Source: a virus
Direction: 5' to 3' (one strand)
IMG/VR virus record: IMGVR_UViG_3300022602_000058
Coordinates: 26,085 to 90,084 of that record
Length of the DNA stretch: 64,000 nucleotides
The notes beneath the pieces were generated by a model that was given only the letters and a program-made list of their open reading frames with translations, was not told the DNA's origin and searched no databases. The translations under genes and the position numbers were made by a program. Positions 1-64,000 of the stretch are shown piece after piece. How positions within the stretch are numbered: position 1 is the first letter of the stretch; every line of letters starts with the position of its first letter.

Positions 1-1227
1 AGTAGTGATGCCGGTCGTGGTGATTCAGTAAACGTTGTACTATTAGATGAGTTAGCATTTATTGATAATCATTTAGTTGAAGAGTTCTGGGCATCAGTTT
101 ATCCAATTATTTCATCATCTAAGAAATCTAAAATTTTCGTGGCAAGTACCCCGAATGGAACCGGTAATTTATTCCATGAGTTGTATGAAGGCGCTACAGA
201 GGAAGACCCTGAAAAGCACAATGGATGGAAAGCTGAACGCGTTGATTGGTGGGAAGTACCTGGTAGAGACGAAAAATGGAAGATCAAGACGATTCGTGAG
301 ATGGGGAGTAGGGAGAAGTTTGATCAAGAATTCGGTAATACATTCCTACAATCAGGTGAGAGTGCTATTGATGAAGCGTTCTTTGATCGTTTAAAAACGG
401 AGTGCACAGATCCATCCTTTGTATTTGATGATGGTCATTATCTGCTATGGAGAGAACCTAACAAAGAAAGATTATATGTTGTGGGTGTTGATGTTGCTGA
501 AGGCGTCGGTGATGCAGCTTCAGTCATACAAGTTATGGATATCACTGATTTACGTAATATAGAACAAGTGGCAATATATCATAATAACAACATAAGTCCA
601 TACAATTTTACAACAAAATTACATGAAATCCTTCAGCATTGGGGCAACCCGCCTGCGTTAATTGAAAGAAATAATTGCGGTGCACAGGTTGTTGATCAGT
701 TAAAAAATAATATTAGATATGAGAATATTGTAAGTTACGCATCAAAAGCAGGTGAAAAGACGTTTAATAATCCTGGTGTTGTAGCACATACCAATACAAA
801 GTATAAAGGTGTGACTAATATGCGTTATTGGCTCAATGAGTTAAACACTGTACGTTTAAAAGATATAAGAACAGTAATGGAATTAAAGAATTTTGTACGA
901 TATCCAAATGGTACATGGGCGGCAAAACCAGGGAGCGGTAATCAAGATGACAGAGTTATGAGTTTAATCTGGTCATTAATGATACTTGAAAACGAAATTA
1001 CCGAAAAATATTATGAAATTGTAGAATTAGATGATAATAAGCGACCGCTGAAACTCAAATCTCTTGATTACGGTATTAAATATTTTATAAATCCTACATC
1101 AATGTATAACAACGAAAACAATAAAGAAGAAGGTACTCCTATGCCTATTCTTTTTGATCTCGGTGACTCACCTGAAAAGACAGGCATTAATGAAATGGAG
1201 GATGATGGTTGGAAATTATTAAACTAA
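1..1227 (+). CDS. terL: Terminase large subunit, C-terminal part (gp17-like)
   Basis: Packaging motor ATPase/nuclease; the 5' end lies outside the window, and the frame is open from base 1 (408 residues visible). Counting from the first visible codon, the Walker B motif VVLLDELAF is at residues 12-20, with the catalytic D16-E17 pair, followed by the coupling motif ASTPNGTG at 48-55. The RNase-H-like nuclease follows with its three acidic residues: D164 in GVDVAEG, E222 in ALIERNN and D317 in NQDDRVMSL, matching the D/E/D layout of T4 gp17. Walker A must be upstream. It is followed after 4 bases by a tail-tube-like gene and then sheath and tube, as in the T4 order 17-18-19. Function is near certain. 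Confidence 0.96.
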   Translation, partial: SSDAGRGDSVNVVLLDELAFIDNHLVEEFWASVYPIISSSKKSKIFVASTPNGTGNLFHELYEGATEEDPEKHNGWKAERVDWWEVPGRDEKWKIKTIREMGSREKFDQEFGNTFLQSGESAIDEAFFDRLKTECTDPSFVFDDGHYLLWREPNKERLYVVGVDVAEGVGDAASVIQVMDITDLRNIEQVAIYHNNNISPYNFTTKLHEILQHWGNPPALIERNNCGAQVVDQLKNNIRYENIVSYASKAGEKTFNNPGVVAHTNTKYKGVTNMRYWLNELNTVRLKDIRTVMELKNFVRYPNGTWAAKPGSGNQDDRVMSLIWSLMILENEITEKYYEIVELDDNKRPLKLKSLDYGIKYFINPTSMYNNENNKEEGTPMPILFDLGDSPEKTGINEMEDDGWKLLN

Positions 1228-1231
1228 TATT

Positions 1232-1855
1232 ATGTCAAATGCTGTAACATATACCCAGAGCCCCTTTAATAAAACAAGAAAAGATAAATTTCTTATGGTA
1301 TTGAACATACCAACACCATTAAAGGCAATTGCTTCAAAATTTACACGTAATGGTATTAATATTCTCCCCGATACACTTCAATTTTCGGTATTTGGTACTA
1401 TTGTACCGGAGATTAATGTACCGGCGATAGAGAATCGATATGCCGGTCAAACACAATATGTAACATCGCATTCACGTACACCATATCCACCTGTAACTGT
1501 TAACTTTACTGTTGATAACCGCTTTAATAACTATTGGGTTATATATTCATGGTTAAATTTCTTAAACGATGCTAGTACTAATACATTTGATAATATGGAT
1601 TTAACTGTGCCGACCAGTACGATAGCAAATCCTCACTCAAAAGGTGCATATAACCAGTATAAAACAGCAGTTTCAATTTTTGGTCTTGATGAATATAATA
1701 AAAGAGTAATAGAATTTAAATACACTGAGGCTTTTCCAACAAATCTTGGTAATATTTCTTACTCTTACAGAGATGCAGATGAGTTGGAATCTAATTTTAC
1801 GTTAAATTACGATCAACTTCTTATTACCCCTGTATCAGAAATAGAAAGTCTATAA
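1232..1855 (+). CDS. Tail-tube-fold protein (gp19 paralogue)
   Basis: A 207-residue protein between terminase and sheath. Its last third (FGLDEYNKRVIEFKYTEAF, then LGNISYSYRDADELESNF) follows the pattern of the end of T4-type tail tube proteins, in which a strand ending in the F-x-Y-T-x-A-x-P region precedes the final S-Y-x-D strand. The true tube gene lies downstream at 4311, so this is probably a tube paralogue such as a terminator or an inner ring rather than the main tube. T4 has no gene here. No promoter is seen; the 4-base gap to the terminase suggests co-transcription. The fold call is inferred from sequence pattern only. Confidence 0.6.
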   Translation: MSNAVTYTQSPFNKTRKDKFLMVLNIPTPLKAIASKFTRNGINILPDTLQFSVFGTIVPEINVPAIENRYAGQTQYVTSHSRTPYPPVTVNFTVDNRFNNYWVIYSWLNFLNDASTNTFDNMDLTVPTSTIANPHSKGAYNQYKTAVSIFGLDEYNKRVIEFKYTEAFPTNLGNISYSYRDADELESNFTLNYDQLLITPVSEIESL

Positions 1856-1884
1856 AAAGCTAAAAAAATATTTCTCAAACACCA

Positions 1885-1890
1885 TAAATA
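1885..1890 (+). promoter_or_regulatory. Late-type promoter element of sheath gene
   Basis: CATAAATACTTTATATGG: TAAATA ends 6 bases before the ATG, in the 41-base gap after the previous stop. Confidence 0.75.
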
Positions 1891-1896
1891 CTTTAT

Positions 1897-4278
1897 ATGG
1901 CAAGAACAATACAAAGTCCCGGCGTACAAATTAGCGAAGTCGATCTCTCACTTAATGCAAGTCTTGTAGCACCAACAAATATTTTAATTCCTGGATTTGC
2001 CCCTAAGGGTCCTTCATCAGATCCTATACAAGTCAGTACACTTTCAGAGTTCGAACAGATTTTCGGTACCCCAACTAATGCAGCTGAGCGTTATTTCTAT
2101 CAGACAACAAAGGCTGTTTTTCAATCACCCGCTAATGTCTCAGTTTACCGTCTTCCATACGGTGCAGGCGCCGGTTTAGGTTATAGTAGTCAGTATAGCG
2201 CTCTTGTTTATCCTGTAATTGCTGCTTCACTGTCAGCTAACGGTACTGGTATTGTAACATTAACATCAACAAATCTTAATTACCCAGCTTCAGCTTCCAA
2301 TATTAGCTATTTTTTCGGTGCACCTACGCACATTAGTCTAACAGAATCCGATTACCTCAATATCCAGCGTGGTAATGCATTCAACTGGTCAACATCTGCA
2401 GCCGATGCAAATGGTAACCCTGTGACATCATTCACCCCAACAAATACAGCTACAGGAATTGCAAATGCTAACCTTGGTTCTGCTGGTCTTATCGTTCTTA
2501 ACAAATCACAAGCTTCAATCAATAGCCGTTTTGAAGGTACATACATTGGTATTGTTGATAATACAGCACTAAACCGTGCATCACAATACGACGATTTCAG
2601 CGGTGTTGCTTCTGTTAATGTAAATGGCTATATCACACCTAATAACTTCGTTCAAGTACCAACACAGCGCTTGACATTCCCACTTTCTGCCACTGCAACC
2701 GGTGCAAGTAATAGTGTTTCACAGGTTGTTGAAGGTATTTCAACTTTTGATATCTCAAGCAACGCGTTTAACGATACAATTAACCTCGGTGTATTCAAAC
2801 TTCGTCAGTCTGTCTTCTCACCTGATACAATTCAACTCGATTACGTTCTACAGGAAGGCTATAACGCCTCATTTGACTATTACCGTCAGATTAACAATCA
2901 AAACGGTGGACCTGCTATTAGTTATTATCTTGATTCTGTCGATAGTAACTCAAATAACATTGTAACCATTGTTAACCCATATATTTCCAACAAGAATACA
3001 TCAACATGGTTGAGTCTTAGCGGTACGCCAAACAAGAGTGTACGTTTCTTAAATACAGCACGTGCTGTACCATATACTTTTGACACAGTAACATCTGCTG
3101 TTGATACATTTGCAACAAGAACCGGTGTTACATCCGCAGCATATAACGCCCTTATCAACACTTACGGTAGCACAAATCAACTCGTAGCACTTGGTGACTA
3201 CACAGTTGAGAATGTTGCAACTAAGGTAATCGGCGATGTACCGACGAAGGTCAATACAATGCTTGGAACTATTGCAAACCCTGACTTATATCCGCTTTCA
3301 ATCGTTTGCGAAGCCGGTCTCGGTACAGTATACGCTAATACATTCAATCCTTTAACATCCGGTTATTTTGATGATAGTGTTCCGTATAGCAATTCTGACT
3401 TTACAGCTCTTACAGCTCAAGATGGTACAGGTTCAAGTGCTGTAGTAGCACAGTACTATCAAGCCGTTGTTCAGCAATTCGTATCCTTCGCTTCACAACA
3501 GCGTAAAGATCACATCTTCATTGCCGATCCATTGACTAATATCTTTGTACAGAATAACGTTAAGACACTCACTGATCCTAACAATAACTTCTCATCAAAC
3601 ATCTTCTGGCCACTATACAACTTAATGGCGCCAATTAACAATAGTTATACAGTATCTTATGCAAATTGCGTACAAGTAGCTGACCAAGCTTCAAGTAGAA
3701 ATGTTTGGGTACCGTTCTCAGGCTTTGCTGCAGCAGCAATGGCTAGAACAGATTCAAATTACCAGCCATGGTTCGCACCAGCTGGCTTTACAAGAGGTGC
3801 TGTAGCCGGTGTAACAGATATTGCAATATATCCAAACCAAAAGCAGCGTGATCAGCTCTATAACATCTCGCTTAACCCAGTCGCATTCTTCCCAAATGAA
3901 GGATTCGTAATCTACGGGCAAAAGACAATGTCAAAGGTACCTAGTGCGTTCGATCGTATTAATGTACGTAGATTGTTCTTAACTCTTGAAAACCAGACAA
4001 ACGCAGTTGCAAGAAATTACGTTTTCGAACCAAATACACTCTTCACAAGAACACAAGTTCTCAACGTCTTAACACCAATCTTCGATAATGCAAAGAATAC
4101 AAGCGGTGTTTATGACTATTTGATTATTTGTGATGAAAGAAACAATACACCAGCGGTTATTGATGATAATTCACTCGTGATTGACATCTACTTGAAGCCA
4201 GTAAGAACAGCTGAGTTCATCTTAGTCAACTTCTACGCAACAAGAACAAGTCAAAACTTCGCTGAGATTGTTGCTTAA
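1897..4278 (+). CDS. gp18: Contractile tail sheath protein (gp18-like)
   Basis: 793 residues, longer than T4 gp18 (659). The N-terminus (QSPGVQISEVDLS) is the usual sheath opening, whose strand links neighbouring subunits. The C-terminal domain has the conserved sheath pattern from about residue 660 on (GFTRGAVAG, NPVAFFPNEGFVIYGQKTM, INVRRLFLTLEN, YLIICDERNNTP, IDIYLKPVRTAEFILVNFYATRT). The extra length is in the middle, about residues 110-400, a surface domain that varies between phages. It has its own late-type promoter, with TAAATA ending 6 bases before the ATG, and is followed by the tube gene, which also has one. Confidence 0.95.
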   Translation: MARTIQSPGVQISEVDLSLNASLVAPTNILIPGFAPKGPSSDPIQVSTLSEFEQIFGTPTNAAERYFYQTTKAVFQSPANVSVYRLPYGAGAGLGYSSQYSALVYPVIAASLSANGTGIVTLTSTNLNYPASASNISYFFGAPTHISLTESDYLNIQRGNAFNWSTSAADANGNPVTSFTPTNTATGIANANLGSAGLIVLNKSQASINSRFEGTYIGIVDNTALNRASQYDDFSGVASVNVNGYITPNNFVQVPTQRLTFPLSATATGASNSVSQVVEGISTFDISSNAFNDTINLGVFKLRQSVFSPDTIQLDYVLQEGYNASFDYYRQINNQNGGPAISYYLDSVDSNSNNIVTIVNPYISNKNTSTWLSLSGTPNKSVRFLNTARAVPYTFDTVTSAVDTFATRTGVTSAAYNALINTYGSTNQLVALGDYTVENVATKVIGDVPTKVNTMLGTIANPDLYPLSIVCEAGLGTVYANTFNPLTSGYFDDSVPYSNSDFTALTAQDGTGSSAVVAQYYQAVVQQFVSFASQQRKDHIFIADPLTNIFVQNNVKTLTDPNNNFSSNIFWPLYNLMAPINNSYTVSYANCVQVADQASSRNVWVPFSGFAAAAMARTDSNYQPWFAPAGFTRGAVAGVTDIAIYPNQKQRDQLYNISLNPVAFFPNEGFVIYGQKTMSKVPSAFDRINVRRLFLTLENQTNAVARNYVFEPNTLFTRTQVLNVLTPIFDNAKNTSGVYDYLIICDERNNTPAVIDDNSLVIDIYLKPVRTAEFILVNFYATRTSQNFAEIVA

Positions 4279-4294
4279 TTGAGATATAAACAAC

Positions 4295-4300
4295 TAAATA
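4295..4300 (+). promoter_or_regulatory. Late-type promoter element of tube gene
   Basis: CTAAATAATTACATAATATG, spacer 10 bases to the ATG. Confidence 0.7.
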
Positions 4301-4310
4301 ATTACATAAT

Positions 4311-4877
4311 ATGGCCGATACAAACCAACTAATTAGTACATTCTACAGTGAAGCTGCAAATCGCGATTTCGCGCGTGATTTTAGTTTCAGAGTATTATCA
4401 ATATCAACAGGCGGTGCTACAGACGCTGCTAATCAAGTTATTAACTTCGGTGATACTGATCTTGTATATGTTAAGACAGCAACATTACCTGAAAGAGCTA
4501 TAACAAACGTACCTGTACCATATATGGGTCTTAACTTCAATCTTCCTGGTAATGCAACTTACCCAGGTTCTGAAGCCTATAGTTTAACTTTCTACGCTGA
4601 TGCTAACTCACAAATTAGACAGAAGTTTGAAGATTGGTCACGCTATACGTTTGACGACGCAAACAGTACAGGTGATTACCTAACACCAGATCAGACATCT
4701 GTTATCAATCTTGCACAGCTCGACAGCAAATTAAATCGTATTGCAACATACAATCTAGTTGGTGTATCACCACGTAGTGTTGGTGCTCTATCGTATAATA
4801 TTGCTGCTGGTACAGGTCAGACCATTGAGTTTACAGCTACAATGGCATACCATTATTTCACTCGTACATCACCCTAA
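4311..4877 (+). CDS. gp19: Tail tube protein (gp19-like)
   Basis: 188 residues, close to T4 gp19 (163). It starts with an acidic/polar arm, then FARDFSFRVLSI, the LPERAITNVPVPYMGLNFNLPG loop region and AYSLTFYADANSQIRQKFEDW, typical of T4-type tube subunits, and ends with the Y-N-I-A-A-G/IEFTATMAYHYF strand. It directly follows the sheath gene, as in T4, and is preceded by TAAATA 10 bases before the ATG. It forms the inner tube on which the sheath contracts. Confidence 0.9.
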   Translation: MADTNQLISTFYSEAANRDFARDFSFRVLSISTGGATDAANQVINFGDTDLVYVKTATLPERAITNVPVPYMGLNFNLPGNATYPGSEAYSLTFYADANSQIRQKFEDWSRYTFDDANSTGDYLTPDQTSVINLAQLDSKLNRIATYNLVGVSPRSVGALSYNIAAGTGQTIEFTATMAYHYFTRTSP

Positions 4878-4895
4878 AGAAGTAGCTACCTAAGC

Positions 4896-4901
4896 TAAAT
4901 A
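4896..4901 (+). promoter_or_regulatory. Late-type promoter element
   Basis: CTAAATAATTAG then GTG; spacer 5. It identifies GTG as the start. Confidence 0.75.
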
Positions 4902-4906
4902 ATTAG

Positions 4907-5803
4907 GTGAATGATCCGTTTAGTAGTGCACTCGATAGCTTAGGGCAGAATATTGCCGGTATTGGCTCGGGGTCTAACCCTCTTTTTGCCCCTCAAGCTG
5001 CTCAACTCTTTGGACTAAATCTTCCTGCTGTACCGATAATCAGTACACGGGATTATTTCCTGACTCAGATGGAGTCATGGTTTACAGCCATACCTATGGC
5101 AACTCAATGGATTATTCTTATTGATAGCTATCCACCTGGCTTGACGACATCTATTATTCAAGGATTAGAACGTACTGATGGTTCGAAGCAAGGCTTTGAT
5201 ATAGATAGTGCTAAGAATATTTTAACTTCATTCCCTTTAAACAAAGTCATTGGTTGTTTGTTTGCAAATAATATTACAATACCGAATGAAGCTTGGAATG
5301 TAGAAAGTGCCTCTGTAGATAATAATAGAGGTTTTATTCCAGGTGTTTTAGGTGGTGGTAGAAACCATGAAGCACCAGTTTTAGATATAGGTTTTAGAGA
5401 AACAAATACATCGTTTATTGATTTCGTTATACGCCCTTGGGTAATTCTTGCAGCTCACTTTGGTCTTGTGGCTAGAGACCCAAACGATACAGCCCAAGCA
5501 CTAAAGAACATGAAAGTTAATATGCACGTCATGCAATATACGCGCTCAAGGGCTGGTGTGTCAATGATACCTCGTAAGATTTGGAATTTCTATAATTGTG
5601 TACCGTTCACAGTTAACGAAGAAACTTTAGAGTATACAGAAGAGAAGATGACAGTGTTTAATACTCGCTGGACGTACTCCAACTACACAGTATCAAATAA
5701 TCTCTACTTACCAATTGTAGATATCATTCATAACTTTGCACAAAACGGTGCACCGCAAATCGGTAATCCTAGTATCTTCAAGGGGTATGGCCTACCTGTC
5801 TAG
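4907..5803 (+). CDS. Probable baseplate-tube junction protein (gp54-like)
   Basis: 298 residues with a GTG start chosen because a TAAATA promoter ends exactly 5 bases upstream. After a polar N-terminus comes QMESWFTAIPMATQWIILID (about 45-65), and the C-terminal half (RPWVILAAHFGLVARD, MQYTRS, RKIWNFYNCVPFTVNEETLEYTEE, then FNTRWTYSNYTVSN) looks like a tube-type beta-barrel closed by an F-x-x-R-W-x-Y strand. T4 gp48 and gp54 start tube assembly on the baseplate and share the tube fold; position after gp19 and before hub genes fits such a role. I cannot separate gp54 from other tube-like initiators by eye. Confidence 0.55.
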   Translation: MNDPFSSALDSLGQNIAGIGSGSNPLFAPQAAQLFGLNLPAVPIISTRDYFLTQMESWFTAIPMATQWIILIDSYPPGLTTSIIQGLERTDGSKQGFDIDSAKNILTSFPLNKVIGCLFANNITIPNEAWNVESASVDNNRGFIPGVLGGGRNHEAPVLDIGFRETNTSFIDFVIRPWVILAAHFGLVARDPNDTAQALKNMKVNMHVMQYTRSRAGVSMIPRKIWNFYNCVPFTVNEETLEYTEEKMTVFNTRWTYSNYTVSNNLYLPIVDIIHNFAQNGAPQIGNPSIFKGYGLPV

Positions 5804-5828
5804 CATTGAGTTTCTCGGTCACATGTCT

Positions 5829-5834
5829 TAAGTA
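5829..5834 (+). promoter_or_regulatory. Late-type element, TAAGTA variant
   Basis: TTAAGTAATCCTT then GTG; spacer 6. Same spacing as TAAATA elements with A-to-G change. Confidence 0.5.
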
Positions 5835-5840
5835 ATCCTT

Positions 5841-6734
5841 GTGAGACAATTTGTATATACAGTCTACCTACCTGGACAGAAAAAGACAGTACAAATAAAG
5901 GAATTACAGTTTAATAGATACAAACATCTAGTCAAAATTATTACAAATAACAATGATGAAATTGTTGCAAATTTCTTCGATGAACTTTTAATTGATCTCT
6001 GTCCAGAAGAAAAAAATATACGCTCGTTTTCTTTTCTTGATAAACTTATAATACTTCTAACTATTCGTATAGTATGTATATCACCTCAATTAGAACTAAT
6101 TGTTAACTGCCCAGTAACACAAAAACAATTTAATACAACCGCTAAGCTTTCAGATATTATTGACAAATTACAAAATTTAAATCTTGCTGATGATGTATAC
6201 TTAACGACTAAAGAATATAACACCGGTGATTTAAAGATTGACCTAGGTATGCCTTCAACGCTTAATATTAAGGAAAGAGATCTTACAATTATAAACACCG
6301 TTGTTAAGAAAATCTCTCTTAGCAATAATAGCACAGATAATATAACAGAGCAACTTATTGATAGATTGCCTGCATTTATATTGAGTGATATTACAAGTTA
6401 TATTAGTTACTTTAATGAAAGCTTGCAGAATATAAATCTGATTAACATTCAATCACCCTTTGCTACAGCTGATACGAATATTAGCATACCATTAAATTTA
6501 TTTTCTAATTCAATAATAGAATTTCTTAAGATAATTTTTAAACGCGGTCTATTATCTATCTATGAACTTGAATACTTTCTAATCAATAAACTTAATATTG
6601 ATTACGATCTCATCAAAACATCAACACCCGCTGAATTAAACGTATATATAAACTTCTTTAAGGAAGAAAAAGAAAAGGAAGAAAAAGCTGAACGTAAGAA
6701 GAGCTTGAATTTACCAAATACTGGACCTATATAA
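5841..6734 (+). CDS. Baseplate hub assembly protein, gp26/gp51-type
   Basis: 297 residues, GTG start 6 bases after a TAAGTA element. The N-terminus (VYLPGQKKTVQIKELQFNRYKHLVKII, then FFDELLIDLCPE) resembles the small T4 hub-assembly proteins of the gp26 group, which begin with a short beta-hairpin and then a helical stretch. The rest is helical and ends in a charged tail (KEEKEKEEKAERKK). The next gene looks like a second member of the same group, and the pair lies just before the tape measure, where T4 keeps hub genes 26-29. Not a catalytic protein as far as can be seen. Confidence 0.45.
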   Translation: MRQFVYTVYLPGQKKTVQIKELQFNRYKHLVKIITNNNDEIVANFFDELLIDLCPEEKNIRSFSFLDKLIILLTIRIVCISPQLELIVNCPVTQKQFNTTAKLSDIIDKLQNLNLADDVYLTTKEYNTGDLKIDLGMPSTLNIKERDLTIINTVVKKISLSNNSTDNITEQLIDRLPAFILSDITSYISYFNESLQNINLINIQSPFATADTNISIPLNLFSNSIIEFLKIIFKRGLLSIYELEYFLINKLNIDYDLIKTSTPAELNVYINFFKEEKEKEEKAERKKSLNLPNTGPI

Positions 6735-6738
6735 TAAC

Positions 6739-7503
6739 ATGAGTAGTAATGTAAGCGATATTCTTAAGCAATTAGATACCTTAAATCAATCAACAGGTAT
6801 TGATGTTTTTATACCATCTTTAGCTAAAAAAGTTAAGTTTAAAAACTTAAACCTTAAACAACAAAAAGATTTACTCAAAGCGTCTGTTGACGAAACACTC
6901 ACTAAACTTTCCTTTATTGTTAATTTTTATAGCATCATTCAAGAGAACCTTATTGATACAACTATTGATATTAACAAGCTCTATACATTTGATCGACCTG
7001 CTATAGCACTTGCCCTTCGCGTAAGTGGTTTAGACAGTAACTATACATCTGAAGATAACGTATACGACCTAAACGAGCTGCTTAACACAATCCCTACAAT
7101 TGATACGTCTAAGCAAGAGTTAAACGCTATAATTGATATACAAAACTTGACAGTAGAACTAGAAGTACCGCATCTTAATACAGATAGGGATGTCAGCCTA
7201 GCTACAATTAACAAATTAAAAGGTATTCAGGATAAAGATATTAAGACACTTGTTGGTGAGCTCTTTATTCATGAAATTACTAAATTTGTTAAAACTGTTA
7301 CATTTAAAACAGAAACCGAAGATCAGGCAGTAGCGTTCTCAGGTCTTAAGATTGAAGATAAAATCGCTATTATTGAAAAATTTCCCTCCAACCTTACAAG
7401 CAAGGTATTGGAGTTTATTAAAAATTATAGAGATTTTGAAGCTAAATTTACAACAATCGATACAGTGAATATCGAGATTGATGGTAGCTTCTTTAGCGTA
7501 TAA
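6739..7503 (+). CDS. Baseplate hub subunit, T4 gp26-type
   Basis: 254 residues. The opening (FIPSLAKKVKFKNLNLKQQKDLLKAS) fits the pattern of the T4-type baseplate family that includes gp26: a short target 'P-S-x-x-K-x-V-x-F-x-x', then a helix that runs 'K-x-L-L-x-A'. The C-terminus (PSNLTSKVLEFIKNYRDFEAKF, then IDGSFFSV) also matches that family, which ends in a short hydrophobic strand. It starts 4 bases after the previous gene without a promoter, so the two are one unit. Confidence 0.5.
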   Translation: MSSNVSDILKQLDTLNQSTGIDVFIPSLAKKVKFKNLNLKQQKDLLKASVDETLTKLSFIVNFYSIIQENLIDTTIDINKLYTFDRPAIALALRVSGLDSNYTSEDNVYDLNELLNTIPTIDTSKQELNAIIDIQNLTVELEVPHLNTDRDVSLATINKLKGIQDKDIKTLVGELFIHEITKFVKTVTFKTETEDQAVAFSGLKIEDKIAIIEKFPSNLTSKVLEFIKNYRDFEAKFTTIDTVNIEIDGSFFSV

Positions 7504-7536
7504 TTGAATCATACTTATATCTAGATTGTTTAGTGA

Positions 7537-7542
7537 TAAATA
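7537..7542 (+). promoter_or_regulatory. Late-type promoter of tape measure gene
   Basis: GATAAATAATATAG then ATG; spacer 6, in a 45-base gap. Confidence 0.75.
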
Positions 7543-7548
7543 ATATAG

Positions 7549-10035
7549 ATGGATGGTATAACATTTGACCAATTACAATCTGTTTTCGGTGATGTAGAGT
7601 CTGAACTAAAACAGACAAGTAGTCTTTTGGAAAACATTCAAGGATTTCTTAATCAAAAACTTAAATCTTTTGATGAACCTCTTGAAAAGCTTAATCAAAT
7701 TTCATCATATCTTAAACAATTAAAAGAGCCAATTGATGTAAAAGAAATTGACAAACAAAAAGTTGTTAATAAAGAGACAAAACAAGACAAAGATAATACA
7801 GCTAAAAAAGGTAATTCGATATTTGATATTGAAGCAACTACAGCTTCAAAAGTTATTTCAGCTAGCGCAAAAGTTCTACCTGTACGTGTAGTTGATGATC
7901 CAAAGAAACATACCCAAGTCGACATTCTCATTCCACCTGTAACAAGAGTTTTTATCGAGAATTTGCTCGGCGATAATATAAAATTATTAACCGAATTTAT
8001 TTCACATGAAACTGATCGTTTAATTAAATCCCTAAGTAAGAAAGAAGAAAAAAAAGAAGAAAAGAAAAATTGGTTAGATAAACTTTTAGCGGGACTAATG
8101 GGTGCTGGTTTAATTGGTAAATTACTAGGTGGTCTATTAAAACCATTTGAATGGCTTGCAGGTAAACTTTTTAAGTTATTACCAACTATTCTCAAGGATC
8201 TCGGTAAGCTTGTAATGCCCATTATACGTGGACTTCTCGGAGCTGTTGGCCCATTACTCGCCGGTGCAGGACTTGCTATAGCTGGTATTGCAACACTCTT
8301 AAGCGGTCTGAAAGATTCTGGCCCATATAAGGGATTAAAAAAACTTCTTGGTAAAGGGCTTTTAAGTATAGGATCAGGAATTTTAAAAAAAGAATTTGGT
8401 AAATTGAGTAAACTTGCTTTCGATTCAGCTAAAAGTCTCTCAAAGGAAAGTAGAAAATTTGTTTTTGGTGCAATGAAAGGCTTAAAAGGTATTTTTAAAT
8501 ATATAGCTGAAGCACCTGGTAAACTTTTCGGTGGTATATCAAAGGCGATAAAGAATCTCTTCTCAGGAGGCGCTTTAAAGGAGGCTGGTGAAGTTGCAGC
8601 AAAAGGTGCTGGTAAAGGTGGGTTTAAGGCTATTTTGGGTAACGTTGGTAAATTTTTAAGTGAAAAAGTTCTCAAGCGCTTACCGTTTATTGGTACTCTT
8701 ATTGGTTTAGGGTTTGCTTTTACACGTTTAATGAAAGGTGATGTTATAGGTGCTTTACTTGACGTTGCGTCAGCGCTTGCTACCTCTGTGCCTGTAGTTG
8801 GTACAGCTCTTTCTATCGCTATTGATGTATTTAGCGCTGTAAGAGATACTCAGACAGGTGGATCTGAAAAGGCAGGTGCAGGAAATATGGAGTGGATAGA
8901 AGGTATGAAAAAGTGGATCTGTGAACGTATTAAATATGTACCTGTTATTGGACCGTTAATTGATATGGTCAAGGCATTCGGTGACGGTAATTATCTCGAT
9001 GCGTTAGGTTACCTTGCTAAAGCTGCTATACCTCCTCTCGGTATTCTTATTGATATATTGAACAATAAAGAAGCTGTTAGTAATAATATTGCTGACGCTG
9101 GTAACTGGGTTGCTGATGCTACATCTTGGATATATAGTAAAGTAAAAGATATTCCAGTTATTGGCTCGTTAGTGAAAGCTGGTGAGGCCATTGCTGGAGG
9201 TAAATGGGGAGATGTATTAGGGTATCTTGGCGAAGCTATTGAACCTCTACAATATATCGGTAAATTAATTGAAAGTGGAGCTGAAAATGTCGCACAAGCT
9301 GTTACTACCGGTGATTTTAGCAGTATTAAAACATTCTTTACAACCATTAAAGATAGTCTTATTAAAGCTGTACTAAATTTACTACCTGATGAAATTTTTG
9401 GTATTAGTGTACGGTCAAGAGTAGCAAAAATGTTAGGTATTACCGGGTACGGTGATGTTAAAGACGGTGATAGTGCTGCCCAAAGTACAAGTGGTCAACC
9501 TTCGCCAACAACATCTACTAAAGCACCAAAGAAAGAAGAAAGTCACTGGTGGAATCGTTTTAGTAAAAAGACTAACGAAACAACTAATACCAGTGCAGCA
9601 AATACACCGCAAGCTACAACACCGAATAATAACAACACAACACAGCCTAGTACAAGTACTGGTAACGTAGCACCTGTCACATCACAGCCTAATATAAATG
9701 CAAGCGAGTCATCAGCACCTACTTTACCATTAGCTGTAAACATACAGCCTAGTGACCAGCCATTTGTACCTGATGCAAGTGATGATGATAAGGATGATAC
9801 AGCAGATAGTATGAGCGATATGAGTGACTCATTAAGTGAGCATTCAAATCTCTTGAAAGGTTTAATTGAATATCAAAAACAAACTGCAGCTAATACAAAA
9901 GAATTAATACAAGCCTTCATGAAAAATCAAGGTAATAATAACAACGTAAACGTAAACAATGTTAATAGTTCTACAAATATTATATCAAGCCCGGTAACAA
10001 GTTCTATGTTCAGACAGGCTGTACTGCAACGATAG
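7549..10035 (+). CDS. Tape measure protein (gp29-like), probable
   Basis: 828 residues. N-terminal coiled coil (about 1-60), basic linker, then a region of glycine-rich hydrophobic helices from about 175 to 560 (GLMGAGLIGKLLGGLLKPF; LLGAVGPLLAGAGLAIAGIA; repeated VPVIGPLIDMVKAFGDGNYLDALGYLAKA-type units), a low-complexity T/S/N/P linker (about 640-740) and a final helix with poly-Asn. The repeats V-P-V-x-G/I-P-V-I-G followed by G-K/G-D-x-x-x-x-L-G-Y-L occur at least three times. Length, hydrophobic helices and position between tube and hub genes point to the tape measure. T4 gp29 is 590 residues. Own late promoter, TAAATA 6 bases before ATG. Confidence 0.7.
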   Translation: MDGITFDQLQSVFGDVESELKQTSSLLENIQGFLNQKLKSFDEPLEKLNQISSYLKQLKEPIDVKEIDKQKVVNKETKQDKDNTAKKGNSIFDIEATTASKVISASAKVLPVRVVDDPKKHTQVDILIPPVTRVFIENLLGDNIKLLTEFISHETDRLIKSLSKKEEKKEEKKNWLDKLLAGLMGAGLIGKLLGGLLKPFEWLAGKLFKLLPTILKDLGKLVMPIIRGLLGAVGPLLAGAGLAIAGIATLLSGLKDSGPYKGLKKLLGKGLLSIGSGILKKEFGKLSKLAFDSAKSLSKESRKFVFGAMKGLKGIFKYIAEAPGKLFGGISKAIKNLFSGGALKEAGEVAAKGAGKGGFKAILGNVGKFLSEKVLKRLPFIGTLIGLGFAFTRLMKGDVIGALLDVASALATSVPVVGTALSIAIDVFSAVRDTQTGGSEKAGAGNMEWIEGMKKWICERIKYVPVIGPLIDMVKAFGDGNYLDALGYLAKAAIPPLGILIDILNNKEAVSNNIADAGNWVADATSWIYSKVKDIPVIGSLVKAGEAIAGGKWGDVLGYLGEAIEPLQYIGKLIESGAENVAQAVTTGDFSSIKTFFTTIKDSLIKAVLNLLPDEIFGISVRSRVAKMLGITGYGDVKDGDSAAQSTSGQPSPTTSTKAPKKEESHWWNRFSKKTNETTNTSAANTPQATTPNNNNTTQPSTSTGNVAPVTSQPNINASESSAPTLPLAVNIQPSDQPFVPDASDDDKDDTADSMSDMSDSLSEHSNLLKGLIEYQKQTAANTKELIQAFMKNQGNNNNVNVNNVNSSTNIISSPVTSSMFRQAVLQR

Positions 10036-10042
10036 AAGTAAT

Positions 10043-10048
10043 TAAATA
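10043..10048 (+). promoter_or_regulatory. Late-type promoter of gp48-like gene
   Basis: ATTAAATAATAGT then ATG; spacer 5, in an 18-base gap that has no room for other signals. Confidence 0.7.
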
Positions 10049-10053
10049 ATAGT

Positions 10054-11391
10054 ATGCCAAATTTCCTCTGGGGATTCACAAATAATATTACGGGTGCAAG
10101 TGATGCATCACCTAATAGCCTTGCTTTACCTGAAATAAAGCCAGCAGGTACAATAGCTAACGGCTTTAGCGTTAACACTATCAAGACACCAACAAGTCTT
10201 GTAAATGTTGTAAGAGACTTTTATTGGACATATTCGCCAGTCGGTGATGTGGCGCGTGCTGAGGTGCCGAGAATTATTTTAACTGAACGTAAATTAAGAA
10301 CAAATGCTCTAATAAGTCAATTAAAATACTCACTTGGCCAAGCTTTTAGTGGCGGTGCGCAGACATTACAGAATATACAGCAATTCGGTAATAACACCGG
10401 CGCAACAGCTGCGTTACAGAGTGCAGGTCAGACTATAGGCAGTGGGTTAACAAAATTCATATCTGGGTTACAAAATACCTCAATAGGTCAAGCTGCTGGT
10501 AGTATTGCCCAGGGTGCCGGTACAGCAGTTACTGATGAAGCAAGCAAGGTTGGTGGTCAGATCGCCAATAATTCTGCATATCAACAAGGCCTTGGTGTAG
10601 CCAAAAATGCGTATGCACAAGTTAGCGATGCGTTAGGTGCGACATTTGTAGATGATAATAATCCAACGGTCAATAGTAGTCCTTGGTTAGCGCCTTACAG
10701 AAATCTTTATTTAACAGACCCTACAGGATGGGTTTATGTACTACCATATTTTAGCAACAATCAAGCTAATCAATCTAATAATTTTTCTGATTCAGGTAAT
10801 ACCGGTGCTTTCTCGGATAAGTTTCTTGGCCCTGCCGCGGGAATAGCAAATGAAGCTGCAGGTCTTATAGCTTCTATTAATAATCCAGCTCAAATTACAT
10901 ATATTGAAAAAGCTAAGTTTTATAATTATCCAACTGAAGGTGAAGACATAACAGTTGAATTTCCTTTGATTAATACCGGTAATGTATCATATGATGACGT
11001 AGTACGTAACTGGCAATTTTTATTCCTTTTACTTTATCAAAACCGTCCAGGTAAAACAAGTCAAAATACAGTCGATCAACCTGTAATTTATCAAGTTGAA
11101 GTACCAGGTAATAAATTCTTTCCATTCTGTTTTATTCAAAGCCTCAATATTGAATTCATGGGATCAAGACGCGAGATGAATATTACAGTACCATCTAATA
11201 CATCTACATCTGCAGACTTAGGACAAGTTGGACAGGCACTTGGTAATGCATCTAGCTCTGTATCGATTCCTGTAGTAATACCAGATGCTTACAAGGTAAC
11301 AATAGCATTGAAGAGTATGATTGCTAATTCAAAGAACTTTATGCAACATATGATTGGACCACATCAAATTGTAACAACAGGTACAGCGTAA
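10054..11391 (+). CDS. Baseplate tail-tube cap protein (gp48-like), probable
   Basis: 445 residues. A central stretch (about 95-200) is Ala/Gly/Gln-rich and repetitive. The C-terminal half holds the recognisable part: WLAPYRNLYLTDPTGWVYVLPYF, YIEKAKFYNYPTEGEDITVEFPLINT, NWQFLFLLLYQNRP, PVIYQVEVPG and FCFIQSLNIEFMGSRREM, then IPDAYKVTIALKSM. This 'asymmetric request for P-L-x-N-T ... L-x-Y-Q-N-R-P' pattern occurs in gp48-type caps that join tube to baseplate in large T4-like phages. TAAATA ends 5 bases before the ATG. Family assignment rests on pattern memory, so it should be checked by profile search. Confidence 0.55.
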   Translation: MPNFLWGFTNNITGASDASPNSLALPEIKPAGTIANGFSVNTIKTPTSLVNVVRDFYWTYSPVGDVARAEVPRIILTERKLRTNALISQLKYSLGQAFSGGAQTLQNIQQFGNNTGATAALQSAGQTIGSGLTKFISGLQNTSIGQAAGSIAQGAGTAVTDEASKVGGQIANNSAYQQGLGVAKNAYAQVSDALGATFVDDNNPTVNSSPWLAPYRNLYLTDPTGWVYVLPYFSNNQANQSNNFSDSGNTGAFSDKFLGPAAGIANEAAGLIASINNPAQITYIEKAKFYNYPTEGEDITVEFPLINTGNVSYDDVVRNWQFLFLLLYQNRPGKTSQNTVDQPVIYQVEVPGNKFFPFCFIQSLNIEFMGSRREMNITVPSNTSTSADLGQVGQALGNASSSVSIPVVIPDAYKVTIALKSMIANSKNFMQHMIGPHQIVTTGTA

Positions 11392-11421
11392 GAGCTAAGT
11401 TGTGAAACCAGAATAGGTTCC

Positions 11422-11427
11422 TAAATA
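11422..11427 (+). promoter_or_regulatory. Late-type promoter of gp53-like gene
   Basis: CCTAAATACTTAC then ATG; spacer 5. Confidence 0.75.
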
Positions 11428-11432
11428 CTTAC

Positions 11433-11840
11433 ATGGCAGGTTCAAATCAAAATATTACAGCTTTACAGCCCCTATCAACATATGGGCAATATCAGAATAA
11501 TATTTCGTCATTACCTGAGCTTAATATCTATAGATACGAAAAGATATTAAAATTATATCAAACTGGTAATAATCAGTATTTTTATAATTTAGTACAGTCC
11601 TTATTTCTCCCTGATAAACTAGATAAACGTGCTTTATTTTATATTACAGTACAAGGACAACAACCCTGGACCACTGTAAGTTACAATGTATATAAAACAA
11701 TTGAATTATGGTGGTTGATTTTATTAACTAATAAAATTTATAATCCTTTTGATATACCTAAAACAGGTACAGTTATAGCGGTAATTAAACCTCAATACGT
11801 ACCTGATATCCTAAAGGAAATTAACGCCTCTCTACAATAA
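11433..11840 (+). CDS. gp53: Baseplate wedge subunit, gp53-like with LysM-like fold
   Basis: 135 residues; T4 gp53 is 196. The key stretch is YNVYKTIELWWLILLTNKIYNPFDIPKTGTVIAVI (about 87-121), which matches the T4-type wedge protein pattern 'Y-x-V/I-Y-x-x-x-x-L-W-W-x-I-x-x-x-N-x-I-x-x-P-F' followed by a short beta-hairpin, a LysM-like unit. The ATG lies 5 bases after TAAATA. It overlaps the next gene by one base in TAATG, so the two are translationally linked. Confidence 0.75.
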   Translation: MAGSNQNITALQPLSTYGQYQNNISSLPELNIYRYEKILKLYQTGNNQYFYNLVQSLFLPDKLDKRALFYITVQGQQPWTTVSYNVYKTIELWWLILLTNKIYNPFDIPKTGTVIAVIKPQYVPDILKEINASLQ

Positions 11841-13612
11841 TGAGTACTAGTGTTACAGCGTATAATCACAGAATCAATAACAGTGACTATATTTTTAAAG
11901 TCACACTAGTGAGTGCTGCCGGTGGTAAGTCAAGAGCTCAAGATATTAAACCAACAGCTATTAAAGAATTGCTTATTAGTGACTCATTTAAAGACTTTTT
12001 TCAACAAGGTTATATTATTATTAATAATTCCCAAGACGTCATAGAGCGCGATACACCTGATACCCAGCCTTATAATAAACCCGCGTACTATAATAACGCA
12101 GGTAGTACAACAAATGGTACAAACCCTGACGACCCAGACGGTGCTACAAGTAATGCTGACGCTGGGTTTTTATTCCGTGGTGAATCACGTGACATACTTC
12201 GTATTGATATTATGCCTAGACTTGATAACCCTACTATTGACAGTCTAGGTTCTGCTGAAGGTAGAAAATATTTTTATATAGGTGCAGATTTTGCTATCTA
12301 CGACTCTGAAGAAATTATAGGCGAATCACCAGGTCAAAAATATAAAAAATTATATTTTTGGGATTTATACTACCAGTTAATGCTTGAAAAGAATGTACAG
12401 TTCTCAACAGCAAATGTTGTTAATTATATAAATTCCACAACACCAGGGCTCACTACAACAACATCAAGTCCTTCAGCTACATTACCACAAAATGCTGATA
12501 ATAGCGACCGTGCTGTAACAACAGGAACAGCCTTAAAAGAATTTCTTAAAGCGGCTTTTCCGGATAATGAGAAATATCCTATTAGTTTTTCTGTTACAAT
12601 ACCAGGTGTTGATAATACACAAGGATTATCACAGCAAGATCAAGATCAACAAAATATTGACTGGGACTTAGGTGGTACTAACTTATTTTTTTCAACACCA
12701 GCAAACTTTAAAGCTATTGATTGCGTAAAATATATCATGCAGCGACACGTCTCAAATTCCAATTCAAATTTTGACCAATGTTTCTTACGGTTAACAGGCG
12801 ATAAAAGAGAATTTACATTTAAGAGTTTGACACAGTATTTTAAGCAAGCATATAATCCTGAAACCGATACACCTGGTGATTACTATTTAGAAACAGTTAA
12901 GATTGGTGGTAATACCCAACAAGACGGTAAGAGTAATGTAGCACCTTATTTCACACCTAGTACAGGCGTTTATTTTGAACGCATCGGTACCATCAAAAGT
13001 TTTTCTTTTGATAATATAGCAGGCATTCATGCACAACAGAGACTAGTACCGACATTTGTACATAGTTACGATACCCAAAATAAACAGTTCAATATAGATA
13101 TTGAACGCAACGGTATTGAACAAGCGATGAAAACATATCAGCAGAACTATATTAATCATATGAATAGTTCTTCTGAAGAACCTGCATTTACAAACTTCGC
13201 ACCTGGTCAATTAAGATATCAAAATAAAAATGTGCAGAACGTATTCTCTGTATCAGAACAAGATCCTGATCAGCGGTTAGCTTGGGGACGAAATGAATTC
13301 TTATACGCGAGTATTTTTACTAATAATTTGATCTCATTCCGTCTTCCTGGTTCAACACATCGTGAAGCAGGCTCATTTATAGGCATAGATAGAGATGGTG
13401 CAATACCAAATAGTAAATTCGATAATAAATTATTAGGTATCTATTTTATTGTTGAAGTGAAACATTCTTTTACCGGTAATGAATACTTTAATGATCTTTA
13501 CTGTATCAAAGTTTATAACTTTAAACAGCTCGATGATACATATACTGGTAATGAGAAAACTACTACCGGTGATAGCTTACAATTGAAAGGATTAGTGTCA
13601 AACGGTTTATAA
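11840..13612 (+). CDS. Baseplate hub protein (gp27-like)
   Basis: 590 residues, larger than T4 gp27 (391). It begins with beta-rich sequence (YIFKVTLVSAAGG, IKELLISDSFKDFFQQGYIIINNS) and ends with LLGIYFIVEVKHSFTGNEYFNDLYCIKVYNFK (about 535-566), the pattern of gp27/Mu gp44-like hub domains whose last strands form the ring under the tube. A Ser/Gly/Asn/Asp insertion lies near 85-110. Downstream is a protein with a lysozyme-like C-terminus, as expected for a hub/spike unit. Start ATG overlaps the gp53-like stop by one base. Confidence 0.7.
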   Translation: MSTSVTAYNHRINNSDYIFKVTLVSAAGGKSRAQDIKPTAIKELLISDSFKDFFQQGYIIINNSQDVIERDTPDTQPYNKPAYYNNAGSTTNGTNPDDPDGATSNADAGFLFRGESRDILRIDIMPRLDNPTIDSLGSAEGRKYFYIGADFAIYDSEEIIGESPGQKYKKLYFWDLYYQLMLEKNVQFSTANVVNYINSTTPGLTTTTSSPSATLPQNADNSDRAVTTGTALKEFLKAAFPDNEKYPISFSVTIPGVDNTQGLSQQDQDQQNIDWDLGGTNLFFSTPANFKAIDCVKYIMQRHVSNSNSNFDQCFLRLTGDKREFTFKSLTQYFKQAYNPETDTPGDYYLETVKIGGNTQQDGKSNVAPYFTPSTGVYFERIGTIKSFSFDNIAGIHAQQRLVPTFVHSYDTQNKQFNIDIERNGIEQAMKTYQQNYINHMNSSSEEPAFTNFAPGQLRYQNKNVQNVFSVSEQDPDQRLAWGRNEFLYASIFTNNLISFRLPGSTHREAGSFIGIDRDGAIPNSKFDNKLLGIYFIVEVKHSFTGNEYFNDLYCIKVYNFKQLDDTYTGNEKTTTGDSLQLKGLVSNGL

Positions 13613-13615
13613 AAA

Positions 13616-15214
13616 ATGAGTACGCCTAATACAACAAGAAAGCCTGATACAAATATTATAACTATAGCACCGTATATAGCTGATATTGATCTAGCAGATT
13701 CGTACGATCAACTCGTTAGTACAACTAATACATCGTTAAGTTCTGTATTACCTGCAGATGTACTACCACCTGTAGAGCTACAAGCTACAGTAGATTATAG
13801 AAATTCATTTAAACAAGGCGATACAATAACTGCTGTAAATCAATTTTTTAAAAATTTAACCACAACATCCTTCAAGCAGCCAGACTTTTCACTTGACGCT
13901 ATACTTTACTGGTACCAGAAATCGACATATAGTAATAAGGAAATAACATCGTATAAATCACAAAATAGTTTTAATAATCAAAATATCTTATTAAATCAAA
14001 TTCCAGGTGCAGCTGCTTTTGCGCAGAATATTGTCAACGATGCAAACGCTACAACCAGTTATTTTGATATTGTGAGTGATAGCATCGGTGTTATTGCTAA
14101 TTCAAAATTTATACAACTTGATAGTACTTTACCGCTTTTTGATGTCGATCAAAAATATTATGGTGTACCAATTCCTATAGCCGCATCAACGGATAATAAG
14201 ATTAGCGCTAATACAAGAAATGTAATGTATAATTTAAGCCAAAAAACAACAATGATTATGAAGCGTAACTTACTAAACATTGGCTATACAAATACTTTAC
14301 TACAGCAAAATCTTGCAGCTGACGCTACAACTTCACATGGATTAAATCTTATTAACGACTTACCAACATTTGTTAATATCAATAAAAAACTCGAGCAATT
14401 CAAATCAGCTCTTGCAGCAGTTTATGCGCAATTAAAAACATTTAGTTTTGTACAGTATCTTAATAATATCGGTAATACCACAGCTCTCAACTTACGTGAT
14501 ATCTTCCCAGTAGCAGCAGGTGATCGTGAATTTACAGTTGTAACATCACAACAAAATGCACAGGCATCAGTAGCTGAAGCCCAGCAAATACAATCAGATG
14601 CAACTGCCGCCGCTACATTAGCACAGCAACAATATCAAACATCAGTAAGTAGCGGTAATGCCGCTTTTGGTAATCCTAACGTTTTTGTACCAGGGCCTGC
14701 TGTAACAGCGACAGGTTCATCTTCTGTCGCGCCTGTTGGTGAGAAGCCTGGTTATACTATTATAAACCAAGGCGATAAACAGTATATATCTCAGCAAGAT
14801 CTTTACAATATTAACAAATACAACGTTGAAAATTCCGGCCTTGTAGGTTATGTACCTACTGACGGTGCTAAGTATGGTATTACAACAGGATCTGCTGATG
14901 AGTGGGCAAATTATTTTACCAACTACGCTCCTAACGAATCTGCAACAACAAGTAATGGATTAATACAAGTTAATGAAAGCTTCACTGAAAGTAATGGTCA
15001 AATATCAGCAGGTGTATTTAGTATGAGTGTTGGTGAAGAAGGACTCACATCGACATCAATAAATGACCCTGCAGCGAACTCAGCCGCTGCTATTCAAACA
15101 TCAGCAAATCTTATTAAACGAGATGGTGTTATTGCTGCACAATCACCATCAGGCAAATGGCAGGGTATGGCGGCATATTTTGGCCCGTTGAGGAGGGGCG
15201 CAGGACAAGTATAA
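13616..15214 (+). CDS. Hub-associated protein with possible lytic transglycosylase domain
   Basis: 532 residues. The first 300 are unknown, followed by an Ala/Gln helix (about 310-345) and a Pro/Gly linker. The last 110 residues have the layout of a soluble lytic transglycosylase: a Glu followed by S...GLIQV (NESATTSNGLIQVN, E441), then DPAANSAAAIQTSANLI (like the 'D-P-x-x-N-I-x-x-G-x-x-Y-L' region) and KWQGMAAYFGPLRRG (like 'W-x-x-A-x-A-x-Y-N-x-G'). Such a domain would cut peptidoglycan during injection, the job of T4 gp5. The match is by pattern; the domain could instead be inactive. Confidence 0.5.
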   Translation: MSTPNTTRKPDTNIITIAPYIADIDLADSYDQLVSTTNTSLSSVLPADVLPPVELQATVDYRNSFKQGDTITAVNQFFKNLTTTSFKQPDFSLDAILYWYQKSTYSNKEITSYKSQNSFNNQNILLNQIPGAAAFAQNIVNDANATTSYFDIVSDSIGVIANSKFIQLDSTLPLFDVDQKYYGVPIPIAASTDNKISANTRNVMYNLSQKTTMIMKRNLLNIGYTNTLLQQNLAADATTSHGLNLINDLPTFVNINKKLEQFKSALAAVYAQLKTFSFVQYLNNIGNTTALNLRDIFPVAAGDREFTVVTSQQNAQASVAEAQQIQSDATAAATLAQQQYQTSVSSGNAAFGNPNVFVPGPAVTATGSSSVAPVGEKPGYTIINQGDKQYISQQDLYNINKYNVENSGLVGYVPTDGAKYGITTGSADEWANYFTNYAPNESATTSNGLIQVNESFTESNGQISAGVFSMSVGEEGLTSTSINDPAANSAAAIQTSANLIKRDGVIAAQSPSGKWQGMAAYFGPLRRGAGQV

Positions 15215-15218
15215 TCTT

Positions 15219-16403
15219 ATGGCAACGTCACCATTCATACAAGGTAACTTAAGTTACCTTAATAATTATGATAATAATATAGCACAGCCTGGTATTACAC
15301 CTAATCCGTACGGGGTATTATCACCTGCTGCACAATCTCTTACAGCCCCTAACCCACAAGCTAGTACTCTAACTAGTTCGACAGGTGCCGATGCTCTAAT
15401 GAGTAAGGCAAAAGGAGACTACAGTAATAAACAATTTATAGCACCTTTTTCTTATACACAAAATGTTGAAGGTACAATGATACAAGTTGATTATCTCGGC
15501 AAAAAAGTTAAAACGAATAGTTCAGCATCTTTTAGATCTATTGTATCTCTTTCGGCAACCGCTCTACCAATAACGTTAATTAATGATCCTAATGATAATA
15601 ACCCTGACAGAGTAATAAAAACATTTAACCCGTCGACATTTACCGGATCACCAACTAAAAACGTAGCAACACAAATCTTTGGTACCGGTACAAGCGCTGT
15701 CACACAAAGCTTAGCAGGAAGAACACAGCAATTTTCTAGTCTTATACAGCAACCTACAGGTCAGCTCTTCAGCAATCTAGCTGCTAGTGGACCTGCTGCA
15801 ATATCAGGACAATTACAGAATCTAATACCTTTCTCTAACATTAATCAATCGATCGCAAATCTTCCAGGTTTTAGTGTTGTTACAAACGCATTAGGTCAAC
15901 TACCTGGCGGAAGTAATATTGCCGGTGCACTTACACATCCAGTTGGAGCTGCATCCGGTTTAATACAACAAACATTATCTGATAGCATACAGCTTCAAGG
16001 TGGTTTACCTTCAGTATCTCTTGGATCACTCGGTGATGTATTTAGCTTTGCAGCAAATATCGCTAGCTCCGGGCCTCCAACAAGTCTTACAGGTATCATC
16101 TCTCTTGAAAAACAAATTAAATCAATTGTATGTAATTTTACATTACCAATTATTAATATACCACCTTACGACGCTATTCTTAAATTTACCTTTCCTAAGC
16201 CACAAGATATCTTTAAGCAAGTCAAGAAGCAGTTTGACGATCTTAAAGCAAATATCATTAATCAGTTCGATATTGTTAAACAGCTTAACAATATTCTACC
16301 AGATCCGCACGAAATCTATGAAGCTGTCATTAAGGAAATTACTACCTGTGATAAAAAACCGAGTAATGCTAATAATGCAAAGAACGGTAAAGCAGGCGGT
16401 TAA
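15219..16403 (+). CDS. Unknown structural protein of the hub/baseplate block
   Basis: 394 residues, not recognised. The N-terminal 150 residues are Ser/Pro/Asn-rich with beta-type stretches (FIAPFSYTQNVEGTMIQVDYLG). The middle is repetitive, Gln/Ser/Leu/Gly-rich (LPGFSVVTNALGQLPGG). From about 290 there is a likely helical/coiled segment (FPKPQDIFKQVKKQFDDLKANI, QFDIVKQLNNILPD) with two cysteines near the end (C306, C377 region). It follows the previous gene after 4 bases and closes the first late block. Its stop shares TTAA with the convergent minus-strand gene. Confidence 0.6.
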   Translation: MATSPFIQGNLSYLNNYDNNIAQPGITPNPYGVLSPAAQSLTAPNPQASTLTSSTGADALMSKAKGDYSNKQFIAPFSYTQNVEGTMIQVDYLGKKVKTNSSASFRSIVSLSATALPITLINDPNDNNPDRVIKTFNPSTFTGSPTKNVATQIFGTGTSAVTQSLAGRTQQFSSLIQQPTGQLFSNLAASGPAAISGQLQNLIPFSNINQSIANLPGFSVVTNALGQLPGGSNIAGALTHPVGAASGLIQQTLSDSIQLQGGLPSVSLGSLGDVFSFAANIASSGPPTSLTGIISLEKQIKSIVCNFTLPIINIPPYDAILKFTFPKPQDIFKQVKKQFDDLKANIINQFDIVKQLNNILPDPHEIYEAVIKEITTCDKKPSNANNAKNGKAGG

Positions 16404-16867
16404 CCTATACGTCTATCCTCAACAATCTCTGCTTCAATTGGCTTAGCTTTATCAATAAGCATTTTAAAAATTTCTTCTCTTGTAGCAAGTTGTTTATGCT
16501 CTATATTAGTCTGTTGAAGTTCTTTCTTTGATGATATATCCATTTCCTTAAGCTTTACAGAAGTGTTTGAGCGCTTATCGGCGATAGTAAGTTGATTGAG
16601 CGAATCAATAGCAGATGAAGCAGCCTTTATTAAACCTGCATATGCTTCAACATCTTCAGCGTTAGGTGCAGAAATAATAAAATCCTTGACAGTAGCTACC
16701 ATGTCGAGCGCATCCTCAACTAGAGATGCACCTCTCTCTATGGTAAACTTCTCTAATTCTTCTTTTGTAACAGGATTTCTTTCTTTTTTTACTTGCTCTA
16801 CTTTTGTGCTAACTGCTTGAAGCTGGTCTAGTAACGTACCTACCTCATTATTTAACTCATCATCCAT
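16400..16867 (-). CDS. Possible terminase small subunit (gp16-like) or coiled-coil protein
   Basis: 155 residues, almost all helical. The core RGASLVEDALDMVATVKDFI, then NAEDVEAYAGLIKAASSAIDSLNQLTIADK, resembles the central oligomerisation helices of T4-type small terminases ('...L-x-x-A-x-x-x-x-E-T-A-x-x-A-x-S-P-R-x-x-E-V-x-A-x-L-x-x-x-x-x-x-x-N-x-x-L-x-x-L-x-K'). The N- and C-terminal thirds are coiled coils. A TAAGTA element lies 11 bases before the start. In T4 gene 16 is next to 17; here it would be 15 kb away on the other strand. Other coiled-coil scaffold or assembly roles remain possible. Confidence 0.4.
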   Translation of the reverse strand: MDDELNNEVGTLLDQLQAVSTKVEQVKKERNPVTKEELEKFTIERGASLVEDALDMVATVKDFIISAPNAEDVEAYAGLIKAASSAIDSLNQLTIADKRSNTSVKLKEMDISSKKELQQTNIEHKQLATREEIFKMLIDKAKPIEAEIVEDRRIG

Positions 16868-16878
16868 ATTCGTAGATA

Positions 16879-16884
16879 TACTTA
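16879..16884 (-). promoter_or_regulatory. Late-type element, TAAGTA variant, for the possible small terminase
   Basis: AATAAGTATATCTACGAAT then ATG on the minus strand; spacer 11. Confidence 0.4.
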
Positions 16885-16891
16885 TTCAGGG

Positions 16892-16920
16892 TTGATTTTA
16901 AATAAAGGTATAATAATATT
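16892..16920 (+). promoter_or_regulatory. Early-type promoter of dut
   Basis: TTGATT, 17 bases, AATATT, then 6 bases to the ATG. A TATAAT also lies between at 16909-16914, so the exact -10 is open. Confidence 0.5.
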
Positions 16921-16926
16921 GTTTAT

Positions 16927-17373
16927 ATGGATCCTAATATTCAATATCTTCCAATTTTAAAGTTTGAAAAAACACACGAGTTAGCTAAGCTACCGACAAA
17001 GAACCATGAATCAGATACAGGTTATGATGTTTATAGTGTAGAAGATGTTACTGTACCAGCTAGAGGCAGTGCTGTTGTACCAGTAGGATTGAAATTTGCT
17101 TATATCCCAGAAGGTTACTGGATTAAGGTAGAGTCAAGAAGCGGTTTAGGATTTAAGCATGGTATTTCAGCTCATCCAGGTATTATTGATAATGCTTACC
17201 GTGGTGATGCTGGCATTAAATTATACAACAATACAGATGTTGACTATAACATAAAATCTGGTGATAGAATTGCTCAATTTGTAATTTATTTAAATATCCA
17301 TATGCCTGTTGAATGGGGTATAGCAGGTGAGACAGAAAGAGGTAGTAAGGGATTTGGTTCATCTGGTAAATAA
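16927..17373 (+). CDS. dut: dUTPase (trimeric)
   Basis: 148 residues; converts dUTP to dUMP and pyrophosphate, keeping uracil out of phage DNA and feeding dTMP synthesis. All five trimeric dUTPase motifs are present: I SDTGYDVYS (29-37), II ESRSGLG (69-75), III GIIDNAYRGDAGIKLYN (85-101) with the catalytic Asp, IV GDRIAQFVI (112-120), V RGSKGFGSSG (138-147), the C-terminal loop that covers the active site. An early-type promoter (TTGATT, 17 bases, AATATT) ends 6 bases before the ATG. The stop overlaps the next start by one base. Confidence 0.95.
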   Translation: MDPNIQYLPILKFEKTHELAKLPTKNHESDTGYDVYSVEDVTVPARGSAVVPVGLKFAYIPEGYWIKVESRSGLGFKHGISAHPGIIDNAYRGDAGIKLYNNTDVDYNIKSGDRIAQFVIYLNIHMPVEWGIAGETERGSKGFGSSGK

Positions 17374-18305
17374 TGAATTACGATTTTTCTAATCTCTGGG
17401 TCGAGCGTTATAGGCCGTCAAAGCTTGACGACTTTATTAGCTCATCTTTTATAAAAGAGTCTCTTATATCCTTTAAAAATAAGGAAGAGATTCCAAACTT
17501 GCTTTTTACAGGCGCAGCTGGTATTGGTAAAACATCTGCAGCAAAGATTATTGTAAACGATATTCTTGAATGTCAATATCTTTATATTAATGCTTCAGAT
17601 GAAAATGGCATTGATACAATCAGGCACAAAGTTGTAAACTTTGCACAAACCATGAGTATAGATGGTAAGATTAAAGTCATTATTCTCGATGAGTGTGATG
17701 GTCTATCTATTGACGCACAACGTGCACTTAGAAACACAATGGAAGAGTTTGCAGGCATTACTCGTTTTATTCTTACAGCAAACTACAAATATAAAATTAT
17801 ACCCGCTCTACAGAGTAGATGCCAGAGCTTTGATCTAACACCACCGCTTGACCTTGCCGTAAAAAGATGTGCAAGTATTCTTAAGAAAGAAAATATTACT
17901 GTGCCTGATGAACAGCGTGTAAAGCTTGTTGAATTTATTAAAGGTACATACCCTGATCTTCGCAAATGCATTAATGAGCTACAGAAATATTCTTCTTCTG
18001 GTACTCTCGTATTAGCAGATGTTAAAAACAATAAAGTTCTTGAACTTATCTTTAATGAAGTAAAGAAAAAAAATGTTGAATCTCTTCGTAAAGCACTGAT
18101 TGAAAGTGAGCAATTGTTTAACGCTGATTATACTTCTCTTTTACGTAATCTTTTCAATTACATAGACGAGAGCGAAACAAATACTGATTTAAAACGATTC
18201 TATCTGCTTACTATATCTGAATATCTATACAGGGACGCGTTTGTTGTTGACAAGGAAATTAATTGTTACGCTTGTTTAATTCAGTTATCTGAAATTAAAC
18301 TTTAG
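17373..18305 (+). CDS. gp44: Sliding-clamp loader ATPase subunit (gp44-like)
   Basis: 310 residues, AAA+ ATPase of the RFC small-subunit/T4 gp44 type, which loads the DNA polymerase clamp. Visible: WVERYRPSKLDDF (9-21), Walker A GAAGIGKTSA (47-56), Walker B VIILDECDG (102-110; DECD in place of the usual DExx Asp/Ala form), sensor-1 region FILTANY (132-138), and the SRC motif LQSRC (146-150). The remaining collar domain is helical. It lies directly after dut, overlapping by one base. The gp62 partner is not in this window. Confidence 0.93.
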   Translation: MNYDFSNLWVERYRPSKLDDFISSSFIKESLISFKNKEEIPNLLFTGAAGIGKTSAAKIIVNDILECQYLYINASDENGIDTIRHKVVNFAQTMSIDGKIKVIILDECDGLSIDAQRALRNTMEEFAGITRFILTANYKYKIIPALQSRCQSFDLTPPLDLAVKRCASILKKENITVPDEQRVKLVEFIKGTYPDLRKCINELQKYSSSGTLVLADVKNNKVLELIFNEVKKKNVESLRKALIESEQLFNADYTSLLRNLFNYIDESETNTDLKRFYLLTISEYLYRDAFVVDKEINCYACLIQLSEIKL

Positions 18306-18894
18306 GTAAATATCCTGCTGTATAAGAAGCAGGGTCCTTATGATTTACAGCCGGTGAAGCCGGAATCTTAGTATTAATGTTTTTAAGCTTTGTATCTGTT
18401 GGAGCTAACTTATTATTACCAAGATCTGCTGTACGTGTACGAGCTGGTGAATAAAAAGGCACTTCTTCAGCTTCATCTTTAACTTCTTCAGGCTTAATCT
18501 TTATCTTGTTATCGTACTTGTTTCTATTAGGTACTTCTTCAAGACCTGGAACGGTATCGATTTTATCAATCATACCGACGTGAACAATAGCTGTATTGAA
18601 TATTCTACCACCGCCTACATCGAGACCTACCTCAACTGTAAAGTCAGGACCTGTATCATCAGCATTACCAACACCCATAACCGCTGGATATTTGTTAATA
18701 ACGTTTGTAACTCTAAGCGTACGACCATCCTTAATTATTTCTGAAAGATTCTTTACAAGCTCATCTGATTGGGTTGCAACAAAGGGATGCTTAAGAGCAT
18801 CAGCCTTAAATTTGATAATATCACCTTGTAAGAAACCACCGTGGTTATAACGAGTTAACCAGCTTTCATAGAGCTTTAAGAAACGCTTTTTCAT
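18295..18894 (-). CDS. Unknown late protein
   Basis: 199 residues, not recognised. The N-terminal half (MKKRFLKLYESWLTRYNHGGFLQGDIIKFK, then VTNVINKYPAVMG, FTVEVGLDVGGGRIFNTAIVHVG) looks like a compact beta-domain; the C-terminal 70 residues are Lys/Pro/Asn-rich and probably disordered. TAAATA lies 7 bases before the ATG, so it is expected late, possibly a virion or assembly protein. Its last 11 bases overlap the 3' end of the clamp-loader gene. Confidence 0.7.
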   Translation of the reverse strand: MKKRFLKLYESWLTRYNHGGFLQGDIIKFKADALKHPFVATQSDELVKNLSEIIKDGRTLRVTNVINKYPAVMGVGNADDTGPDFTVEVGLDVGGGRIFNTAIVHVGMIDKIDTVPGLEEVPNRNKYDNKIKIKPEEVKDEAEEVPFYSPARTRTADLGNNKLAPTDTKLKNINTKIPASPAVNHKDPASYTAGYLPKV

Positions 18895-18901
18895 GTAATA
18901 T

Positions 18902-18907
18902 TATTTA
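18902..18907 (-). promoter_or_regulatory. Late-type promoter of the unknown gene at 18.3-18.9 kb
   Basis: AATAAATAATATTAC then ATG on the minus strand; spacer 7. Confidence 0.65.
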
Positions 18908-18953
18908 TTGTCCGAGGTGCAATAAACCAATCACTGAAACCTTTTAAAACAGA

Positions 18954-18959
18954 TAAATA
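18954..18959 (+). promoter_or_regulatory. Late-type promoter of gp25-like gene
   Basis: GATAAATATCTTT then GTG; spacer 5. It fixes the GTG start. Confidence 0.75.
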
Positions 18960-18964
18960 TCTTT

Positions 18965-19477
18965 GTGGCTTCTATAAAATTAAACAGTTTAATACAAAGA
19001 CCTACTAAATCTAATGCAGGCTATACGTATAACGATCTACATCTAGACTTTACACCTATTTTCAAAGACCCCCCTTTCGGTTCATATACACAAAATAATC
19101 AACTTTTTCATCCAAAAGAAATAGTAGATATAGTAGCTGATTATGACTTAGGGGCTATATCCAATTCTATTAGAAATCTATTTTTAACAATACCCGGTCA
19201 AAAAATTTTAAATCCTCTATTTGGTCTCAATCTCGTACAGTATGTATTTGATGCATGTACAGAGGAAATGGCTGGTGTTATTGGTAATGAGATAGTAGCG
19301 GGTATTACAACTTTTGAACCTAGGATATCTCTTACTAATGTAACAGTTATTGCCCAGCCTGATCAACAACAGTACAATATTACTATTTCTTTTACAGTAC
19401 CTGCTATAGGTACAACTAGCTTCTCACTAAATGGAGTATTAAGTACTTCTGGGTTCGTTTACATCAATACTCAATAA
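18965..19477 (+). CDS. gp25: Baseplate wedge subunit (gp25-like)
   Basis: 170 residues; T4 gp25 is 132. GTG start selected because TAAATA ends 5 bases before it. Pattern of the GPW/gp25 family: DLHLDFTPIF, then ALIRNLF-type helix (ISNSIRNLFLTIPGQKILNPLFGLNLVQYVFD), and the family's E-P-R motif in TTFEPRISLTNVTV, followed by a beta strand pair. This protein joins the sheath's first ring to the wedge. It begins the second late block and is followed after 6 bases by the gp6-like gene, as in T4 (25-6-7). Confidence 0.88.
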   Translation: MASIKLNSLIQRPTKSNAGYTYNDLHLDFTPIFKDPPFGSYTQNNQLFHPKEIVDIVADYDLGAISNSIRNLFLTIPGQKILNPLFGLNLVQYVFDACTEEMAGVIGNEIVAGITTFEPRISLTNVTVIAQPDQQQYNITISFTVPAIGTTSFSLNGVLSTSGFVYINTQ

Positions 19478-19483
19478 TAATAT

Positions 19484-21364
19484 ATGGCATCACCTAACAA
19501 TAATCAGTTTAACGATTTTAATTTACCTATTAACGGATACGCAGCATTTGATGCGTTAAGTTTAAAGAATCTTATTATCGCAAGACTTAATTCTACTAAT
19601 GCATATACCGATCAACGGTATGAAGGTAGTAATTTATCATCTATTATTGATATTATTGCTTATGCATACCACGTACTGCTCTTTTATCTAAACCGTACGA
19701 GTGCTGAAACGACACTTACAACAGCTGAACTCTACGAAAACGTTAATAAAATTGTTAAATTAATCGGATATAATCCTATCGGTTATCAAACAGCAATCCT
19801 ACCATTTAAAGCAACAGCTAATACTAGTTTTGCACCAGGTACCTATACCATACCACGCTATGCATATTTTAATATTGGCAATATTACATATTCTTTTAAT
19901 GCTGACGCTACCTTTACATATAACAATCTAGCAAATAGCTCTGCTTCAATTACCGACTTACAAGATAAAATACTTCTTTATCAAGGTGTATATACAGAGT
20001 ATCCAACATACTTTGCTACCGGTGCTCCATTTGAAGTACTCACACTTGCTATTGTAGATCCTAATAACCAAAATATTATTATTGATCACTTTAATATTGA
20101 TGTATATGTAAAAGATAGTTTAGATCCAAACGCTAAGTGGGTTCAATGGGCACCAACACAGTCATTATTTCTTGAACAATCTAATGCAACAAAATATGAA
20201 ATTCGTTTAAATGAAAACGGGCGTTATGAAATTAAATTTGGTAATAATGTAACAGGTAAACAACTCAATCCTAATACTCAAGTTGCTGTGTATTACATAC
20301 AATCTGCTGGCACAAGAGGACAAGTTGGACCAAATACACTCAATAATAATCAATTATTTTTCTACAGTACTGCTAGATTTAATAGTATTTCTAACGACGT
20401 AATACCTGCAAACTTAAAGTCGAATATTATCTTACCAACACAATCAGCTAATATTAATTTTTCAAACACTGACCCTTCGACAAACTTTGTAGCCGCTGAA
20501 AATGTTGATAGTATAAAATTAAACGCAGCAAATACTTTTAGAAGTCTATATAGACTCATCACACCCGACGACTTTACAACTTATATTAATAAAAATTACA
20601 GTAATATAATTGTATCAACACAGGTAGTGAGTAACTGGGATTATATTAGCGGCCATTTAAAGTACTATTTTGATTTAGGTATTTCTACACCTAACGTACA
20701 ATCACGTGTATTATACAATCAAGTTAAATTTGCAGATTCAACAAACTTTAATAATGTTTATATTTATGCTGTACCGAAATTAACAAAAATTTCATCAACT
20801 TCTACAAGAGTAAATTATCTTAATAACGCTCAAAAACAACTCATTACAAATGACTTACAGGGTGTTAAACTTACAACTGCCGAGCTAATTATTAACGATC
20901 CTGTATATGTAGAAGTCAGTCTTGGTGTAACTGTTCCAAATGTAGCGTTAGACCCATCATTCGGTAATAATACTAAACTAGTCATAACACGTGATATTGC
21001 ATCAAATACTACTGTCTCATCAATTCAAAGTCAGGTATCTAATATCTTTCAAAATTATTTTGCTACAACAAATAATAACCTCGGTCTCTTTATCGATATT
21101 AATACACAATTAACAAATGAGATTTTAGCTATTAATGGCGTTATAAGCGTAACTACACAATATACAGATCCAGAAGGTAATGTCTATACTGTACCAGGTG
21201 TAAGTTTATTAATTTATAATCCGATTTACCCATACGATGATATTAACGTATATACACAAAACGTACAATTACCGTATTTTAAATTCCCATACTTGAAAGA
21301 TACACTTAATTTTAGCAATAATATTAGCGTAATTACACCATCAATTCAGACACTGACTAATTAA
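19484..21364 (+). CDS. gp6: Baseplate wedge subunit (gp6-like, baseplate J type)
   Basis: 626 residues (T4 gp6 is 660). Begins with the typical helical N-terminus (FDALSLKNLIIARLNSTN, SNLSSIIDIIAYAYHVLLFYLNRTSAE, LYENVNKIVKLIGYNPIGYQTA), with a 'G-Y-x-P-x-G-x-x-x-A' turn, then a beta-rich body and 'KFGNNVTGKQLNPNTQVAVYYIQSAGT', a known J-like stretch. The C-terminal part has the TTAELIINDPVYVEVSLGVTV strand pair. gp6 forms the ring around the hub. It follows gp25 in the T4 order and runs into the next gene after 5 bases. Confidence 0.85.
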   Translation: MASPNNNQFNDFNLPINGYAAFDALSLKNLIIARLNSTNAYTDQRYEGSNLSSIIDIIAYAYHVLLFYLNRTSAETTLTTAELYENVNKIVKLIGYNPIGYQTAILPFKATANTSFAPGTYTIPRYAYFNIGNITYSFNADATFTYNNLANSSASITDLQDKILLYQGVYTEYPTYFATGAPFEVLTLAIVDPNNQNIIIDHFNIDVYVKDSLDPNAKWVQWAPTQSLFLEQSNATKYEIRLNENGRYEIKFGNNVTGKQLNPNTQVAVYYIQSAGTRGQVGPNTLNNNQLFFYSTARFNSISNDVIPANLKSNIILPTQSANINFSNTDPSTNFVAAENVDSIKLNAANTFRSLYRLITPDDFTTYINKNYSNIIVSTQVVSNWDYISGHLKYYFDLGISTPNVQSRVLYNQVKFADSTNFNNVYIYAVPKLTKISSTSTRVNYLNNAQKQLITNDLQGVKLTTAELIINDPVYVEVSLGVTVPNVALDPSFGNNTKLVITRDIASNTTVSSIQSQVSNIFQNYFATTNNNLGLFIDINTQLTNEILAINGVISVTTQYTDPEGNVYTVPGVSLLIYNPIYPYDDINVYTQNVQLPYFKFPYLKDTLNFSNNISVITPSIQTLTN

Positions 21365-21369
21365 ATCTA

Positions 21370-24300
21370 ATGTCAACACAAAGTCTTAACTATACATACA
21401 TATATTTTGACGTGCGTGATTACACGAACAGCAATGTTTTATCATCATACACCCTAGGCAATACACCGCTTACCTTTATACCTGATTTTACAACATCAAA
21501 TATTCTATCTGGTGCACAGAATATTTCAAGTAAAACGCTCCGTTGGGAGTTCGGTGACGGTGCATATTCAAACGAGTTGAGTCCAACCCATTATTATCAA
21601 TGGCCTGGTGAGTATAATGTTACATTAACAGTTTATGATGGCAGCGGCAACGCATATGATAGTACATTCAGTTCAACGGTGCAGATTTATGATTTTATCG
21701 CAACTCAAATTTCCTTTCAAGATTATAAGAGCTTAATCTATGATATACCTGTCGGGCAATTAATCGACCCTTTAATTATTAATGCATATTTTAGCTGGCA
21801 AAACTATCAAACATTAAGTGCGACAGGTTATACTATTAATCTCTACGCATCCGGTGCGAGGGGAGCTTATAATTATGTTACAAAAGAGCAAAACGATAAA
21901 TGGGCACACCTTAGAAGTCTAAGTCGTTTTTATACACTATCAACTATTAACGGTAATCAGGGCTACGTTACGATAGAAAGTATACAACCAACAATAAAGC
22001 CAATTTACGTTAATATACAAAATAATCAGCTACAGCTTTGTAATTCTACAGATCCTGGAAGTATACTAGCTGGTGTTACCGGCTCATGTCAATTCTGGTA
22101 TACAGATGATATACCTGCAAATCTATTAACCGAGAGTAACCCAATTATTATTTTTGCATCTATTGATAATTCTAAATTTGAAGATGCATTTACACAAAGA
22201 ACTAACGTGTATGATTACATTAGTTACCCGCCCTACGGTTATCAAAATATCGACCCTGCTGTATTTCCGGATATTAAAACTCGCTATAATCCAGCAAATC
22301 ATCTATCAATCACTACAACGGGTATTGACGGTGAGGGTAATTTGATACCACCGTTTTCAGACTTTAATATCCCATATAGCAGTTGGCAAGACACTGAAGT
22401 ACCATATGTAATAAAATTTAAAGATAATATTAATTTTACAACTAAAAATTATCCACCACTTTCATCATCAATAGCTAACCCTTCAATTGCCCCGCAACCT
22501 GCTTATGATGTACAAACCGGTATTGTCTATGTAAGTGGTTATGGTATTGTACCATTAAGCAGTACAGTTTTAGTACCAGTGAGCGAGGTAACATTTTATG
22601 AGGATTTTCCTGCACAAGCACCACAGTCATTAGGAGCCTTTTATAAGGGATATTTTATAGCACAGCAATCAACAGAAAATTGTTATCTTACAGCTTCTGT
22701 CAATGTAATCGATCCACCTTATTACAAGAAAGACGCTCTTGTCAACTGGATTACAATACCACAATATAATTCTGCCTTGCGAATTATCAAGCAAGAAAAC
22801 TATAACGGATATAATAATTTACTAACTGTTACCTTTACTAATAATTCACTATTTCCGACAAGTTCAAATAATACATACGCAATTACCGTTGCACCTTCCG
22901 GTATCAATGCAGCCAATGATTATCAGACATGGTTTGCAGACCCTGTAAATGACCAGATATTAAAATATGATATATACGGTAATTTAGTGACATCATATTC
23001 ATTATCATCAGCTATTACACTAGTAAATAATCTAACAACAACACAAAATTTTCAAACACCAGCTTCAAATGGTATTCTACCTCATGCAACACCTAATGAT
23101 ATGGCTCTTGATGGTAATAATAACTTATGGGTTACGTTATTTGACAGTGGTTCGGCAATTAAATTTGATGCATCAACAGGATATATAACCGCTATTGCAA
23201 CGCCAAGTGGGTCAATTACGACGACATCTAATTTCTTCCCTACGCTAGGTTCTGACTATAATAGTTTGAGCGGATTTGCTGGTGAAAGCCTATTATTACC
23301 ATCTTCAATTGATACAGATATAGATAATAATATATGGGTTGCTTATACGCATCCAGATGCAAGCGCAATTGTAAAATACCAAGGCTCAAACAATCTTACT
23401 ATAGCTGCTGCTCAGCTCACAGCCATACCATTTCCATCAGGTATTACACCGGAGCAACTACAAATTGATAGAAACGGTTATGTTTGGGCTACAGCAATTA
23501 ATCACAATACTAACGGTGTAGGGTTTAATAATAGAAATGATTATCTCTATAAGTTTGATAGTAATGGCAATTTACTACCCGGGTACCCTTTAAGTGGTTT
23601 TAACCAAATTGGTAATATTACAATTGACGGAAATCAAAACGCTTGGGTCGTGCAAGGTGCTGAGACATTAACGAAAATCGATGGTGTCTCGGGTATAACA
23701 ACCAATTATATTGCAGGACTTGGTAAAAACCAGACAAATTATATTTGCAGTGTTGGTGGTTTAACCTGCGATACATCAAATAATATTTGGGTCATTAATA
23801 ATTTTGATAATAGAGTATATGTTATTGATGCTAACTTACCATCAACAGGTGCACTTAATGCAAAGTATACAATACCTCTCAATTATCCTAACTCTACCTT
23901 ACCACCTATAACATCTTATTCTTTTGATGCCGATACTTTAGCGTATTTTCAAACAGCTAATATTACAGATTCCGTAGCACAACAACAACTTGCATTCTTT
24001 ATAGCAGGTGTAAAGCAGCTTGGACTTTGGAATAATCTTATTTGCTGGCCTTTAATAAGTACGCAGAATTCTAATACAGGTACAATATATAGTTTAGGTG
24101 GATATGGCTCGTATAACGGTTATCTTGCAAGTTATAAAAATGGTCTATACACCACACCTACCTCTCTCCCTACATCCGGTCCAGGTGCAACAGTTTCAAG
24201 TGTACTAACTATAAGTGGTTTTACCACTACGACTGTCAATTCAGCGATGCTTGTAATACCTAATGCTGATATATTATCCGGTGATCCAATAACATCGGGT

Positions 24301-25839
24301 ATTGTATATGAGGGTATTGAACCTCTTTGGGCCGGTGGAGAGTTTTGGATGTATGGTAATACATACGGTAATACTGGTAATCCTAATGGCGGTGGTTGGT
24401 TTAGAGAATCAGGTGATGTTGGTATTTTAAACCAGATGCATAATACCACAATGACAGACTCTATTACATCATTTACTTCTAGTGATGGTACATCACACGG
24501 TCAATTATTACTTTATACTAACGTAACACAAGGTACTAATTCGTATAATTTTAATAACGGTACATCTGATCGCATACAGCAAGTACCTGCATATCAATAC
24601 CCACCTGCAACAGGCTCATATTCATATCAAGTAGGTCGATCGACCAGCACAGCTCTACCTGCAGCTACAGGTAGAGCAGCATTCCATTATGTTGTTAAAA
24701 ATACCGCGTTAACAAGCGGTCAAGTAGCTGCATTATATGCTCTTTATATTACAACACTTGGTAGTAATTTAAAGAATTTTGGTACACCGCAAAGTTATAG
24801 TACTAATACACCACTTGTAACAAGTTTTACACCCACTACAATTCCCCCTAATCAATATAGCGACGGATTACAAGAATTTCAAGCTTACGGGGACTGGAAT
24901 GGATATAATTGGTTAAACAAATATGCTTCACCTATCAGTACATTTCGTACTATTACCGGTGCATCAAATTTGTTCAATATATACCCGGCAACAGGGCAAT
25001 TCAACATTGCAAAAATAAATGAAAATTGGAATGCATCTGGTTATTATGACTCATTACGCTTTCAAGAAACACTCTTAGATAAACAGGTCTTTTTTGATCA
25101 ATTCTTAGGTGTCATTCTCGGTAATATGGACGCACAGCCTTATGAACTCGGTAAAACAGTTTATGAAAAGATAGCTAACTTTGTTGATAATAACGCTGAC
25201 ATTGATAAGGTCAACATCAACGAATTATTTTCATTCTGCACTGAATTATCAATAGAATTTGACCAATACAATGTTGTGTTCCCACCACAGTTACGTCGTC
25301 TTGTTGACCTTCTATCTATTAAACAGAGTAAGCTATGGGGTACAACTAATAAGTACGGTACAAACTTTGATGCACGGGGTACAATATTTCCAAATAATAC
25401 ATACGGTATTAATTTAAGCTCTATTATTGATCCTCTCACCGGTACATTTATAAACGGAGTACCGATTGTAGCGCAAGAAACATTCTCCGGTAACTATAAA
25501 GTTGTTAATACTAATCTTATCAATGATTATAATATCGGTGATAGTATACCACTTTCCGCCTATACACCTAATTGGGGTTGGGGGTTGGTAGCACCTGATA
25601 TTACAGGTTATCAAATTAACAATTATTATAGTTTCTACGTATATAACCCTGTATATAGTGATACACATTATGACAATATAATTGATTGGAATGACCCGTA
25701 TACTACCCTCGCACCAACTAATAGCGCCTACGCAGATTGGAGTTCTGATAACGGTATAGTACAGAGTTTGCTTAGCTATGAGATAACTAAAGGATTCCGG
25801 TTATTTACTTCGGCAGCTAACATTACATACAACAACTAA
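21370..25839 (+). CDS. Giant baseplate wedge protein with PKD, beta-propeller and lectin-like parts (gp7 position)
   Basis: 1489 residues; T4 gp7, which lies at this place, has 1032. Order visible: PKD-type domain about 28-110 (WEFGDG at 59-64, HYYQWPGEYNVTLTVYD); unknown beta region; NHL/SMP30-like beta-propeller about 515-830, with blades of the form I/D-x-D-x-x-N-N-x-W-V (MALDGNNNLWVT, DTDIDNNIWVA, LQIDRNGYVWAT, ITIDGNQNAWVV, CDTSNNIWVI); concanavalin-like stretch about 850-1130; and a C-terminal domain about 1200-1489 with a long helix (VNINELFSFCTELSIEFDQY). The last part is the likely wedge domain. Sugar-binding type domains in a baseplate protein suggest surface contact. Assignment to gp7 is positional. 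Confidence 0.6.
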   Translation: MSTQSLNYTYIYFDVRDYTNSNVLSSYTLGNTPLTFIPDFTTSNILSGAQNISSKTLRWEFGDGAYSNELSPTHYYQWPGEYNVTLTVYDGSGNAYDSTFSSTVQIYDFIATQISFQDYKSLIYDIPVGQLIDPLIINAYFSWQNYQTLSATGYTINLYASGARGAYNYVTKEQNDKWAHLRSLSRFYTLSTINGNQGYVTIESIQPTIKPIYVNIQNNQLQLCNSTDPGSILAGVTGSCQFWYTDDIPANLLTESNPIIIFASIDNSKFEDAFTQRTNVYDYISYPPYGYQNIDPAVFPDIKTRYNPANHLSITTTGIDGEGNLIPPFSDFNIPYSSWQDTEVPYVIKFKDNINFTTKNYPPLSSSIANPSIAPQPAYDVQTGIVYVSGYGIVPLSSTVLVPVSEVTFYEDFPAQAPQSLGAFYKGYFIAQQSTENCYLTASVNVIDPPYYKKDALVNWITIPQYNSALRIIKQENYNGYNNLLTVTFTNNSLFPTSSNNTYAITVAPSGINAANDYQTWFADPVNDQILKYDIYGNLVTSYSLSSAITLVNNLTTTQNFQTPASNGILPHATPNDMALDGNNNLWVTLFDSGSAIKFDASTGYITAIATPSGSITTTSNFFPTLGSDYNSLSGFAGESLLLPSSIDTDIDNNIWVAYTHPDASAIVKYQGSNNLTIAAAQLTAIPFPSGITPEQLQIDRNGYVWATAINHNTNGVGFNNRNDYLYKFDSNGNLLPGYPLSGFNQIGNITIDGNQNAWVVQGAETLTKIDGVSGITTNYIAGLGKNQTNYICSVGGLTCDTSNNIWVINNFDNRVYVIDANLPSTGALNAKYTIPLNYPNSTLPPITSYSFDADTLAYFQTANITDSVAQQQLAFFIAGVKQLGLWNNLICWPLISTQNSNTGTIYSLGGYGSYNGYLASYKNGLYTTPTSLPTSGPGATVSSVLTISGFTTTTVNSAMLVIPNADILSGDPITSGIVYEGIEPLWAGGEFWMYGNTYGNTGNPNGGGWFRESGDVGILNQMHNTTMTDSITSFTSSDGTSHGQLLLYTNVTQGTNSYNFNNGTSDRIQQVPAYQYPPATGSYSYQVGRSTSTALPAATGRAAFHYVVKNTALTSGQVAALYALYITTLGSNLKNFGTPQSYSTNTPLVTSFTPTTIPPNQYSDGLQEFQAYGDWNGYNWLNKYASPISTFRTITGASNLFNIYPATGQFNIAKINENWNASGYYDSLRFQETLLDKQVFFDQFLGVILGNMDAQPYELGKTVYEKIANFVDNNADIDKVNINELFSFCTELSIEFDQYNVVFPPQLRRLVDLLSIKQSKLWGTTNKYGTNFDARGTIFPNNTYGINLSSIIDPLTGTFINGVPIVAQETFSGNYKVVNTNLINDYNIGDSIPLSAYTPNWGWGLVAPDITGYQINNYYSFYVYNPVYSDTHYDNIIDWNDPYTTLAPTNSAYADWSSDNGIVQSLLSYEITKGFRLFTSAANITYNN

Positions 25840-25845
25840 TTTAGC

Positions 25846-25851
25846 TAAATA
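25846..25851 (+). promoter_or_regulatory. Late-type promoter
   Basis: GCTAAATATTTCC then ATG; spacer 5, in the 17-base gap between two giant genes. Confidence 0.7.
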
Positions 25852-25856
25852 TTTCC

Positions 25857-28800
25857 ATGGCCGAGACCTTACAATTTATAGATGAAAGACTCAGCAATTC
25901 GATTACCGCTATTGTACCGACTGATAAGCCTGTAGATAGATTACAACCGCTAACATTTACCGATTGGTTGTCATATAATACAAAGCTATTTACAACAACT
26001 AATGAATTTTTAAATAGATATCAATCTTATCTCAATAATTGGTATGCAGCAAAAGGAGCTAATGTAAAACAGGCATCTGCCGGAATACAAACATACTACA
26101 CTAATTTAATAAACGAAATTGTTATTAGTTACACATCTGCAGACGAGCAGCGTTACTTACAAAATATTGATGTAACAAATCCACGAGATCTCGCTATCGT
26201 TGTACCTTTTATATCACAGAAGATTAAGGATATTTGCATATATTATAGTAATCTACGTGACGACGTTAAAACAGCGTCAACGCAGTATAACTTAAAAGGT
26301 TCAAATATCGGTATAGAGAACTTACTATATGTTAACATTATAAAGGCGCTTAAAACGCAGAATTTAAGTACCACTCTTAATACGTTAAATCTTTCTCTTT
26401 CTACTATCAGTAATAATCTCATTATAGACATCGAAGATCTATTTGATACATATACTGACTATTATGATATTAGCCCAACAGCACCCGCATCAGCGTACAA
26501 CGTCAATAAAGGCGCTAGAAAGGATTATTTTAGTTTAAATCAAAACAATATTGACCCGTATCTGTATCTTAATATTAATCAGAGCGTATTAAATGCAATT
26601 CTTTCATATCCATTTTATACAATTGAATTTGGTACCAATAACTTTACTATTGATCCTTTAGTAAACTCAAGCCAATTAAATTTTCTTAAAGATCGTGATT
26701 TTACTTCTACAGTTAATGACGGTGATGTAAATAATCTTAATTTACAAATTCAGAGCCAGGAAATTACAAAGTATATTGGAGCTGATTTTTATTATATCGC
26801 GACAGGTAGTACACAGACAGCCTATACTTCAGGTTTGCTCTTTAAATCAAATAGCGAGTACGCTAACGTTTTAAATAAACGATACCCAAGTATTGCTGCT
26901 GTACCTAGTGAGGAATTTTTAAAAACAGGTAAAGAGATTGGTTTGTTTTTTAAACCAGATAAAATCGGTTTGATTAATTTTACAAATTTTAACTTTACTG
27001 CAACAATTGATCTAACCAAGCTACAACCTAATACGGTATATTACTTCCCGGATCCATCAAAATATGGTAATATATCTGGCAATACTAAACTTGACTTTCA
27101 ATCACCGGTAACGTTTTTTGAAAATAATTATTTCAATAAAATTGATTACTCTAATCAATATATGTTTGGTGATGTAGTAAGTGATCCGTATTATCAGACA
27201 TTTCGTGCCTATCAATCACGTGAACAAACTCTAAACTATTCTAATTTCGGTGTTCAACGATATACAGATTCACAAGATTTCTTTAAAGGAGATCAAGATG
27301 CAATATGGAGTAACGTTGACGTATATCCAATAACACCGTATGGTGAATATCCATTAAATGAGAGAACAGAGGCGTTATTACCGATTAATAAAACACTTGT
27401 TCAATATAAGAGTGACGTATATGGTAATCAGTATGGTCTTTATAAATCAGCTGTTAATAAACAATTTGGCTCGATTGTACCTTCACATATTATTAATGAT
27501 GTTGTATTTGATGGGTATGTGTTTAATTTAACAGCAGTAGATATAAACTGGCCAGGTTGGTATAAAGCTAAAGGTAATGTTGAGAATGTTAAATATATGA
27601 CGCTTGGCTCAACATTGAGCTATTCAGGTGTTGCGTTTAAAACAAGTATTACCGAATCAGTAGATACTACTTACGGTACACCTATTACATCAAACAATAA
27701 TACAACATTTAATACACTGTACGACTATTACGGTGAACTAATCTACAGTAATATATATGTTGATAATAACGGCTCATTTCTTGACGGTGGCGATGCAATC
27801 GTGCTAGAATCATATGATTTTTCAACCAACGATACAACACATAATGGGTTTGGCGGGTATTTAGCCACATATACCTGTAGTATAAGAGATGCGGAGTCAT
27901 TTATTAGTCCGCTTACAGCATTTCTTCCTGATTCACCAAGCGATCAAGCCGGCTTTAACATTGCTGATTCATCACTCTATTATAACACACTAGCAGATGC
28001 GTCACCGCAACCAAATGGGCCTAACGCAGTTGCAACATTCTTAGATCAGGCTCATTTCTATACAAATAATACTACAAATAATTATATAACCGAAACATAT
28101 GACTGTAATGTATTCATTGATTCAAACAACGTTAACCCATGCCCAGTAGTCGGTGCATTAAGCGGTATACACGATACAATAATATATACATATTCATACA
28201 CTGAGCCTACTAACTTCGAAAATATAAGACTATCAAATACTGATACAGTTTTAGATTTCTCTCTTACTGGTGTTAATACAACAAAGAATTCTATCTATTA
28301 TACACGCAATGTAGAGTATGGTGATTTCTATTTTAGAAACGCAAGCAATACATTCATCGGACCAATTTCTTCATCTTTAAGTGCCGTATTTGTAAATTTC
28401 TCACCAGCTGTAAGTGCAGAGCTAACGAATAGTGTTATTAATTTTGACATGTACTATGATACACTACAAATAGAAACAGAAAACTATTTAGTGTTTAATA
28501 AGCTTGTTTATGATTTTGATACCAATCAAGTACTAGGCACAACAAATCTTTATTCAGTAATAGAACGTGGTGATTCACCTGAAGTAGAGAAATTCTCAAC
28601 AGTTTGGTTGGATGAAAGAGAAAATACTCTTATTGCTGCTAAAACAACATTACTGCAAGGTAATTTAAGTGCTACTAATTACAAAGTAATCTACCCTACA
28701 ATTTATAAGACTGATTTAGTAACAGGTCAAACAATTCAAGTATACCCTGCTAAACCAGCAAATACCTTAACGTTTGCCGAGCTCAGTGCTTTCTCTCTAC

Positions 28801-29144
28801 TAGGTAAAAATCTCGAAGTTGAGATTGTACGAGTCGAGAAACCAACACTCAAATATAGTAACGATACGGATTACTACACATTAACATATCTAGGTAAGGA
28901 CACAGCTAACTGCTTCTATATTATTACTATTCGCTTCCAGTATATACAGAATATAATTCAAAACTTAACATGTACCCTTCACAAGCCAGCCACAGACGTT
29001 TATAATATAACATTCGCTAATCAACTACCCAATGGTACACGTGTGGGTAGTCCATATTTTAACACATATACAGTTGCTGGATCTGCAACTGGGCGTATAG
29101 CTAATGACCAAACGTTTATTTGGGGATATAATGTTAATGCTTAA
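25857..29144 (+). CDS. Large baseplate-type structural protein
   Basis: 1095 residues, not clearly recognised. The N-terminal 230 residues are helical (FTDWLSYNTKLFTTTNEFLNRYQSYLNNWY, IQTYYTNLINEIVISYTSADEQRYLQNID); the rest is beta-rich, Asn/Tyr/Thr-rich. A YGNQYGLYKS-type segment near 525 resembles fibre or wedge beta modules. TAAATA ends 5 bases before the ATG, so it has its own late promoter in spite of following the previous gene closely. In T4 order the next wedge genes would be 8-10, and one of these roles or a fibre anchor is possible. Stop shares TTAA with the convergent gene. Confidence 0.6.
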   Translation: MAETLQFIDERLSNSITAIVPTDKPVDRLQPLTFTDWLSYNTKLFTTTNEFLNRYQSYLNNWYAAKGANVKQASAGIQTYYTNLINEIVISYTSADEQRYLQNIDVTNPRDLAIVVPFISQKIKDICIYYSNLRDDVKTASTQYNLKGSNIGIENLLYVNIIKALKTQNLSTTLNTLNLSLSTISNNLIIDIEDLFDTYTDYYDISPTAPASAYNVNKGARKDYFSLNQNNIDPYLYLNINQSVLNAILSYPFYTIEFGTNNFTIDPLVNSSQLNFLKDRDFTSTVNDGDVNNLNLQIQSQEITKYIGADFYYIATGSTQTAYTSGLLFKSNSEYANVLNKRYPSIAAVPSEEFLKTGKEIGLFFKPDKIGLINFTNFNFTATIDLTKLQPNTVYYFPDPSKYGNISGNTKLDFQSPVTFFENNYFNKIDYSNQYMFGDVVSDPYYQTFRAYQSREQTLNYSNFGVQRYTDSQDFFKGDQDAIWSNVDVYPITPYGEYPLNERTEALLPINKTLVQYKSDVYGNQYGLYKSAVNKQFGSIVPSHIINDVVFDGYVFNLTAVDINWPGWYKAKGNVENVKYMTLGSTLSYSGVAFKTSITESVDTTYGTPITSNNNTTFNTLYDYYGELIYSNIYVDNNGSFLDGGDAIVLESYDFSTNDTTHNGFGGYLATYTCSIRDAESFISPLTAFLPDSPSDQAGFNIADSSLYYNTLADASPQPNGPNAVATFLDQAHFYTNNTTNNYITETYDCNVFIDSNNVNPCPVVGALSGIHDTIIYTYSYTEPTNFENIRLSNTDTVLDFSLTGVNTTKNSIYYTRNVEYGDFYFRNASNTFIGPISSSLSAVFVNFSPAVSAELTNSVINFDMYYDTLQIETENYLVFNKLVYDFDTNQVLGTTNLYSVIERGDSPEVEKFSTVWLDERENTLIAAKTTLLQGNLSATNYKVIYPTIYKTDLVTGQTIQVYPAKPANTLTFAELSAFSLLGKNLEVEIVRVEKPTLKYSNDTDYYTLTYLGKDTANCFYIITIRFQYIQNIIQNLTCTLHKPATDVYNITFANQLPNGTRVGSPYFNTYTVAGSATGRIANDQTFIWGYNVNA

Positions 29145-29500
29145 TTAAGCGTAAGAAGATACTTGAGACGATTTAATTCACCTAGCATCTCGTCACGTAT
29201 ATTTAAAAGATCAGTATCATTGACAGGATCAACCTCGTTTGTAATATCAATAAGATATCCAATATATTCATCAATAGCTAATAAAAAATTATCACTAAAA
29301 TTTTCAAGCTCAATAGTATAATGGGTTGAAGCCTTAGCACGGCCATACTTACCCATAAAGGTCTCGACAAACTGATCAATTAACTCATCAAAATGCTCAT
29401 ACGCTTTATTAAAGGCCTTGTGTTGGGAGTAGCTAGTTGTTTGCCAATGAAAGATTCTTATTTGATTCTGTATTTTGAGAAAAGGCGTTATAAGTTTCAT
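29141..29500 (-). CDS. Ferritin/Dps-like small protein
   Basis: 119 residues, four helices. The stretch IRIFHWQTTSYSQHKAFNKAYEHFDELIDQFVETFMGKYG has Dps-like spacing: H18-W, H27, then D42 and E46 (Dps uses H...D...E to hold iron). A related phage family of unknown function (I believe DUF5856) has this layout, but that name is from memory. It could bind iron or simply use the fold. TATAAATA, the exact T4 late sequence, ends 6 bases before the ATG. The 3' end shares TTAA with the convergent giant gene. Confidence 0.6.
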   Translation of the reverse strand: MKLITPFLKIQNQIRIFHWQTTSYSQHKAFNKAYEHFDELIDQFVETFMGKYGRAKASTHYTIELENFSDNFLLAIDEYIGYLIDITNEVDPVNDTDLLNIRDEMLGELNRLKYLLTLN

Positions 29501-29506
29501 TTTCTA

Positions 29507-29514
29507 TATTTATA
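29507..29514 (-). promoter_or_regulatory. Late-type promoter, exact TATAAATA
   Basis: TATAAATATAGAAA then ATG on the minus strand; spacer 6. Identical to the T4 late octamer. Confidence 0.75.
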
Positions 29515-29970
29515 TTAAGAAGCTCCAAAGGCAGTACAGAGAATAGATGTTGTATCATGTTGCGTACTAATAGTTGATGTACTATAAGATTCATATTCAC
29601 CATAGGGATCGGCAGACATGGAACTAGCAACCACTGGTTGCGGCGTAGTAATTGATTTATCTAATTTAGCTAAAATAAGTACAAGAAGTTGATGCATAAC
29701 AATATCAGAGTTAGCTTCATTTACAAACTCTACGATATCAGCCCGTGTAAGTTTGCCTTTTAAAACTTCAAATGGGTTAGCATAATGCCCAAACACAAAA
29801 TGAGGCAGATATTTGTTAGCCAAAGTAGCACAATCTTTAATAACATGAAAGGCTGCAGGTACTTGAATAGTGACACCTGTTTCTGGCCTTTCAGAAGCTT
29901 TTTTTGAGGGACCGTTAAGCTTAGCTTCTTTAATCTGACTATTTTCAAATATCACATCAATAAACTTCAT
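29515..29970 (-). CDS. Unknown protein
   Basis: 151 residues, not recognised. Starts MKFIDVIFENSQIKEAKL, then a helical middle (AAFHVIKDCATLANKYLPHFVFGHYANPFEVLKG) and a Ser/Thr-rich tail. Its ATG touches the stop of the upstream nuclease gene (one base shared), so it is translated from the same transcript. The tail contains YGEYESYSTSTISTQ and ends in a Cys-containing segment. Confidence 0.65.
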   Translation of the reverse strand: MKFIDVIFENSQIKEAKLNGPSKKASERPETGVTIQVPAAFHVIKDCATLANKYLPHFVFGHYANPFEVLKGKLTRADIVEFVNEANSDIVMHQLLVLILAKLDKSITTPQPVVASSMSADPYGEYESYSTSTISTQHDTTSILCTAFGAS

Positions 29971-30653
29971 TATCGTAGATAGTTAAGCATAGATATAATT
30001 TCATGCTTCATATAATTTACCGGGTAATGTGTAAATTTACAAGCCTCTCTATCAAAATAAAGTATACCGAGTTGTTGTACTTTTCTACCTGTTATTCCTT
30101 GGTACATATAGGCATATAGAGAAAGCTGTAAAGCATAATTTGAATATTCACAAGCTGGTAAATGTTCTACAGGGGAAAGCAAATAATCATTGTACTGACT
30201 ATACATATTAAACTTTTTATTAGTCTTGAAGTCAAATACACTAAACCCACCCTTATCTTCAATACGAATAATATCTGCAGTACCTGCTATCTTATATTCA
30301 TGATTATATACTTGTTGTTCAATAAGAAGATTATCACGCTTACTATCAATAAGATCTAAGTCAATATAAGCCTGGATAATATCGACATATTGCACGTCAT
30401 AGGTACCTAGCTTATTGTATTGCTCAATTGCTGCGTGTATCTCTGTACCGTAGCTTTTGCTAAAATCGTTTGATTGCTTCCATTCCGCTTTTACTTCTTC
30501 TACAGTACACTTTCTCTTCTTTGCTACTCGCTCAGCAACAATATCAGCTTCAAAAGGCTTCTTAAATTTACTTAGTACTGACGAGGCTGAAGCATAAACT
30601 TCACCTGTAAATTCGTTTTTATATGAATGGGCTATAGGGTCAAAAACTAACAT
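29970..30653 (-). CDS. PD-(D/E)XK nuclease, RecB/Cas4-type exonuclease family
   Basis: 227 residues. Motifs of the RecB-like fold in order: GTEIH (69-73), E112 in LIEQQVY, GTADII (124-129; Asp ligand), VFDFKTNKK (139-147; the D-x-K core), and QLSLYAYMY (176-184; the Q-x-x-x-Y motif). So it is a metal-dependent nuclease, probably acting on DNA ends or single strands, in recombination, repair or host DNA breakdown. A strong sigma70-type promoter (TTGATT, 17, TATAAT) ends 8 bases before the ATG, pointing to early expression. Confidence 0.85.
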   Translation of the reverse strand: MLVFDPIAHSYKNEFTGEVYASASSVLSKFKKPFEADIVAERVAKKRKCTVEEVKAEWKQSNDFSKSYGTEIHAAIEQYNKLGTYDVQYVDIIQAYIDLDLIDSKRDNLLIEQQVYNHEYKIAGTADIIRIEDKGGFSVFDFKTNKKFNMYSQYNDYLLSPVEHLPACEYSNYALQLSLYAYMYQGITGRKVQQLGILYFDREACKFTHYPVNYMKHEIISMLNYLR

Positions 30654-30661
30654 ATCGAATG

Positions 30662-30690
30662 ATTATAAATCATACGAGTTGTATAATCAA
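30662..30690 (-). promoter_or_regulatory. Early-type promoter of RecB-like nuclease gene
   Basis: On the minus strand TTGATT, 17 bases, TATAAT, then 8 bases to ATG. Best sigma70 match in the window. Confidence 0.8.
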
Positions 30691-30692
30691 CT

Positions 30693-30899
30693 CTATTCTG
30701 TATAAACATATGTACAGGTATATCCTGTATCAATAAGAGATTTATGAACTAGAGTGCATCTCATTGAGAGTAAACGTCTGTTCAATGTCGCAAACCATTG
30801 CTTCTTAACATTAACAATAATACTATTTTTCTTGTTATCAACAAGCATAGTGTCTGTGAATTCTTCGCATATTGAAGCTATGGACGCAAGAGCTGACAT
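30693..30899 (-). CDS. Small unknown protein
   Basis: 68 residues: ALASIASICEEFTDTML, then KKNSIIVNVKKQWFATLNRRLLSM, and a C-terminal CTYVYTE. Contains four cysteines. No family recognised. TAAATA lies 8 bases before the start, so a late promoter can drive it, and its stop abuts the early promoter of the nuclease gene. Confidence 0.5.
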   Translation of the reverse strand: MSALASIASICEEFTDTMLVDNKKNSIIVNVKKQWFATLNRRLLSMRCTLVHKSLIDTGYTCTYVYTE

Positions 30900-30907
30900 T
30901 ATACATA

Positions 30908-30913
30908 TATTTA
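30908..30913 (-). promoter_or_regulatory. Late-type promoter
   Basis: TTAAATATATGTATA then ATG on the minus strand; spacer 8. Confidence 0.55.
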
Positions 30914-30937
30914 AGTTTTCCTACCAGCTGTTATGAT

Positions 30938-31126
30938 TTAACTAATATTTGAAACAACATGCTTAAGTTTAACACTTAGCTGTTCAACAACAGGTACGCT
31001 TACATCAGCAAACATCTTTGCATTAAGACAAGTATCAAGGATAAAATCTAATGTTTTAATGTCAGAGATTGTAAGATCAGTGATTAATTCAATCATTTCA
31101 TCGGGATTAGGTGTTGTGTTTTCCAT
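30938..31126 (-). CDS. Small acidic helical protein
   Basis: 62 residues, acidic, mostly helical (DEMIELITDLTISDIKTLDFILDTCLN, PVVEQLSVKLKHVVSNIS). A TATAAT box lies 10 bases before the ATG, with only a weak upstream partner (TTTACT at 14 bases). Function unknown; small acidic helical proteins are common among phage early host-takeover genes, but nothing here proves that. Confidence 0.5.
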   Translation of the reverse strand: MENTTPNPDEMIELITDLTISDIKTLDFILDTCLNAKMFADVSVPVVEQLSVKLKHVVSNIS

Positions 31127-31158
31127 TTCTTTGTATATTATATTAATATAAGCTGTAG

Positions 31159-31164
31159 TAAATA
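31159..31164 (+). promoter_or_regulatory. Late-type promoter of HExxH gene
   Basis: GTAAATAGCCAACA then ATG; spacer 7. Confidence 0.6.
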
Positions 31165-31171
31165 GCCAACA

Positions 31172-31645
31172 ATGACTGTTTTTAAATTAAAGTTGACGCA
31201 GAGCTCTATACCTTGGTTTGAAGAAAATAAGGTAGATGTATATGCTATGGAAGCAGCGCTTTCTTTGCTTTTTGTAGAGCTCGAACCAACGCCTATAACG
31301 AAATGTAAACTATTAACAATACAAATTGTATACGGTGCAGAGGAAAGTTCGTATCAATTTACAACAGATAAATTATGGATATGTGATGAACCCGATAGCA
31401 AGGCAAAATCCAAGAAAAAGCGTTTACTAGCTTTCTTTGATCACTTTTTACATGAATTTCGACATTGGATGCAGTCAAGAATTTATAAAATAAGCGGGAC
31501 AAAGCTCACTTATACGGCTGAGGATGTTCAAAAGAATACAAACGCATATTTTAGGAACGAGTATGAAGTTGATGCACGTCAATTTGCTCGACTTCATATT
31601 AAGAAATTTAACAAATATTATACCTATTTCAGTAAAGCTGTTTAG
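31172..31645 (+). CDS. Putative zinc metallopeptidase-like protein (HExxH)
   Basis: 157 residues. HFLHEFRHWMQ holds an HExxH motif (HEFRH, 94-98), and NEYEVDARQFAR (129-140) supplies Glu/Asp in the place of the third zinc ligand seen in IrrE/ImmA-like gluzincins (E-x-x-A-D-x-F-A). The N-terminal 80 residues are beta-rich, unknown. It is on the plus strand among minus genes and has TAAATA 7 bases before the ATG. Its stop (TAG) shares TTAG with the convergent gene. A peptidase is plausible; substrate unknown. Confidence 0.6.
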   Translation: MTVFKLKLTQSSIPWFEENKVDVYAMEAALSLLFVELEPTPITKCKLLTIQIVYGAEESSYQFTTDKLWICDEPDSKAKSKKKRLLAFFDHFLHEFRHWMQSRIYKISGTKLTYTAEDVQKNTNAYFRNEYEVDARQFARLHIKKFNKYYTYFSKAV

Positions 31646-31842
31646 CCAAGACTCTTCATAAAAGCATTCCACACTTTACCCATATAGGATGCTTTTATAT
31701 TAGCCTCAGCACATGTCTTACAATTAGAATTACGTAGATCTAAAATATCCCTTAGATATTGTTCACGTAGTTGTTGACAGTCAGGTACTCTTTCCGGACA
31801 GGGACCGTTAAAATTAAAAAACTCATCTATCAAATTACTCAT
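31642..31842 (-). CDS. Small cysteine-containing protein downstream of endolysin
   Basis: 66 residues from the ATG that overlaps the endolysin stop by one base (TAATG); an in-frame ATG 3 codons earlier also exists. Four cysteines in a C-x6-C ... C-x2-C layout (CPERVPDC, CKTC) could bind zinc. C-terminal helix VWNAFMKSLG. Unknown function; part of the lysis transcription unit by position. Confidence 0.55.
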   Translation of the reverse strand: MSNLIDEFFNFNGPCPERVPDCQQLREQYLRDILDLRNSNCKTCAEANIKASYMGKVWNAFMKSLG

Positions 31843-32453
31843 TAAGCACAAGTTTCAACTAAAGCAGCTTCAGCATCACGTCTAGCTAGTAATCCATCTA
31901 GCCCTTTACCTTCCCATACACGTTTCATACTACGAAGCTCTTCAGCTATACCTTTATAATCTTTCTTAGGAACGAGTTCACGTATTGTACGCATTTCAGC
32001 TCGACTTGAACCACTCAAACTCGTACCTCTATTGAATATTAATGATACTAATGCACCGTAAGCATTATCACATAATTTATCAACACCAGGAAAAGTTTGT
32101 TCTGTTAATTTAGCAAACTTAGGCCAGGTTAGATCATCAAATATACTAATAGCCTGTTCCCAGGTTACAGTTATATTAAGTGGTTTTATTTGCTTTACAT
32201 AATCTTTACCTGCTTGACCTGTTTTGCCAGATGCATTCTTAATAGCTTCAAGCTGATCACCTGGTAAAAAATAAAAAATCTTCTCTAATTCACTTGGTGT
32301 ATAATAACCACAATCTACACCTATACCTAATGTTGTACCTGAAGCGCCACCCGGCCAGGTAGGATGCGATAAAAGCTTATCATAATAGCTTTTACCACCA
32401 CCAACTTCGTATTCAAGGACTAACGCCAATGCTTCAGGTGATGGTTTTTTCAT
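31842..32453 (-). CDS. Endolysin, lysozyme-like muramidase
   Basis: 203 residues. ALVLEYEVGGGKSYYDKLL (9-28) carries the candidate catalytic Glu; TWPGGASGTTLGIGVDCGYY (32-51) is the 'P-x-W-P-G-G-x-S-G-x-T-I-G-x-G-x-D' block of GH24/pesticin-type phage lysozymes. Then ALVSLIFNRGTSL and the C-terminal W-x-G-K-G-x-x-G-L-L-x-R-R-x-x-E-A segment (VWEGKGLDGLLARRDAEAAL), which is typical of lysozymes. There is no signal peptide, so it needs a holin. The ATG overlaps the stop of the upstream membrane gene in ATGA. Confidence 0.82.
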   Translation of the reverse strand: MKKPSPEALALVLEYEVGGGKSYYDKLLSHPTWPGGASGTTLGIGVDCGYYTPSELEKIFYFLPGDQLEAIKNASGKTGQAGKDYVKQIKPLNITVTWEQAISIFDDLTWPKFAKLTEQTFPGVDKLCDNAYGALVSLIFNRGTSLSGSSRAEMRTIRELVPKKDYKGIAEELRSMKRVWEGKGLDGLLARRDAEAALVETCA

Positions 32454-32833
32454 AAGTCTATCCCCCGTATAATATAATCATTTTCTTTAGCGTTATTTGA
32501 AAAGAACATTTCGTTTGAATTGGTATTTTGATTTATATTTATAGGTTGATTGGAATCTATACTCTGATCAGATACTTGATTTATATTTTGTGTCTCACTT
32601 GCACTAGTAGAACGAAATAATTTCATAGTTTCTGTTCCTGAATACCCTAGTATAAATGAACCTGCTAAAAATGTAAGGAAGGTTAAATACGGGGTAGGAT
32701 CTTTTAGAAGATGATATGCATCTAATCCAATTACAGCGGTCAGATACACTAAAAAGACAACAAGCCATCTCTGCCTGTTACCTTCTAGGAACTTTTCTTT
32801 TGTAAAAAGCTTTCTTCTGTCCTGCTGATCCAT
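32450..32833 (-). CDS. Holin-like two-helix membrane protein
   Basis: 127 residues. Charged N-terminus (DRRKLFTKEKFLEGNRQRW), then two membrane helices about 23-42 (WLVVFLVYLTAVIGLDAY) and 47-67 (PYLTFLTFLAGSFILGYSG), and a polar, Asn/Gln-rich cytoplasmic tail. It overlaps the endolysin start by 4 bases. Two helices and gene order make it the best holin candidate, though other small membrane genes lie just upstream. A TAAGTA element (late variant) lies 6 bases before the ATG. Confidence 0.6.
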   Translation of the reverse strand: MDQQDRRKLFTKEKFLEGNRQRWLVVFLVYLTAVIGLDAYHLLKDPTPYLTFLTFLAGSFILGYSGTETMKLFRSTSASETQNINQVSDQSIDSNQPININQNTNSNEMFFSNNAKENDYIIRGIDL

Positions 32834-32839
32834 TTGAAA

Positions 32840-32845
32840 TACTTA
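32840..32845 (-). promoter_or_regulatory. Late-type element, TAAGTA variant, holin-like gene
   Basis: GATAAGTATTTCAA then ATG on the minus strand; spacer 6. Confidence 0.45.
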
Positions 32846-32851
32846 TCCAAT

Positions 32852-32977
32852 TTAATGTAAGAATAAACTTGTCTTACCTAGATGAAATAAGATACATTGA
32901 GCTACAATAAATCCGAACCCCAGGCTATAAATGTATAAGAGAATGGAGAGATAGGGGGTACGCTCTTGATAATACAT
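32852..32977 (-). CDS. Small membrane protein, 41 residues
   Basis: Reading frame MYYQERTPYLSILLYIYSLG, then a hydrophobic stretch to FLH, ending at TAA. One membrane helix of about 20 residues (LSILLYIYSLGFGFIVAQCILF) after a short charged N-terminus. It fills the gap between the two membrane genes. No own promoter is apparent. Could be an antiholin or a second holin; only position and hydrophobicity support this. Confidence 0.4.
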   Translation of the reverse strand: MYYQERTPYLSILLYIYSLGFGFIVAQCILFHLGKTSLFLH

Positions 32978-32997
32978 AATTTATTAAAAATACTCTC

Positions 32998-33213
32998 TTA
33001 GACGAGAGTACCTAGAATAAAACCAATAACGAAGAAAACGATCGACAGCGCTTCCTTTGGATTAGCTACAATCCAATCCGCAAATGCATTAAGAACAACG
33101 GGTGCGTCCTTAGCTACAAAGGATTTGAATGTAATAGCTTCGTTTTTAACAGCTGTAGCAGCCTTTTCGACTGCTACCTCTACGGATGTAATTGTTTGTG
33201 TTAACGTATCCAT
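32998..33213 (-). CDS. Small single-helix membrane protein
   Basis: 71 residues: amphipathic N-terminal helix (VEVAVEKAATAVKNEAITFKSFVAKD) and a C-terminal membrane helix (ALSIVFFVIGFILGTLV). Such one-helix proteins occur in lysis or virion membrane roles. TAAATA ends 5 bases before the ATG, so it is expected late, first gene of the lysis unit. Confidence 0.55.
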   Translation of the reverse strand: MDTLTQTITSVEVAVEKAATAVKNEAITFKSFVAKDAPVVLNAFADWIVANPKEALSIVFFVIGFILGTLV

Positions 33214-33218
33214 GCATA

Positions 33219-33224
33219 TATTTA
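33219..33224 (-). promoter_or_regulatory. Late-type promoter at head of lysis unit
   Basis: CATAAATATATGC then ATG on the minus strand; spacer 5. Confidence 0.7.
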
Positions 33225-33246
33225 TGCTGGACGTTAGTTTTTCCTA

Positions 33247-33834
33247 CTAAAGTAAGAATAACCTACTGACTCTCAAGTAGATATAGAGAGCAATAATACC
33301 AAGAAGACCTACAATTACAATATCTCTCCAGAGAATAGCAAGATCGCGCTTAGCTACATCTTTCTGAAGCTGATTAAGATCTTTTACCATCTTATCGTTC
33401 ATGCTCTTTTGATGAATAACTTCATCATCTGTGGCTTTCTTATCTTTTTGAAGATTAACATTATCTGCTTTAAGCTGCTTTGCCGTTTCACGGTCTTTTA
33501 GGAGTGTTTGGTATTCATCTGTACCTACAACAATAACCTTATCTGCCTTAAACTGATTTGGTACAAGAATAACTCTTGTTGAATCAGTAGGACTTGCACC
33601 TTTAATTACCTTACCGGCTGAATAAACAGACTCAACCGGTATTCTATGTTTAGGAATCTTAACAAGCTTAGTTGTTTCATTTGAATAATAATAAGCTAAA
33701 TCAACTCGACCTTTATTAACGGAATCATTAGTAGCGTAAACATTCTGACTCAACGCTTCAGATTGTTTTTCAGTATAATAAGTACAACCTGAAATTAAAA
33801 GTCCAGTAAGAAATAAAACAGCAATCTTCTTCAT
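33247..33834 (-). CDS. Candidate unimolecular spanin (lipoprotein with C-terminal membrane helix)
   Basis: 195 residues from the ATG at 33834 (an earlier in-frame start exists, but this one begins the signal peptide). MKKIAVLFLTGLLISGC is a lipoprotein signal with lipobox L-I-S-G-C (C17). The body includes a beta-type part and a coiled coil (about 105-170: ETAKQLKADNVNLQKDKK, KMVKDLNQLQKDVAKRD), and ends in a membrane helix (DIVIVGLLGIIALYIYL) with basic residues after it. Outer-membrane lipid anchor plus inner-membrane anchor in one chain is the layout of u-spanins, which join outer and inner membranes at lysis. Position near endolysin/holin supports it. Confidence 0.6.
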   Translation of the reverse strand: MKKIAVLFLTGLLISGCTYYTEKQSEALSQNVYATNDSVNKGRVDLAYYYSNETTKLVKIPKHRIPVESVYSAGKVIKGASPTDSTRVILVPNQFKADKVIVVGTDEYQTLLKDRETAKQLKADNVNLQKDKKATDDEVIHQKSMNDKMVKDLNQLQKDVAKRDLAILWRDIVIVGLLGIIALYIYLRVSRLFLL

Positions 33835-33867
33835 ACTATTAATTAAAACAGCATGAAGAAAAAGCAA

Positions 33868-34260
33868 CTAATAACTATGGGTACCAGTTATACTAATATC
33901 ATTATTAGTAAAATTAGGATCGACTTTAGCGTTATAAAGATAATCCTTCTCGAGTAATAACTCTTCTTTATTCTTTTCAAGATCCGGAAGTGTATCGAGT
34001 GATTGTTTTAGAAGACTTGACACAACCTCATTAACAGAAATATCCTTTTCACAAGATTCTGTAATAATCATTTCAAGAACTTCTCGACTCCAATCAGCTA
34101 AATCAATTTCTACTTTAGCAAAAGGTCGAAGCTCAATTGAACCATCGTCGTGAACTTTTACATTAAGCTTTTGTCCAGCTTCCCAGCCAAGCTCCTGTAT
34201 TTCTTCATCGGTAAATTGCACGTAAAGGTCGTTTGTTGGTTGTAGTGTTTTCTTTGTCAT
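33868..34260 (-). CDS. AbrB/MazE-like small DNA-binding-type protein
   Basis: 130 residues from the ATG at 34260 (MTKKTLQPTN...); the longer version reads into the upstream gene. NDLYVQFTDEEIQELGWEAGQKLNVKVHDDGSIELRPF (about 9-46) follows the swapped-hairpin pattern of SpoVT/AbrB domains, here with 'E-L-G-W-x-x-G-x-x-L-x-V'. The rest is helical (DWSREVLEMIITESCEKDISVNEVVSSLLKQSLD). Could be a transcription factor or an antitoxin-like protein; no toxin partner is beside it. Confidence 0.5.
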   Translation of the reverse strand: MTKKTLQPTNDLYVQFTDEEIQELGWEAGQKLNVKVHDDGSIELRPFAKVEIDLADWSREVLEMIITESCEKDISVNEVVSSLLKQSLDTLPDLEKNKEELLLEKDYLYNAKVDPNFTNNDISITGTHSY

Positions 34261-34261
34261 A

Positions 34262-34573
34262 TTATTTGTGGTTAAGATTTTCTTTGGCCTGCTTATAAGA
34301 ATCTTCAATATCTTTTATTGTTTGTGTCTTATATACTTCAGCTTTTTTCGAAAAAGATTCATAATCAGTTAAGTCATGTACATTGAACTTCGGCAATGGC
34401 TTTTCCTTCTTTTTAGGATGCTGGGTATAGCTAAAAAATAACAATACACTAACAATAAAAATAGCCGCAATAACAGTCTTAAATGCGCCAGCAATAATAC
34501 GCTCTACAAGCCAAATAGAAGCTAAGACAAGAAGAACGGTAATAACAATTTCAAGTGGATTATCTAAACTCAT
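34262..34573 (-). CDS. Small two-helix membrane protein
   Basis: 103 residues. Hydrophobic N-terminus with two membrane spans (about 7-25 IVITVLLVLASIWLVERII and 30-48 FKTVIAAIFIVSVLLFFSY), then a Lys/Glu-rich soluble tail with helix (DYESFSKKAEVYKTQTIKDIEDSYKQ). Its start overlaps the APS kinase stop by 4 bases (ATGA), so the two are coupled. Function unknown. Confidence 0.6.
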   Translation of the reverse strand: MSLDNPLEIVITVLLVLASIWLVERIIAGAFKTVIAAIFIVSVLLFFSYTQHPKKKEKPLPKFNVHDLTDYESFSKKAEVYKTQTIKDIEDSYKQAKENLNHK

Positions 34574-35136
34574 AGTATTGTTGTAGTGTGAATTGTATTG
34601 TAGATTATATTAACAGCTCTTTCAACTGTCATTTCTCCAAAAAGTGTCGATCTTGGATGAATTCGTACTTCAGGAAATTCTGGGGCTTGATATGGGGAAT
34701 CAATACCTGTAAAGTCTTTAATTTCACCAGCTCGTACTTTCTTGTACAAGCCTTTGGGGTCCCTTTGTTCACAAATTTCCAAGGGTGTATCCATAAAGAC
34801 TTCTATAAACCGAGCATCACAATACTTTGTAAGAATATCTCGAGCGTCGTTTCGCATTTCCTTCAAGGGAGAAATCAGAGCAACAATAACAATTTCTACT
34901 TTTTGAAACTCAATCATATTTCTTGCCATATAGATAACATTGTTAACAAATTGCTTTCTCTCTTCTATAGAGAACCCATAAACTCTGCCTTTATTTTCTT
35001 CAAAATAATTTCTTATATTATCTCCATCTAAAAAACCTGTCTTACATTGAAATATACACTTTTCATACAATGCCTTGGCAACAGTAGTCTTTCCAGCTCC
35101 CGATAGTCCTGTAATCCAAACAACAGTAGGCTTCAT
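34570..35136 (-). CDS. cysC: Adenylylsulfate (APS) kinase
   Basis: 188 residues from the ATG at 35136, which overlaps the upstream stop in ATGA (an earlier in-frame codon would run into that gene). Converts APS plus ATP to PAPS. Motifs: Walker A GLSGAGKTT (10-18), LDGDNIR (36-42), ISPL (88-91, the 'F-I-S-P' substrate loop with Ile), FIEVFMDTPLE (110-120), and KGLYKKVRAGEIKDFTGID (128-146), with 'D-F-T-G-I-D-x-P-Y' typical of CysC. Rare in phages; no CysN/CysD partner is seen here. It probably acts on host sulfur metabolism or makes PAPS for another use. Confidence 0.85.
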   Translation of the reverse strand: MKPTVVWITGLSGAGKTTVAKALYEKCIFQCKTGFLDGDNIRNYFEENKGRVYGFSIEERKQFVNNVIYMARNMIEFQKVEIVIVALISPLKEMRNDARDILTKYCDARFIEVFMDTPLEICEQRDPKGLYKKVRAGEIKDFTGIDSPYQAPEFPEVRIHPRSTLFGEMTVERAVNIIYNTIHTTTIL

Positions 35137-35360
35137 CGATTTAAATCCAAATGATAGGCTTCTAGTACCTTCCAAAGCTCTGTTCTTACCTCATCCATAG
35201 CATTAGTGTATTCATTGTGAGCATCTTCAGCTGGATACTTTACTTTATTTCTAAGGTATTGATCAAGTTCCCAAAGAACAGTATAAAACTTTCCACCACT
35301 ATTGGCTAGTTCAAAATCATCTTGTTCTTCAGGTAAGGTAAATTTTAAAATAGCTTTCAT
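35133..35360 (-). CDS. Conserved small protein of phage type
   Basis: 75 residues: ILKFTLPEEQDDFELANSG, then KFYTVLWELDQYLRNKVKY and a C-terminal helix with L-D. The layout 'A-I-L-x-F-x-L-P-E-x-x-x-x-F-x-x-A-x-x-G-x-x-x-x-x-x-L-W-x-L-D-x-x-L-R' recurs in many phages as a protein of unknown function. It is followed by cysC with a 4-base overlap. An early-type promoter (TATAAT, 7 bases before the ATG) lies at the end of the GIY-YIG gene. Confidence 0.65.
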   Translation of the reverse strand: MKAILKFTLPEEQDDFELANSGGKFYTVLWELDQYLRNKVKYPAEDAHNEYTNAMDEVRTELWKVLEAYHLDLNR

Positions 35361-35367
35361 GTTTCAT

Positions 35368-35395
35368 ATTATAGCGCATCCTCTTTATATTTCCA
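35368..35395 (-). promoter_or_regulatory. Possible early promoter of the small gene before cysC
   Basis: TGGAAA, 16 bases, TATAAT, then 7 bases to the ATG on the minus strand; it overlaps the end of the GIY-YIG gene. Confidence 0.4.
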
Positions 35396-36034
35396 CAGGA
35401 ACCCACCACTTGTTTTTTGTAATTTAACTAAAACAGCTCCAACTCCTGTAAAGCCAGTTATATTTTGAGCCTCCGTTATAGACTCCCATTCTCTTATAAT
35501 ATTGCCTTTAAGATCTATTTGTAAAATAGATCTTTTATTTGTAGATGGTTTGCCTTTTTTAGCTAAAGATATTTTTCTTCTTGTCTCTTCAGAAGATGGC
35601 CTCCTTTTTAAAAGTCTTCTTCTAGTTTTTCCTGTTTGTGCTATAGACATTTTTATTTTAGTTTCTTCTGAATGCTTTCTTCCTTTCATTGGACTTTTTT
35701 GTCCTTTATTTGCATCACTAATTTTTTTTCTTGTTTCTTCAGAATGATAACCAGATTTATCTTTTGTTTGGACTAGCTTACAATTTAAACCTTCTTCAAT
35801 CACATTATATTCTTCTTGCCAATATCTTTCTCTTTCATTAAGATCATTAATTTCACACTCTTCTAAAACCTCGAATTTATGACTCTTTACTCCATATTTT
35901 AACAAAGAATTGTAAAGTTTAGGTTGATCTATACAATCTAAAGATACATAATGCAACCATCTGCTTTTAATATTAGTTGATTGCCCAACATAAATTCTTC
36001 CCTTTGGTGATATTATTTTGTATATGCCTATCAC
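35369..36034 (-). CDS. GIY-YIG homing endonuclease with NUMOD3 repeats
   Basis: 221 residues, GTG start. GIY-YIG domain: GIY at 3-5, YVG at 14-16 (YIG position), R25, then GVKSHKFEVLEEC and E at about 69 of LNERERYWQEEY. Three NUMOD3-type DNA-binding repeats follow (SEETRKKISDANKGQKSP, HSEETKIKMSIAQTGK, SSEETRRKISLAKKGKP; about 93-165), then a C-terminal NUMOD1-like stretch (WESITEAQNITGF). It is free-standing, between the coiled-coil gene and the small conserved gene. TAAATA lies 8 bases before the GTG. Confidence 0.9.
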   Translation of the reverse strand: MIGIYKIISPKGRIYVGQSTNIKSRWLHYVSLDCIDQPKLYNSLLKYGVKSHKFEVLEECEINDLNERERYWQEEYNVIEEGLNCKLVQTKDKSGYHSEETRKKISDANKGQKSPMKGRKHSEETKIKMSIAQTGKTRRRLLKRRPSSEETRRKISLAKKGKPSTNKRSILQIDLKGNIIREWESITEAQNITGFTGVGAVLVKLQKTSGGFLWKYKEDAL

Positions 36035-36042
36035 TACCCATA

Positions 36043-36048
36043 TATTTA
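36043..36048 (-). promoter_or_regulatory. Late-type promoter of GIY-YIG gene
   Basis: CATAAATATATGGGTA then GTG on the minus strand; spacer 8. Confidence 0.65.
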
Positions 36049-36073
36049 TGGTTGCTTTTGGCTAACTCTACAG

Positions 36074-37360
36074 TTACTTTGGGCATATAATCTTCTGTGT
36101 ATATTCTAGCTGCTCTTCTAGCTTTGCAACTCTCTCTTCTAAGTACTCAGTTGTTGTCTTTTTCTTCCAATCAACAGGCTCTTCAACCCAAGGTTTAAAA
36201 GTCTTCTTTTCTTCAATACCATATACCTCTCTCCACTTTGCTTGAACAGCATCATCTACAGCAACCTTTGTTGTACTCCATTTTTCAGACTCATACCCAC
36301 CCCAATGAAGAGGGTACATAGGATGCTTTTGTCCATCAATCTTATTTTGTAGCTTCTTCATATCATTATAACTAAAGCTTTCTGCATATTTATCCTGATA
36401 ATCTCTTACATTACTCTTCAGTACTTCATTCTCCTTATTAACTGCATTAAAATAATTCTTATATTCTTCATGAATATCTTGCTCTAGTTTACCTTTCTCT
36501 GCTTTAAGTCTATCAATAGCTTTCTTATATACTGCAATGCCTTCCTTGAGTTTTTCATTCTCCTTATTAGCTGCATCCAATTTAATTGATTTATCTGTAT
36601 GTTTTGCTACCAATTCATGGAACCTAGCTAACTCATCATCAATAGCTTTTTTAAGGATCTCGAATGATTCTTTCTTTTCCTTCTTTAATACTTCAATCTC
36701 CTTATTAGCTGCATTGAGCTGATGTTTATATTCATCTCTATACTTCGTACAACCTTGATAATTATGATCAAGGATTTGATACTTTGCTTTCAATACAGCA
36801 ATTTCGTTCTTAAGAGCAAAGATCTCAGCTCTATATGCTTCATTTTGATCACTATCAATCTCATTAACTCTATCCATCAACTCAACATTCTCCTTCTTGA
36901 GATGTCTAAGACCATTAACTTCTTTTAAGAGTTCATTATTTTTGTCTACTACTTCTTGATAAAGATTCATCCAATTTCTATTACCCTTTTTATATTCAGT
37001 ATTTTCTTCTTCAAGCTTGTAGATTTTTTCATTACAAAGCTCAGGCTGATGCCAATCTTCAAACTTCTTTAACCTTTCAATTTCATCCTTAAGCTCATCA
37101 ACAGTATCTGCTTTTTCATCATATAACTTTCTCCAATTTTTATTACCTATTTTCCAGCCTTCAAGCTCATTCTTAAGCTTCTGGTTTTCAGTTAAGATAT
37201 CTCCAATATACTGTGAGAGTTCATCTGCCTTATATGTTTTTCCATTTATAGTAAATGTTGGTGTTGATGTATAGAACCAATTAGTAGCTGGTTTACCAGT
37301 AAGATCATCAACGGATGCACAATCACCAGGGCTACCAAATTTAGGGAAAATATTGAACAT
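36074..37360 (-). CDS. Long coiled-coil protein
   Basis: 428 residues from the ATG at 37360, chosen because a sigma70-type promoter ends 9 bases upstream; a longer frame with a TTG start 7 codons earlier would overlap the promoter. After 55 residues of unknown sequence almost everything is charged coiled coil. A unit NWRKLYDEKADTVDELKDEI recurs as NWMNLYQEVVDKNNELLKEV, and A-N-K-E-x-E-x-L-K units recur three times. Possibly a structural or host-interaction protein; no catalytic motif seen. No family recognised. Confidence 0.65.
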   Translation of the reverse strand: MFNIFPKFGSPGDCASVDDLTGKPATNWFYTSTPTFTINGKTYKADELSQYIGDILTENQKLKNELEGWKIGNKNWRKLYDEKADTVDELKDEIERLKKFEDWHQPELCNEKIYKLEEENTEYKKGNRNWMNLYQEVVDKNNELLKEVNGLRHLKKENVELMDRVNEIDSDQNEAYRAEIFALKNEIAVLKAKYQILDHNYQGCTKYRDEYKHQLNAANKEIEVLKKEKKESFEILKKAIDDELARFHELVAKHTDKSIKLDAANKENEKLKEGIAVYKKAIDRLKAEKGKLEQDIHEEYKNYFNAVNKENEVLKSNVRDYQDKYAESFSYNDMKKLQNKIDGQKHPMYPLHWGGYESEKWSTTKVAVDDAVQAKWREVYGIEEKKTFKPWVEEPVDWKKKTTTEYLEERVAKLEEQLEYTQKIICPK

Positions 37361-37369
37361 TGTGTTTGT

Positions 37370-37397
37370 ATTATGGCTCAAATTTTTAAGATGTCAA
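37370..37397 (-). promoter_or_regulatory. Early-type promoter of coiled-coil gene
   Basis: On the minus strand TTGACA, 16 bases, CATAAT, then 9 bases to the ATG at 37360. Confidence 0.75.
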
Positions 37398-37415
37398 GCA
37401 TAAATAATATTGGTA

Positions 37416-37730
37416 CTAATAAAAAATGCCTGTCACAGGACTGCAATCCTCACAATGCTTCAAGTACCATTCAACTTCTGCTATAATAGAATTCTTTAAG
37501 AGATTGATTAGTTCTACCTGACACTCTTCATATGTATCAAAACTTGTCTCTTCATAACTATGGTTAATATAGCCATGATGAGCTACTGTCCACTGTCCCT
37601 TTTGTCCATAGGAAAAAGCCTGAGTAATATAGAAATGACAATCTCGATCTTTATAAAAATCTACACAAACAGTATCATACCAGATTTCATTTAATTCGGC
37701 AATTTTATCTAGATTGGTCATAATCTTCAT
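37416..37730 (-). CDS. Unknown small protein
   Basis: 104 residues, perhaps starting at the ATG 3 codons later (37721). Aromatic and acidic (EIWYDTVCVDFYKDRDCHFYITQAF, WTVAHHGYINHSYEETSF, CEDCSPVTGIFY). Four cysteines. Starts inside the end of the upstream gene in another frame (overlap of up to 26 bases), typical of the tightly packed early cluster. Unknown function. Confidence 0.55.
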   Translation of the reverse strand: MKIMTNLDKIAELNEIWYDTVCVDFYKDRDCHFYITQAFSYGQKGQWTVAHHGYINHSYEETSFDTYEECQVELINLLKNSIIAEVEWYLKHCEDCSPVTGIFY

Positions 37731-37941
37731 AAGGATATTCTGTTTCTAATACTGAGTTCACATCAATGTCCATATCAATTTTGATAGGCTCTCCTACTAT
37801 ATGATTATTTTTATCAACAGCTCTTATAATAATAAATCTAGGATTAGTCATGGATTTTTGAACCATACCAGCTCCTGTAATATGGATTACATCATTACCT
37901 ATACCACCATCTGAATCATACTCAACTCTTACTGCTTTCAT
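37705..37941 (-). CDS. Unknown small protein
   Basis: 78 residues from the ATG at 37941, just 1 base after the upstream stop. Beta-rich (KAVRVEYDSDGGIGNDVIHITGAGMV, NPRFIIIRAVDKNNH). Acidic C-terminus (EYPYEDYDQSR). No family recognised. Confidence 0.55.
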   Translation of the reverse strand: MKAVRVEYDSDGGIGNDVIHITGAGMVQKSMTNPRFIIIRAVDKNNHIVGEPIKIDMDIDVNSVLETEYPYEDYDQSR

Positions 37942-37942
37942 A

Positions 37943-38257
37943 TTAGTATCCCATATCAAGCTCTTGTGCTTGATCAGACAATGCATCTAAAGCCTTGGCC
38001 CTCTTCTGTCTCAATTCCTCTCTAGCCTTATCAGCTTTAGGTGTATGCAGAAGATTCCAAAACTTAGCATTAATAAGCTCTTGTTGTCTCTTATCAGAAA
38101 GCTCTCCATTACCCTGCCTATGAGCATAGCTGAAAGCATCAGCATTCTGCACAAGCTCTTGAATAGCTAAATTATCCATACAGATACAAGCCATATTGAT
38201 CTTGTGCAAGAATGCCTCATACTGGGCAACTTTTTGTTTTAGAGTTGGGTTCTTCAT
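37943..38257 (-). CDS. Unknown small helical protein
   Basis: 104 residues, mostly helical (LKQKVAQYEAFLHKIN, KAREELRQKRAKALDALSDQAQELD). An early-type promoter (TTGATT, 17, TACTAT) ends 7 bases before the ATG; the -35 overlaps the U-tract of the adjacent stem-loop element. First gene of a small three-gene unit. Confidence 0.6.
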   Translation of the reverse strand: MKNPTLKQKVAQYEAFLHKINMACICMDNLAIQELVQNADAFSYAHRQGNGELSDKRQQELINAKFWNLLHTPKADKAREELRQKRAKALDALSDQAQELDMGY

Positions 38258-38264
38258 TTCCTAT

Positions 38265-38293
38265 ATAGTATATTCCTTACAAGGACAAATCAA
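38265..38293 (-). promoter_or_regulatory. Early-type promoter at element A
   Basis: On the minus strand TTGATT, 17 bases, TACTAT, then 7 bases to ATG. The -35 abuts the T-run TTTTTTA of the stem-loop. The spacer holds the palindrome TCCTTGTAAGGA. Confidence 0.65.
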
Positions 38294-38294
38294 T

Positions 38295-38376
38295 AAAAAA
38301 CTCCTGAGTGTTATGATTTGTGTGAATAATATCAATACCATTCGCAGAAAGCTCATGCGAAAAGAACACTCAGGAG
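38295..38376 (-). terminator. Possible minus-strand terminator at element A
   Basis: Read on the minus strand, the stem of element A is followed at once by TTTTTT, the layout of a rho-independent terminator, although the loop is unusually long. It would stop minus-strand transcription coming from the phosphoesterase side before the next early promoter. Confidence 0.5.
38301..38376. promoter_or_regulatory. Stem-loop element A before HNH gene
   Basis: Perfect 12-bp inverted repeat CTCCTGAGTGTT (38301-38312) and AACACTCAGGAG (38365-38376) with a 52-base loop. The loop holds a second hairpin, TTCGCA (38341-38346) with TGCGAA (38356-38361), and a copy of the endonuclease start region. The right arm is followed directly by the late element and GTG. 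Confidence 0.85.
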
Positions 38377-38406
38377 CATAAGTATTTATGTGAATAATAT
38401 TAATAC
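38321..38406 (+). repeat. Direct repeat of gene start region, element A
   Basis: TGTGAATAATATCAATAC at 38321-38338 and TGTGAATAATATTAATAC at 38389-38406 differ at one base. The first is inside the loop, the second is the start of the HNH gene (period 68). Confidence 0.85.
38379..38384 (+). promoter_or_regulatory. Late-type element, TAAGTA variant, HNH gene
   Basis: CATAAGTATTTAT then GTG; spacer 5, immediately after the right arm of the stem-loop. Its TAA is also the stop codon of a decoy reading frame from the loop. Confidence 0.55.
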
Positions 38407-39085
38407 TCAAGAAATCTCCCATTATCAAAAAAATAAGCTCAAATATAATGAATCAAGTCGTGCCTACTATCAAAAGCATAAAGATAGAATAAAAGAAAAA
38501 GTAAGGCAGTATAACAAGGTTAATAAGGAGGCTGTTAATCAATCAAAGAAAAGGTATTATAGAGAAACAAAAGAAGCTAGAATTGCTTATTATGAATTAA
38601 ATAGAAAGCGTTTTGAAGAAGCGGCGCGGGTTCGTTATCGCGAGAATAGAGAAAGACTCCTTGCAATACAAAAACGATATTCAAGTAGTAATATAGGAAA
38701 AGAAAAGAGACAAAAGAGATCTCGCGAACGGTACCATAATGATCCCGTTTTCAAATTGACATACAGTATACGTGCAAGAATAAACATGGCTCTAAGAAGC
38801 TCTAGTACTCGAAAGAAAAATAATATTATAGAGTTATTAGGGTGTAGTATTGAACAGTTAAAAGACCATATTGAAAAGCAATGGACGTCAGGTATGTCAT
38901 GGGATAATCATACAAACAGCGGGTGGCATATAGATCATATTAAACCCTGCGCAGCATACAATTTAACAGATATTGAACAACAGAAAGAGTGTTTTAATTA
39001 TAAAAACCTTAGACCTATATGGGGAACAGATAACAGTTCAAAAGGTTCTATATATTGTGGCATACGTTATAGGTATAATTCTTAA
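38390..39085 (+). CDS. HNH homing endonuclease with coiled-coil N-terminus
   Basis: 231 residues, GTG start 5 bases after a TAAGTA late element. Residues 1-110 are basic/helical (YYQKHKDRIKEKVRQYNK, RYRENRERLLAIQKRY), likely DNA contacts. HNH core: HIDHIKPCAAYNL (from H180) and the N-x-x-N-L-R-P-x-W stretch NYKNLRPIWGTDNSSKG. This is the family with 'L-G-C-S-x-E-x-L-K-x-H-I-E-x-Q'. It lies on the plus strand among minus genes and has the stem-loop element directly before it, with a decoy of its first codons in the loop. Confidence 0.88.
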   Translation: MNNINTQEISHYQKNKLKYNESSRAYYQKHKDRIKEKVRQYNKVNKEAVNQSKKRYYRETKEARIAYYELNRKRFEEAARVRYRENRERLLAIQKRYSSSNIGKEKRQKRSRERYHNDPVFKLTYSIRARINMALRSSSTRKKNNIIELLGCSIEQLKDHIEKQWTSGMSWDNHTNSGWHIDHIKPCAAYNLTDIEQQKECFNYKNLRPIWGTDNSSKGSIYCGIRYRYNS

Positions 39086-39086
39086 C

Positions 39087-39752
39087 TTAATTAATTTCAG
39101 CCACATGATGATCAAATGTCACTTGATCATACAGCCTGAATTTTGCTCTTAGCTCAGCAAAGGAAATAGGTTTAGAACATATTTCAACACCAACATCCAT
39201 TGTCTTTGCCTTATAGAGAAGCTTTCCGAGCTCAGACTTATATAGATTACCATGAGAATGACTATGAAGCTGCCAAGCTCCTTTATGCTGACCGTTCCAG
39301 GTAGCCTGTGCATAATGACACATGACAATAGCCTGTCCATTCACTACAACCTCGAGATAGTTTGGAACAAAGTGAATTAGCTTCTCATGGCCATTAACAT
39401 TGAGAACATTCTCATGTAATGAATCTAGGATCTGTTTGTACCCTGCCTGATGGTTACCAGGGAGAATATAGAGCTCTTTAAAGTTAAGTCTGTTAAAAAG
39501 CTTTAACAACCTCTCATCAGCTTTGTATCCAAAGATAGTATCACCTAAAAGGAAGCCAATAGTGTTCTTATTAGCTTTTGAGTTCCAGTTTTTAATTAGA
39601 CCCTCATCATGCTCCTCAGAACTGTTATACCCTCTGGTCTTCCAGATAGGAACATCCCATTTTGGATCATGACCATAGTGCATGCAGCCCCAGAACAGAA
39701 CATTATGATCTGTTGAGCTAACCTTTACAGGTTTATAAAATACATCCTTCAT
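39087..39752 (-). CDS. Calcineurin-like metallophosphoesterase (altered motif I)
   Basis: 221 residues from the ATG at 39752 (7 bases after an early -10). Motifs: GCMHYGH (22-28, where the D-x-H motif would be), LLGDTIFG (68-75), LPGNHQ (97-102), VMCHYAQ and HSHSHGN. All metal-binding motifs are recognisable, but the first Asp is Cys (C23). Either the enzyme is altered in metal use or partly inactive. A normal member lies 0.8 kb away. Possibly acts on DNA, RNA or nucleotide phosphates. Confidence 0.75.
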   Translation of the reverse strand: MKDVFYKPVKVSSTDHNVLFWGCMHYGHDPKWDVPIWKTRGYNSSEEHDEGLIKNWNSKANKNTIGFLLGDTIFGYKADERLLKLFNRLNFKELYILPGNHQAGYKQILDSLHENVLNVNGHEKLIHFVPNYLEVVVNGQAIVMCHYAQATWNGQHKGAWQLHSHSHGNLYKSELGKLLYKAKTMDVGVEICSKPISFAELRAKFRLYDQVTFDHHVAEIN

Positions 39753-39759
39753 ACCAATA

Positions 39760-39788
39760 ATAGTATATCCAACCCTAGGACACTTCAA
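39760..39788 (-). promoter_or_regulatory. Early-type promoter of phosphoesterase gene
   Basis: On the minus strand TTGAAG, 17 bases, TACTAT, then 7 bases to the ATG at 39752. Confidence 0.6.
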
Positions 39789-39790
39789 GT

Positions 39791-40060
39791 TTATTCTTCT
39801 TCTATCTTATATCTATTTGTATTTTCAAATCTATTTGCTACAAATACTTCAAAAGCTTCTAGAATATCCTCTTCAAATTGAACTTGGTCCTGTTCATCAA
39901 CCATATCAACAACACAATCTAAGATTGCTGTCATAAAGCCAGCTATCTGAGTACTTCTCAAGCTATCATCATAATCTAGAGTCTTTATTGCAGGGTTACC
40001 TTTATACATCCCTACAACGAAAACAGGGACAAAGTCTTCATCGTTTGCTTTATTGCTCAT
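39791..40060 (-). CDS. Unknown acidic protein
   Basis: 89 residues, acidic: FVPVFVVGMYKGNPAIKTLD, then FMTAILDCVVDMVDEQDQVQFEEDILEAF. No family recognised. Its start overlaps the 43-residue gene upstream by 11 bases. The stop is just before the promoter region of the phosphoesterase gene (39.75 kb). Confidence 0.6.
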   Translation of the reverse strand: MSNKANDEDFVPVFVVGMYKGNPAIKTLDYDDSLRSTQIAGFMTAILDCVVDMVDEQDQVQFEEDILEAFEVFVANRFENTNRYKIEEE

Positions 40061-40181
40061 CGTACCCCTTCCATATTACATCAAATAACCAATAAGGCAA
40101 ATAAGCATAACTAAGAATATAGAATCTTTTTCTCCAAGACATTCCTTCAGTAATATACAGAAATCTTTTAAGGAATTTCAT
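40050..40181 (-). CDS. Small basic aromatic protein, 43 residues
   Basis: Reads MKFLKRFLYITEGMSWRKRF and ends VIWKGYDEQ. It overlaps the upstream gene's stop by 14 bases and the next gene's start by 11 bases, a chain of overlaps that indicates a real gene. Aromatic and basic, perhaps membrane-associated (YILSYAYLPYWLFDVIW). Unknown. Confidence 0.55.
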   Translation of the reverse strand: MKFLKRFLYITEGMSWRKRFYILSYAYLPYWLFDVIWKGYDEQ

Positions 40182-40527
40182 TACCTAAAAGCTTTTTGCA
40201 CAAATTATTACAAGAGATCCTATACTCACACTCCATAGGATCTCTTGCCTCAATGGCATTGAAATACTGCTCATCATTCTCAATAAACTCTTCTTTTAAC
40301 TGCTTTTTAAAATCAGGGTTGAGCTTAGCACTAATCAACTCAAGAATAGGTTTAACATCTAGATCTGATAAATGTAAAGTAATTTCAGAGTTATCATATT
40401 CTGAACCATAATTAAACTCAAGCTTTAGAGTTACAGGAGGATGATAGAGATCACCAAAAGGTTCCCCGGTAAAGTCAGAAAAGTAAGTTACTTCTTCGTG
40501 TTGTTTTGGAACTAATATTTTTTTCAT
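40168..40527 (-). CDS. Unknown protein
   Basis: 119 residues. DFTGEPFGDLYHPPVTLKLEFNYGSEYD is beta-like; the C-terminal half is helical (LKEEFIENDEQYFNAIEARDP) with two cysteines in YRISCNNLCKK. Its ATG overlaps the phosphoesterase stop by 4 bases (ATGA), so it is coupled to that gene. No family recognised. Confidence 0.6.
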   Translation of the reverse strand: MKKILVPKQHEEVTYFSDFTGEPFGDLYHPPVTLKLEFNYGSEYDNSEITLHLSDLDVKPILELISAKLNPDFKKQLKEEFIENDEQYFNAIEARDPMECEYRISCNNLCKKLLGNEIP

Positions 40528-41408
40528 GATTTGTTTAAAGAGTTGTAGATGTCATCATAAGCTCCAAGAGAAGCATACTGTTTCTTTTTTAATGCTTTCT
40601 GCTCCTCTTGGAACTTTCTTTCTGATTCTTGATAAAAGTTCTCTACTCCTGTATTGATGATATTATAGGTACCATCTTCTAGGATTTCAAGAACTTGTTG
40701 AAGACCACAATCAATATCAATACAAAGTCCCTTATTTCGAGTCTCCTCTATATCAATACCATGACGCATGGGTGTATGGCCATAGACCTGCTTAATACCT
40801 GATTGATCATTCCAGTATGAACCTGTATAGGGTTCTTGAAAATGATCTCGCCAAACCGCACCACCGACCCGATGAATGCCCCCCCTACACTTTCCAGCTC
40901 CAGCTAGTTCTTTACTAAAGATTCTCGCATCAAAATCCTGTTGTATCTTCTTGAGCTTAATATTAATTATCTCATTATCCATACCATAAGGCGGGCTTGA
41001 GAACCAAAACGGATGAAAGCCAGCGTGTGAAAACCAAAAACCATTTTCATAATGAGCAAATTTGAGCTTATCCCAGTCTTCATTAGTCATGATTCTGTTA
41101 ATAGCGTCATCCTTCTGCGGGGTATAACCTATGCATTTATAAATTTGATCGCCGATATTAGAGCCAGGACGAATATTTTTATAGTGATAGCTCAAATCAT
41201 GATTACCAATAAGAGCGACGTGATTAGCTTTGTTTATAAATCCTTTAAGCCATTTAGCCGTTTGATCAGCATTAATAGCAGAATCACCAAAGTCATCGAA
41301 GAAATCCCCGACTGCAACAATAGTGTGCGTATCAGTGTACATTTCAACAATATGCTGTGCCTCGACGATATGGTTATGAATATCACCCACGCATAGTAAT
41401 TTAGCCAT
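40524..41408 (-). CDS. Serine/threonine-phosphatase-like metallophosphoesterase
   Basis: 294 residues. Full motif set of PP1/lambda-phosphatase-type enzymes: GDIH (8-11), GDFFDD (34-39), GNHD (68-71), SHAG (about 130), YGHTP (about 213). Binds two metals and removes phosphate from proteins or nucleotides; which one cannot be told. An early-type promoter (TTGCCT, 16, TATACT) ends 6 bases before the ATG and overlaps the shared stem-loop element. Confidence 0.88.
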   Translation of the reverse strand: MAKLLCVGDIHNHIVEAQHIVEMYTDTHTIVAVGDFFDDFGDSAINADQTAKWLKGFINKANHVALIGNHDLSYHYKNIRPGSNIGDQIYKCIGYTPQKDDAINRIMTNEDWDKLKFAHYENGFWFSHAGFHPFWFSSPPYGMDNEIINIKLKKIQQDFDARIFSKELAGAGKCRGGIHRVGGAVWRDHFQEPYTGSYWNDQSGIKQVYGHTPMRHGIDIEETRNKGLCIDIDCGLQQVLEILEDGTYNIINTGVENFYQESERKFQEEQKALKKKQYASLGAYDDIYNSLNKS

Positions 41409-41414
41409 GTATAA

Positions 41415-41442
41415 AGTATAGATACTTTAGGCGGAAAGGCAA
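41415..41442 (-). promoter_or_regulatory. Early-type promoter at element B
   Basis: On the minus strand TTGCCT, 16 bases, TATACT, then 6 bases to the ATG at 41408. AAAGTA-TCTA-TACTTT dyad over the -10. The -35 abuts the T-run of the stem-loop. Confidence 0.6.
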
Positions 41443-41443
41443 T

Positions 41444-41523
41444 AAAAAACTCTCGAGACGATATTGATGTGTCATGACCAATATTAGTACAAACGACTAT
41501 AGTCGCAAAGTTCGTCTCGAGAG
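41444..41523 (-). terminator. Possible minus-strand terminator at element B
   Basis: Same layout: 12-bp stem then TTTTTT on the minus strand, directly before the early promoter of the phosphatase gene. Confidence 0.5.
41450..41523. promoter_or_regulatory. Stem-loop element B before LAGLIDADG gene
   Basis: Perfect 12-bp inverted repeat CTCTCGAGACGA (41450-41461) and TCGTCTCGAGAG (41512-41523) with a 50-base loop. Inside is a hairpin CGAC-TATA-GTCG (41494-41505) and a copy of the gene start region. Right arm followed by CATAAATACTTATG. Confidence 0.85.
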
Positions 41524-41556
41524 CATAAATACTTATGTCATGACAAATATTATTAC
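41470..41556 (+). repeat. Direct repeat of gene start region, element B
   Basis: 41470-41490 and 41536-41556, 21 bases with two differences; both encode M-T-N-I-x-T. The first is in the loop, the second begins the LAGLIDADG gene (period 66). Confidence 0.85.
41526..41531 (+). promoter_or_regulatory. Late-type promoter of LAGLIDADG gene
   Basis: CATAAATACTTATGTC then ATG; spacer 8, immediately after the right arm of the stem-loop. CATAAATACTTATG is the reverse complement of the matching segment in the HNH element. Confidence 0.7.
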
Positions 41557-42397
41557 TACACGAGAACTCTCTTTCAATAAAAAGAATAAATTAACATCTG
41601 AACAAAAGCTGCAGATATGTAGGCGGTACATAGAGGGGGAAAGCTGTGAAAGTTTATCACGTACATTTAATGTATGGTGCGGTACGGTGGTTCGCCTACT
41701 AAAACGTAATAACATTCAAAGACGGGATCATAGAACATCATGTTCAAGATACAAATTTAATCATAGATTTTTTACAAATATTGATACAGAGGCTAAAGCA
41801 TATTTTATTGGATTTGTATTAGCTGACGGTTGTGTGCGCCGCGATTGCCTAACAATCCAATTACATCAACAAGACACGCATATTCTTGAATATTTTATTA
41901 GCTGTATAGAAGGTGACTGTAAACTCTACTCTAGTAAACAAAGAAACGGGGACGTACACCCTGTATTAAAGCTGTCTTCTCTACAAATGATTACCGATCT
42001 AAAGCAGCACGGTATAATAGAAAACAAAACATACAATTTAACAACATTACCCGCAATACCTGAACATTTAGAAAGACATTTCTGGAGAGGGGTTATGGAT
42101 GGTGATGGGTGCGTGTACTTATCTAAAGATAAAAAACAATTTCAAGCGTTTATATGTAATTATCTGAAGCACCCTATCGATGCATTTGAATCTTTTTTAC
42201 TTAGGAATAATATCGAAACACGAGGTATAATAAAATACCCTGGTGTTTATAACTTAACACTATGTAACAAATATGCTCTTAAATTTCTTAAGTTAATTTA
42301 TACAGATTCTGATCCCGAACTCTGCTTAAAGAGAAAATATGAAAAGTATTTAAAATATACAGACTCAGGATATGTCAATGAAGAAAGTAGAGAATAG
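41540..42397 (+). CDS. LAGLIDADG homing endonuclease with N-terminal HTH
   Basis: 285 residues from the ATG at 41540, 8 bases after TAAATA. An earlier in-frame ATG at 41474 inside the stem-loop would add 22 residues. N-terminal HTH of the resolvase/homeodomain kind (EQKLQICRRYIEGESCESLSRTF then WCGTVVRLLKR). Then two LAGLIDADG-type motifs: YFIGFVLADGC (86-97) and HFWRGVMDGDGC (180-191), whose Asp/Glu bind catalytic metal. Family typical of free-standing or intron-borne homing enzymes. Opposite in strand to its neighbours. Confidence 0.85.
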   Translation: MTNIITTRELSFNKKNKLTSEQKLQICRRYIEGESCESLSRTFNVWCGTVVRLLKRNNIQRRDHRTSCSRYKFNHRFFTNIDTEAKAYFIGFVLADGCVRRDCLTIQLHQQDTHILEYFISCIEGDCKLYSSKQRNGDVHPVLKLSSLQMITDLKQHGIIENKTYNLTTLPAIPEHLERHFWRGVMDGDGCVYLSKDKKQFQAFICNYLKHPIDAFESFLLRNNIETRGIIKYPGVYNLTLCNKYALKFLKLIYTDSDPELCLKRKYEKYLKYTDSGYVNEESRE

Positions 42398-42479
42398 CCT
42401 TAATAAGACTCCACCACATTAAACAACCAAGAATCATTGCTCCTAGCCAAGTAGCTAAGGGTATAAAATCTCTATCCAT
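42375..42479 (-). CDS. Small membrane protein, 34 residues
   Basis: Reads MDRDFIPLATWLGAMILGCL, then WWSLIKAILYFLH, one membrane helix. A sigma70-type promoter (TTGCTT, 17, TATATA) ends 10 bases before the ATG. Overlaps the 3' end of the endonuclease gene by 23 bases, convergent. The good promoter makes it a probable early gene. Unknown function. Confidence 0.45.
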   Translation of the reverse strand: MDRDFIPLATWLGAMILGCLMWWSLIKAILYFLH

Positions 42480-42489
42480 CAGTTAATGC

Positions 42490-42518
42490 TATATACTATT
42501 ATTGGTATATGCAAGCAA
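42490..42518 (-). promoter_or_regulatory. Early-type promoter of 34-residue gene
   Basis: On the minus strand TTGCTT, 17 bases, TATATA, then 10 bases to ATG. It contains an 18-base match (ATATACTATTATTGGTAT, other strand) to the promoter at 39.76 kb. Confidence 0.55.
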
Positions 42519-42522
42519 TATT

Positions 42523-42861
42523 TTAATTATATTGTATTAGATATCCTTTATCAGATAACTTTGAATACCCTGCTACGTTATAGAGTATTATGTCTATGTT
42601 ACCGTATGCACTAATATTTGGTAAATTTACAGTAAATAGATTATCATTTGTATAATAAAAGCTGCTTAATGGTAAGCCATAACCTGTAAAAGCGGGGAAT
42701 AGAGCTGATACTTTATGATTGTTTGTAAAATTATTTACTGTACTTAAACTCGGAAATGTAACATTACCAGAACTAAGGAATACCTGCTGAATATGTTCAA
42801 ACATCCTACCTTGAAATAGAATGGATGCCGTTTGTGGATATGTAACGGTAATATAGTTCAC
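42523..42861 (-). CDS. Small fibre-region protein
   Basis: 112 residues, GTG start 6 bases after TAAATA. Beta-rich: VTYPQTASILFQGRMFEHIQQVFLSSGNVTFPSL, TVNLPNISAYGNIDIILYN. No family recognised. Last gene of the 20-kb fibre block, so perhaps a fibre cap, chaperone or small receptor protein. Confidence 0.6.
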   Translation of the reverse strand: MNYITVTYPQTASILFQGRMFEHIQQVFLSSGNVTFPSLSTVNNFTNNHKVSALFPAFTGYGLPLSSFYYTNDNLFTVNLPNISAYGNIDIILYNVAGYSKLSDKGYLIQYN

Positions 42862-42867
42862 TAACTA

Positions 42868-42873
42868 TATTTA
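42868..42873 (-). promoter_or_regulatory. Late-type promoter
   Basis: TTAAATATAGTTA then GTG on the minus strand; spacer 6. Confidence 0.65.
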
Positions 42874-42878
42874 ATAAA

Positions 42879-44738
42879 TTACTTTTTAAGAGATTGAACT
42901 TCTGCTTTAAGTTCTTTAATAGCCTGAAGAAGAAGTGGTATTATCTTATCGTAATTAACTGCTTTATACCCATCATTGCGTGTAACAACTGCTTCAGGTA
43001 AAACTTGTTCAATTTCCTGTGCTATAACACCAACATCATGACCGGTATGAACAGTTTGAAGTTCAGTATTCCAATCATATTCAACACCGTTTATACTTTC
43101 AATCTTATCTAATGCCGATGTAATTGGTTGTATATTATTCTTTAATTGTCTGTCAGAAGAAGCAAAAGCAATAATATCACCATCAGCACTAATTGTACTA
43201 GTAGCATGAATTGTACCAGTTACGTCAAGTGTTGTAGCTGGAGTTACTGTGTTAATACCAACACAGTGAGTATTATTATTATCAACAAACATTGTAGTAA
43301 CAGTATTTGAATTATCTTGAAAATACGTACCGCCTGTTGCCGGTCGAAGAGCAAGATTAGTACTATCACCGTAAATGTAACCCGTACCACCGAGGTAGAT
43401 ATTATTACTATCAACCTTTAAATTACCATTAACTTCTAATTTCTGGGATGGTGATGATGTACCAATACCAACATTTCCACCGTTAATAGCTGTAGTTATA
43501 TTACCAGATTGATCGATCTTTAAGCGGTTAGTACCAGAACCAAGTACGTTAGTCCAAATATTGAACGTATTATCCGTCTCTTTTGTAATTGTAAACCCTT
43601 GTCCATTGACATTGTTACCTAATTGTAATGCAGCGTAATTTAACGCATTAATCTGTAGGTTACCTACTGGTGATGATGTACCGATACCAACACTACCACC
43701 GAATATCGTAGTACCTGAAGCACTAATTGTACCGAGTACTGATAATTGTACGTTAGGATTTGTTGGGGGTATTACACCAATACCTACACTACCGTAGTTA
43801 TCTACGTAGAAAGATTGAGGTATTGTGCGATTTGTATCTTGTATAACTAGAGAGGGACCTGAGCCTACTTGTTTTATTGAAACGGCCGGTAGAGCATTAT
43901 TAGTTGGTATAAATGTAACCGTTGACTGACCATCGCCAACATTTGTTAGTGTACCGCCTGATAGGTATAAAAATCTATTCGAGATATAAGCGTTAGTACC
44001 TGCGCGAGAATTATAAATTGATTGATCAACATATAATTTGTTTGTTAGATCACTATTATTAACAGGCAACGTACTTACACTAACACTTGTCGTACTACTT
44101 AGTGTACCGAAAACCGTTGCTACCCCGCTCAACGGTACATAGTTATTACCTACATAGTTTCTTGTATATGTTTCTGCTGTTCGGACACCAGAAAGTAATG
44201 CATTAAGATTAACAATATCTATTAAATTAACTGGGTCACTAAGGATAGTACCGCTATTAACACTTATTGAGCTGACATTAAGTGTGTATGAGGTAATATT
44301 ATTTTTAATATTAAGTGAGGAGGTAGTAGGATCTGTACCAGTATCTAAAGTAAGATAAAGAGGATTAAAAATTAATTGACCTGTTGTATAATCAAAAGGA
44401 GAGCCATAAACAGGATGTATATTAGTCCATCCATTAATCTTACTAAAGGAATATAGCTTATTATCAGCGTTACCGTTAGCATCAAAATTTTGAAACGCAA
44501 GATCACCGTTATACGCTAAAGATGAATACTGATCTCTATTATTAACAACACCAAAATTAGTATTACCTACGAGTATACCGCCTTGGGTAACACCGTCACC
44601 TATAAAAAGACGCTTTGTATCAACAGTGTAGCCAAGTTCGCCAGAATAAAAAGTAATATTCTGTCTATCTAAATCAGTACCACGCCTGATAATAATCTTA
44701 ACTACTGTATCTGATGTAACATTAATAGTGTTGGCCAT
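42879..44738 (-). CDS. Tail fibre with C-terminal endosialidase-type chaperone (S74)
   Basis: 619 residues. Start: IIIRRGTDLDRQNITFYSGELGYTVDTKRLFIGDGVTQGG (about 12-50), the common phage fibre attachment module. Middle has repeating beta modules (VGIGTSSPSQKLEVNGNLKV, GGTGYIYGDSTNLALRPATGG). The end (527-619) is the intramolecular chaperone: SSDRQLKNNI, with Ser-Asp the self-cleavage position, GVIAQEIEQVLPEAV, and a final coiled coil. It trimerises the fibre and is then cut off. TAAATA 6 bases before the ATG. Confidence 0.88.
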   Translation of the reverse strand: MANTINVTSDTVVKIIIRRGTDLDRQNITFYSGELGYTVDTKRLFIGDGVTQGGILVGNTNFGVVNNRDQYSSLAYNGDLAFQNFDANGNADNKLYSFSKINGWTNIHPVYGSPFDYTTGQLIFNPLYLTLDTGTDPTTSSLNIKNNITSYTLNVSSISVNSGTILSDPVNLIDIVNLNALLSGVRTAETYTRNYVGNNYVPLSGVATVFGTLSSTTSVSVSTLPVNNSDLTNKLYVDQSIYNSRAGTNAYISNRFLYLSGGTLTNVGDGQSTVTFIPTNNALPAVSIKQVGSGPSLVIQDTNRTIPQSFYVDNYGSVGIGVIPPTNPNVQLSVLGTISASGTTIFGGSVGIGTSSPVGNLQINALNYAALQLGNNVNGQGFTITKETDNTFNIWTNVLGSGTNRLKIDQSGNITTAINGGNVGIGTSSPSQKLEVNGNLKVDSNNIYLGGTGYIYGDSTNLALRPATGGTYFQDNSNTVTTMFVDNNNTHCVGINTVTPATTLDVTGTIHATSTISADGDIIAFASSDRQLKNNIQPITSALDKIESINGVEYDWNTELQTVHTGHDVGVIAQEIEQVLPEAVVTRNDGYKAVNYDKIIPLLLQAIKELKAEVQSLKK

Positions 44739-44744
44739 TGTGAT

Positions 44745-44750
44745 TATTTA
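44745..44750 (-). promoter_or_regulatory. Late-type promoter of S74 fibre gene
   Basis: CTAAATAATCACA then ATG on the minus strand; spacer 6. Confidence 0.7.
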
Positions 44751-44772
44751 GTATAAAAGTAATGAAATCCAA

Positions 44773-46419
44773 TTAGTTCAGATATACAATTTGTTGTGTG
44801 CTCTTGTAAGCCTGTACATCAGCCACTAAAGCAGATAACAAAGCTTGTTGTGCATTAAAGATGTATTGAAACGGGCGATTAATAATATTATTCTGAAATA
44901 TTTCGTTTATACCAATAAAGTTTGTTACATCCTGGTTAAATTGTAGTGTATTCAACTCAGCAGGTAACAGGTAACGAGTACCCGCAAGAAGAGTATCACC
45001 AGAGATAGTATTTTGATTATAGAGGAATCTACTTGAGATATTATCTCTCAGTCTCATATGATTCATTAAAAGTTTAGAAATAGATTTATTAATAACCCAG
45101 TTTTGTAAATATTCTTCTTTACTAATAGTGATGCCACTTAACGGATAAACATCAAACACATCGTCAGTTAGTATACTTGCAACATTAAGATTGTCCTGAA
45201 AGAGGGAGATTCGATTACCACCACCGGTTTGATAGCTAATTGTAAAATTATAATCGTATTTTACATTATTACTCGTCGTTGATAAGGTAGCAAATGTAGT
45301 AAAATTTTGATTTGAAATATTAAATCCACTCAATTGATAACTACCTACTGTATCGTAAGACTTATCAACAAGTTTTTTGTATATATTGTTGTTCGTTATA
45401 AAATAAAAAACGTTTGAGTCAGATTGTGAAAATACAAGACGTTTTACACTATCATTTGCGGCAGATAGTGCTGTAAAATCAAGAATTTGTTTGTTATTAA
45501 AATTATTACTATATTTGTAAACGGTCCAATTTTTATTAAGGACATAATTATTACCAAATTGATCATGTGTAATCTGTACAGGACCGGCAGATAAGAAATC
45601 TCTAAAAAGCCTATATGTTGTAAGCCAATTTAAATTTTTATCGTACGTTTTGATACAGCTATTACCAGCATCTAAAACATAAAGAGTAGAATTATAATAA
45701 TCTATACTAATTGGAGCATTAAATTTTGTATTATCAGTAAAAGCCCCGAATCCACCAGTTTGGTTTTTATAGATAAGAATATTTTGTAATAAATTATCAT
45801 TAGTTAGAAACCCTGACGCATCGTATAGGTATATACTATTACTGCCCTGATCTAAAACATACATTGAATAATCATCTCCAAAAACAATATCTTGAATCTT
45901 TTGAAAATTGATGTTTGAGCCTTGAAACGTTGTATTTGTAATAAAGGCTGTAGTAATGTTTGTAAATGTAGAATTACTTTTTAGAAAATTTAACGTTATA
46001 TCTAAAGGTCCATTATATGTTGTTGTTGCAAGGATATATTGATCTAAGTCCTTATTATATTTTACCGCTAACACGCCAGGTGCTGTTTGAACAACAGCAC
46101 CACTACCTCCAATCGACGGACCTATACTACCGATTAATGCGGAATTAATACCATTATACCAATTAAATGAATTATTATACACCCCAGCAACGGCAACACA
46201 CGTAATTGGTATAACATTTGACGCAACGTGTGCTGATTTATAGAGGTATAGATAATTATCATACAGCTTAGTAATGATATTATTAATATTAAAGTTGTTT
46301 ACTGTTTCATTAGGCTGAATTTTAATCGAGTCAAAGCTAGAATACGGCAAACTTAATGTTGATCCTAGATAACGGTCATAGATTATGCCTTGCTGAGATA
46401 TGATATCGTTAATATTCAT
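44773..46419 (-). CDS. Structural protein with beta-propeller-like repeats
   Basis: 548 residues. Units of the type I-V-F-G-D-D-Y-S-M-Y-V-L-D, SIDYYNSTLYVLDAGNSCIKTYD and HDQFGNNYVLNKNWTVYKYS look like NHL-type blades. N-terminal SLPYSSFDSIKIQPNETVNNFNINNIITKLYDNYLYLYK is helical. C-terminal has NINEIFQNNIINRPFQYIFNAQQALLSALVADVQ. Function unknown; the next gene downstream is the chaperone fibre, so it is likely a fibre or baseplate attachment protein. Confidence 0.55.
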   Translation of the reverse strand: MNINDIISQQGIIYDRYLGSTLSLPYSSFDSIKIQPNETVNNFNINNIITKLYDNYLYLYKSAHVASNVIPITCVAVAGVYNNSFNWYNGINSALIGSIGPSIGGSGAVVQTAPGVLAVKYNKDLDQYILATTTYNGPLDITLNFLKSNSTFTNITTAFITNTTFQGSNINFQKIQDIVFGDDYSMYVLDQGSNSIYLYDASGFLTNDNLLQNILIYKNQTGGFGAFTDNTKFNAPISIDYYNSTLYVLDAGNSCIKTYDKNLNWLTTYRLFRDFLSAGPVQITHDQFGNNYVLNKNWTVYKYSNNFNNKQILDFTALSAANDSVKRLVFSQSDSNVFYFITNNNIYKKLVDKSYDTVGSYQLSGFNISNQNFTTFATLSTTSNNVKYDYNFTISYQTGGGNRISLFQDNLNVASILTDDVFDVYPLSGITISKEEYLQNWVINKSISKLLMNHMRLRDNISSRFLYNQNTISGDTLLAGTRYLLPAELNTLQFNQDVTNFIGINEIFQNNIINRPFQYIFNAQQALLSALVADVQAYKSTQQIVYLN

Positions 46420-46423
46420 TGAT

Positions 46424-49400
46424 TTAGTTAACCCAGGTTATTTTATTTAGTTTCGTATACACAGGTGCAGAATTTTGAAGCGTTTTTTGTATACGTTGTT
46501 CAATCTCACCCTGTAATCCTACATCGGTGATACCTGTATTACGTAAAATTACATTGTATTGTGTTGATTTAGCGCCAGGTACATCAGCTTTAAAGTATCT
46601 TTCTACTTCTTCAAGATAGCTTCTACGGCCACATGGTATATCAAAATGCAAATCTTTCATTACACCACTCTGACGTGCGTGCATTATAATATCATAATCA
46701 TTTAACGGCGTGTCGTATAGATAGAAATTCTTAATCTTTGCATTCTCCATCAAATAAAGATTTTTCTGAAGGTATTGGAACAAGGGTTTGGAGTTATTAA
46801 TATTTGATGAACCAATAAGGAACGGTCGATATATTAAATTACTAAAATGATATTTTCTTGGTGCGAATTGAATACTTTGTACTAATTGTGCGTCAATGAA
46901 TAGTGACATGTAGCCATTATAACTGTCAAAGCGAATTGCAAAATGATGATAACCGGGATCTAGAGCAGATAGATTATATACAATTTCATTCAGACTGATA
47001 TCTGATTTATCGTATAAGTTTGTTGTTACAGCTTTAATATTTAAATTTGATTTTGGATATACTCCTTGTACAAACTCGCGTAGATATGTTGTATTTGTTA
47101 ATACAGGTCTATTTGCTGTTTTTGTAAAATAAAATGTACTTGATAATTGGCTACCATTCGTATCATATACCAAGAATTGATATGCAGGTGTTGACGTAAG
47201 AGCAGTTACTGTATTTGATAGTGTCTGATAGGAGTATCCTGTGCGAGCAAAGAGTACATTGTTATAATATTGACCGTTATAAAACTCTGATATAAAACCA
47301 ATAGTGGAATTTGTAAAGGTATCTAAATTTTGCGTATATTGAATAGTGCCTTGATAACCGGAAAGAGGTGGATTTGTAAATACCACGTTGCTACCACTAA
47401 GGGTAAAATCAAATACCGGTCTAAATGGTGTATTGTTAATATTAACAATAAGATCTTGTGTAGCAAGTCCCGGTGCCGCTGTTATGGGGTATGTAGATGT
47501 ACTACCATTACCAGTCAATGTTACTGTAGTTGTTACAGGGGTATTTGATGTTAGTGTACCAGATAATAATAGCTGACTATTTTGTGTAAACTTATAGTAA
47601 TTATTGTTATTATTAATAATCCAAATATTACCATCGAAATCGATATTAAAATCACTTAATAATGTATTTTGGGTTGGTGATATTCTAAACGCGGTAATAG
47701 GTTGAGATACTGTACCGTTTTGGACGCTGCCAATATTCCAGCTAAACAGTGTTCTACCAGCATCACCGCGATAATAAATTGTATTGTTAATACGTTTAGC
47801 GTTATCGTTTGGTGTAAAAAAGAAATTACCATTGTAGAATGTAACCGAGCGAGATGATACTGGTGGTAGGGATTTACCAACTCCTGCCACATAACAATTA
47901 TTATATATGTTGGATGAAAGTACAGGTGTAACGGCGTTAGTAAATAAATTTGCTGATAATAATGTTGTCGTTGTCGTACCAGGGCATAAAATAAAAGCTA
48001 CTGTATCTGTATTAGTTGTAAATACAGTATTTGATAAATACGGTGAAAATGTTTGACGTAATAATTGGTTATTACACGTATACTGTCTTAGATAGCCATC
48101 ACTAAAAGCAACTGAATAATTTTCTACAAAGTTAGGACGAATAAATGCAAGCGCTGTTGTAGGATATGTTATAGTATCAATTTTGGTAAAATCAGTATTG
48201 AGTACATCAAGGCTAGATGTAGAATTGACAAATATTGTTGGTGTAATTATATTTTCATTAAAGATACCAAAACCGTCATTGAGTAAATTGCCAATAATTT
48301 GATTTGCAAACGGTGCGGACCAGTTTTGATTATACATATCAAAGCAAATAGTAAATTGACTTGAGTCTTGTATACCTGAAAGCGAATCTGTTATTGCATA
48401 TTGATTTCCATTAAAACTATATTCTTGAGCTGCATCTAAGCTTGGATATGCTATAGCGCCGTTTGTTGTAAAAAAGTTTGGAAAACCATTTTCAACAATA
48501 AATGGCTTAAAGATATTCAAATAATTTAATACGTCTGTAGGTCCGTAATGATGGTAGGCATAATATGCACCTGGTTCAAATGTAAGACTTGATGGTACAT
48601 CAATTACAACATCGGTATTGTTTACGCTAACTGATGCATCTATAAGACCTTCAAAAGATGTTGTATAGGTGACTGCTTTTAATGATCTGGTAGTAAGAGC
48701 AGCAAAAAATGATGTTTTTGATGGATTATAATATCTATCAACCCAAATTGGATATTCGGTTATGTCAGTACTACCCGATAACCAGCTACAGAGAAATGTA
48801 CCATTTACTTCGCCTGTTGTACTACCGAACGGTGATGTATGTTTTGCATCGGCTAATTTTTTAAAAATTTTATCCGACTTTACCGGGTGGTCACCTGCAA
48901 TAGCACCAGCCTCTATTAATCCAGAATCATTAATGTTTATTTGAAGGAATGGATATAAGGTCGGCGGTACATGAAAGTACGTTACCTTGTCACCCTTCAG
49001 TACGATATCTGTCGTATATGATTCATATCCAAGAGTAATATTATCATTGCCAAGTAATTGATTGGAGCCTGAAAATAATGATTTATAATCGCGCATCTGA
49101 ACATCACTCTCAGATAAGAACGGTGATTTATTAAACTGAAACGGATTATTTCTTGATTGATAATTTTCCGGCGTTGTAGTATTCTTTAAGGATACAGCAT
49201 TAACATCGAGTTGATTGCCTGTTAACGTTAAATATTGACTATGTAGAAGAATATTAGAATTAATATTTTGTGTAGACTTATCGATGTTAATATCTTGAGT
49301 GTTGGTCAAGAAATTTTGACCATAACTAACCCATGGGTCATATAATATTGTATTATTTGGTTCAACTGGACGTGATACACATGCAAGCACTGCTGTTGGC

Positions 49401-50083
49401 GGCCATGAAGGTACACCCGATACTGATGGAAACCCTGTCAATGTTTGAGTTAAAGCATCATAGCCAAAATAATGCGGAAAGTCTTGTAAATTCTTTGATA
49501 ATATAAAAAGATTAGTCTGTCTATTATAATCGTAATTAAAATATTGCGGACTCTGGTCACCAAGGTAGTCAGTACCTAGATCAAATGAAAAATATAAATT
49601 AAGATCTGCACCCATTGTGAGATACCTCACTATATTTGCATTAACGTGCTCAACTTTACAAAGTGTATCAGAGTGAAACTTTATAGTAAAGAAATATCTA
49701 TTATCCATGTTTGCCGATAAACCAGACATGGATAATGATGCTGTAGCAATGTTAGCTGCTGGTTCTTCAACAACAAGAAAATTAGAATCCGATGTCACGC
49801 CACCCGTGGCATTAGCTGCAAGATAGGTTGTGAGCCCATTATCGGGAATATAATTAAGATCCTGTATATAAGCAGCACTTATAAGAGGTACATTTTGTGT
49901 AAGGAACAAATTTGAATAATTATTGGTGGAACTATCATTTGCTTGCGATAAAACTTCAGAAAGAGGTAAGTCAACACCTTGTTCGGTATAAAAAACATTT
50001 TGATCAAATTGCAACAAACTATCCGGGCTATAATTGGCTGAAAGTCCTATATAGTTTGCTGAATTTAAAGTGACGACCTCCAT
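46424..50083 (-). CDS. Large fibre-region structural protein with split lectin-like domain
   Basis: 1219 residues, TAAATA 5 bases before ATG. N-terminal 500 residues beta-rich, unrecognised. A LamG/concanavalin-like domain begins near 570 (SQFTICFDMYNQNW) and appears to resume near 1045 (YHHFAIRFDSYNGYMSLFIDAQLVQ), the part between holding propeller-like blades (FDGNIWIINNNNNYYKF). The C-terminus (about 1130-1219) is YFKADVPGAKSTQYNVILRN, perhaps a joining domain. Probably a surface-binding structural protein. Confidence 0.55.
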   Translation of the reverse strand: MEVVTLNSANYIGLSANYSPDSLLQFDQNVFYTEQGVDLPLSEVLSQANDSSTNNYSNLFLTQNVPLISAAYIQDLNYIPDNGLTTYLAANATGGVTSDSNFLVVEEPAANIATASLSMSGLSANMDNRYFFTIKFHSDTLCKVEHVNANIVRYLTMGADLNLYFSFDLGTDYLGDQSPQYFNYDYNRQTNLFILSKNLQDFPHYFGYDALTQTLTGFPSVSGVPSWPPTAVLACVSRPVEPNNTILYDPWVSYGQNFLTNTQDINIDKSTQNINSNILLHSQYLTLTGNQLDVNAVSLKNTTTPENYQSRNNPFQFNKSPFLSESDVQMRDYKSLFSGSNQLLGNDNITLGYESYTTDIVLKGDKVTYFHVPPTLYPFLQININDSGLIEAGAIAGDHPVKSDKIFKKLADAKHTSPFGSTTGEVNGTFLCSWLSGSTDITEYPIWVDRYYNPSKTSFFAALTTRSLKAVTYTTSFEGLIDASVSVNNTDVVIDVPSSLTFEPGAYYAYHHYGPTDVLNYLNIFKPFIVENGFPNFFTTNGAIAYPSLDAAQEYSFNGNQYAITDSLSGIQDSSQFTICFDMYNQNWSAPFANQIIGNLLNDGFGIFNENIITPTIFVNSTSSLDVLNTDFTKIDTITYPTTALAFIRPNFVENYSVAFSDGYLRQYTCNNQLLRQTFSPYLSNTVFTTNTDTVAFILCPGTTTTTLLSANLFTNAVTPVLSSNIYNNCYVAGVGKSLPPVSSRSVTFYNGNFFFTPNDNAKRINNTIYYRGDAGRTLFSWNIGSVQNGTVSQPITAFRISPTQNTLLSDFNIDFDGNIWIINNNNNYYKFTQNSQLLLSGTLTSNTPVTTTVTLTGNGSTSTYPITAAPGLATQDLIVNINNTPFRPVFDFTLSGSNVVFTNPPLSGYQGTIQYTQNLDTFTNSTIGFISEFYNGQYYNNVLFARTGYSYQTLSNTVTALTSTPAYQFLVYDTNGSQLSSTFYFTKTANRPVLTNTTYLREFVQGVYPKSNLNIKAVTTNLYDKSDISLNEIVYNLSALDPGYHHFAIRFDSYNGYMSLFIDAQLVQSIQFAPRKYHFSNLIYRPFLIGSSNINNSKPLFQYLQKNLYLMENAKIKNFYLYDTPLNDYDIIMHARQSGVMKDLHFDIPCGRRSYLEEVERYFKADVPGAKSTQYNVILRNTGITDVGLQGEIEQRIQKTLQNSAPVYTKLNKITWVN

Positions 50084-50088
50084 GTCTT

Positions 50089-50094
50089 TATTTA
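50089..50094 (-). promoter_or_regulatory. Late-type promoter
   Basis: GATAAATAAAGAC then ATG on the minus strand; spacer 5. Confidence 0.7.
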
Positions 50095-50113
50095 TCTAGA
50101 ACTAAAACGGACG

Positions 50114-51847
50114 CTAGTTCGTTTGTAATGTTAAATTCCACTTATTAACAAGATAATTCTGTACTAACGCTATTTCATCCGGTGTAAGAGGCTTGTTAAA
50201 TATCATGAATTCAGAGATTTCTGTATCAGTTAAGTAACTATTATAGTATGCATCACTTGTACCGAGAAGCCCAAATACAAGTCCATCATTACCTCCTCCC
50301 CCAATTGTACCTGTATCATATGTACCAGGGGCTACGTACTGCCCATAAACTGGGTTAGTACCGCCGGAGAGGAAAGAACTTAATGTTGATGTATAGAGGT
50401 TCAGGAAATTAACAGGAGGTGTTACAGTATTATCTCGTTTAATAATAGCTGTATCAGCGGTAAAATATGCTGTAGCATTTTCATTACCGCTTATGGTTAC
50501 AGAAAATAAACTGTATGTAGCTAGATTTTGTGAAATTGGCCCGGTAGTAACAGGCTGATAGATACCATTACTTGCATCAAATGCGCTTGTACTAAAGTAA
50601 AAGCTCGTATCACCTTGTTCTACGACAACAGAAGCGTTATTTGTAACACCAGAAGGTGATTGAAGAGATACATTAACATACGGGAGATAGTTCAAGCCAT
50701 CACCCTGACTATTTCGTACCTGTTCATCAGTATTTAAATCGTACGCAAATAAAGTATCATGTGTACCAATTTGATTTATCTTCATTACTGCAAAAACAGT
50801 AAATCCTGGTACACTACCAGTACGATTATAAAAAATACTATCAATATAATTTGGCCCACCGACCGGTAGAGCATACAAGTACTGATTATTTATCACATTA
50901 CCCTGACCGGCAGCGCGAAAACGTACACACTTTCTTTTTGATTGGCTGTTAGCCGGGTATTCAAAAATAGGAGACTGCGAACCATCATTTGCATTACAGA
51001 AATAATTATTTCCATAGACACTCTTATCGTACCATAAAAAGACACGTCCAAATGAATCTTTACTAATTGTTGTTTCATCTGAAGCATCCAACCAAGTAAT
51101 TAAATTATACGCTGGTATAGATACATTTGGATCAAACGGGTATATGGTCGGATAGTTAGTATCAACAGTGCTTAGAACGCGTGCGACTGTGAGATACGCA
51201 GGATTTTCTAATTCAAATATATTTTGTGTTTCGGTAGTAGATAGCTGTGGAGTATTACTTATGAGATGAATATCATCAAAATCATAGATTGAACTAGGTA
51301 CGGATGATAGACTAATATTGTAAATCCAGCGAGTGAGATTACTGTAAAATGCTGTAACCGATGGATTAAAAGTTGTTATAGTAGAATTACTCAACGGAAA
51401 ATAATTATGAGTAATAGATGTACCAGCTGGAGTGCTTGCAGAGGCTGGTTGACCTTGTGTTGTTGCTTGTAAGCTTAGAGTATTACCTACAACTAGGTCC
51501 TGTGTACCATCGCCGAAATTATATACTATTTTTAATAATGGAACGTTTGAACTATAAAGATCACTAGGATCAAATGTAATTGAATACGGTCCTTTAAGAA
51601 GACCAAGTGAAATATCCGTTACAAAGTCTCTTACAAGATATCCCCACGGGGTATAATCTGTATCATCAGCTGTTGCAGTAGGTAGACCTGTGCTATAATT
51701 GTAATCTGAACCATCATCTGTCGACAGATATGTATAATTGGTACCGTAAGGATCGTTTTGTGTTGTATTCCAAATCTGTCCACCATCTAAGACTTGTGGT
51801 ATACCATACAATGCATTACCGCTTAATATTACCGTAAGAGATTTCAC
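50114..51847 (-). CDS. Structural protein with PKD-like and lectin-like domains
   Basis: 577 residues, GTG start 7 bases after TAAGTA. N-terminal PKD-like strand set (LLKIVYNFGDGTQDLVVGN, then ITHNYFPL). The second half is a LamG-like jelly roll: NLITWLDASDETTISKDSFGRVFLWYDKS, FTVFAVMKINQIGTHDTLFAYD, and the end DTEISEFMIFNKPLTPDEIALVQNYLVNKWNL, a common end of such domains. Likely sugar or surface binding. Confidence 0.65.
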   Translation of the reverse strand: MKSLTVILSGNALYGIPQVLDGGQIWNTTQNDPYGTNYTYLSTDDGSDYNYSTGLPTATADDTDYTPWGYLVRDFVTDISLGLLKGPYSITFDPSDLYSSNVPLLKIVYNFGDGTQDLVVGNTLSLQATTQGQPASASTPAGTSITHNYFPLSNSTITTFNPSVTAFYSNLTRWIYNISLSSVPSSIYDFDDIHLISNTPQLSTTETQNIFELENPAYLTVARVLSTVDTNYPTIYPFDPNVSIPAYNLITWLDASDETTISKDSFGRVFLWYDKSVYGNNYFCNANDGSQSPIFEYPANSQSKRKCVRFRAAGQGNVINNQYLYALPVGGPNYIDSIFYNRTGSVPGFTVFAVMKINQIGTHDTLFAYDLNTDEQVRNSQGDGLNYLPYVNVSLQSPSGVTNNASVVVEQGDTSFYFSTSAFDASNGIYQPVTTGPISQNLATYSLFSVTISGNENATAYFTADTAIIKRDNTVTPPVNFLNLYTSTLSSFLSGGTNPVYGQYVAPGTYDTGTIGGGGNDGLVFGLLGTSDAYYNSYLTDTEISEFMIFNKPLTPDEIALVQNYLVNKWNLTLQTN

Positions 51848-51854
51848 TATTAAT

Positions 51855-51860
51855 TACTTA
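51855..51860 (-). promoter_or_regulatory. Late-type element, TAAGTA variant
   Basis: AATAAGTAATTAATA then GTG on the minus strand; spacer 7. Confidence 0.45.
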
Positions 51861-51892
51861 TTAAAGTAATACAGAGCTACAAGTCTTTAATT

Positions 51893-52312
51893 TTACATGA
51901 AAAACACATAAACATCATCACCTACAATAGAAGTTGACATATGTTTAAATCCAAACTTTGATTCGTTAATACCCTTTACAAAGTCCGGCCATTCCTTAAT
52001 AGATGTTTTAGCCACTTTTCCTGAAATATCTGCAGGTAAAACTTTATTGAAGATTGCTTCAATATGTTGTAGTATATTACTTTTAATTGCAAAATCATAT
52101 AATAGTGATCCAACATCTTGCTTATGTATTGATACGTATGTGGATATTACGTTTCTACAACTACAATTTGCATTAGATGAGGCACTTTCAATATCTGCAG
52201 CAATAGAAGGTGCAGCTTCCTTAAAAAGTGCTTTAAAACCAGAGTCAATAGTTATTACTTGTAATATAACATTACCTAATAACGTTGAATCTATAAAATC
52301 CTGCTTTGTCAT
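51893..52312 (-). CDS. Unknown small protein
   Basis: 139 residues, helical (TLLGNVILQVITIDSGFKALFKEAAPSIAADIESASSN) with cysteines in SNANCSCRNVIS. No family recognised. Starts 3 bases after the next upstream gene's stop and has no own late promoter, so it is co-transcribed with it. Confidence 0.55.
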   Translation of the reverse strand: MTKQDFIDSTLLGNVILQVITIDSGFKALFKEAAPSIAADIESASSNANCSCRNVISTYVSIHKQDVGSLLYDFAIKSNILQHIEAIFNKVLPADISGKVAKTSIKEWPDFVKGINESKFGFKHMSTSIVGDDVYVFFM

Positions 52313-52315
52313 ATA

Positions 52316-52627
52316 TTAATTTATAAAATTAACTGACTGTGTTCCAGTTTTTTTCTTATAAAGAAAAGCTGCAAATAAATGAGCTACAAGCCCACAAAAA
52401 ATATTTGTAAGAAGTGGAATTTTAATATCTAGATATATTGGATTATATAAAAATGATGTAAGCAGTCCAAACCAAAATGACGCACATTCCGGGCATTGTA
52501 ACGGTACTCTTATATAAGGAATATATGAAATCTTATTACGTACCGGTTTAAAGATATCAGAAAAACTATACATATATGATACGCTTAAGCTTAAGCATAT
52601 AAAATATAGTAAATTTAAAAAATACAT
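52316..52627 (-). CDS. Membrane protein with CPxC-FW motif (DUF1360-like)
   Basis: 103 residues. Three likely membrane spans: about 4-22, 49-62 and 72-90. Between them QCPECASFWFGLL resembles the 'C-P-x-C-x-x-F-W-x-G' motif of small membrane proteins of the DUF1360 type, found in phages and bacteria. A role in the virion is unlikely; perhaps a membrane-modifying protein. One-base overlap with the next gene. Confidence 0.55.
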   Translation of the reverse strand: MYFLNLLYFICLSLSVSYMYSFSDIFKPVRNKISYIPYIRVPLQCPECASFWFGLLTSFLYNPIYLDIKIPLLTNIFCGLVAHLFAAFLYKKKTGTQSVNFIN

Positions 52628-53028
52628 TATACCACAAATTTAACCTGCCCGGTAGGTGTCGAAATAACAGCAGGTGTACCTGGATTTGGTGACGAAACAA
52701 CCACAGAGAAGGTACTGTACGGTAATGCTTCAGGTGTCAACGATACTGTAACAGGTATATTGAGACTGTCATTAGCTGCTGCAATTATATTGCTATAGTC
52801 AGTAGATTCGGTTGCGATTATTTTCTGAACAACTGGGTATATAAGCTTTGCAACCTGTGTATTAAAATCTTGAGTTGGATCAAATATTGATAAATCGTAA
52901 CTATACGCAGGATATTGATCTGGAGCATTTTTAAATAATGGTGAATGTGGTCTAATAACAATTTGACCTGTTTCCTCATTAATTGAATCAATAATAAAGC
53001 TTACATCTGCTACAGAAGGGGTACTCAT
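52627..53028 (-). CDS. Small fibre-region protein
   Basis: 133 residues, beta-rich: IIDSINEETGQIVIRPHSPLFK, SVVVSSPNPGTPAVISTPTGQVKFVV. May be a fibre tip or hinge protein. TAAATA lies 9 bases before the ATG and overlaps the end of the upstream adhesin gene. Unknown. Confidence 0.6.
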   Translation of the reverse strand: MSTPSVADVSFIIDSINEETGQIVIRPHSPLFKNAPDQYPAYSYDLSIFDPTQDFNTQVAKLIYPVVQKIIATESTDYSNIIAAANDSLNIPVTVSLTPEALPYSTFSVVVSSPNPGTPAVISTPTGQVKFVV

Positions 53029-53037
53029 AATATATGT

Positions 53038-53043
53038 TATTTA
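53038..53043 (-). promoter_or_regulatory. Late-type promoter
   Basis: AATAAATAACATATATT then ATG on the minus strand; spacer 9. It overlaps the stop codon of the adhesin gene. Confidence 0.6.
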
Positions 53044-53907
53044 TTTCAGAAGTCCTAAAACGCTACCTGTATTCGTAAAGCTTGCAACATAGATCGTACC
53101 ATCTAAATAGTACCCCGGTGATCCACCCTTTCCACCGGCACTAGTATATCCTCTCTGACCGGCCTGACCATTAGAACCCGGTCCACCAAAAGTACCACCT
53201 TGACCACCGTACCCGCCGTAATTAACACCGGGATTTATCGCACCTGCAGCTTGATTATATCCTTGACCAAGACTACCAGCTGATCCATTAGCATCTAAAC
53301 TTCCACCATAGAAACATTGATATGATGGGTTAACCCCTGGGCAAAAAGCACACGCACAGCAATTCTGCCCACCGCACCCACCACATGAATCACCACCACA
53401 GCTTCCACCGCCACCGCCACCGCCGCCGCCGCTGTAAATATTTCCCGTATTAATTATTGTACAAACATTTTGTAATAAAATTACATCACCACCATTACCA
53501 CCAGCGCTACCTGCAGTCTGTGATAAAGGTGTACAGCAGCCACCAGCACCACAACAACCTGTATACGCACACCCCGACACGCCACCGGCACCACCACGTA
53601 CACCACCGGCACCCTGCAAAGAACCATTATTTGTGAGTGTAATTCTATCTCTGGTTGGATGAAAATTTGCTATAGTAATTACAGGCTTAGTAGGATCAGA
53701 TGAACCCACAACAACGCCGTTATTAATAATTATGCGTAGGTTTAAACTAGCATTTACACTTTTGATTATATTTTGACTAATGAGATACGATCTTATATCA
53801 AAAGCTTTGCCTGGTTGTAGAGTTGTAGTATCAACACTACTTGTAAATGTGTATGTTATAGTTGCACCAGAATCAGCTGTTGTACCAATAATGTTAGGAA
53901 TTGACAT
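53041..53907 (-). CDS. Glycine- and cysteine-rich adhesin (gp38-type)
   Basis: 288 residues. The N-terminal 80 residues are beta-type (ATITYTFTSSVDTTTLQPGKAFDIRSY). After that are Gly-rich runs (GGVRGGAGGVSG, SAGGNGGDV, GGGGGGGGGSCGGDSCGG, GGQGGTFGGPGSNGQ), the layout of T2/S16-type gp38 adhesins with polyglycine-II bundles and variable loops. Unusually, it holds 14 cysteines, 8 within 31 residues. It directly follows a long fibre gene (8-base gap), like gp37-gp38 in T4-like phages. Confidence 0.7.
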   Translation of the reverse strand: MSIPNIIGTTADSGATITYTFTSSVDTTTLQPGKAFDIRSYLISQNIIKSVNASLNLRIIINNGVVVGSSDPTKPVITIANFHPTRDRITLTNNGSLQGAGGVRGGAGGVSGCAYTGCCGAGGCCTPLSQTAGSAGGNGGDVILLQNVCTIINTGNIYSGGGGGGGGGSCGGDSCGGCGGQNCCACAFCPGVNPSYQCFYGGSLDANGSAGSLGQGYNQAAGAINPGVNYGGYGGQGGTFGGPGSNGQAGQRGYTSAGGKGGSPGYYLDGTIYVASFTNTGSVLGLLK

Positions 53908-53914
53908 AAGAATT

Positions 53915-56491
53915 TTATGCTAAATCACCGAATAATACCCAACCGAATGTGCTATTCCACGTTAAAGTGGCAGCAGAGTATCTAGCTGATAATTTAGTTA
54001 GACTATAAGCCTGATTAATAGTACCGCCGGTGAATGTAACATCTCCTGTATTTGTTCTAATAATAGTTACCTGAAAACCGTTTCTCACTGTAGCACCAGC
54101 GATCGTAACATTATGTGCTGCAGTACTATTCATATAAATTGTACCACCACAATCACTATCAAGAACAGTGTAATCAGCATCTGTAACAGTCTTTGTTGGA
54201 GCCCCCGCAGATGTCGTACCACTAGAATTAATATTACCAGTTGCATTAATACTACCACTAGAATTAATATTACCAGTTGCATTAATACTACCACTAGAAT
54301 TAATATTACCAGTTGCATTAATACTACCATTAACGTCTAAGGCTTGTGCAGGATTTGTGTTATTAATACCGACACGATTGTTGGTATTACTATCAACGTA
54401 TAATGTTGTTGTAGACCCTGCATTATTCTGAAAGAATGTTCCGCCACCTGTAGGCGGTCTAAGAGCTAAATTACTACCATCACCATAATAATATCCTGTA
54501 CCACCGACAATGACTCTACCACCATCGACTTGTATGTTACCATTAACTTCTAATTTCTGTGCTGGGCTAGGTGTACCGATACCCACATTGCCATTTGAGG
54601 CAATACGCATACGTTCTAAACTATTTACACCATCCCAGAAATAAAGATTATTATCACCTGCTGCGCCTATATCCGTACCTATTTCAAAAGATGGATTATA
54701 ATTTTTTTGGAATTGAATTGTATTTTTCCACTGACTACCGATTGTATTATTTAGATATAATATTGGTTGACCGCTATTTCTAATTACACCATTACCAACA
54801 ACCTCAAGAGATTGACTAGGTGATAGCGTACCTACACCAACATTACCGTTACTTGATATGTACATTGCACTTAGTTGAGGATTACCTACTGTAAATAATG
54901 TATTACCGTTTGAAACAACGTTAAGTAGTGCAGGTGATATACCAAATCCGTAACTACCAACACTAGTTCCTGAATCAAATAAACGAATTGTGTTTGTCTG
55001 ACCAGGTGCACCAACAGTCGATGTACCAAAGGAAAGTGGCGCACCAGGTGTAGTTGTACCAATACCTACATTGCCACCACTTGTATATGATAATACATTA
55101 CCAGCGGTATTATCATATAAATTAGTAACATCGCCGTTTCTATAGAAAGCACTAGAACGTCCATTTCCGTTTCTATCATAGGCTGTAAAGCTACCATTTG
55201 TACTACAAGCATTAAATCCATTATTTGCTGCTATACTGCCACCTGCTGTTATACTACCTGGTGCACTTAAATTATTAACGTACGTGTAGTTAACTTGTGA
55301 TGCACTTAAATTTGATCCAAGAATAAAGGTATTTTGGTATCCTTTAGTATCATTAGCAGATCCACCTGCAACAAATGAATAATTGCTAGAAGCAGTATTG
55401 CATAAGCCACCAGTAACAACAGAGCGTACACCAGAAGCTGTATTACATTTTCCACCACCAATAAACGCACTACTATTACTTGCAACATTTGTATAACCTG
55501 CTGCAATAGCAGCATTATATCCACTAGCAATATTTGCCGTACCACCACCAATAGAAGCACCGTAACCTGATGCTGTATTACAAACGCCACCAGCAACATT
55601 TGAATAAAAACTTGTAGCACGGTTACTGAAACCACCTGTAACGTTACTATAGTTACCAGATGCTGTGTTGCAGGTACCTCCTAAAACACTTGAATAATAT
55701 CCTGAAGCAGTATTAAAATTACCGCCACCGACATTAGAGGCTGAGCCTGTTGCAGTATTGGTACCATGTGCTGGTATAATTGATGAAACAGGGGCATTGT
55801 ATGTATAGGTAAGATATGAAAAGGAACTAACAACATTATAGGCAGTTTGCCAGTTACCACTATTAGCGGACATCGTTGAATATGTACTCTGCCAAATACC
55901 ACTATTGGCTGTAAGATTAGAATAAGAATTTGTCCATGCAGCGCTATTTGATGTAAGGTTTAAATAACTACTCGTCCAACTAGCACTATTAGCTAGGGAA
56001 TTAACATAAACACTATTCCATTGATCACTATTACCTGCACTTGTAAAGACAGAATTTGTCGAAGAAAGATTATTTACTAATGTAAAACCTGTTATTGATG
56101 CGGTAATATTTGAACCAAGAATAAACGAATTATTACCTGTTAATGTATTATTAATACCACCAAGGATTCCAGAATAATTACTAGATAGATAAATGGTATT
56201 TGTACCGATATTATACGCCGGTATTGCTATTGTCGTAGTACCAGGAACTAGAATGAGTGGGTAGGAGCTAACAGGGTTATTAAGAGTAAAAACAGGTGTT
56301 GATGGCCATAGACTATCATTAATCTTTGGACCATAATATAAACCTGTATTTGAATCTACATAAAAATCTGCTGATAGTCCAAGAAAATTACTTGGAGGGC
56401 CTGCTGAAACATATATAATACTACCTCTATTACCTGTACATAAAGCGGTAATGGCTGGGACGTTTAGTGAAAGTGTAGCTGCAATGGCCAT
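53915..56491 (-). CDS. Long tail fibre with YadA-head-type repeats
   Basis: 858 residues, TAAATA 9 bases before ATG. About 90-230 is helical/spacer (SASWTSSYLNLTSNSAAWTN). About 250-400 has repeats of the form G-G-x-x-N-T-A-S-G-x-Y-S-x-V (GGNFNTASGYYSSVLGG, GGTCNTASGNYSNV), like YadA/Hep_Hag beta-roll units, capped by NTFILGSNLSAS. Then fibre beta modules (VGIGTTTPG, GGTGYYYGDGSNLALRPPTGG), three tandem 12-residue units (GSINATGNINSS) and a C-terminal knob. No chaperone at the end; the next gene is the adhesin. Confidence 0.75.
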   Translation of the reverse strand: MAIAATLSLNVPAITALCTGNRGSIIYVSAGPPSNFLGLSADFYVDSNTGLYYGPKINDSLWPSTPVFTLNNPVSSYPLILVPGTTTIAIPAYNIGTNTIYLSSNYSGILGGINNTLTGNNSFILGSNITASITGFTLVNNLSSTNSVFTSAGNSDQWNSVYVNSLANSASWTSSYLNLTSNSAAWTNSYSNLTANSGIWQSTYSTMSANSGNWQTAYNVVSSFSYLTYTYNAPVSSIIPAHGTNTATGSASNVGGGNFNTASGYYSSVLGGTCNTASGNYSNVTGGFSNRATSFYSNVAGGVCNTASGYGASIGGGTANIASGYNAAIAAGYTNVASNSSAFIGGGKCNTASGVRSVVTGGLCNTASSNYSFVAGGSANDTKGYQNTFILGSNLSASQVNYTYVNNLSAPGSITAGGSIAANNGFNACSTNGSFTAYDRNGNGRSSAFYRNGDVTNLYDNTAGNVLSYTSGGNVGIGTTTPGAPLSFGTSTVGAPGQTNTIRLFDSGTSVGSYGFGISPALLNVVSNGNTLFTVGNPQLSAMYISSNGNVGVGTLSPSQSLEVVGNGVIRNSGQPILYLNNTIGSQWKNTIQFQKNYNPSFEIGTDIGAAGDNNLYFWDGVNSLERMRIASNGNVGIGTPSPAQKLEVNGNIQVDGGRVIVGGTGYYYGDGSNLALRPPTGGGTFFQNNAGSTTTLYVDSNTNNRVGINNTNPAQALDVNGSINATGNINSSGSINATGNINSSGSINATGNINSSGTTSAGAPTKTVTDADYTVLDSDCGGTIYMNSTAAHNVTIAGATVRNGFQVTIIRTNTGDVTFTGGTINQAYSLTKLSARYSAATLTWNSTFGWVLFGDLA
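54218..54325 (-). repeat. Three tandem 36-bp units in fibre gene
   Basis: Three exact tandem copies of a 36-bp unit (54218-54253, 54254-54289, 54290-54325), each coding for the 12 residues GSINATGNINSS in the long fibre. An in-frame change in copy number would change shaft length. Confidence 0.9.
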
Positions 56492-56500
56492 GTCTATGAT

Positions 56501-56506
56501 TATTTA
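56501..56506 (-). promoter_or_regulatory. Late-type promoter of long fibre gene
   Basis: AATAAATAATCATAGAC then ATG on the minus strand; spacer 9. Confidence 0.65.
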
Positions 56507-56534
56507 TTCCTTAGTATTTGTTTTTTAAACAATA

Positions 56535-57563
56535 CTAGGCGTGTAGTGTTACGTTAACATAACGGTCACCTGACGTGTAAGGCGCACCAGGATCAGCTGG
56601 TTCAACCTCAATGAGCGGCTGACCTGCTGTAACTACAGGATTTACTGTCGTATGGTTGTCGTAATTATTTAAAATATTAAGTGTATCGTATGAGTAGAAG
56701 ATACCACCTGGATTAACGTATGTAAGCGTAGCATTAGCTGATAATGATGGGCTGTTTATATCATATGTATAGGTATCTTGTGAAGCGTATGTAGTAAACG
56801 CACCGTTTATATTAAAATTTCTAATTTTAAAGATTGTATCTGCTACCTCACCGGTTGAAAACCCTATACCACATCTAACTGTTGGTGTATAATTAACAGG
56901 TGTACTGCTCAACGGAACACCATTTATAGTTACAGCTGTACTTGATAATAACGAGTTATTATAATTTGTAAAGCTATAGTCTAGATAATTTGTAAAAATT
57001 AGATCATTAGGTGATTTAATATCTACAATAACTCGTTGCCCGAAATCTGTTAATCTTACACGAATACGCTTAAAATCTGGTGTTTGACCGGCCGTTATTT
57101 GTTGATATAGACTAACATTTTTAGGATAAGCACGGTTATTTAAATTTAAAGTGTTAGTAATAAAGTCAAAATCATTATCTGAGTTAGAACGTAAGGCAAT
57201 GGAATTTGGTGTAATACTATCTAGGCCCGATTTAAAAAAAGTATTGTTACCGAAATTACCTGATATATCAAACCCTACACCCAGTCTACCGCCTTGTAAT
57301 CCCTTGCTGTTATTGCTATCGTATATAGGTATACCTGTTGCATCAACATTATAAACTGAACTATATGCTAACCCTGGACCGGGCCCGCCACCCTGGGCGT
57401 TAGGTGCAGAGGTATCATAGAAGAAAACACAAAAACCTTCACTACCGTTCATACTAGGTCCATAACATGCGTAATCAAAAGATACAACTATATCTTTAGT
57501 TATATCCAAATACCGTTGAAACGTAACTGAACCAGCGACTGTATTTGGTGGTAAAATATACAT
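56535..57563 (-). CDS. Lectin-like adhesin
   Basis: 342 residues with a likely L-type lectin domain in the first 230: DIVVSFDYACYGPSMNGSEGFCVFFYDT, GPGPGLAY, and GGRLGVGFDISGNFGNN, a pattern of legume-lectin-like jelly rolls ('G-x-x-V-x-F-D-x'). The C-terminal 100 residues form another beta region (SLSANATLTYVNPGG). It follows the YadA-type short fibre gene after 14 bases. Probably sugar binding on the host surface. Confidence 0.65.
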   Translation of the reverse strand: MYILPPNTVAGSVTFQRYLDITKDIVVSFDYACYGPSMNGSEGFCVFFYDTSAPNAQGGGPGPGLAYSSVYNVDATGIPIYDSNNSKGLQGGRLGVGFDISGNFGNNTFFKSGLDSITPNSIALRSNSDNDFDFITNTLNLNNRAYPKNVSLYQQITAGQTPDFKRIRVRLTDFGQRVIVDIKSPNDLIFTNYLDYSFTNYNNSLLSSTAVTINGVPLSSTPVNYTPTVRCGIGFSTGEVADTIFKIRNFNINGAFTTYASQDTYTYDINSPSLSANATLTYVNPGGIFYSYDTLNILNNYDNHTTVNPVVTAGQPLIEVEPADPGAPYTSGDRYVNVTLHA

Positions 57564-57577
57564 AGATTTAAACTATG

Positions 57578-58306
57578 TTAACTTGTATAAATGGGAATAT
57601 ATCCAAGTAAAACTCCTGACGAATTATAGATCGGAAATTTATTAGTAATAGTACCGTTTGTTGGTGTACCGACAACATTACCGATCCAAAGAGCACTTGT
57701 CGATGTCACACCTGTCGAGCTAATGTTATTAACATATGTGTAATTAGTTCGACTTGCACTTAACCCGGTACCAAGAATAAAAGTATTTGCATTACCGTTG
57801 TCTGTATTATTATAGCCGTTAGCAATGAAGGAATATCTACCCGACGCTGTATTTGTCTTACCGTTAAGTATACTAGAATAATATCCTGAGGCAGTATTAT
57901 TACTACCTATACCAATAAAATTTGTTCCGCTTAGTGCTGTATTATTCTGACCGCCTATAATAGTGGAAAATGATGTATTTGTTACATTACACTGACCGCC
58001 GATAATATTTGTAAATGGACCATTTGCGGTATTACAGAAACCGTTACCTATAAAAGAATTAGAACCTGAAACTGTAACTGTATTACAGCATCCACCAGAA
58101 ATATTTGAATATGCACCAATAGCGTTATTACTATTAATTACCGGTTGAACTGTACTAATACCCGAGCCAGCTTTGTATACATTAGTACTGTTAATAATGG
58201 CATATACATCTTGCCCGCCAGATAGAAATTTACCTGCTGTACTTATATCAGATTTTGCACTAAATGTACCGGTAGTAGTTGTATTATCAAGAAAATTAAG
58301 TGACAT
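57578..58306 (-). CDS. Short fibre with YadA-head-type repeats
   Basis: 242 residues. GGQDVYAIIN motif near 31 and then repeats of N-T-A/x-S-G-x-Y-S (GSNNTASGYYSSILNG, GKTNTASGRYSFI) and the cap NTFILGTGLSASRTNYTYVNNIS, shared with the long fibres. Two CC pairs in the repeat (GGCCNTV). TAAATA 12 bases before ATG. Looks like a short fibre or an accessory module that joins other fibre parts. Confidence 0.7.
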   Translation of the reverse strand: MSLNFLDNTTTTGTFSAKSDISTAGKFLSGGQDVYAIINSTNVYKAGSGISTVQPVINSNNAIGAYSNISGGCCNTVTVSGSNSFIGNGFCNTANGPFTNIIGGQCNVTNTSFSTIIGGQNNTALSGTNFIGIGSNNTASGYYSSILNGKTNTASGRYSFIANGYNNTDNGNANTFILGTGLSASRTNYTYVNNISSTGVTSTSALWIGNVVGTPTNGTITNKFPIYNSSGVLLGYIPIYTS

Positions 58307-58318
58307 ATAATATAATAG

Positions 58319-58324
58319 TATTTA
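58319..58324 (-). promoter_or_regulatory. Late-type promoter
   Basis: GATAAATACTATTAT, almost the extended T4 late consensus, then ATG 12 bases after the hexamer on the minus strand. Confidence 0.7.
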
Positions 58325-58361
58325 TCAACCAGTCCTTTATATTAATAGAGGTATTCATAAA

Positions 58362-59561
58362 CTATTGAGTAGGCCCGACAGGTGCATTACCAGTTATACT
58401 ACCATTTATAAAATTTTTACCTATAATAGAATATCCCGGGTTTTGCTTACTACTATCACTACCTGGCCCGCCAGCTAGAACACCATTATTTATTATAGTT
58501 GTCAAGCTTGTGAGTGTGAGAGCAGGTCCTCCTGGTAGATCTGGTGTATACGATATTGAAGCGCCACCATCGTCACCACCCTTACCGAATCCACTATTCC
58601 AATTATTATCATTTACACCACCGCCGTCACCGCCCTTACCACCGCCACTACCTGAGCTACCGCCACTACCATTTACACCACCACCACCCCCCCCACCGGG
58701 TGTAGCAATATTGGTACCGTTAACACTTATGTAACCACCGCTACCTGATGTACCACCCTTTGCTGCAACACCTCGCTTACCACCAGATCCAGCGTCTCCG
58801 CCACCACCACCTGCACCACCACCAAACTTCACAATATCACCAGCCTTTACTGCAACAGTACCACTTGCACTGCTTCCTCTACCACCACTACCACCTGCCT
58901 TTTGACCAGCGTCACCAGGGCCTCCACCTGCTCCACCACCTCCACCACCGGCGACAAAATAACTAATTGATGTTTGACCTTCATTTACTGTAATTGTACC
59001 GCTTCCACTATAACTCTTAACCGGTGTCTTATTGGTAGCCCCAATTATTGTACCATTATTAACAAGTTGTAATGTTGTATACTGATTGAACGATGATAAT
59101 CCATTTGAACTCGTTCCCATGATAATTGCTGGTGAGCTTACAGATGTTGAGCCGACAACACTGTTATTTGTTAGAATAATGACAAATGGTATGTTTGGCT
59201 CAGTTAAGCTATGACCATAGTTTTGTCGAGCGTAGGTACTGGCATTATCAAAAACGTTATAGTTGTTAACAGGTGTAGTTATTGCAAGTAAAATAGGAAA
59301 TGCAAAACGTTTACCATGAAAAGGATCAAAATTGATTCTTTTAGTTATTGAAATAGGAAGTGATGGATTAGATGGTGTTACAGTTTGCTGTAATGCCAGC
59401 GATGAACCACCAGGTGTATATGTTTTAAATAAATCACCATAATATGTATCTACTGCAACACGCGAACCATCAGAGTATGACTGATACAAATACAAAGCGT
59501 CAGCTATAGCCTGTAGTGATAATGGACCACTAGAAGGTAGTGAATTAATATTATTAGGCAT
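58362..59561 (-). CDS. Glycine-rich adhesin (gp38-type)
   Basis: 399 residues. N-terminal 200 residues are a beta-domain (KRINFDPFHGKRFAFPILLA, EPNIPFVIILTN). From about 205 are Gly-rich runs (AGGGGGGAGGGPGDAG, GGSGGRGSSASG, GGAGGGGGDAGSGG, GGGGGGGVNGSGG) ended by a beta segment, GGPALTLTSLTTIINNG. Like the adhesin of gp37/38 pairs; it follows the fibre of 59577-62003 after 15 bases. Contains a C8/G8 homopolymer tract (58687-58694) in the Gly codons. TAAATA 9 bases before ATG. Confidence 0.7.
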   Translation of the reverse strand: MPNNINSLPSSGPLSLQAIADALYLYQSYSDGSRVAVDTYYGDLFKTYTPGGSSLALQQTVTPSNPSLPISITKRINFDPFHGKRFAFPILLAITTPVNNYNVFDNASTYARQNYGHSLTEPNIPFVIILTNNSVVGSTSVSSPAIIMGTSSNGLSSFNQYTTLQLVNNGTIIGATNKTPVKSYSGSGTITVNEGQTSISYFVAGGGGGGAGGGPGDAGQKAGGSGGRGSSASGTVAVKAGDIVKFGGGAGGGGGDAGSGGKRGVAAKGGTSGSGGYISVNGTNIATPGGGGGGGVNGSGGSSGSGGGKGGDGGGVNDNNWNSGFGKGGDDGGASISYTPDLPGGPALTLTSLTTIINNGVLAGGPGSDSSKQNPGYSIIGKNFINGSITGNAPVGPTQ

Positions 59562-59570
59562 AGTCCTAAT

Positions 59571-59576
59571 TATTTA
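59571..59576 (-). promoter_or_regulatory. Late-type promoter of Gly-rich adhesin gene
   Basis: AATAAATAATTAGGACT then ATG on the minus strand; spacer 9. It sits in the 15-base gap after the fibre gene's stop. Confidence 0.65.
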
Positions 59577-62003
59577 TTAAAAGCCTACAATTGATATATT
59601 ATATGCTGTTAATACCGGTACAAACGAGAAGTTTACTTGAATGCTTGATAAATTAGGCACAATAATCGTTGGATAAACAATTTGATTTGTACTGTTGTCA
59701 ATAACCGTTGTAAAGACGTTTTTAGTGCTTAAGTTATGATTAACAGTAAAGCTTGAAACAGTACCATTACCGAGTGTAGAAGAATATCTATTACCAGGTA
59801 ATATTGCAAAATTTGGTGAACTTAAAGTACCATATACTGTCTGATTCCCGTTAATAATGCTATTGTTTGCAACACTTGTTCCGTTTACAATTGAGCAACG
59901 TGAAACTGAACAATAAGCACTTAGTGCACCGTTTGCAAAGATTGTATTACTAGCACTAAGATTTGACACACAGAGATTAGTTGAACAAATATTACCGCTG
60001 GCAATAATATTATTCACATATGTATAACCTGAATAGGTAGCAGTTATATTTGTACCTAAAATAAAAGCACCACTCACACCAGGCGTTATAGTATTATTAC
60101 ATCCACCGGCGATGTAATTGTAATAACTTGTATTACTATTAATTGTGTTACAAACACCACCGATAATACTACTATAGGTACCGGAATTTGTATTCTTATA
60201 ACCACCAACAACAATTGAAGCTGATCCTGTAACTGAATTTGTACAACCACCACCGATAAAACCATAGGCACAAACAGTATTATTATTACCACCTAGTACA
60301 CTACCATAAACAGAATAGGTCGTATTATTTGAACCACCACCTATTATCGAGCCACTACCATTTGCAGTATTTCTATAACCACCAACAATACTACTATAAA
60401 CACTGCTTGTTGTATTGTTAAAACCACCACCTACCGTACTACCGTTATTTGTTGTTAAGTTGTTACAACCGCCAGTAATAACGGAATAATTACCTGACGC
60501 TGTATTATTACCATTGGTAGGGCGTATAGTACCAGTACCTGCACCCGGACTATAGAGAGTATTTTGATAATACAGATTTCCTGAAGCTGAAATATCACCA
60601 ACTACTGTCAAGCTTGATGATGGGTTCATACTTCCAATACCGACATTGCCGTTGGAAGTAATACGAACACGCTCATTACTTGCAAGAGTCCCACCGGTAT
60701 GGAAGAGAATATTTGCATTAGCTGCTGTACCAATAGCGAGGTTTTTACTCTGTGTGTAAAGATATGCATCGCCTGCACCAGTTATACCATAACCAGGTGC
60801 AGCGTAGGTACTACTATTAATACCAGCGTTGAGATAGTTTTGTGTATCAGTACCATTATCAGCTGTAATAACTATATCCGAGGAAGCATATATACCGCTA
60901 TTGGTGTTTTGTACATTTACCTGTGCGTAGCAATTGGTATTAGCAAAAAACTGACCAATAGTATTAGGCAATGTTGTACCTGATACACCGACACTTAAGA
61001 AGGTTGGAAAGGCATTCGCTGAATATACGTACCCTTGCGACGATAGGTTATTTACGAATGCATAATTTGATAGATTTGATGTAATACTTGATCCTAATGC
61101 AAAGGAATTACTACCAGATAGACTGTTGTTTGTACCACCAAGAATAGAAGAATAATTTCCTAAAACATTATTATTTGTACCGTTTAATATGCTTGAATAA
61201 CAACCTGAGGATGTATTAACACTACCACCTACAACTAAAGCGCTGTAGTTCGACGCTGTATTAAAGAGGCCAGCTAATACAGCTGAATAACCGCTTAAAG
61301 CGCGGTTACCAACATTTGATGCAATAGAGGATATATTTGAATTGAATGTATATGGCTGGGATGAAATCTTACTAAAAACTGTTTGGTTATATGAATAAGT
61401 TGAAGTTGCACTATTAGCTGTAACAAAACTATATACAGCGTTTATTTCATTCCAACTCGCACTATTAGCGCATACCGCTGTATATGATGTGTTCCAGTTA
61501 GCACTATTTGCTACTAGAGTTGTAAGTGATAATTTGCCACCGTACCATAAACCGCTATTACCTGATACTGTTGTATAGGTGGAATTCCAATTTTTACTAT
61601 CAATACCAGAAAGTGAACCAACTACTGAAACACCGTTAAAGAATGTTGTATTACCGGAGAGTGTATTTTCAATTACGGCAGGAGCCGGTGTATTTAAATT
61701 ACCTACTAAAGTTACCGGTATTGCATATTGAATGCCGGATAGCTGGACAATAAGAGAGCTTGTAGGGTTAAATCCAATAGTTGCTGAGAGTACAGGAACT
61801 GGTATACTAATATTTGAAAGTGTATTAAATGCTGTATTGAGGGCACCAGTTGCGTTAATATTACCTACAACATTAAAATCACCAATAAACGGTTCAGCAG
61901 CTGAAGCGATCGGATCAGTAGCTGAATCAGGGTAACCAGCGGTAGGCAGGGTATGGTGATTCTTTCTATGAAGCTTATTATGGAACCGGGCGTTGTCAGA
62001 CAT
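59577..62003 (-). CDS. Long tail fibre with YadA-head-type repeats
   Basis: 808 residues, TAAATA 12 bases before ATG. Starts RFHNKLHRKNHHTLPTAGYPDSATDPIASAAEPFIGDFNVVGNI, an attachment-type N-terminus. Two repeat regions: about 235-300 and 480-620 (GGCNNLTTNNGSTVGGGFNN, GGYRNTANGSGSIIGGGSNN), with caps SFALGSSITSN and AFILGTNITATY. A VGIGSMNPSSSL fibre module lies between. C-terminus beta-type (VNHNLSTKNVFTTVID). Paired with the adhesin downstream. Confidence 0.75.
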   Translation of the reverse strand: MSDNARFHNKLHRKNHHTLPTAGYPDSATDPIASAAEPFIGDFNVVGNINATGALNTAFNTLSNISIPVPVLSATIGFNPTSSLIVQLSGIQYAIPVTLVGNLNTPAPAVIENTLSGNTTFFNGVSVVGSLSGIDSKNWNSTYTTVSGNSGLWYGGKLSLTTLVANSANWNTSYTAVCANSASWNEINAVYSFVTANSATSTYSYNQTVFSKISSQPYTFNSNISSIASNVGNRALSGYSAVLAGLFNTASNYSALVVGGSVNTSSGCYSSILNGTNNNVLGNYSSILGGTNNSLSGSNSFALGSSITSNLSNYAFVNNLSSQGYVYSANAFPTFLSVGVSGTTLPNTIGQFFANTNCYAQVNVQNTNSGIYASSDIVITADNGTDTQNYLNAGINSSTYAAPGYGITGAGDAYLYTQSKNLAIGTAANANILFHTGGTLASNERVRITSNGNVGIGSMNPSSSLTVVGDISASGNLYYQNTLYSPGAGTGTIRPTNGNNTASGNYSVITGGCNNLTTNNGSTVGGGFNNTTSSVYSSIVGGYRNTANGSGSIIGGGSNNTTYSVYGSVLGGNNNTVCAYGFIGGGCTNSVTGSASIVVGGYKNTNSGTYSSIIGGVCNTINSNTSYYNYIAGGCNNTITPGVSGAFILGTNITATYSGYTYVNNIIASGNICSTNLCVSNLSASNTIFANGALSAYCSVSRCSIVNGTSVANNSIINGNQTVYGTLSSPNFAILPGNRYSSTLGNGTVSSFTVNHNLSTKNVFTTVIDNSTNQIVYPTIIVPNLSSIQVNFSFVPVLTAYNISIVGF

Positions 62004-62015
62004 GATGTTTAAGAT

Positions 62016-62021
62016 TATTTA
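62016..62021 (-). promoter_or_regulatory. Late-type promoter of long fibre gene
   Basis: AATAAATAATCTTAAACATC then ATG on the minus strand; spacer 12. Confidence 0.6.
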
Positions 62022-62071
62022 TTGATAAATCCTTAAAATAGTAAGGGCTAGAATACTTAATAATGAAAGAT

Positions 62072-62077
62072 TAAATA
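62072..62077 (+). promoter_or_regulatory. Late-type promoter before a small frame
   Basis: ATTAAATATATAC then GTG at 62083; spacer 5. A GTGTCT/AGACAC hairpin starts at that GTG. Confidence 0.45.
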
Positions 62078-62082
62078 TATAC

Positions 62083-62160
62083 GTGTCTATGAGACACAAA
62101 TATGAGATTGATTTTATCAGCTCTCTGTTATATGTTCCCTACGTATATAGAGAATCTTAG
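62083..62160 (+). CDS. Possible very small gene, 25 residues
   Basis: GTG start (MSMRHKYEIDFISSLLYVPY...) placed 5 bases after TAAATA, the same geometry as the confirmed late genes. The start overlaps a GTGTCT-ATG-AGACAC hairpin (62083-62097). It may instead be a non-coding or decoy start. Confidence 0.25.
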   Translation: MSMRHKYEIDFISSLLYVPYVYRES

Positions 62161-62200
62161 AGAAGACGTACGTTATATTTTGAGAAAGAATAAATATTAA
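62102..62200 (+). CDS. Possible very small gene, 32 residues, alternative frame
   Basis: ATG at 62102 reads MRLILSALCYMFPTYIENLR and on to RKNKY, ending in TAA 1 base before the next GTG. The frame holds a hydrophobic N-terminus. It overlaps the other small reading frame; only one, if any, is real. Confidence 0.2.
   Translation: MRLILSALCYMFPTYIENLREDVRYILRKNKY
62191..62196 (+). promoter_or_regulatory. Late-type promoter of membrane/coiled-coil gene
   Basis: AATAAATATTAAC then GTG; spacer 5. It decides the GTG start. Confidence 0.7.
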
Positions 62201-62201
62201 C

Positions 62202-63329
62202 GTGGAGTTTTTAAAGAAAATATTTCAGCGAGAAGCTGTTACAGAAAATACTGTTATACCACAGTATCATACTATTTTTGGTTTTACGACTAATAATAAT
62301 ATAGCTGCTACAGCTATTGATATTGTATATTGGTTTATTATTTTTGTAGCGTATTGTTTTGCCTTTCACGCACTTAATGTAATTCTTATTAGCTGGAACT
62401 GGATATTGATCGCATTGGCAAGCTTTGCTGTAGTTGGTTTACCGTATTGTGTTAAGATTATTTTATTCGGTAGAAAACAATTTCCTTTTAAGGCAGCTAT
62501 ATTGAGCTTATTTTTAAGTCTTTTACCAACGATCTTTGATTTTGCAGGTTTGTATTCTGAAACCGGTGTACAGGATAGTTTAAAAGATAGCAAAGTTCAA
62601 ATTACAGATACACTATCTTATTTTGAAGCAGAAAGCAAAAAAGCCGTACAACAACAACAGCTTGAAATTAATAATGAAGGTAGAGATAAGAAAGCAGAAG
62701 TAGAAAAAGCTGTTTTGACCAAAACAACAACACTCAAACAACAGGTAGAGGACGCCAATCAAGAGGTAATTGACGAGCGTCAAGGGGTAAAGGGAAAGGC
62801 CGGTGACGGTCCAAGGACTAAAGAGCTTCAATCTCAGGTTCGTAAACTTCAAGCACAATCCGATATTGAGTTGCAGTCGTCAAAAGCTGAGCTTAAAAAG
62901 CAAGACGATACAATCGATCAAGAGGTGGCAGAAAAACTTCAAGCTCTTGAAAAATCAAACAAACTATTAGGTGATAAAATTATCACGTGTAAGAAAGCTA
63001 TTAATGAAACAACGAACTTTAAAGAATTAGAAATTTCTGTTATTGAGGCTAATAGCCTCATTTCATCAATTGCATCAACATTAAACACGAAATTTGTACC
63101 AATAAAAATTTTAGGAACGGATAATATTATTAAAGTATCATTTACAGCTCTAACTAATGCCGATATTACAGCTCTAGTATGCTTTCTTTTAGCTTTTCTT
63201 ATGGAGATAGGTGATATTATTATTGTCTACACTATGCGTTATGAGAAGAAAGTTTCCATACCTCTTATCAAGAAAGAAGATGAGTTTGTACACCGTGTTA
63301 AGTACACGAAGACATACGAAGGGTATTAA
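62202..63329 (+). CDS. Membrane protein with coiled coil
   Basis: 375 residues, GTG start 5 bases after TAAATA. Three membrane helices near the N-terminus (about 40-62, 65-88, 95-116), a long charged coiled coil (about 125-270: EAESKKAVQQQQLEINNEGR, LQSQVRKLQAQSDIELQ), and a C-terminal helix about 322-343. Topology suggests a structural membrane or virion-associated protein or host-membrane effector. No family recognised. Stop shares TTAA with the convergent gene. Confidence 0.6.
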   Translation: MEFLKKIFQREAVTENTVIPQYHTIFGFTTNNNIAATAIDIVYWFIIFVAYCFAFHALNVILISWNWILIALASFAVVGLPYCVKIILFGRKQFPFKAAILSLFLSLLPTIFDFAGLYSETGVQDSLKDSKVQITDTLSYFEAESKKAVQQQQLEINNEGRDKKAEVEKAVLTKTTTLKQQVEDANQEVIDERQGVKGKAGDGPRTKELQSQVRKLQAQSDIELQSSKAELKKQDDTIDQEVAEKLQALEKSNKLLGDKIITCKKAINETTNFKELEISVIEANSLISSIASTLNTKFVPIKILGTDNIIKVSFTALTNADITALVCFLLAFLMEIGDIIIVYTMRYEKKVSIPLIKKEDEFVHRVKYTKTYEGY

Positions 63330-63913
63330 GCTGCTTTATACTTCTTAGAGAAGTGCTTAGCTGTAGATAGACAATGTTTAGCGTATTGACAGTGATCACA
63401 ACACCGGTCAGAATTAAGATAGAGTTGAGGTGCTATGCACGAACCATTTTTAGTATTATCAATAATATAAGCTTCTTTTGACGGGTATACTTTTGGTTCC
63501 TTTGGTATCCATTTAACAGAAATTTGCTGTACCTCTTCAATAGTAAGCTTCTTATTGCGGGGTTTTTTGAGCAATTTCTGACGTGCAAGTACTTGATGGT
63601 CAATAGAGAATGGTTTCAGTCCAGGTGGTCGAAGCTGTTTCTGTACTTCCTCTGGTGATATACGCTGACGTAGAAGACGCTTAGCATCATTTCCTACATA
63701 GTTTTCAATAAATGTAGGTAGATCACCGAATTTCTTAATACCCTTTGCAACACCTGCTTTTGATACACGTCGCTCTAAGCCTGATACAATACAGGCCATA
63801 ATCCTGCTCTTAGGCTTATTATCATCTACGATAGTAGCCTTTACTTTTGCTGGCTTCACCTTTGCAGGCTTTACCTTTTGCTTTGGAAGTTTTTTGACCT
63901 TAGCTCGTTTCAT
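63326..63913 (-). CDS. Basic protein with C-terminal cysteine cluster
   Basis: 195 residues from the ATG at 63913; an earlier in-frame start exists. Basic, repeated KPAKVKPAKVK at the N-terminus, then SRIMACIVSGLERRVSKAGVAKGIKKFGDLPTFIENYVGNDAKRLLRQ, and a C-terminal CIAPQLYLN-x-x-x-CCDHCQYAKHC zinc-finger-like cluster. A recurrent phage pattern of unknown function with 'R-R-V-S-K-x-x-x-x-x-x-I-K-K-F-G'. Probably nucleic-acid binding. Confidence 0.55.
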   Translation of the reverse strand: MKRAKVKKLPKQKVKPAKVKPAKVKATIVDDNKPKSRIMACIVSGLERRVSKAGVAKGIKKFGDLPTFIENYVGNDAKRLLRQRISPEEVQKQLRPPGLKPFSIDHQVLARQKLLKKPRNKKLTIEEVQQISVKWIPKEPKVYPSKEAYIIDNTKNGSCIAPQLYLNSDRCCDHCQYAKHCLSTAKHFSKKYKAA

Positions 63914-63951
63914 TGGATGTATATTATGTAGGCAAAAGACAAATTTCAAGC

Positions 63952-63980
63952 TTGATTTTTAAAAATTTTAATTTTATTAT
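63952..63980 (+). promoter_or_regulatory. Early-type promoter at window end
   Basis: TTGATT, 17 bases, TATTAT, 6 bases, ATG at 63987. Confidence 0.6.
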
Positions 63981-63986
63981 TCGAAC

Positions 63987-64000
63987 ATGCCTTACATTAA
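63987..64000 (+). CDS. Start of a gene, cut by the window edge
   Basis: ATG CCT TAC ATT begins 6 bases after a TTGATT-N17-TATTAT promoter, the same geometry as the other early genes. Only 4 full codons are visible. Confidence 0.35.

Follow-up and report, generated by a model that had tools for sequence, protein, structure and literature searches.

Probable exchange of fibre tips and downstream adhesins at a two-pair locus of an uncultured T4-related phage

Main

When a phage encodes two long fibres, with a glycine-rich protein encoded behind each, does it display two receptor systems at once, and are these of the gp37–gp38 kind found in T-even phages? The question is raised by a locus of an uncultured T4-related phage, placed in the wider T4-like group, which we analysed within 64,000 nt of its DNA (the window; positions 26,085 to 90,084 of IMG/VR record IMGVR_UViG_3300022602_000058). 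We favour, at a probability of roughly two in three, the reading that the locus encodes exchangeable tip-plus-adhesin cassettes on conserved anchors, two of them at once in this phage.

Two fibre–adhesin gene pairs

Both pairs exist where a first-pass annotation of the window had placed them, as complete minus-strand open reading frames (Table 1), and its description of the downstream proteins as glycine-rich holds. In each pair transcription runs from fibre to adhesin, the same order as in gp37–gp38. The intergenic gaps, given earlier as 8–15 bases, are indeed 15 bases between FIB1 and adhesin 1, but 7 rather than 8 between FIB2 and adhesin 2. Positions 40000–64000 of the window have no nucleotide match in the phage collection, the nine proteins compared with NCBIfam have no match there, and there are no Rfam families or tRNA genes within the window.

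Table 1. Genes of the fibre locus, in window coordinates
Feature	Coordinates	Strand	Description
FIB1, 808 aa	59577..62003	-	Complete ORF; conserved N-terminus MSDNARFHNKLHRKNHH, YadA-head-like repeats, C-terminal domain 739–806
Adhesin 1, 399 aa, 22% Gly	58362..59561	-	Complete ORF; conserved N-terminal part and glycine-rich domain at about 179–342
Short fibre, 242 aa	57578..58306	-	GYIPIY tip
Lectin-like protein, 342 aa	56535..57563	-	Constant FIB2 neighbour
FIB2, 858 aa	53915..56491	-	Complete ORF; N-terminus IAATLSLNVPAITALC, YadA-head-like repeats, C-terminal tip ending WVLFGDLA
Adhesin 2, 288 aa, 24% Gly	53041..53907	-	Complete ORF; predicted gp38-type β-helix, two glycine-rich extensions, cysteine-rich loops, different N-terminus
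133-aa protein	52627..53028	-	Adjoins adhesin 2 downstream

Fibre shafts and tips

The long fibres had been described as carrying YadA repeats, and two observations bear this out: head-type motifs number 9 in FIB1 and 8 in FIB2, with at most 5 in 1,000 shuffles of each sequence, and FIB1 matches the solved head of UspA1, a YadA-type protein (3pr7), at E = 4e-10 over two stretches. Pfam speaks against it: neither FIB1 nor FIB2 has a family above cut-off, the head-repeat family included, and a listing down to E = 10 gave for the FIB1 head repeats an unrelated DUF alone, at E = 6.4. The UspA1/YadA repeat type is assigned to FIB2 and to the short fibre because they are similar to FIB1. For the short fibre the earlier description stands in part. 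Its 2 head-type motifs are no excess over shuffles, which reach 3. However, a cap motif absent from every shuffle occurs in it once, and an alignment with FIB1 spans 245 columns at 34% identity (E = 2e-36 with composition correction switched off). Its last 95 residues are 52–62% identical to the FIB1 ends of three other phages.

Whereas the fibres share their repeat type with the UspA1/YadA head (3PR7), they differ from these autotransporter adhesins in having no Pfam YadA family, in showing no C-terminal YadA membrane anchor (Pfam) in FIB1 or FIB2, and in being encoded in a phage structural locus. FIB1 also matches the mosaic adhesive trimers of Bdellovibrio, namely Bd2133 (8OND; whole-protein E = 1e-4, with the best single stretch no better than 0.23) and Bd1334 (8OML; E = 1e-3). 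These have a β-helix shaft and a varied tip, a plan common to FIB1, as set out in the accessible part of their description (PMC10769870); unlike the proteins studied here, they lie on a bacterial surface, and their tips are fibre domains, not separate gene products. The C-terminal domain of FIB1 matches phrog_8309 (E = 8e-8) and virion proteins of AR9/PBS1. None of FIB1, FIB2 and the short fibre is similar to the C-terminal part of S16 gp37 (597 aa; best blastp E = 0.18), and the open-access literature searched yielded no phage fibre with a YadA β-roll or, as far as the listed entries show, with a YadA head domain.

Adhesin 2 has a predicted gp38-like fold

Several comparisons link adhesin 2 to the gp38 adhesins. 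First, its profile matches that of seven gp38 proteins with a probability of 91 (E = 9e-7). A scripted control of the comparison gave 88; in it, a probability of 50 was reached by 0 of 100 column shuffles and by 2 of 100 shuffles in ten-column blocks (maximum 54.5). Six other proteins from downstream slots, four of them glycine-rich, scored below 4 against the gp38 profile.

Second, the AlphaFold2 model of adhesin 2 aligns with S16 gp38 (6f45_D) at Z = 12.9 over 163 residues (r.m.s.d. 3.3, 24% identity) and with PP01 gp38 at Z = 12.3, the first unrelated row being at 6.8; the VIA-align re-ranking of the structural matches covered 42 chains, and Foldseek by itself gave E = 0.024. The model has a mean pLDDT of 51, poor in the glycine-rich part and best over residues 11–100 (71–81 by ten-residue block). 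It predicts a central β-helix with two glycine-rich extensions, as in gp38, and places the glycine-rich stretches between strands. The same placement is given for S16 gp38 in the available portion of its report (PMC6851490). The composition of adhesin 2 suits a polyglycine II sandwich, although residues 103–137 and 163–275 have pLDDT below 50. In two comparisons the loops are the most variable part, at 19–32% identity, compared with 41–50% in the scaffold and 53–70% at the N-terminus. We conclude that adhesin 2 probably has a gp38-like fold, as its predicted structure indicates.

Single-sequence searches did not recover this relationship. Adhesin 2 had no Pfam family at E ≤ 1 and no gp38 model, and pairwise BLASTP gave nothing significant against S16 gp38 or against adhesin 1. 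Neither adhesin had a phmmer match in the PDB. Searching the named phages by tblastn with both adhesins and one adhesin 2 relative gave no match, perhaps because low-complexity filtering hindered it. When viral contigs were scanned with one adhesin sequence at a time, no relatives emerged; a scan with an adhesin alignment found three, one already in the set, a further alignment scan added none, and the genome contigs held no adhesin 2 relative.

The likeness to gp37–gp38 proposed in the first-pass annotation extends to the predicted fold of adhesin 2 and to gene order, adhesin 2 lying directly 3′ of FIB2 on the same strand, as in S16 (6F45) and PP01 (9V85); the gap is 27 bases in S16, compared with 7 here. 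It does not extend to the attachment domain, the partner fibre or adhesin 1. In their first 60 residues, six of the seven gp38 proteins have 3–5 tryptophans and the seventh has 0, whereas none occurs in any of three adhesin 2 homologues, and the structural match begins at gp38 residue 44. Adhesin 2 would thus work like gp37–gp38, with variable loops as in gp38, but is not classed as a gp37–gp38 system, because it is without the helical tryptophan bundle and the fibres are unlike S16 gp37. The phage further differs from T-even phages and S16 in its YadA-type shaft repeats, its two pairs and its cysteine-rich loops. The open-access literature searched held no gp38 with glycine-rich motifs in uncultured phages, and among the open-access matches listed no title or opening of an abstract announced two gp37/gp38 pairs.

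Adhesin 1 is of a different type

Adhesin 1 is a glycine-rich type different from adhesin 2, and its likeness to gp38 is weak (structural Z = 3.4; profile probability below 5). The predicted fold of its glycine-rich domain matches the Pam3 fibre (7ypx; Z = 12.5, 148 residues, 28% identity) and 9d93 (Z = 12.2), in a model with a mean pLDDT of 49, and 52–81 by ten-residue block over residues 181–290. Adhesin 1 itself had no match in Pfam, PF21722 (Gly_rich_2) not rising above its cut-off. Two complete relatives pass PF21722 (46.7 and 36.8 bits; cut-off 24.3), but their best stretches (143–304 and 158–374) are an extra glycine-rich domain absent from adhesin 1 (alignment A6). Because the relatives' matches fall in this other domain, the case for adhesin 1 rests on its predicted fold. 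Its closest counterparts, Gly_rich_2 and gp24 of the myocyanophage Pam3 (7YPX/7YFW), resemble the glycine-rich domain; unlike gp24, this domain lies between other segments, in a gene behind a long fibre. As far as the accessible part of its description goes, gp24 is a fibre in its own right (PMC9608196). It docks to the baseplate.

The matches of both adhesins bear on whether the downstream proteins are instead fibre-folding chaperones that the virion does not retain, in the manner of T4 gp38 or Tfa. Genes for chaperones commonly lie just behind fibre genes, and two relatives have a protein of 160–166 aa next that is not glycine-rich and is possibly a chaperone. T4 gp38 is described as such in the available portion of one report (PMC6851490). 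We consider this quite improbable here: the gp38 proteins of S16 and PP01 that adhesin 2 matches are of the adhesin type, located on the fibre tip, and the proteins matched by the adhesin 1 domain, the Pam3 fibre and the Bxb1 tail tip, are structural.

Tip type and downstream gene in relatives

The gene order is kept in relatives: FIB1 comes first, then variable genes, the lectin-like gene and FIB2, and after these variable genes again. The N-terminal anchors of FIB1 and FIB2 are both conserved and the fibres are kept, with the downstream gene swapped, gained or lost; where both slots are visible, zero, one or two are filled. Relatives with no or one filled slot would fit a single working receptor system, in which the two pairs are not used together or one of them is vestigial. 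Such a reduction is improbable for this phage, in which all genes are open, closely spaced and on one strand, and both anchors are conserved. Nor is an invertible switch evident in positions 52300–62300, because the inverted repeats there are short and poor, the longest being 31 nt at 71% among 25 of 29 pairs listed.

The presence of a downstream gene varies with the fibre tip. Fibres with a GYIPIY tip had no extra downstream gene (0/5), whereas 13 of 14 with other tips did (p = 5e-4), in a count limited to complete, non-duplicate fibres that have at least 2 head repeats and had not been picked for what lies next to them. The fibres counted are related to one another and therefore not independent. 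Adding two borderline fibres changes the latter fraction to 13/15 and then 13/16 (p = 0.0014 and 0.0028). All three adhesin 2 loci with a visible upstream gene lie behind a FIB2-type tip. One of them, L098, has a 363-aa fibre that shares its last ~95 aa with FIB2 (43% identity, E = 2e-17) and no other significant segment, and the adhesin 2 homologue follows after 6 bases. That extra genes go with tip type, and that L098 has this pairing on an otherwise different fibre, together support a functional link between tip and adhesin.

Tip and adhesin do not match up in every case. An extra gene is missing behind one WVLFGD-type tip (27777_000164) and behind two other non-GYIPIY fibres (10885_072082), and 8 of the 13 extra genes encode neither adhesin 1 nor adhesin 2, 5 of these 8 not being glycine-rich. 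The FIB2 tip domain also occurs in a Ruegeria phage protein, and there the next gene is a hypothetical one of 170 aa. Outside the count, low-repeat FIB2 genes mostly have no extra gene, those of 06128, 19776, 34062/34092, 44644 and 08448 leading to the backbone gene or to one with a similar start; low-repeat FIB1 genes are followed by a glycine-rich gene (19776_000961), a 160-aa gene (34101/34062) or a 339-aa gene (43775_004301).

For adhesin 1, three of four distinct loci lie behind a FIB1-type tip. The fourth homologue (10157_000240) has no adjoining fibre gene, and in 33993_003190 a short-fibre-type gene comes instead behind a FIB1 that has the tip type seen in the window. Both cases, together with the conserved N-terminal part that adhesin 1 has of its own and the resemblance of its glycine-rich domain to the stand-alone trimeric Pam3 fibre, would suit a reading in which adhesin 1, and perhaps adhesin 2 as well, is an independent short fibre that is anchored elsewhere and has its gene beside that of a long fibre by position alone. 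Set against this, tip type associates with an extra gene, and the three remaining adhesin 1 loci share the same tip type; we regard an independent fibre as unlikely, if deserving some weight.

A model of exchangeable cassettes

In the favoured reading, of tip-plus-adhesin cassettes, the virion would carry two long, probably trimeric fibres. Each has a conserved N-terminal anchor of its own, and the gene for its presumed adhesin comes immediately behind the fibre gene. Both shafts bear YadA/UspA1-head-like repeats, and FIB1 also has stretches like Bdellovibrio fibre proteins. The small C-terminal tip domain of each fibre is the probable seat of an adhesin made as a protein of its own. On FIB2 this would be adhesin 2, with its predicted gp38-like β-helix and glycine-rich loops, and on FIB1 adhesin 1, with its Pam3-type glycine-rich domain. 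Receptors would be contacted through the variable loops. Tip domain and adhesin gene would form a cassette, and a GYIPIY tip, sufficient by itself and needing no adhesin, could take its place. With a tip of this kind the short fibre may be a third unit, and the lectin-like gene would belong with FIB2. Display of both pairs on one virion, as suggested earlier, is plausible, we infer from the locus.

More generally, and tentatively, at what we judge to be somewhat under even odds, tail fibres of uncultured T4-like phages would share a small C-terminal socket domain that sits on different shafts and takes an adhesin, of the gp38 fold or another, by way of a short plug. Socket and adhesin would be passed together from one shaft to another, unrelated one, which would allow one virion to bear several independently evolving receptor-binding heads. 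In adhesin 2 the plug would be residues 1–36, which do not resemble the T-even gp38 tryptophan bundle.

The Ackermannviridae tail spikes and phiKp24 likewise combine several receptor-binding proteins on one phage, in the portions of the literature available. Those form branched complexes, unlike the arrangement envisaged here, in which the fibres are parallel and each bears an adhesin at its tip. Swapping of the gene behind a fibre would be a new twist on a known mode of phage host choice. If the predicted structure holds, the fold of the gp38 adhesins reaches a distant phage lineage whose shafts and attachment region are different, and a single locus offers two adhesin types for comparison. 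The relatives suggest that tip and adhesin are an exchangeable unit, which would provide a testable rule for reading the host-recognition genes of metagenomic phages.

Neighbouring genes

The short fibre and the lectin-like gene had been put forward as a third pair. We rejected this, because the lectin-like gene is a constant upstream neighbour of FIB2-type genes: of 29 lectin-like genes surveyed, 26 precede one, irrespective of what adjoins upstream, the exceptions being 02092_001858, 28581_003812 and 22200_006318. The 29 include the window and near-identical contigs, with eight loci (L040, L054–L060) outside the set. The lectin-like protein had no Pfam or clear PDB match, and a lectin family profile search with 7 members gave none; the hit of a distant relative (L052) to an L-type lectin model, at E = 0.1, falls far short of the cut-off.

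At the other end of the locus, the gene for the 133-aa protein has a similar counterpart in L098, again downstream of an adhesin 2 homologue, the sequences having been compared by eye.

Two putative fibre–adhesin pairs

Most likely, the phage would carry two parallel fibres, in each of which a shaft leads through a tip domain to an adhesin that contacts a receptor. In our judgement, attachment of adhesin 2 to FIB2, the second long fibre, has a probability of about 0.75; it is quite probable that both adhesins occur on one virion, and attachment of adhesin 1 to FIB1 is slightly favoured. Multiple receptor-binding proteins per phage are already known; in searches covering part of the literature we found no precedent for two structural adhesin types on YadA-type shafts.

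The 90,084-base IMG/VR virus record containing the window may be a fragment. Because the window encodes terminase, tail sheath, baseplate proteins and a gp44-type clamp loader whose best named matches are Synechococcus T4-like phages (~40% identity), we take its source, on sequence grounds, to be a deep-branching T4-like myophage.

Fibre shafts

The reading frames, order, spacing and repeats that the first-pass annotation gave for the fibres and adhesins were all borne out on re-checking (table). FIB1 shows similarity to the UspA1 head (3pr7, E = 4e-10) and, less strongly, to fibre proteins of Bdellovibrio (Bd2133, E = 1e-4; 8OML, E = 1e-3); the fibres matched no Pfam head family. FIB1, FIB2 and the short fibre resemble one another (composition correction off) and contain one, two and one copies of a cap motif, FILGxxxxAxxxxxxxVNN, absent from 1,000 shuffles of each. 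An additional fibre-type protein starts with Mtd_N and ends with a Peptidase_S74 chaperone; a protein of unknown function, 54–83% identical in nine relatives, directly adjoins the fibre locus. In L103, a Bacillus phage AR9 virion protein carries the FIB1 C-terminal domain, with a tail spike gene directly after it.

Coordinates of features in the window and in other loci
Feature	Position	Strand	Length (aa)
FIB1	59577-62003	-	808
Adhesin 1	58362-59561	-	399
Short fibre, GYIPIY tip	57578-58306	-	242
Putative lectin-like gene	56535-57563	-	342
FIB2	53915-56491	-	858
Adhesin 2	53041-53907	-	288
Additional fibre-type protein	42879-44738	-	
Protein adjoining fibre locus	62202-63329	+	375
L103, virion protein	4332-5210		
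L048, fusion	9128-10987		
L009, RCC1 repeats	12306-13508		400
L020, extra gene	14524-16107		
L010, short fibre	14749-16701		
L031, gene pair	5022-6643	-	

Adhesin 2 and gp38

Profile comparison of three adhesin 2 family sequences (A8) with seven of gp38 (A7) gave a match (probability 91, E = 9e-7) that exceeds those of shuffled controls and of other proteins encoded in the slot behind a fibre. The AF2 model (mean pLDDT 51; 71–81 across residues 11–100) sets two glycine-rich stretches between strands. In VIA-align its top hit is S16 gp38 (Z 12.9 over 163 residues, with rmsd 3.3 and 24% identity), followed by PP01 gp38 (Z 12.3), with third rank at only Z 6.8. Foldseek places PP01 gp38 on top, but at an E value of just 0.024, and 3 of 11 BFVD matches at E ≤ 0.001 name gp38. 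As described in section 2.7 of PMC6851490, the S16 gp38 crystal structure is a beta-helix with two extensions making a polyglycine sandwich, and three tryptophans of an N-terminal helical bundle grip gp37. As modelled, adhesin 2 appears to share the beta-helix with two glycine-rich extensions, but lacks the tryptophan helical bundle. Of the 14 cysteines in adhesin 2, 13 lie in the glycine-rich loops; its two homologues have 8 and 15 cysteines, and seven gp38 proteins 1–4.

Tips and downstream genes in relatives

Tip and adhesin may move jointly, and L098 is the clearest sign. There, the last ~95 residues of a 363-aa fibre are common to FIB2 (43%, E = 2e-17), with no further significant segment, and an adhesin 2 homologue follows 6 bases later. 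Downstream lie genes like the window's 133-, 103- and 139-aa ones, and the locus adjoins capsid-type genes (both judged by eye). The pairing has exceptions among relatives.

Fibre ends fall into a few tip types. Extra downstream genes follow 0/5 GYIPIY-tip fibres and 13/14 with other tips (Fisher p = 5e-4; duplicates, truncated fibres, low-repeat fibres and genes chosen by their neighbour left out). Adding a FIB1 with a variant N-terminus gives 13/15 (p = 0.0014), and a low-repeat FIB2 as well 13/16 (p = 0.0028); all these p-values are optimistic because the fibres are related. Among the 13 genes, adhesin 1 accounts for three and adhesin 2 for two; another three encode different glycine-rich proteins, and the remaining five belong to none of these groups. 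No slot is filled in 27741_000087, one is in 25435_000016, and two are in both the window and 25723_000026; in the latter phage, the second extra gene encodes a protein that is not rich in glycine. Since three phages carry the window's short-fibre tip as FIB1's own end (52–62% identity), comparison suggests that a replaced tip was retained on a separate short fibre.

Slot variants include an RCC1-repeat protein (E = 2e-62) two genes 3′ of FIB1, in the adhesin slot region (L009), and, after a FIB1, a laminin-G-like domain joined to Gly_rich_2 (L020). A short fibre in L010 has a glycine-rich region at its own end, as though fibre and adhesin were fused.

Relatives are the many loci obtained from scans of viral contigs, several from the same contig. 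Their usual order is FIB1, variable genes, lectin-like gene, FIB2, variable genes and a gene resembling the window's 577-aa one, with FIB1 elsewhere in some contigs. The short fibre and lectin-like gene had been proposed as a third pair; because a FIB2-type gene follows the lectin-like gene in 26/29 cases examined (near-identical contigs counted apart) and the upstream genes differ, this pairing is a positional coincidence. In L048, an N-terminal Gly_rich_2 domain (E = 1e-15) is fused to the lectin-like protein.

Adhesin 1

The adhesin 1 model is poor (mean pLDDT 49). Its residues 179–342 match the Pam3 fibre (Z 12.5), the Bxb1 tail tip (Z 12.2) and the ALK glycine-rich region (Z ~8). No Pfam family matched the window protein. 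Gly_rich_2 is matched by two relatives, in which the best stretch falls within an extra glycine-rich domain missing from the window protein. A weak structural match to gp38 (Z 3.4 over 88–395) was not counted as evidence of membership. In L031, two opposite-strand genes, transferase-like by eye, lie just 5′ of an adhesin 1 homologue.
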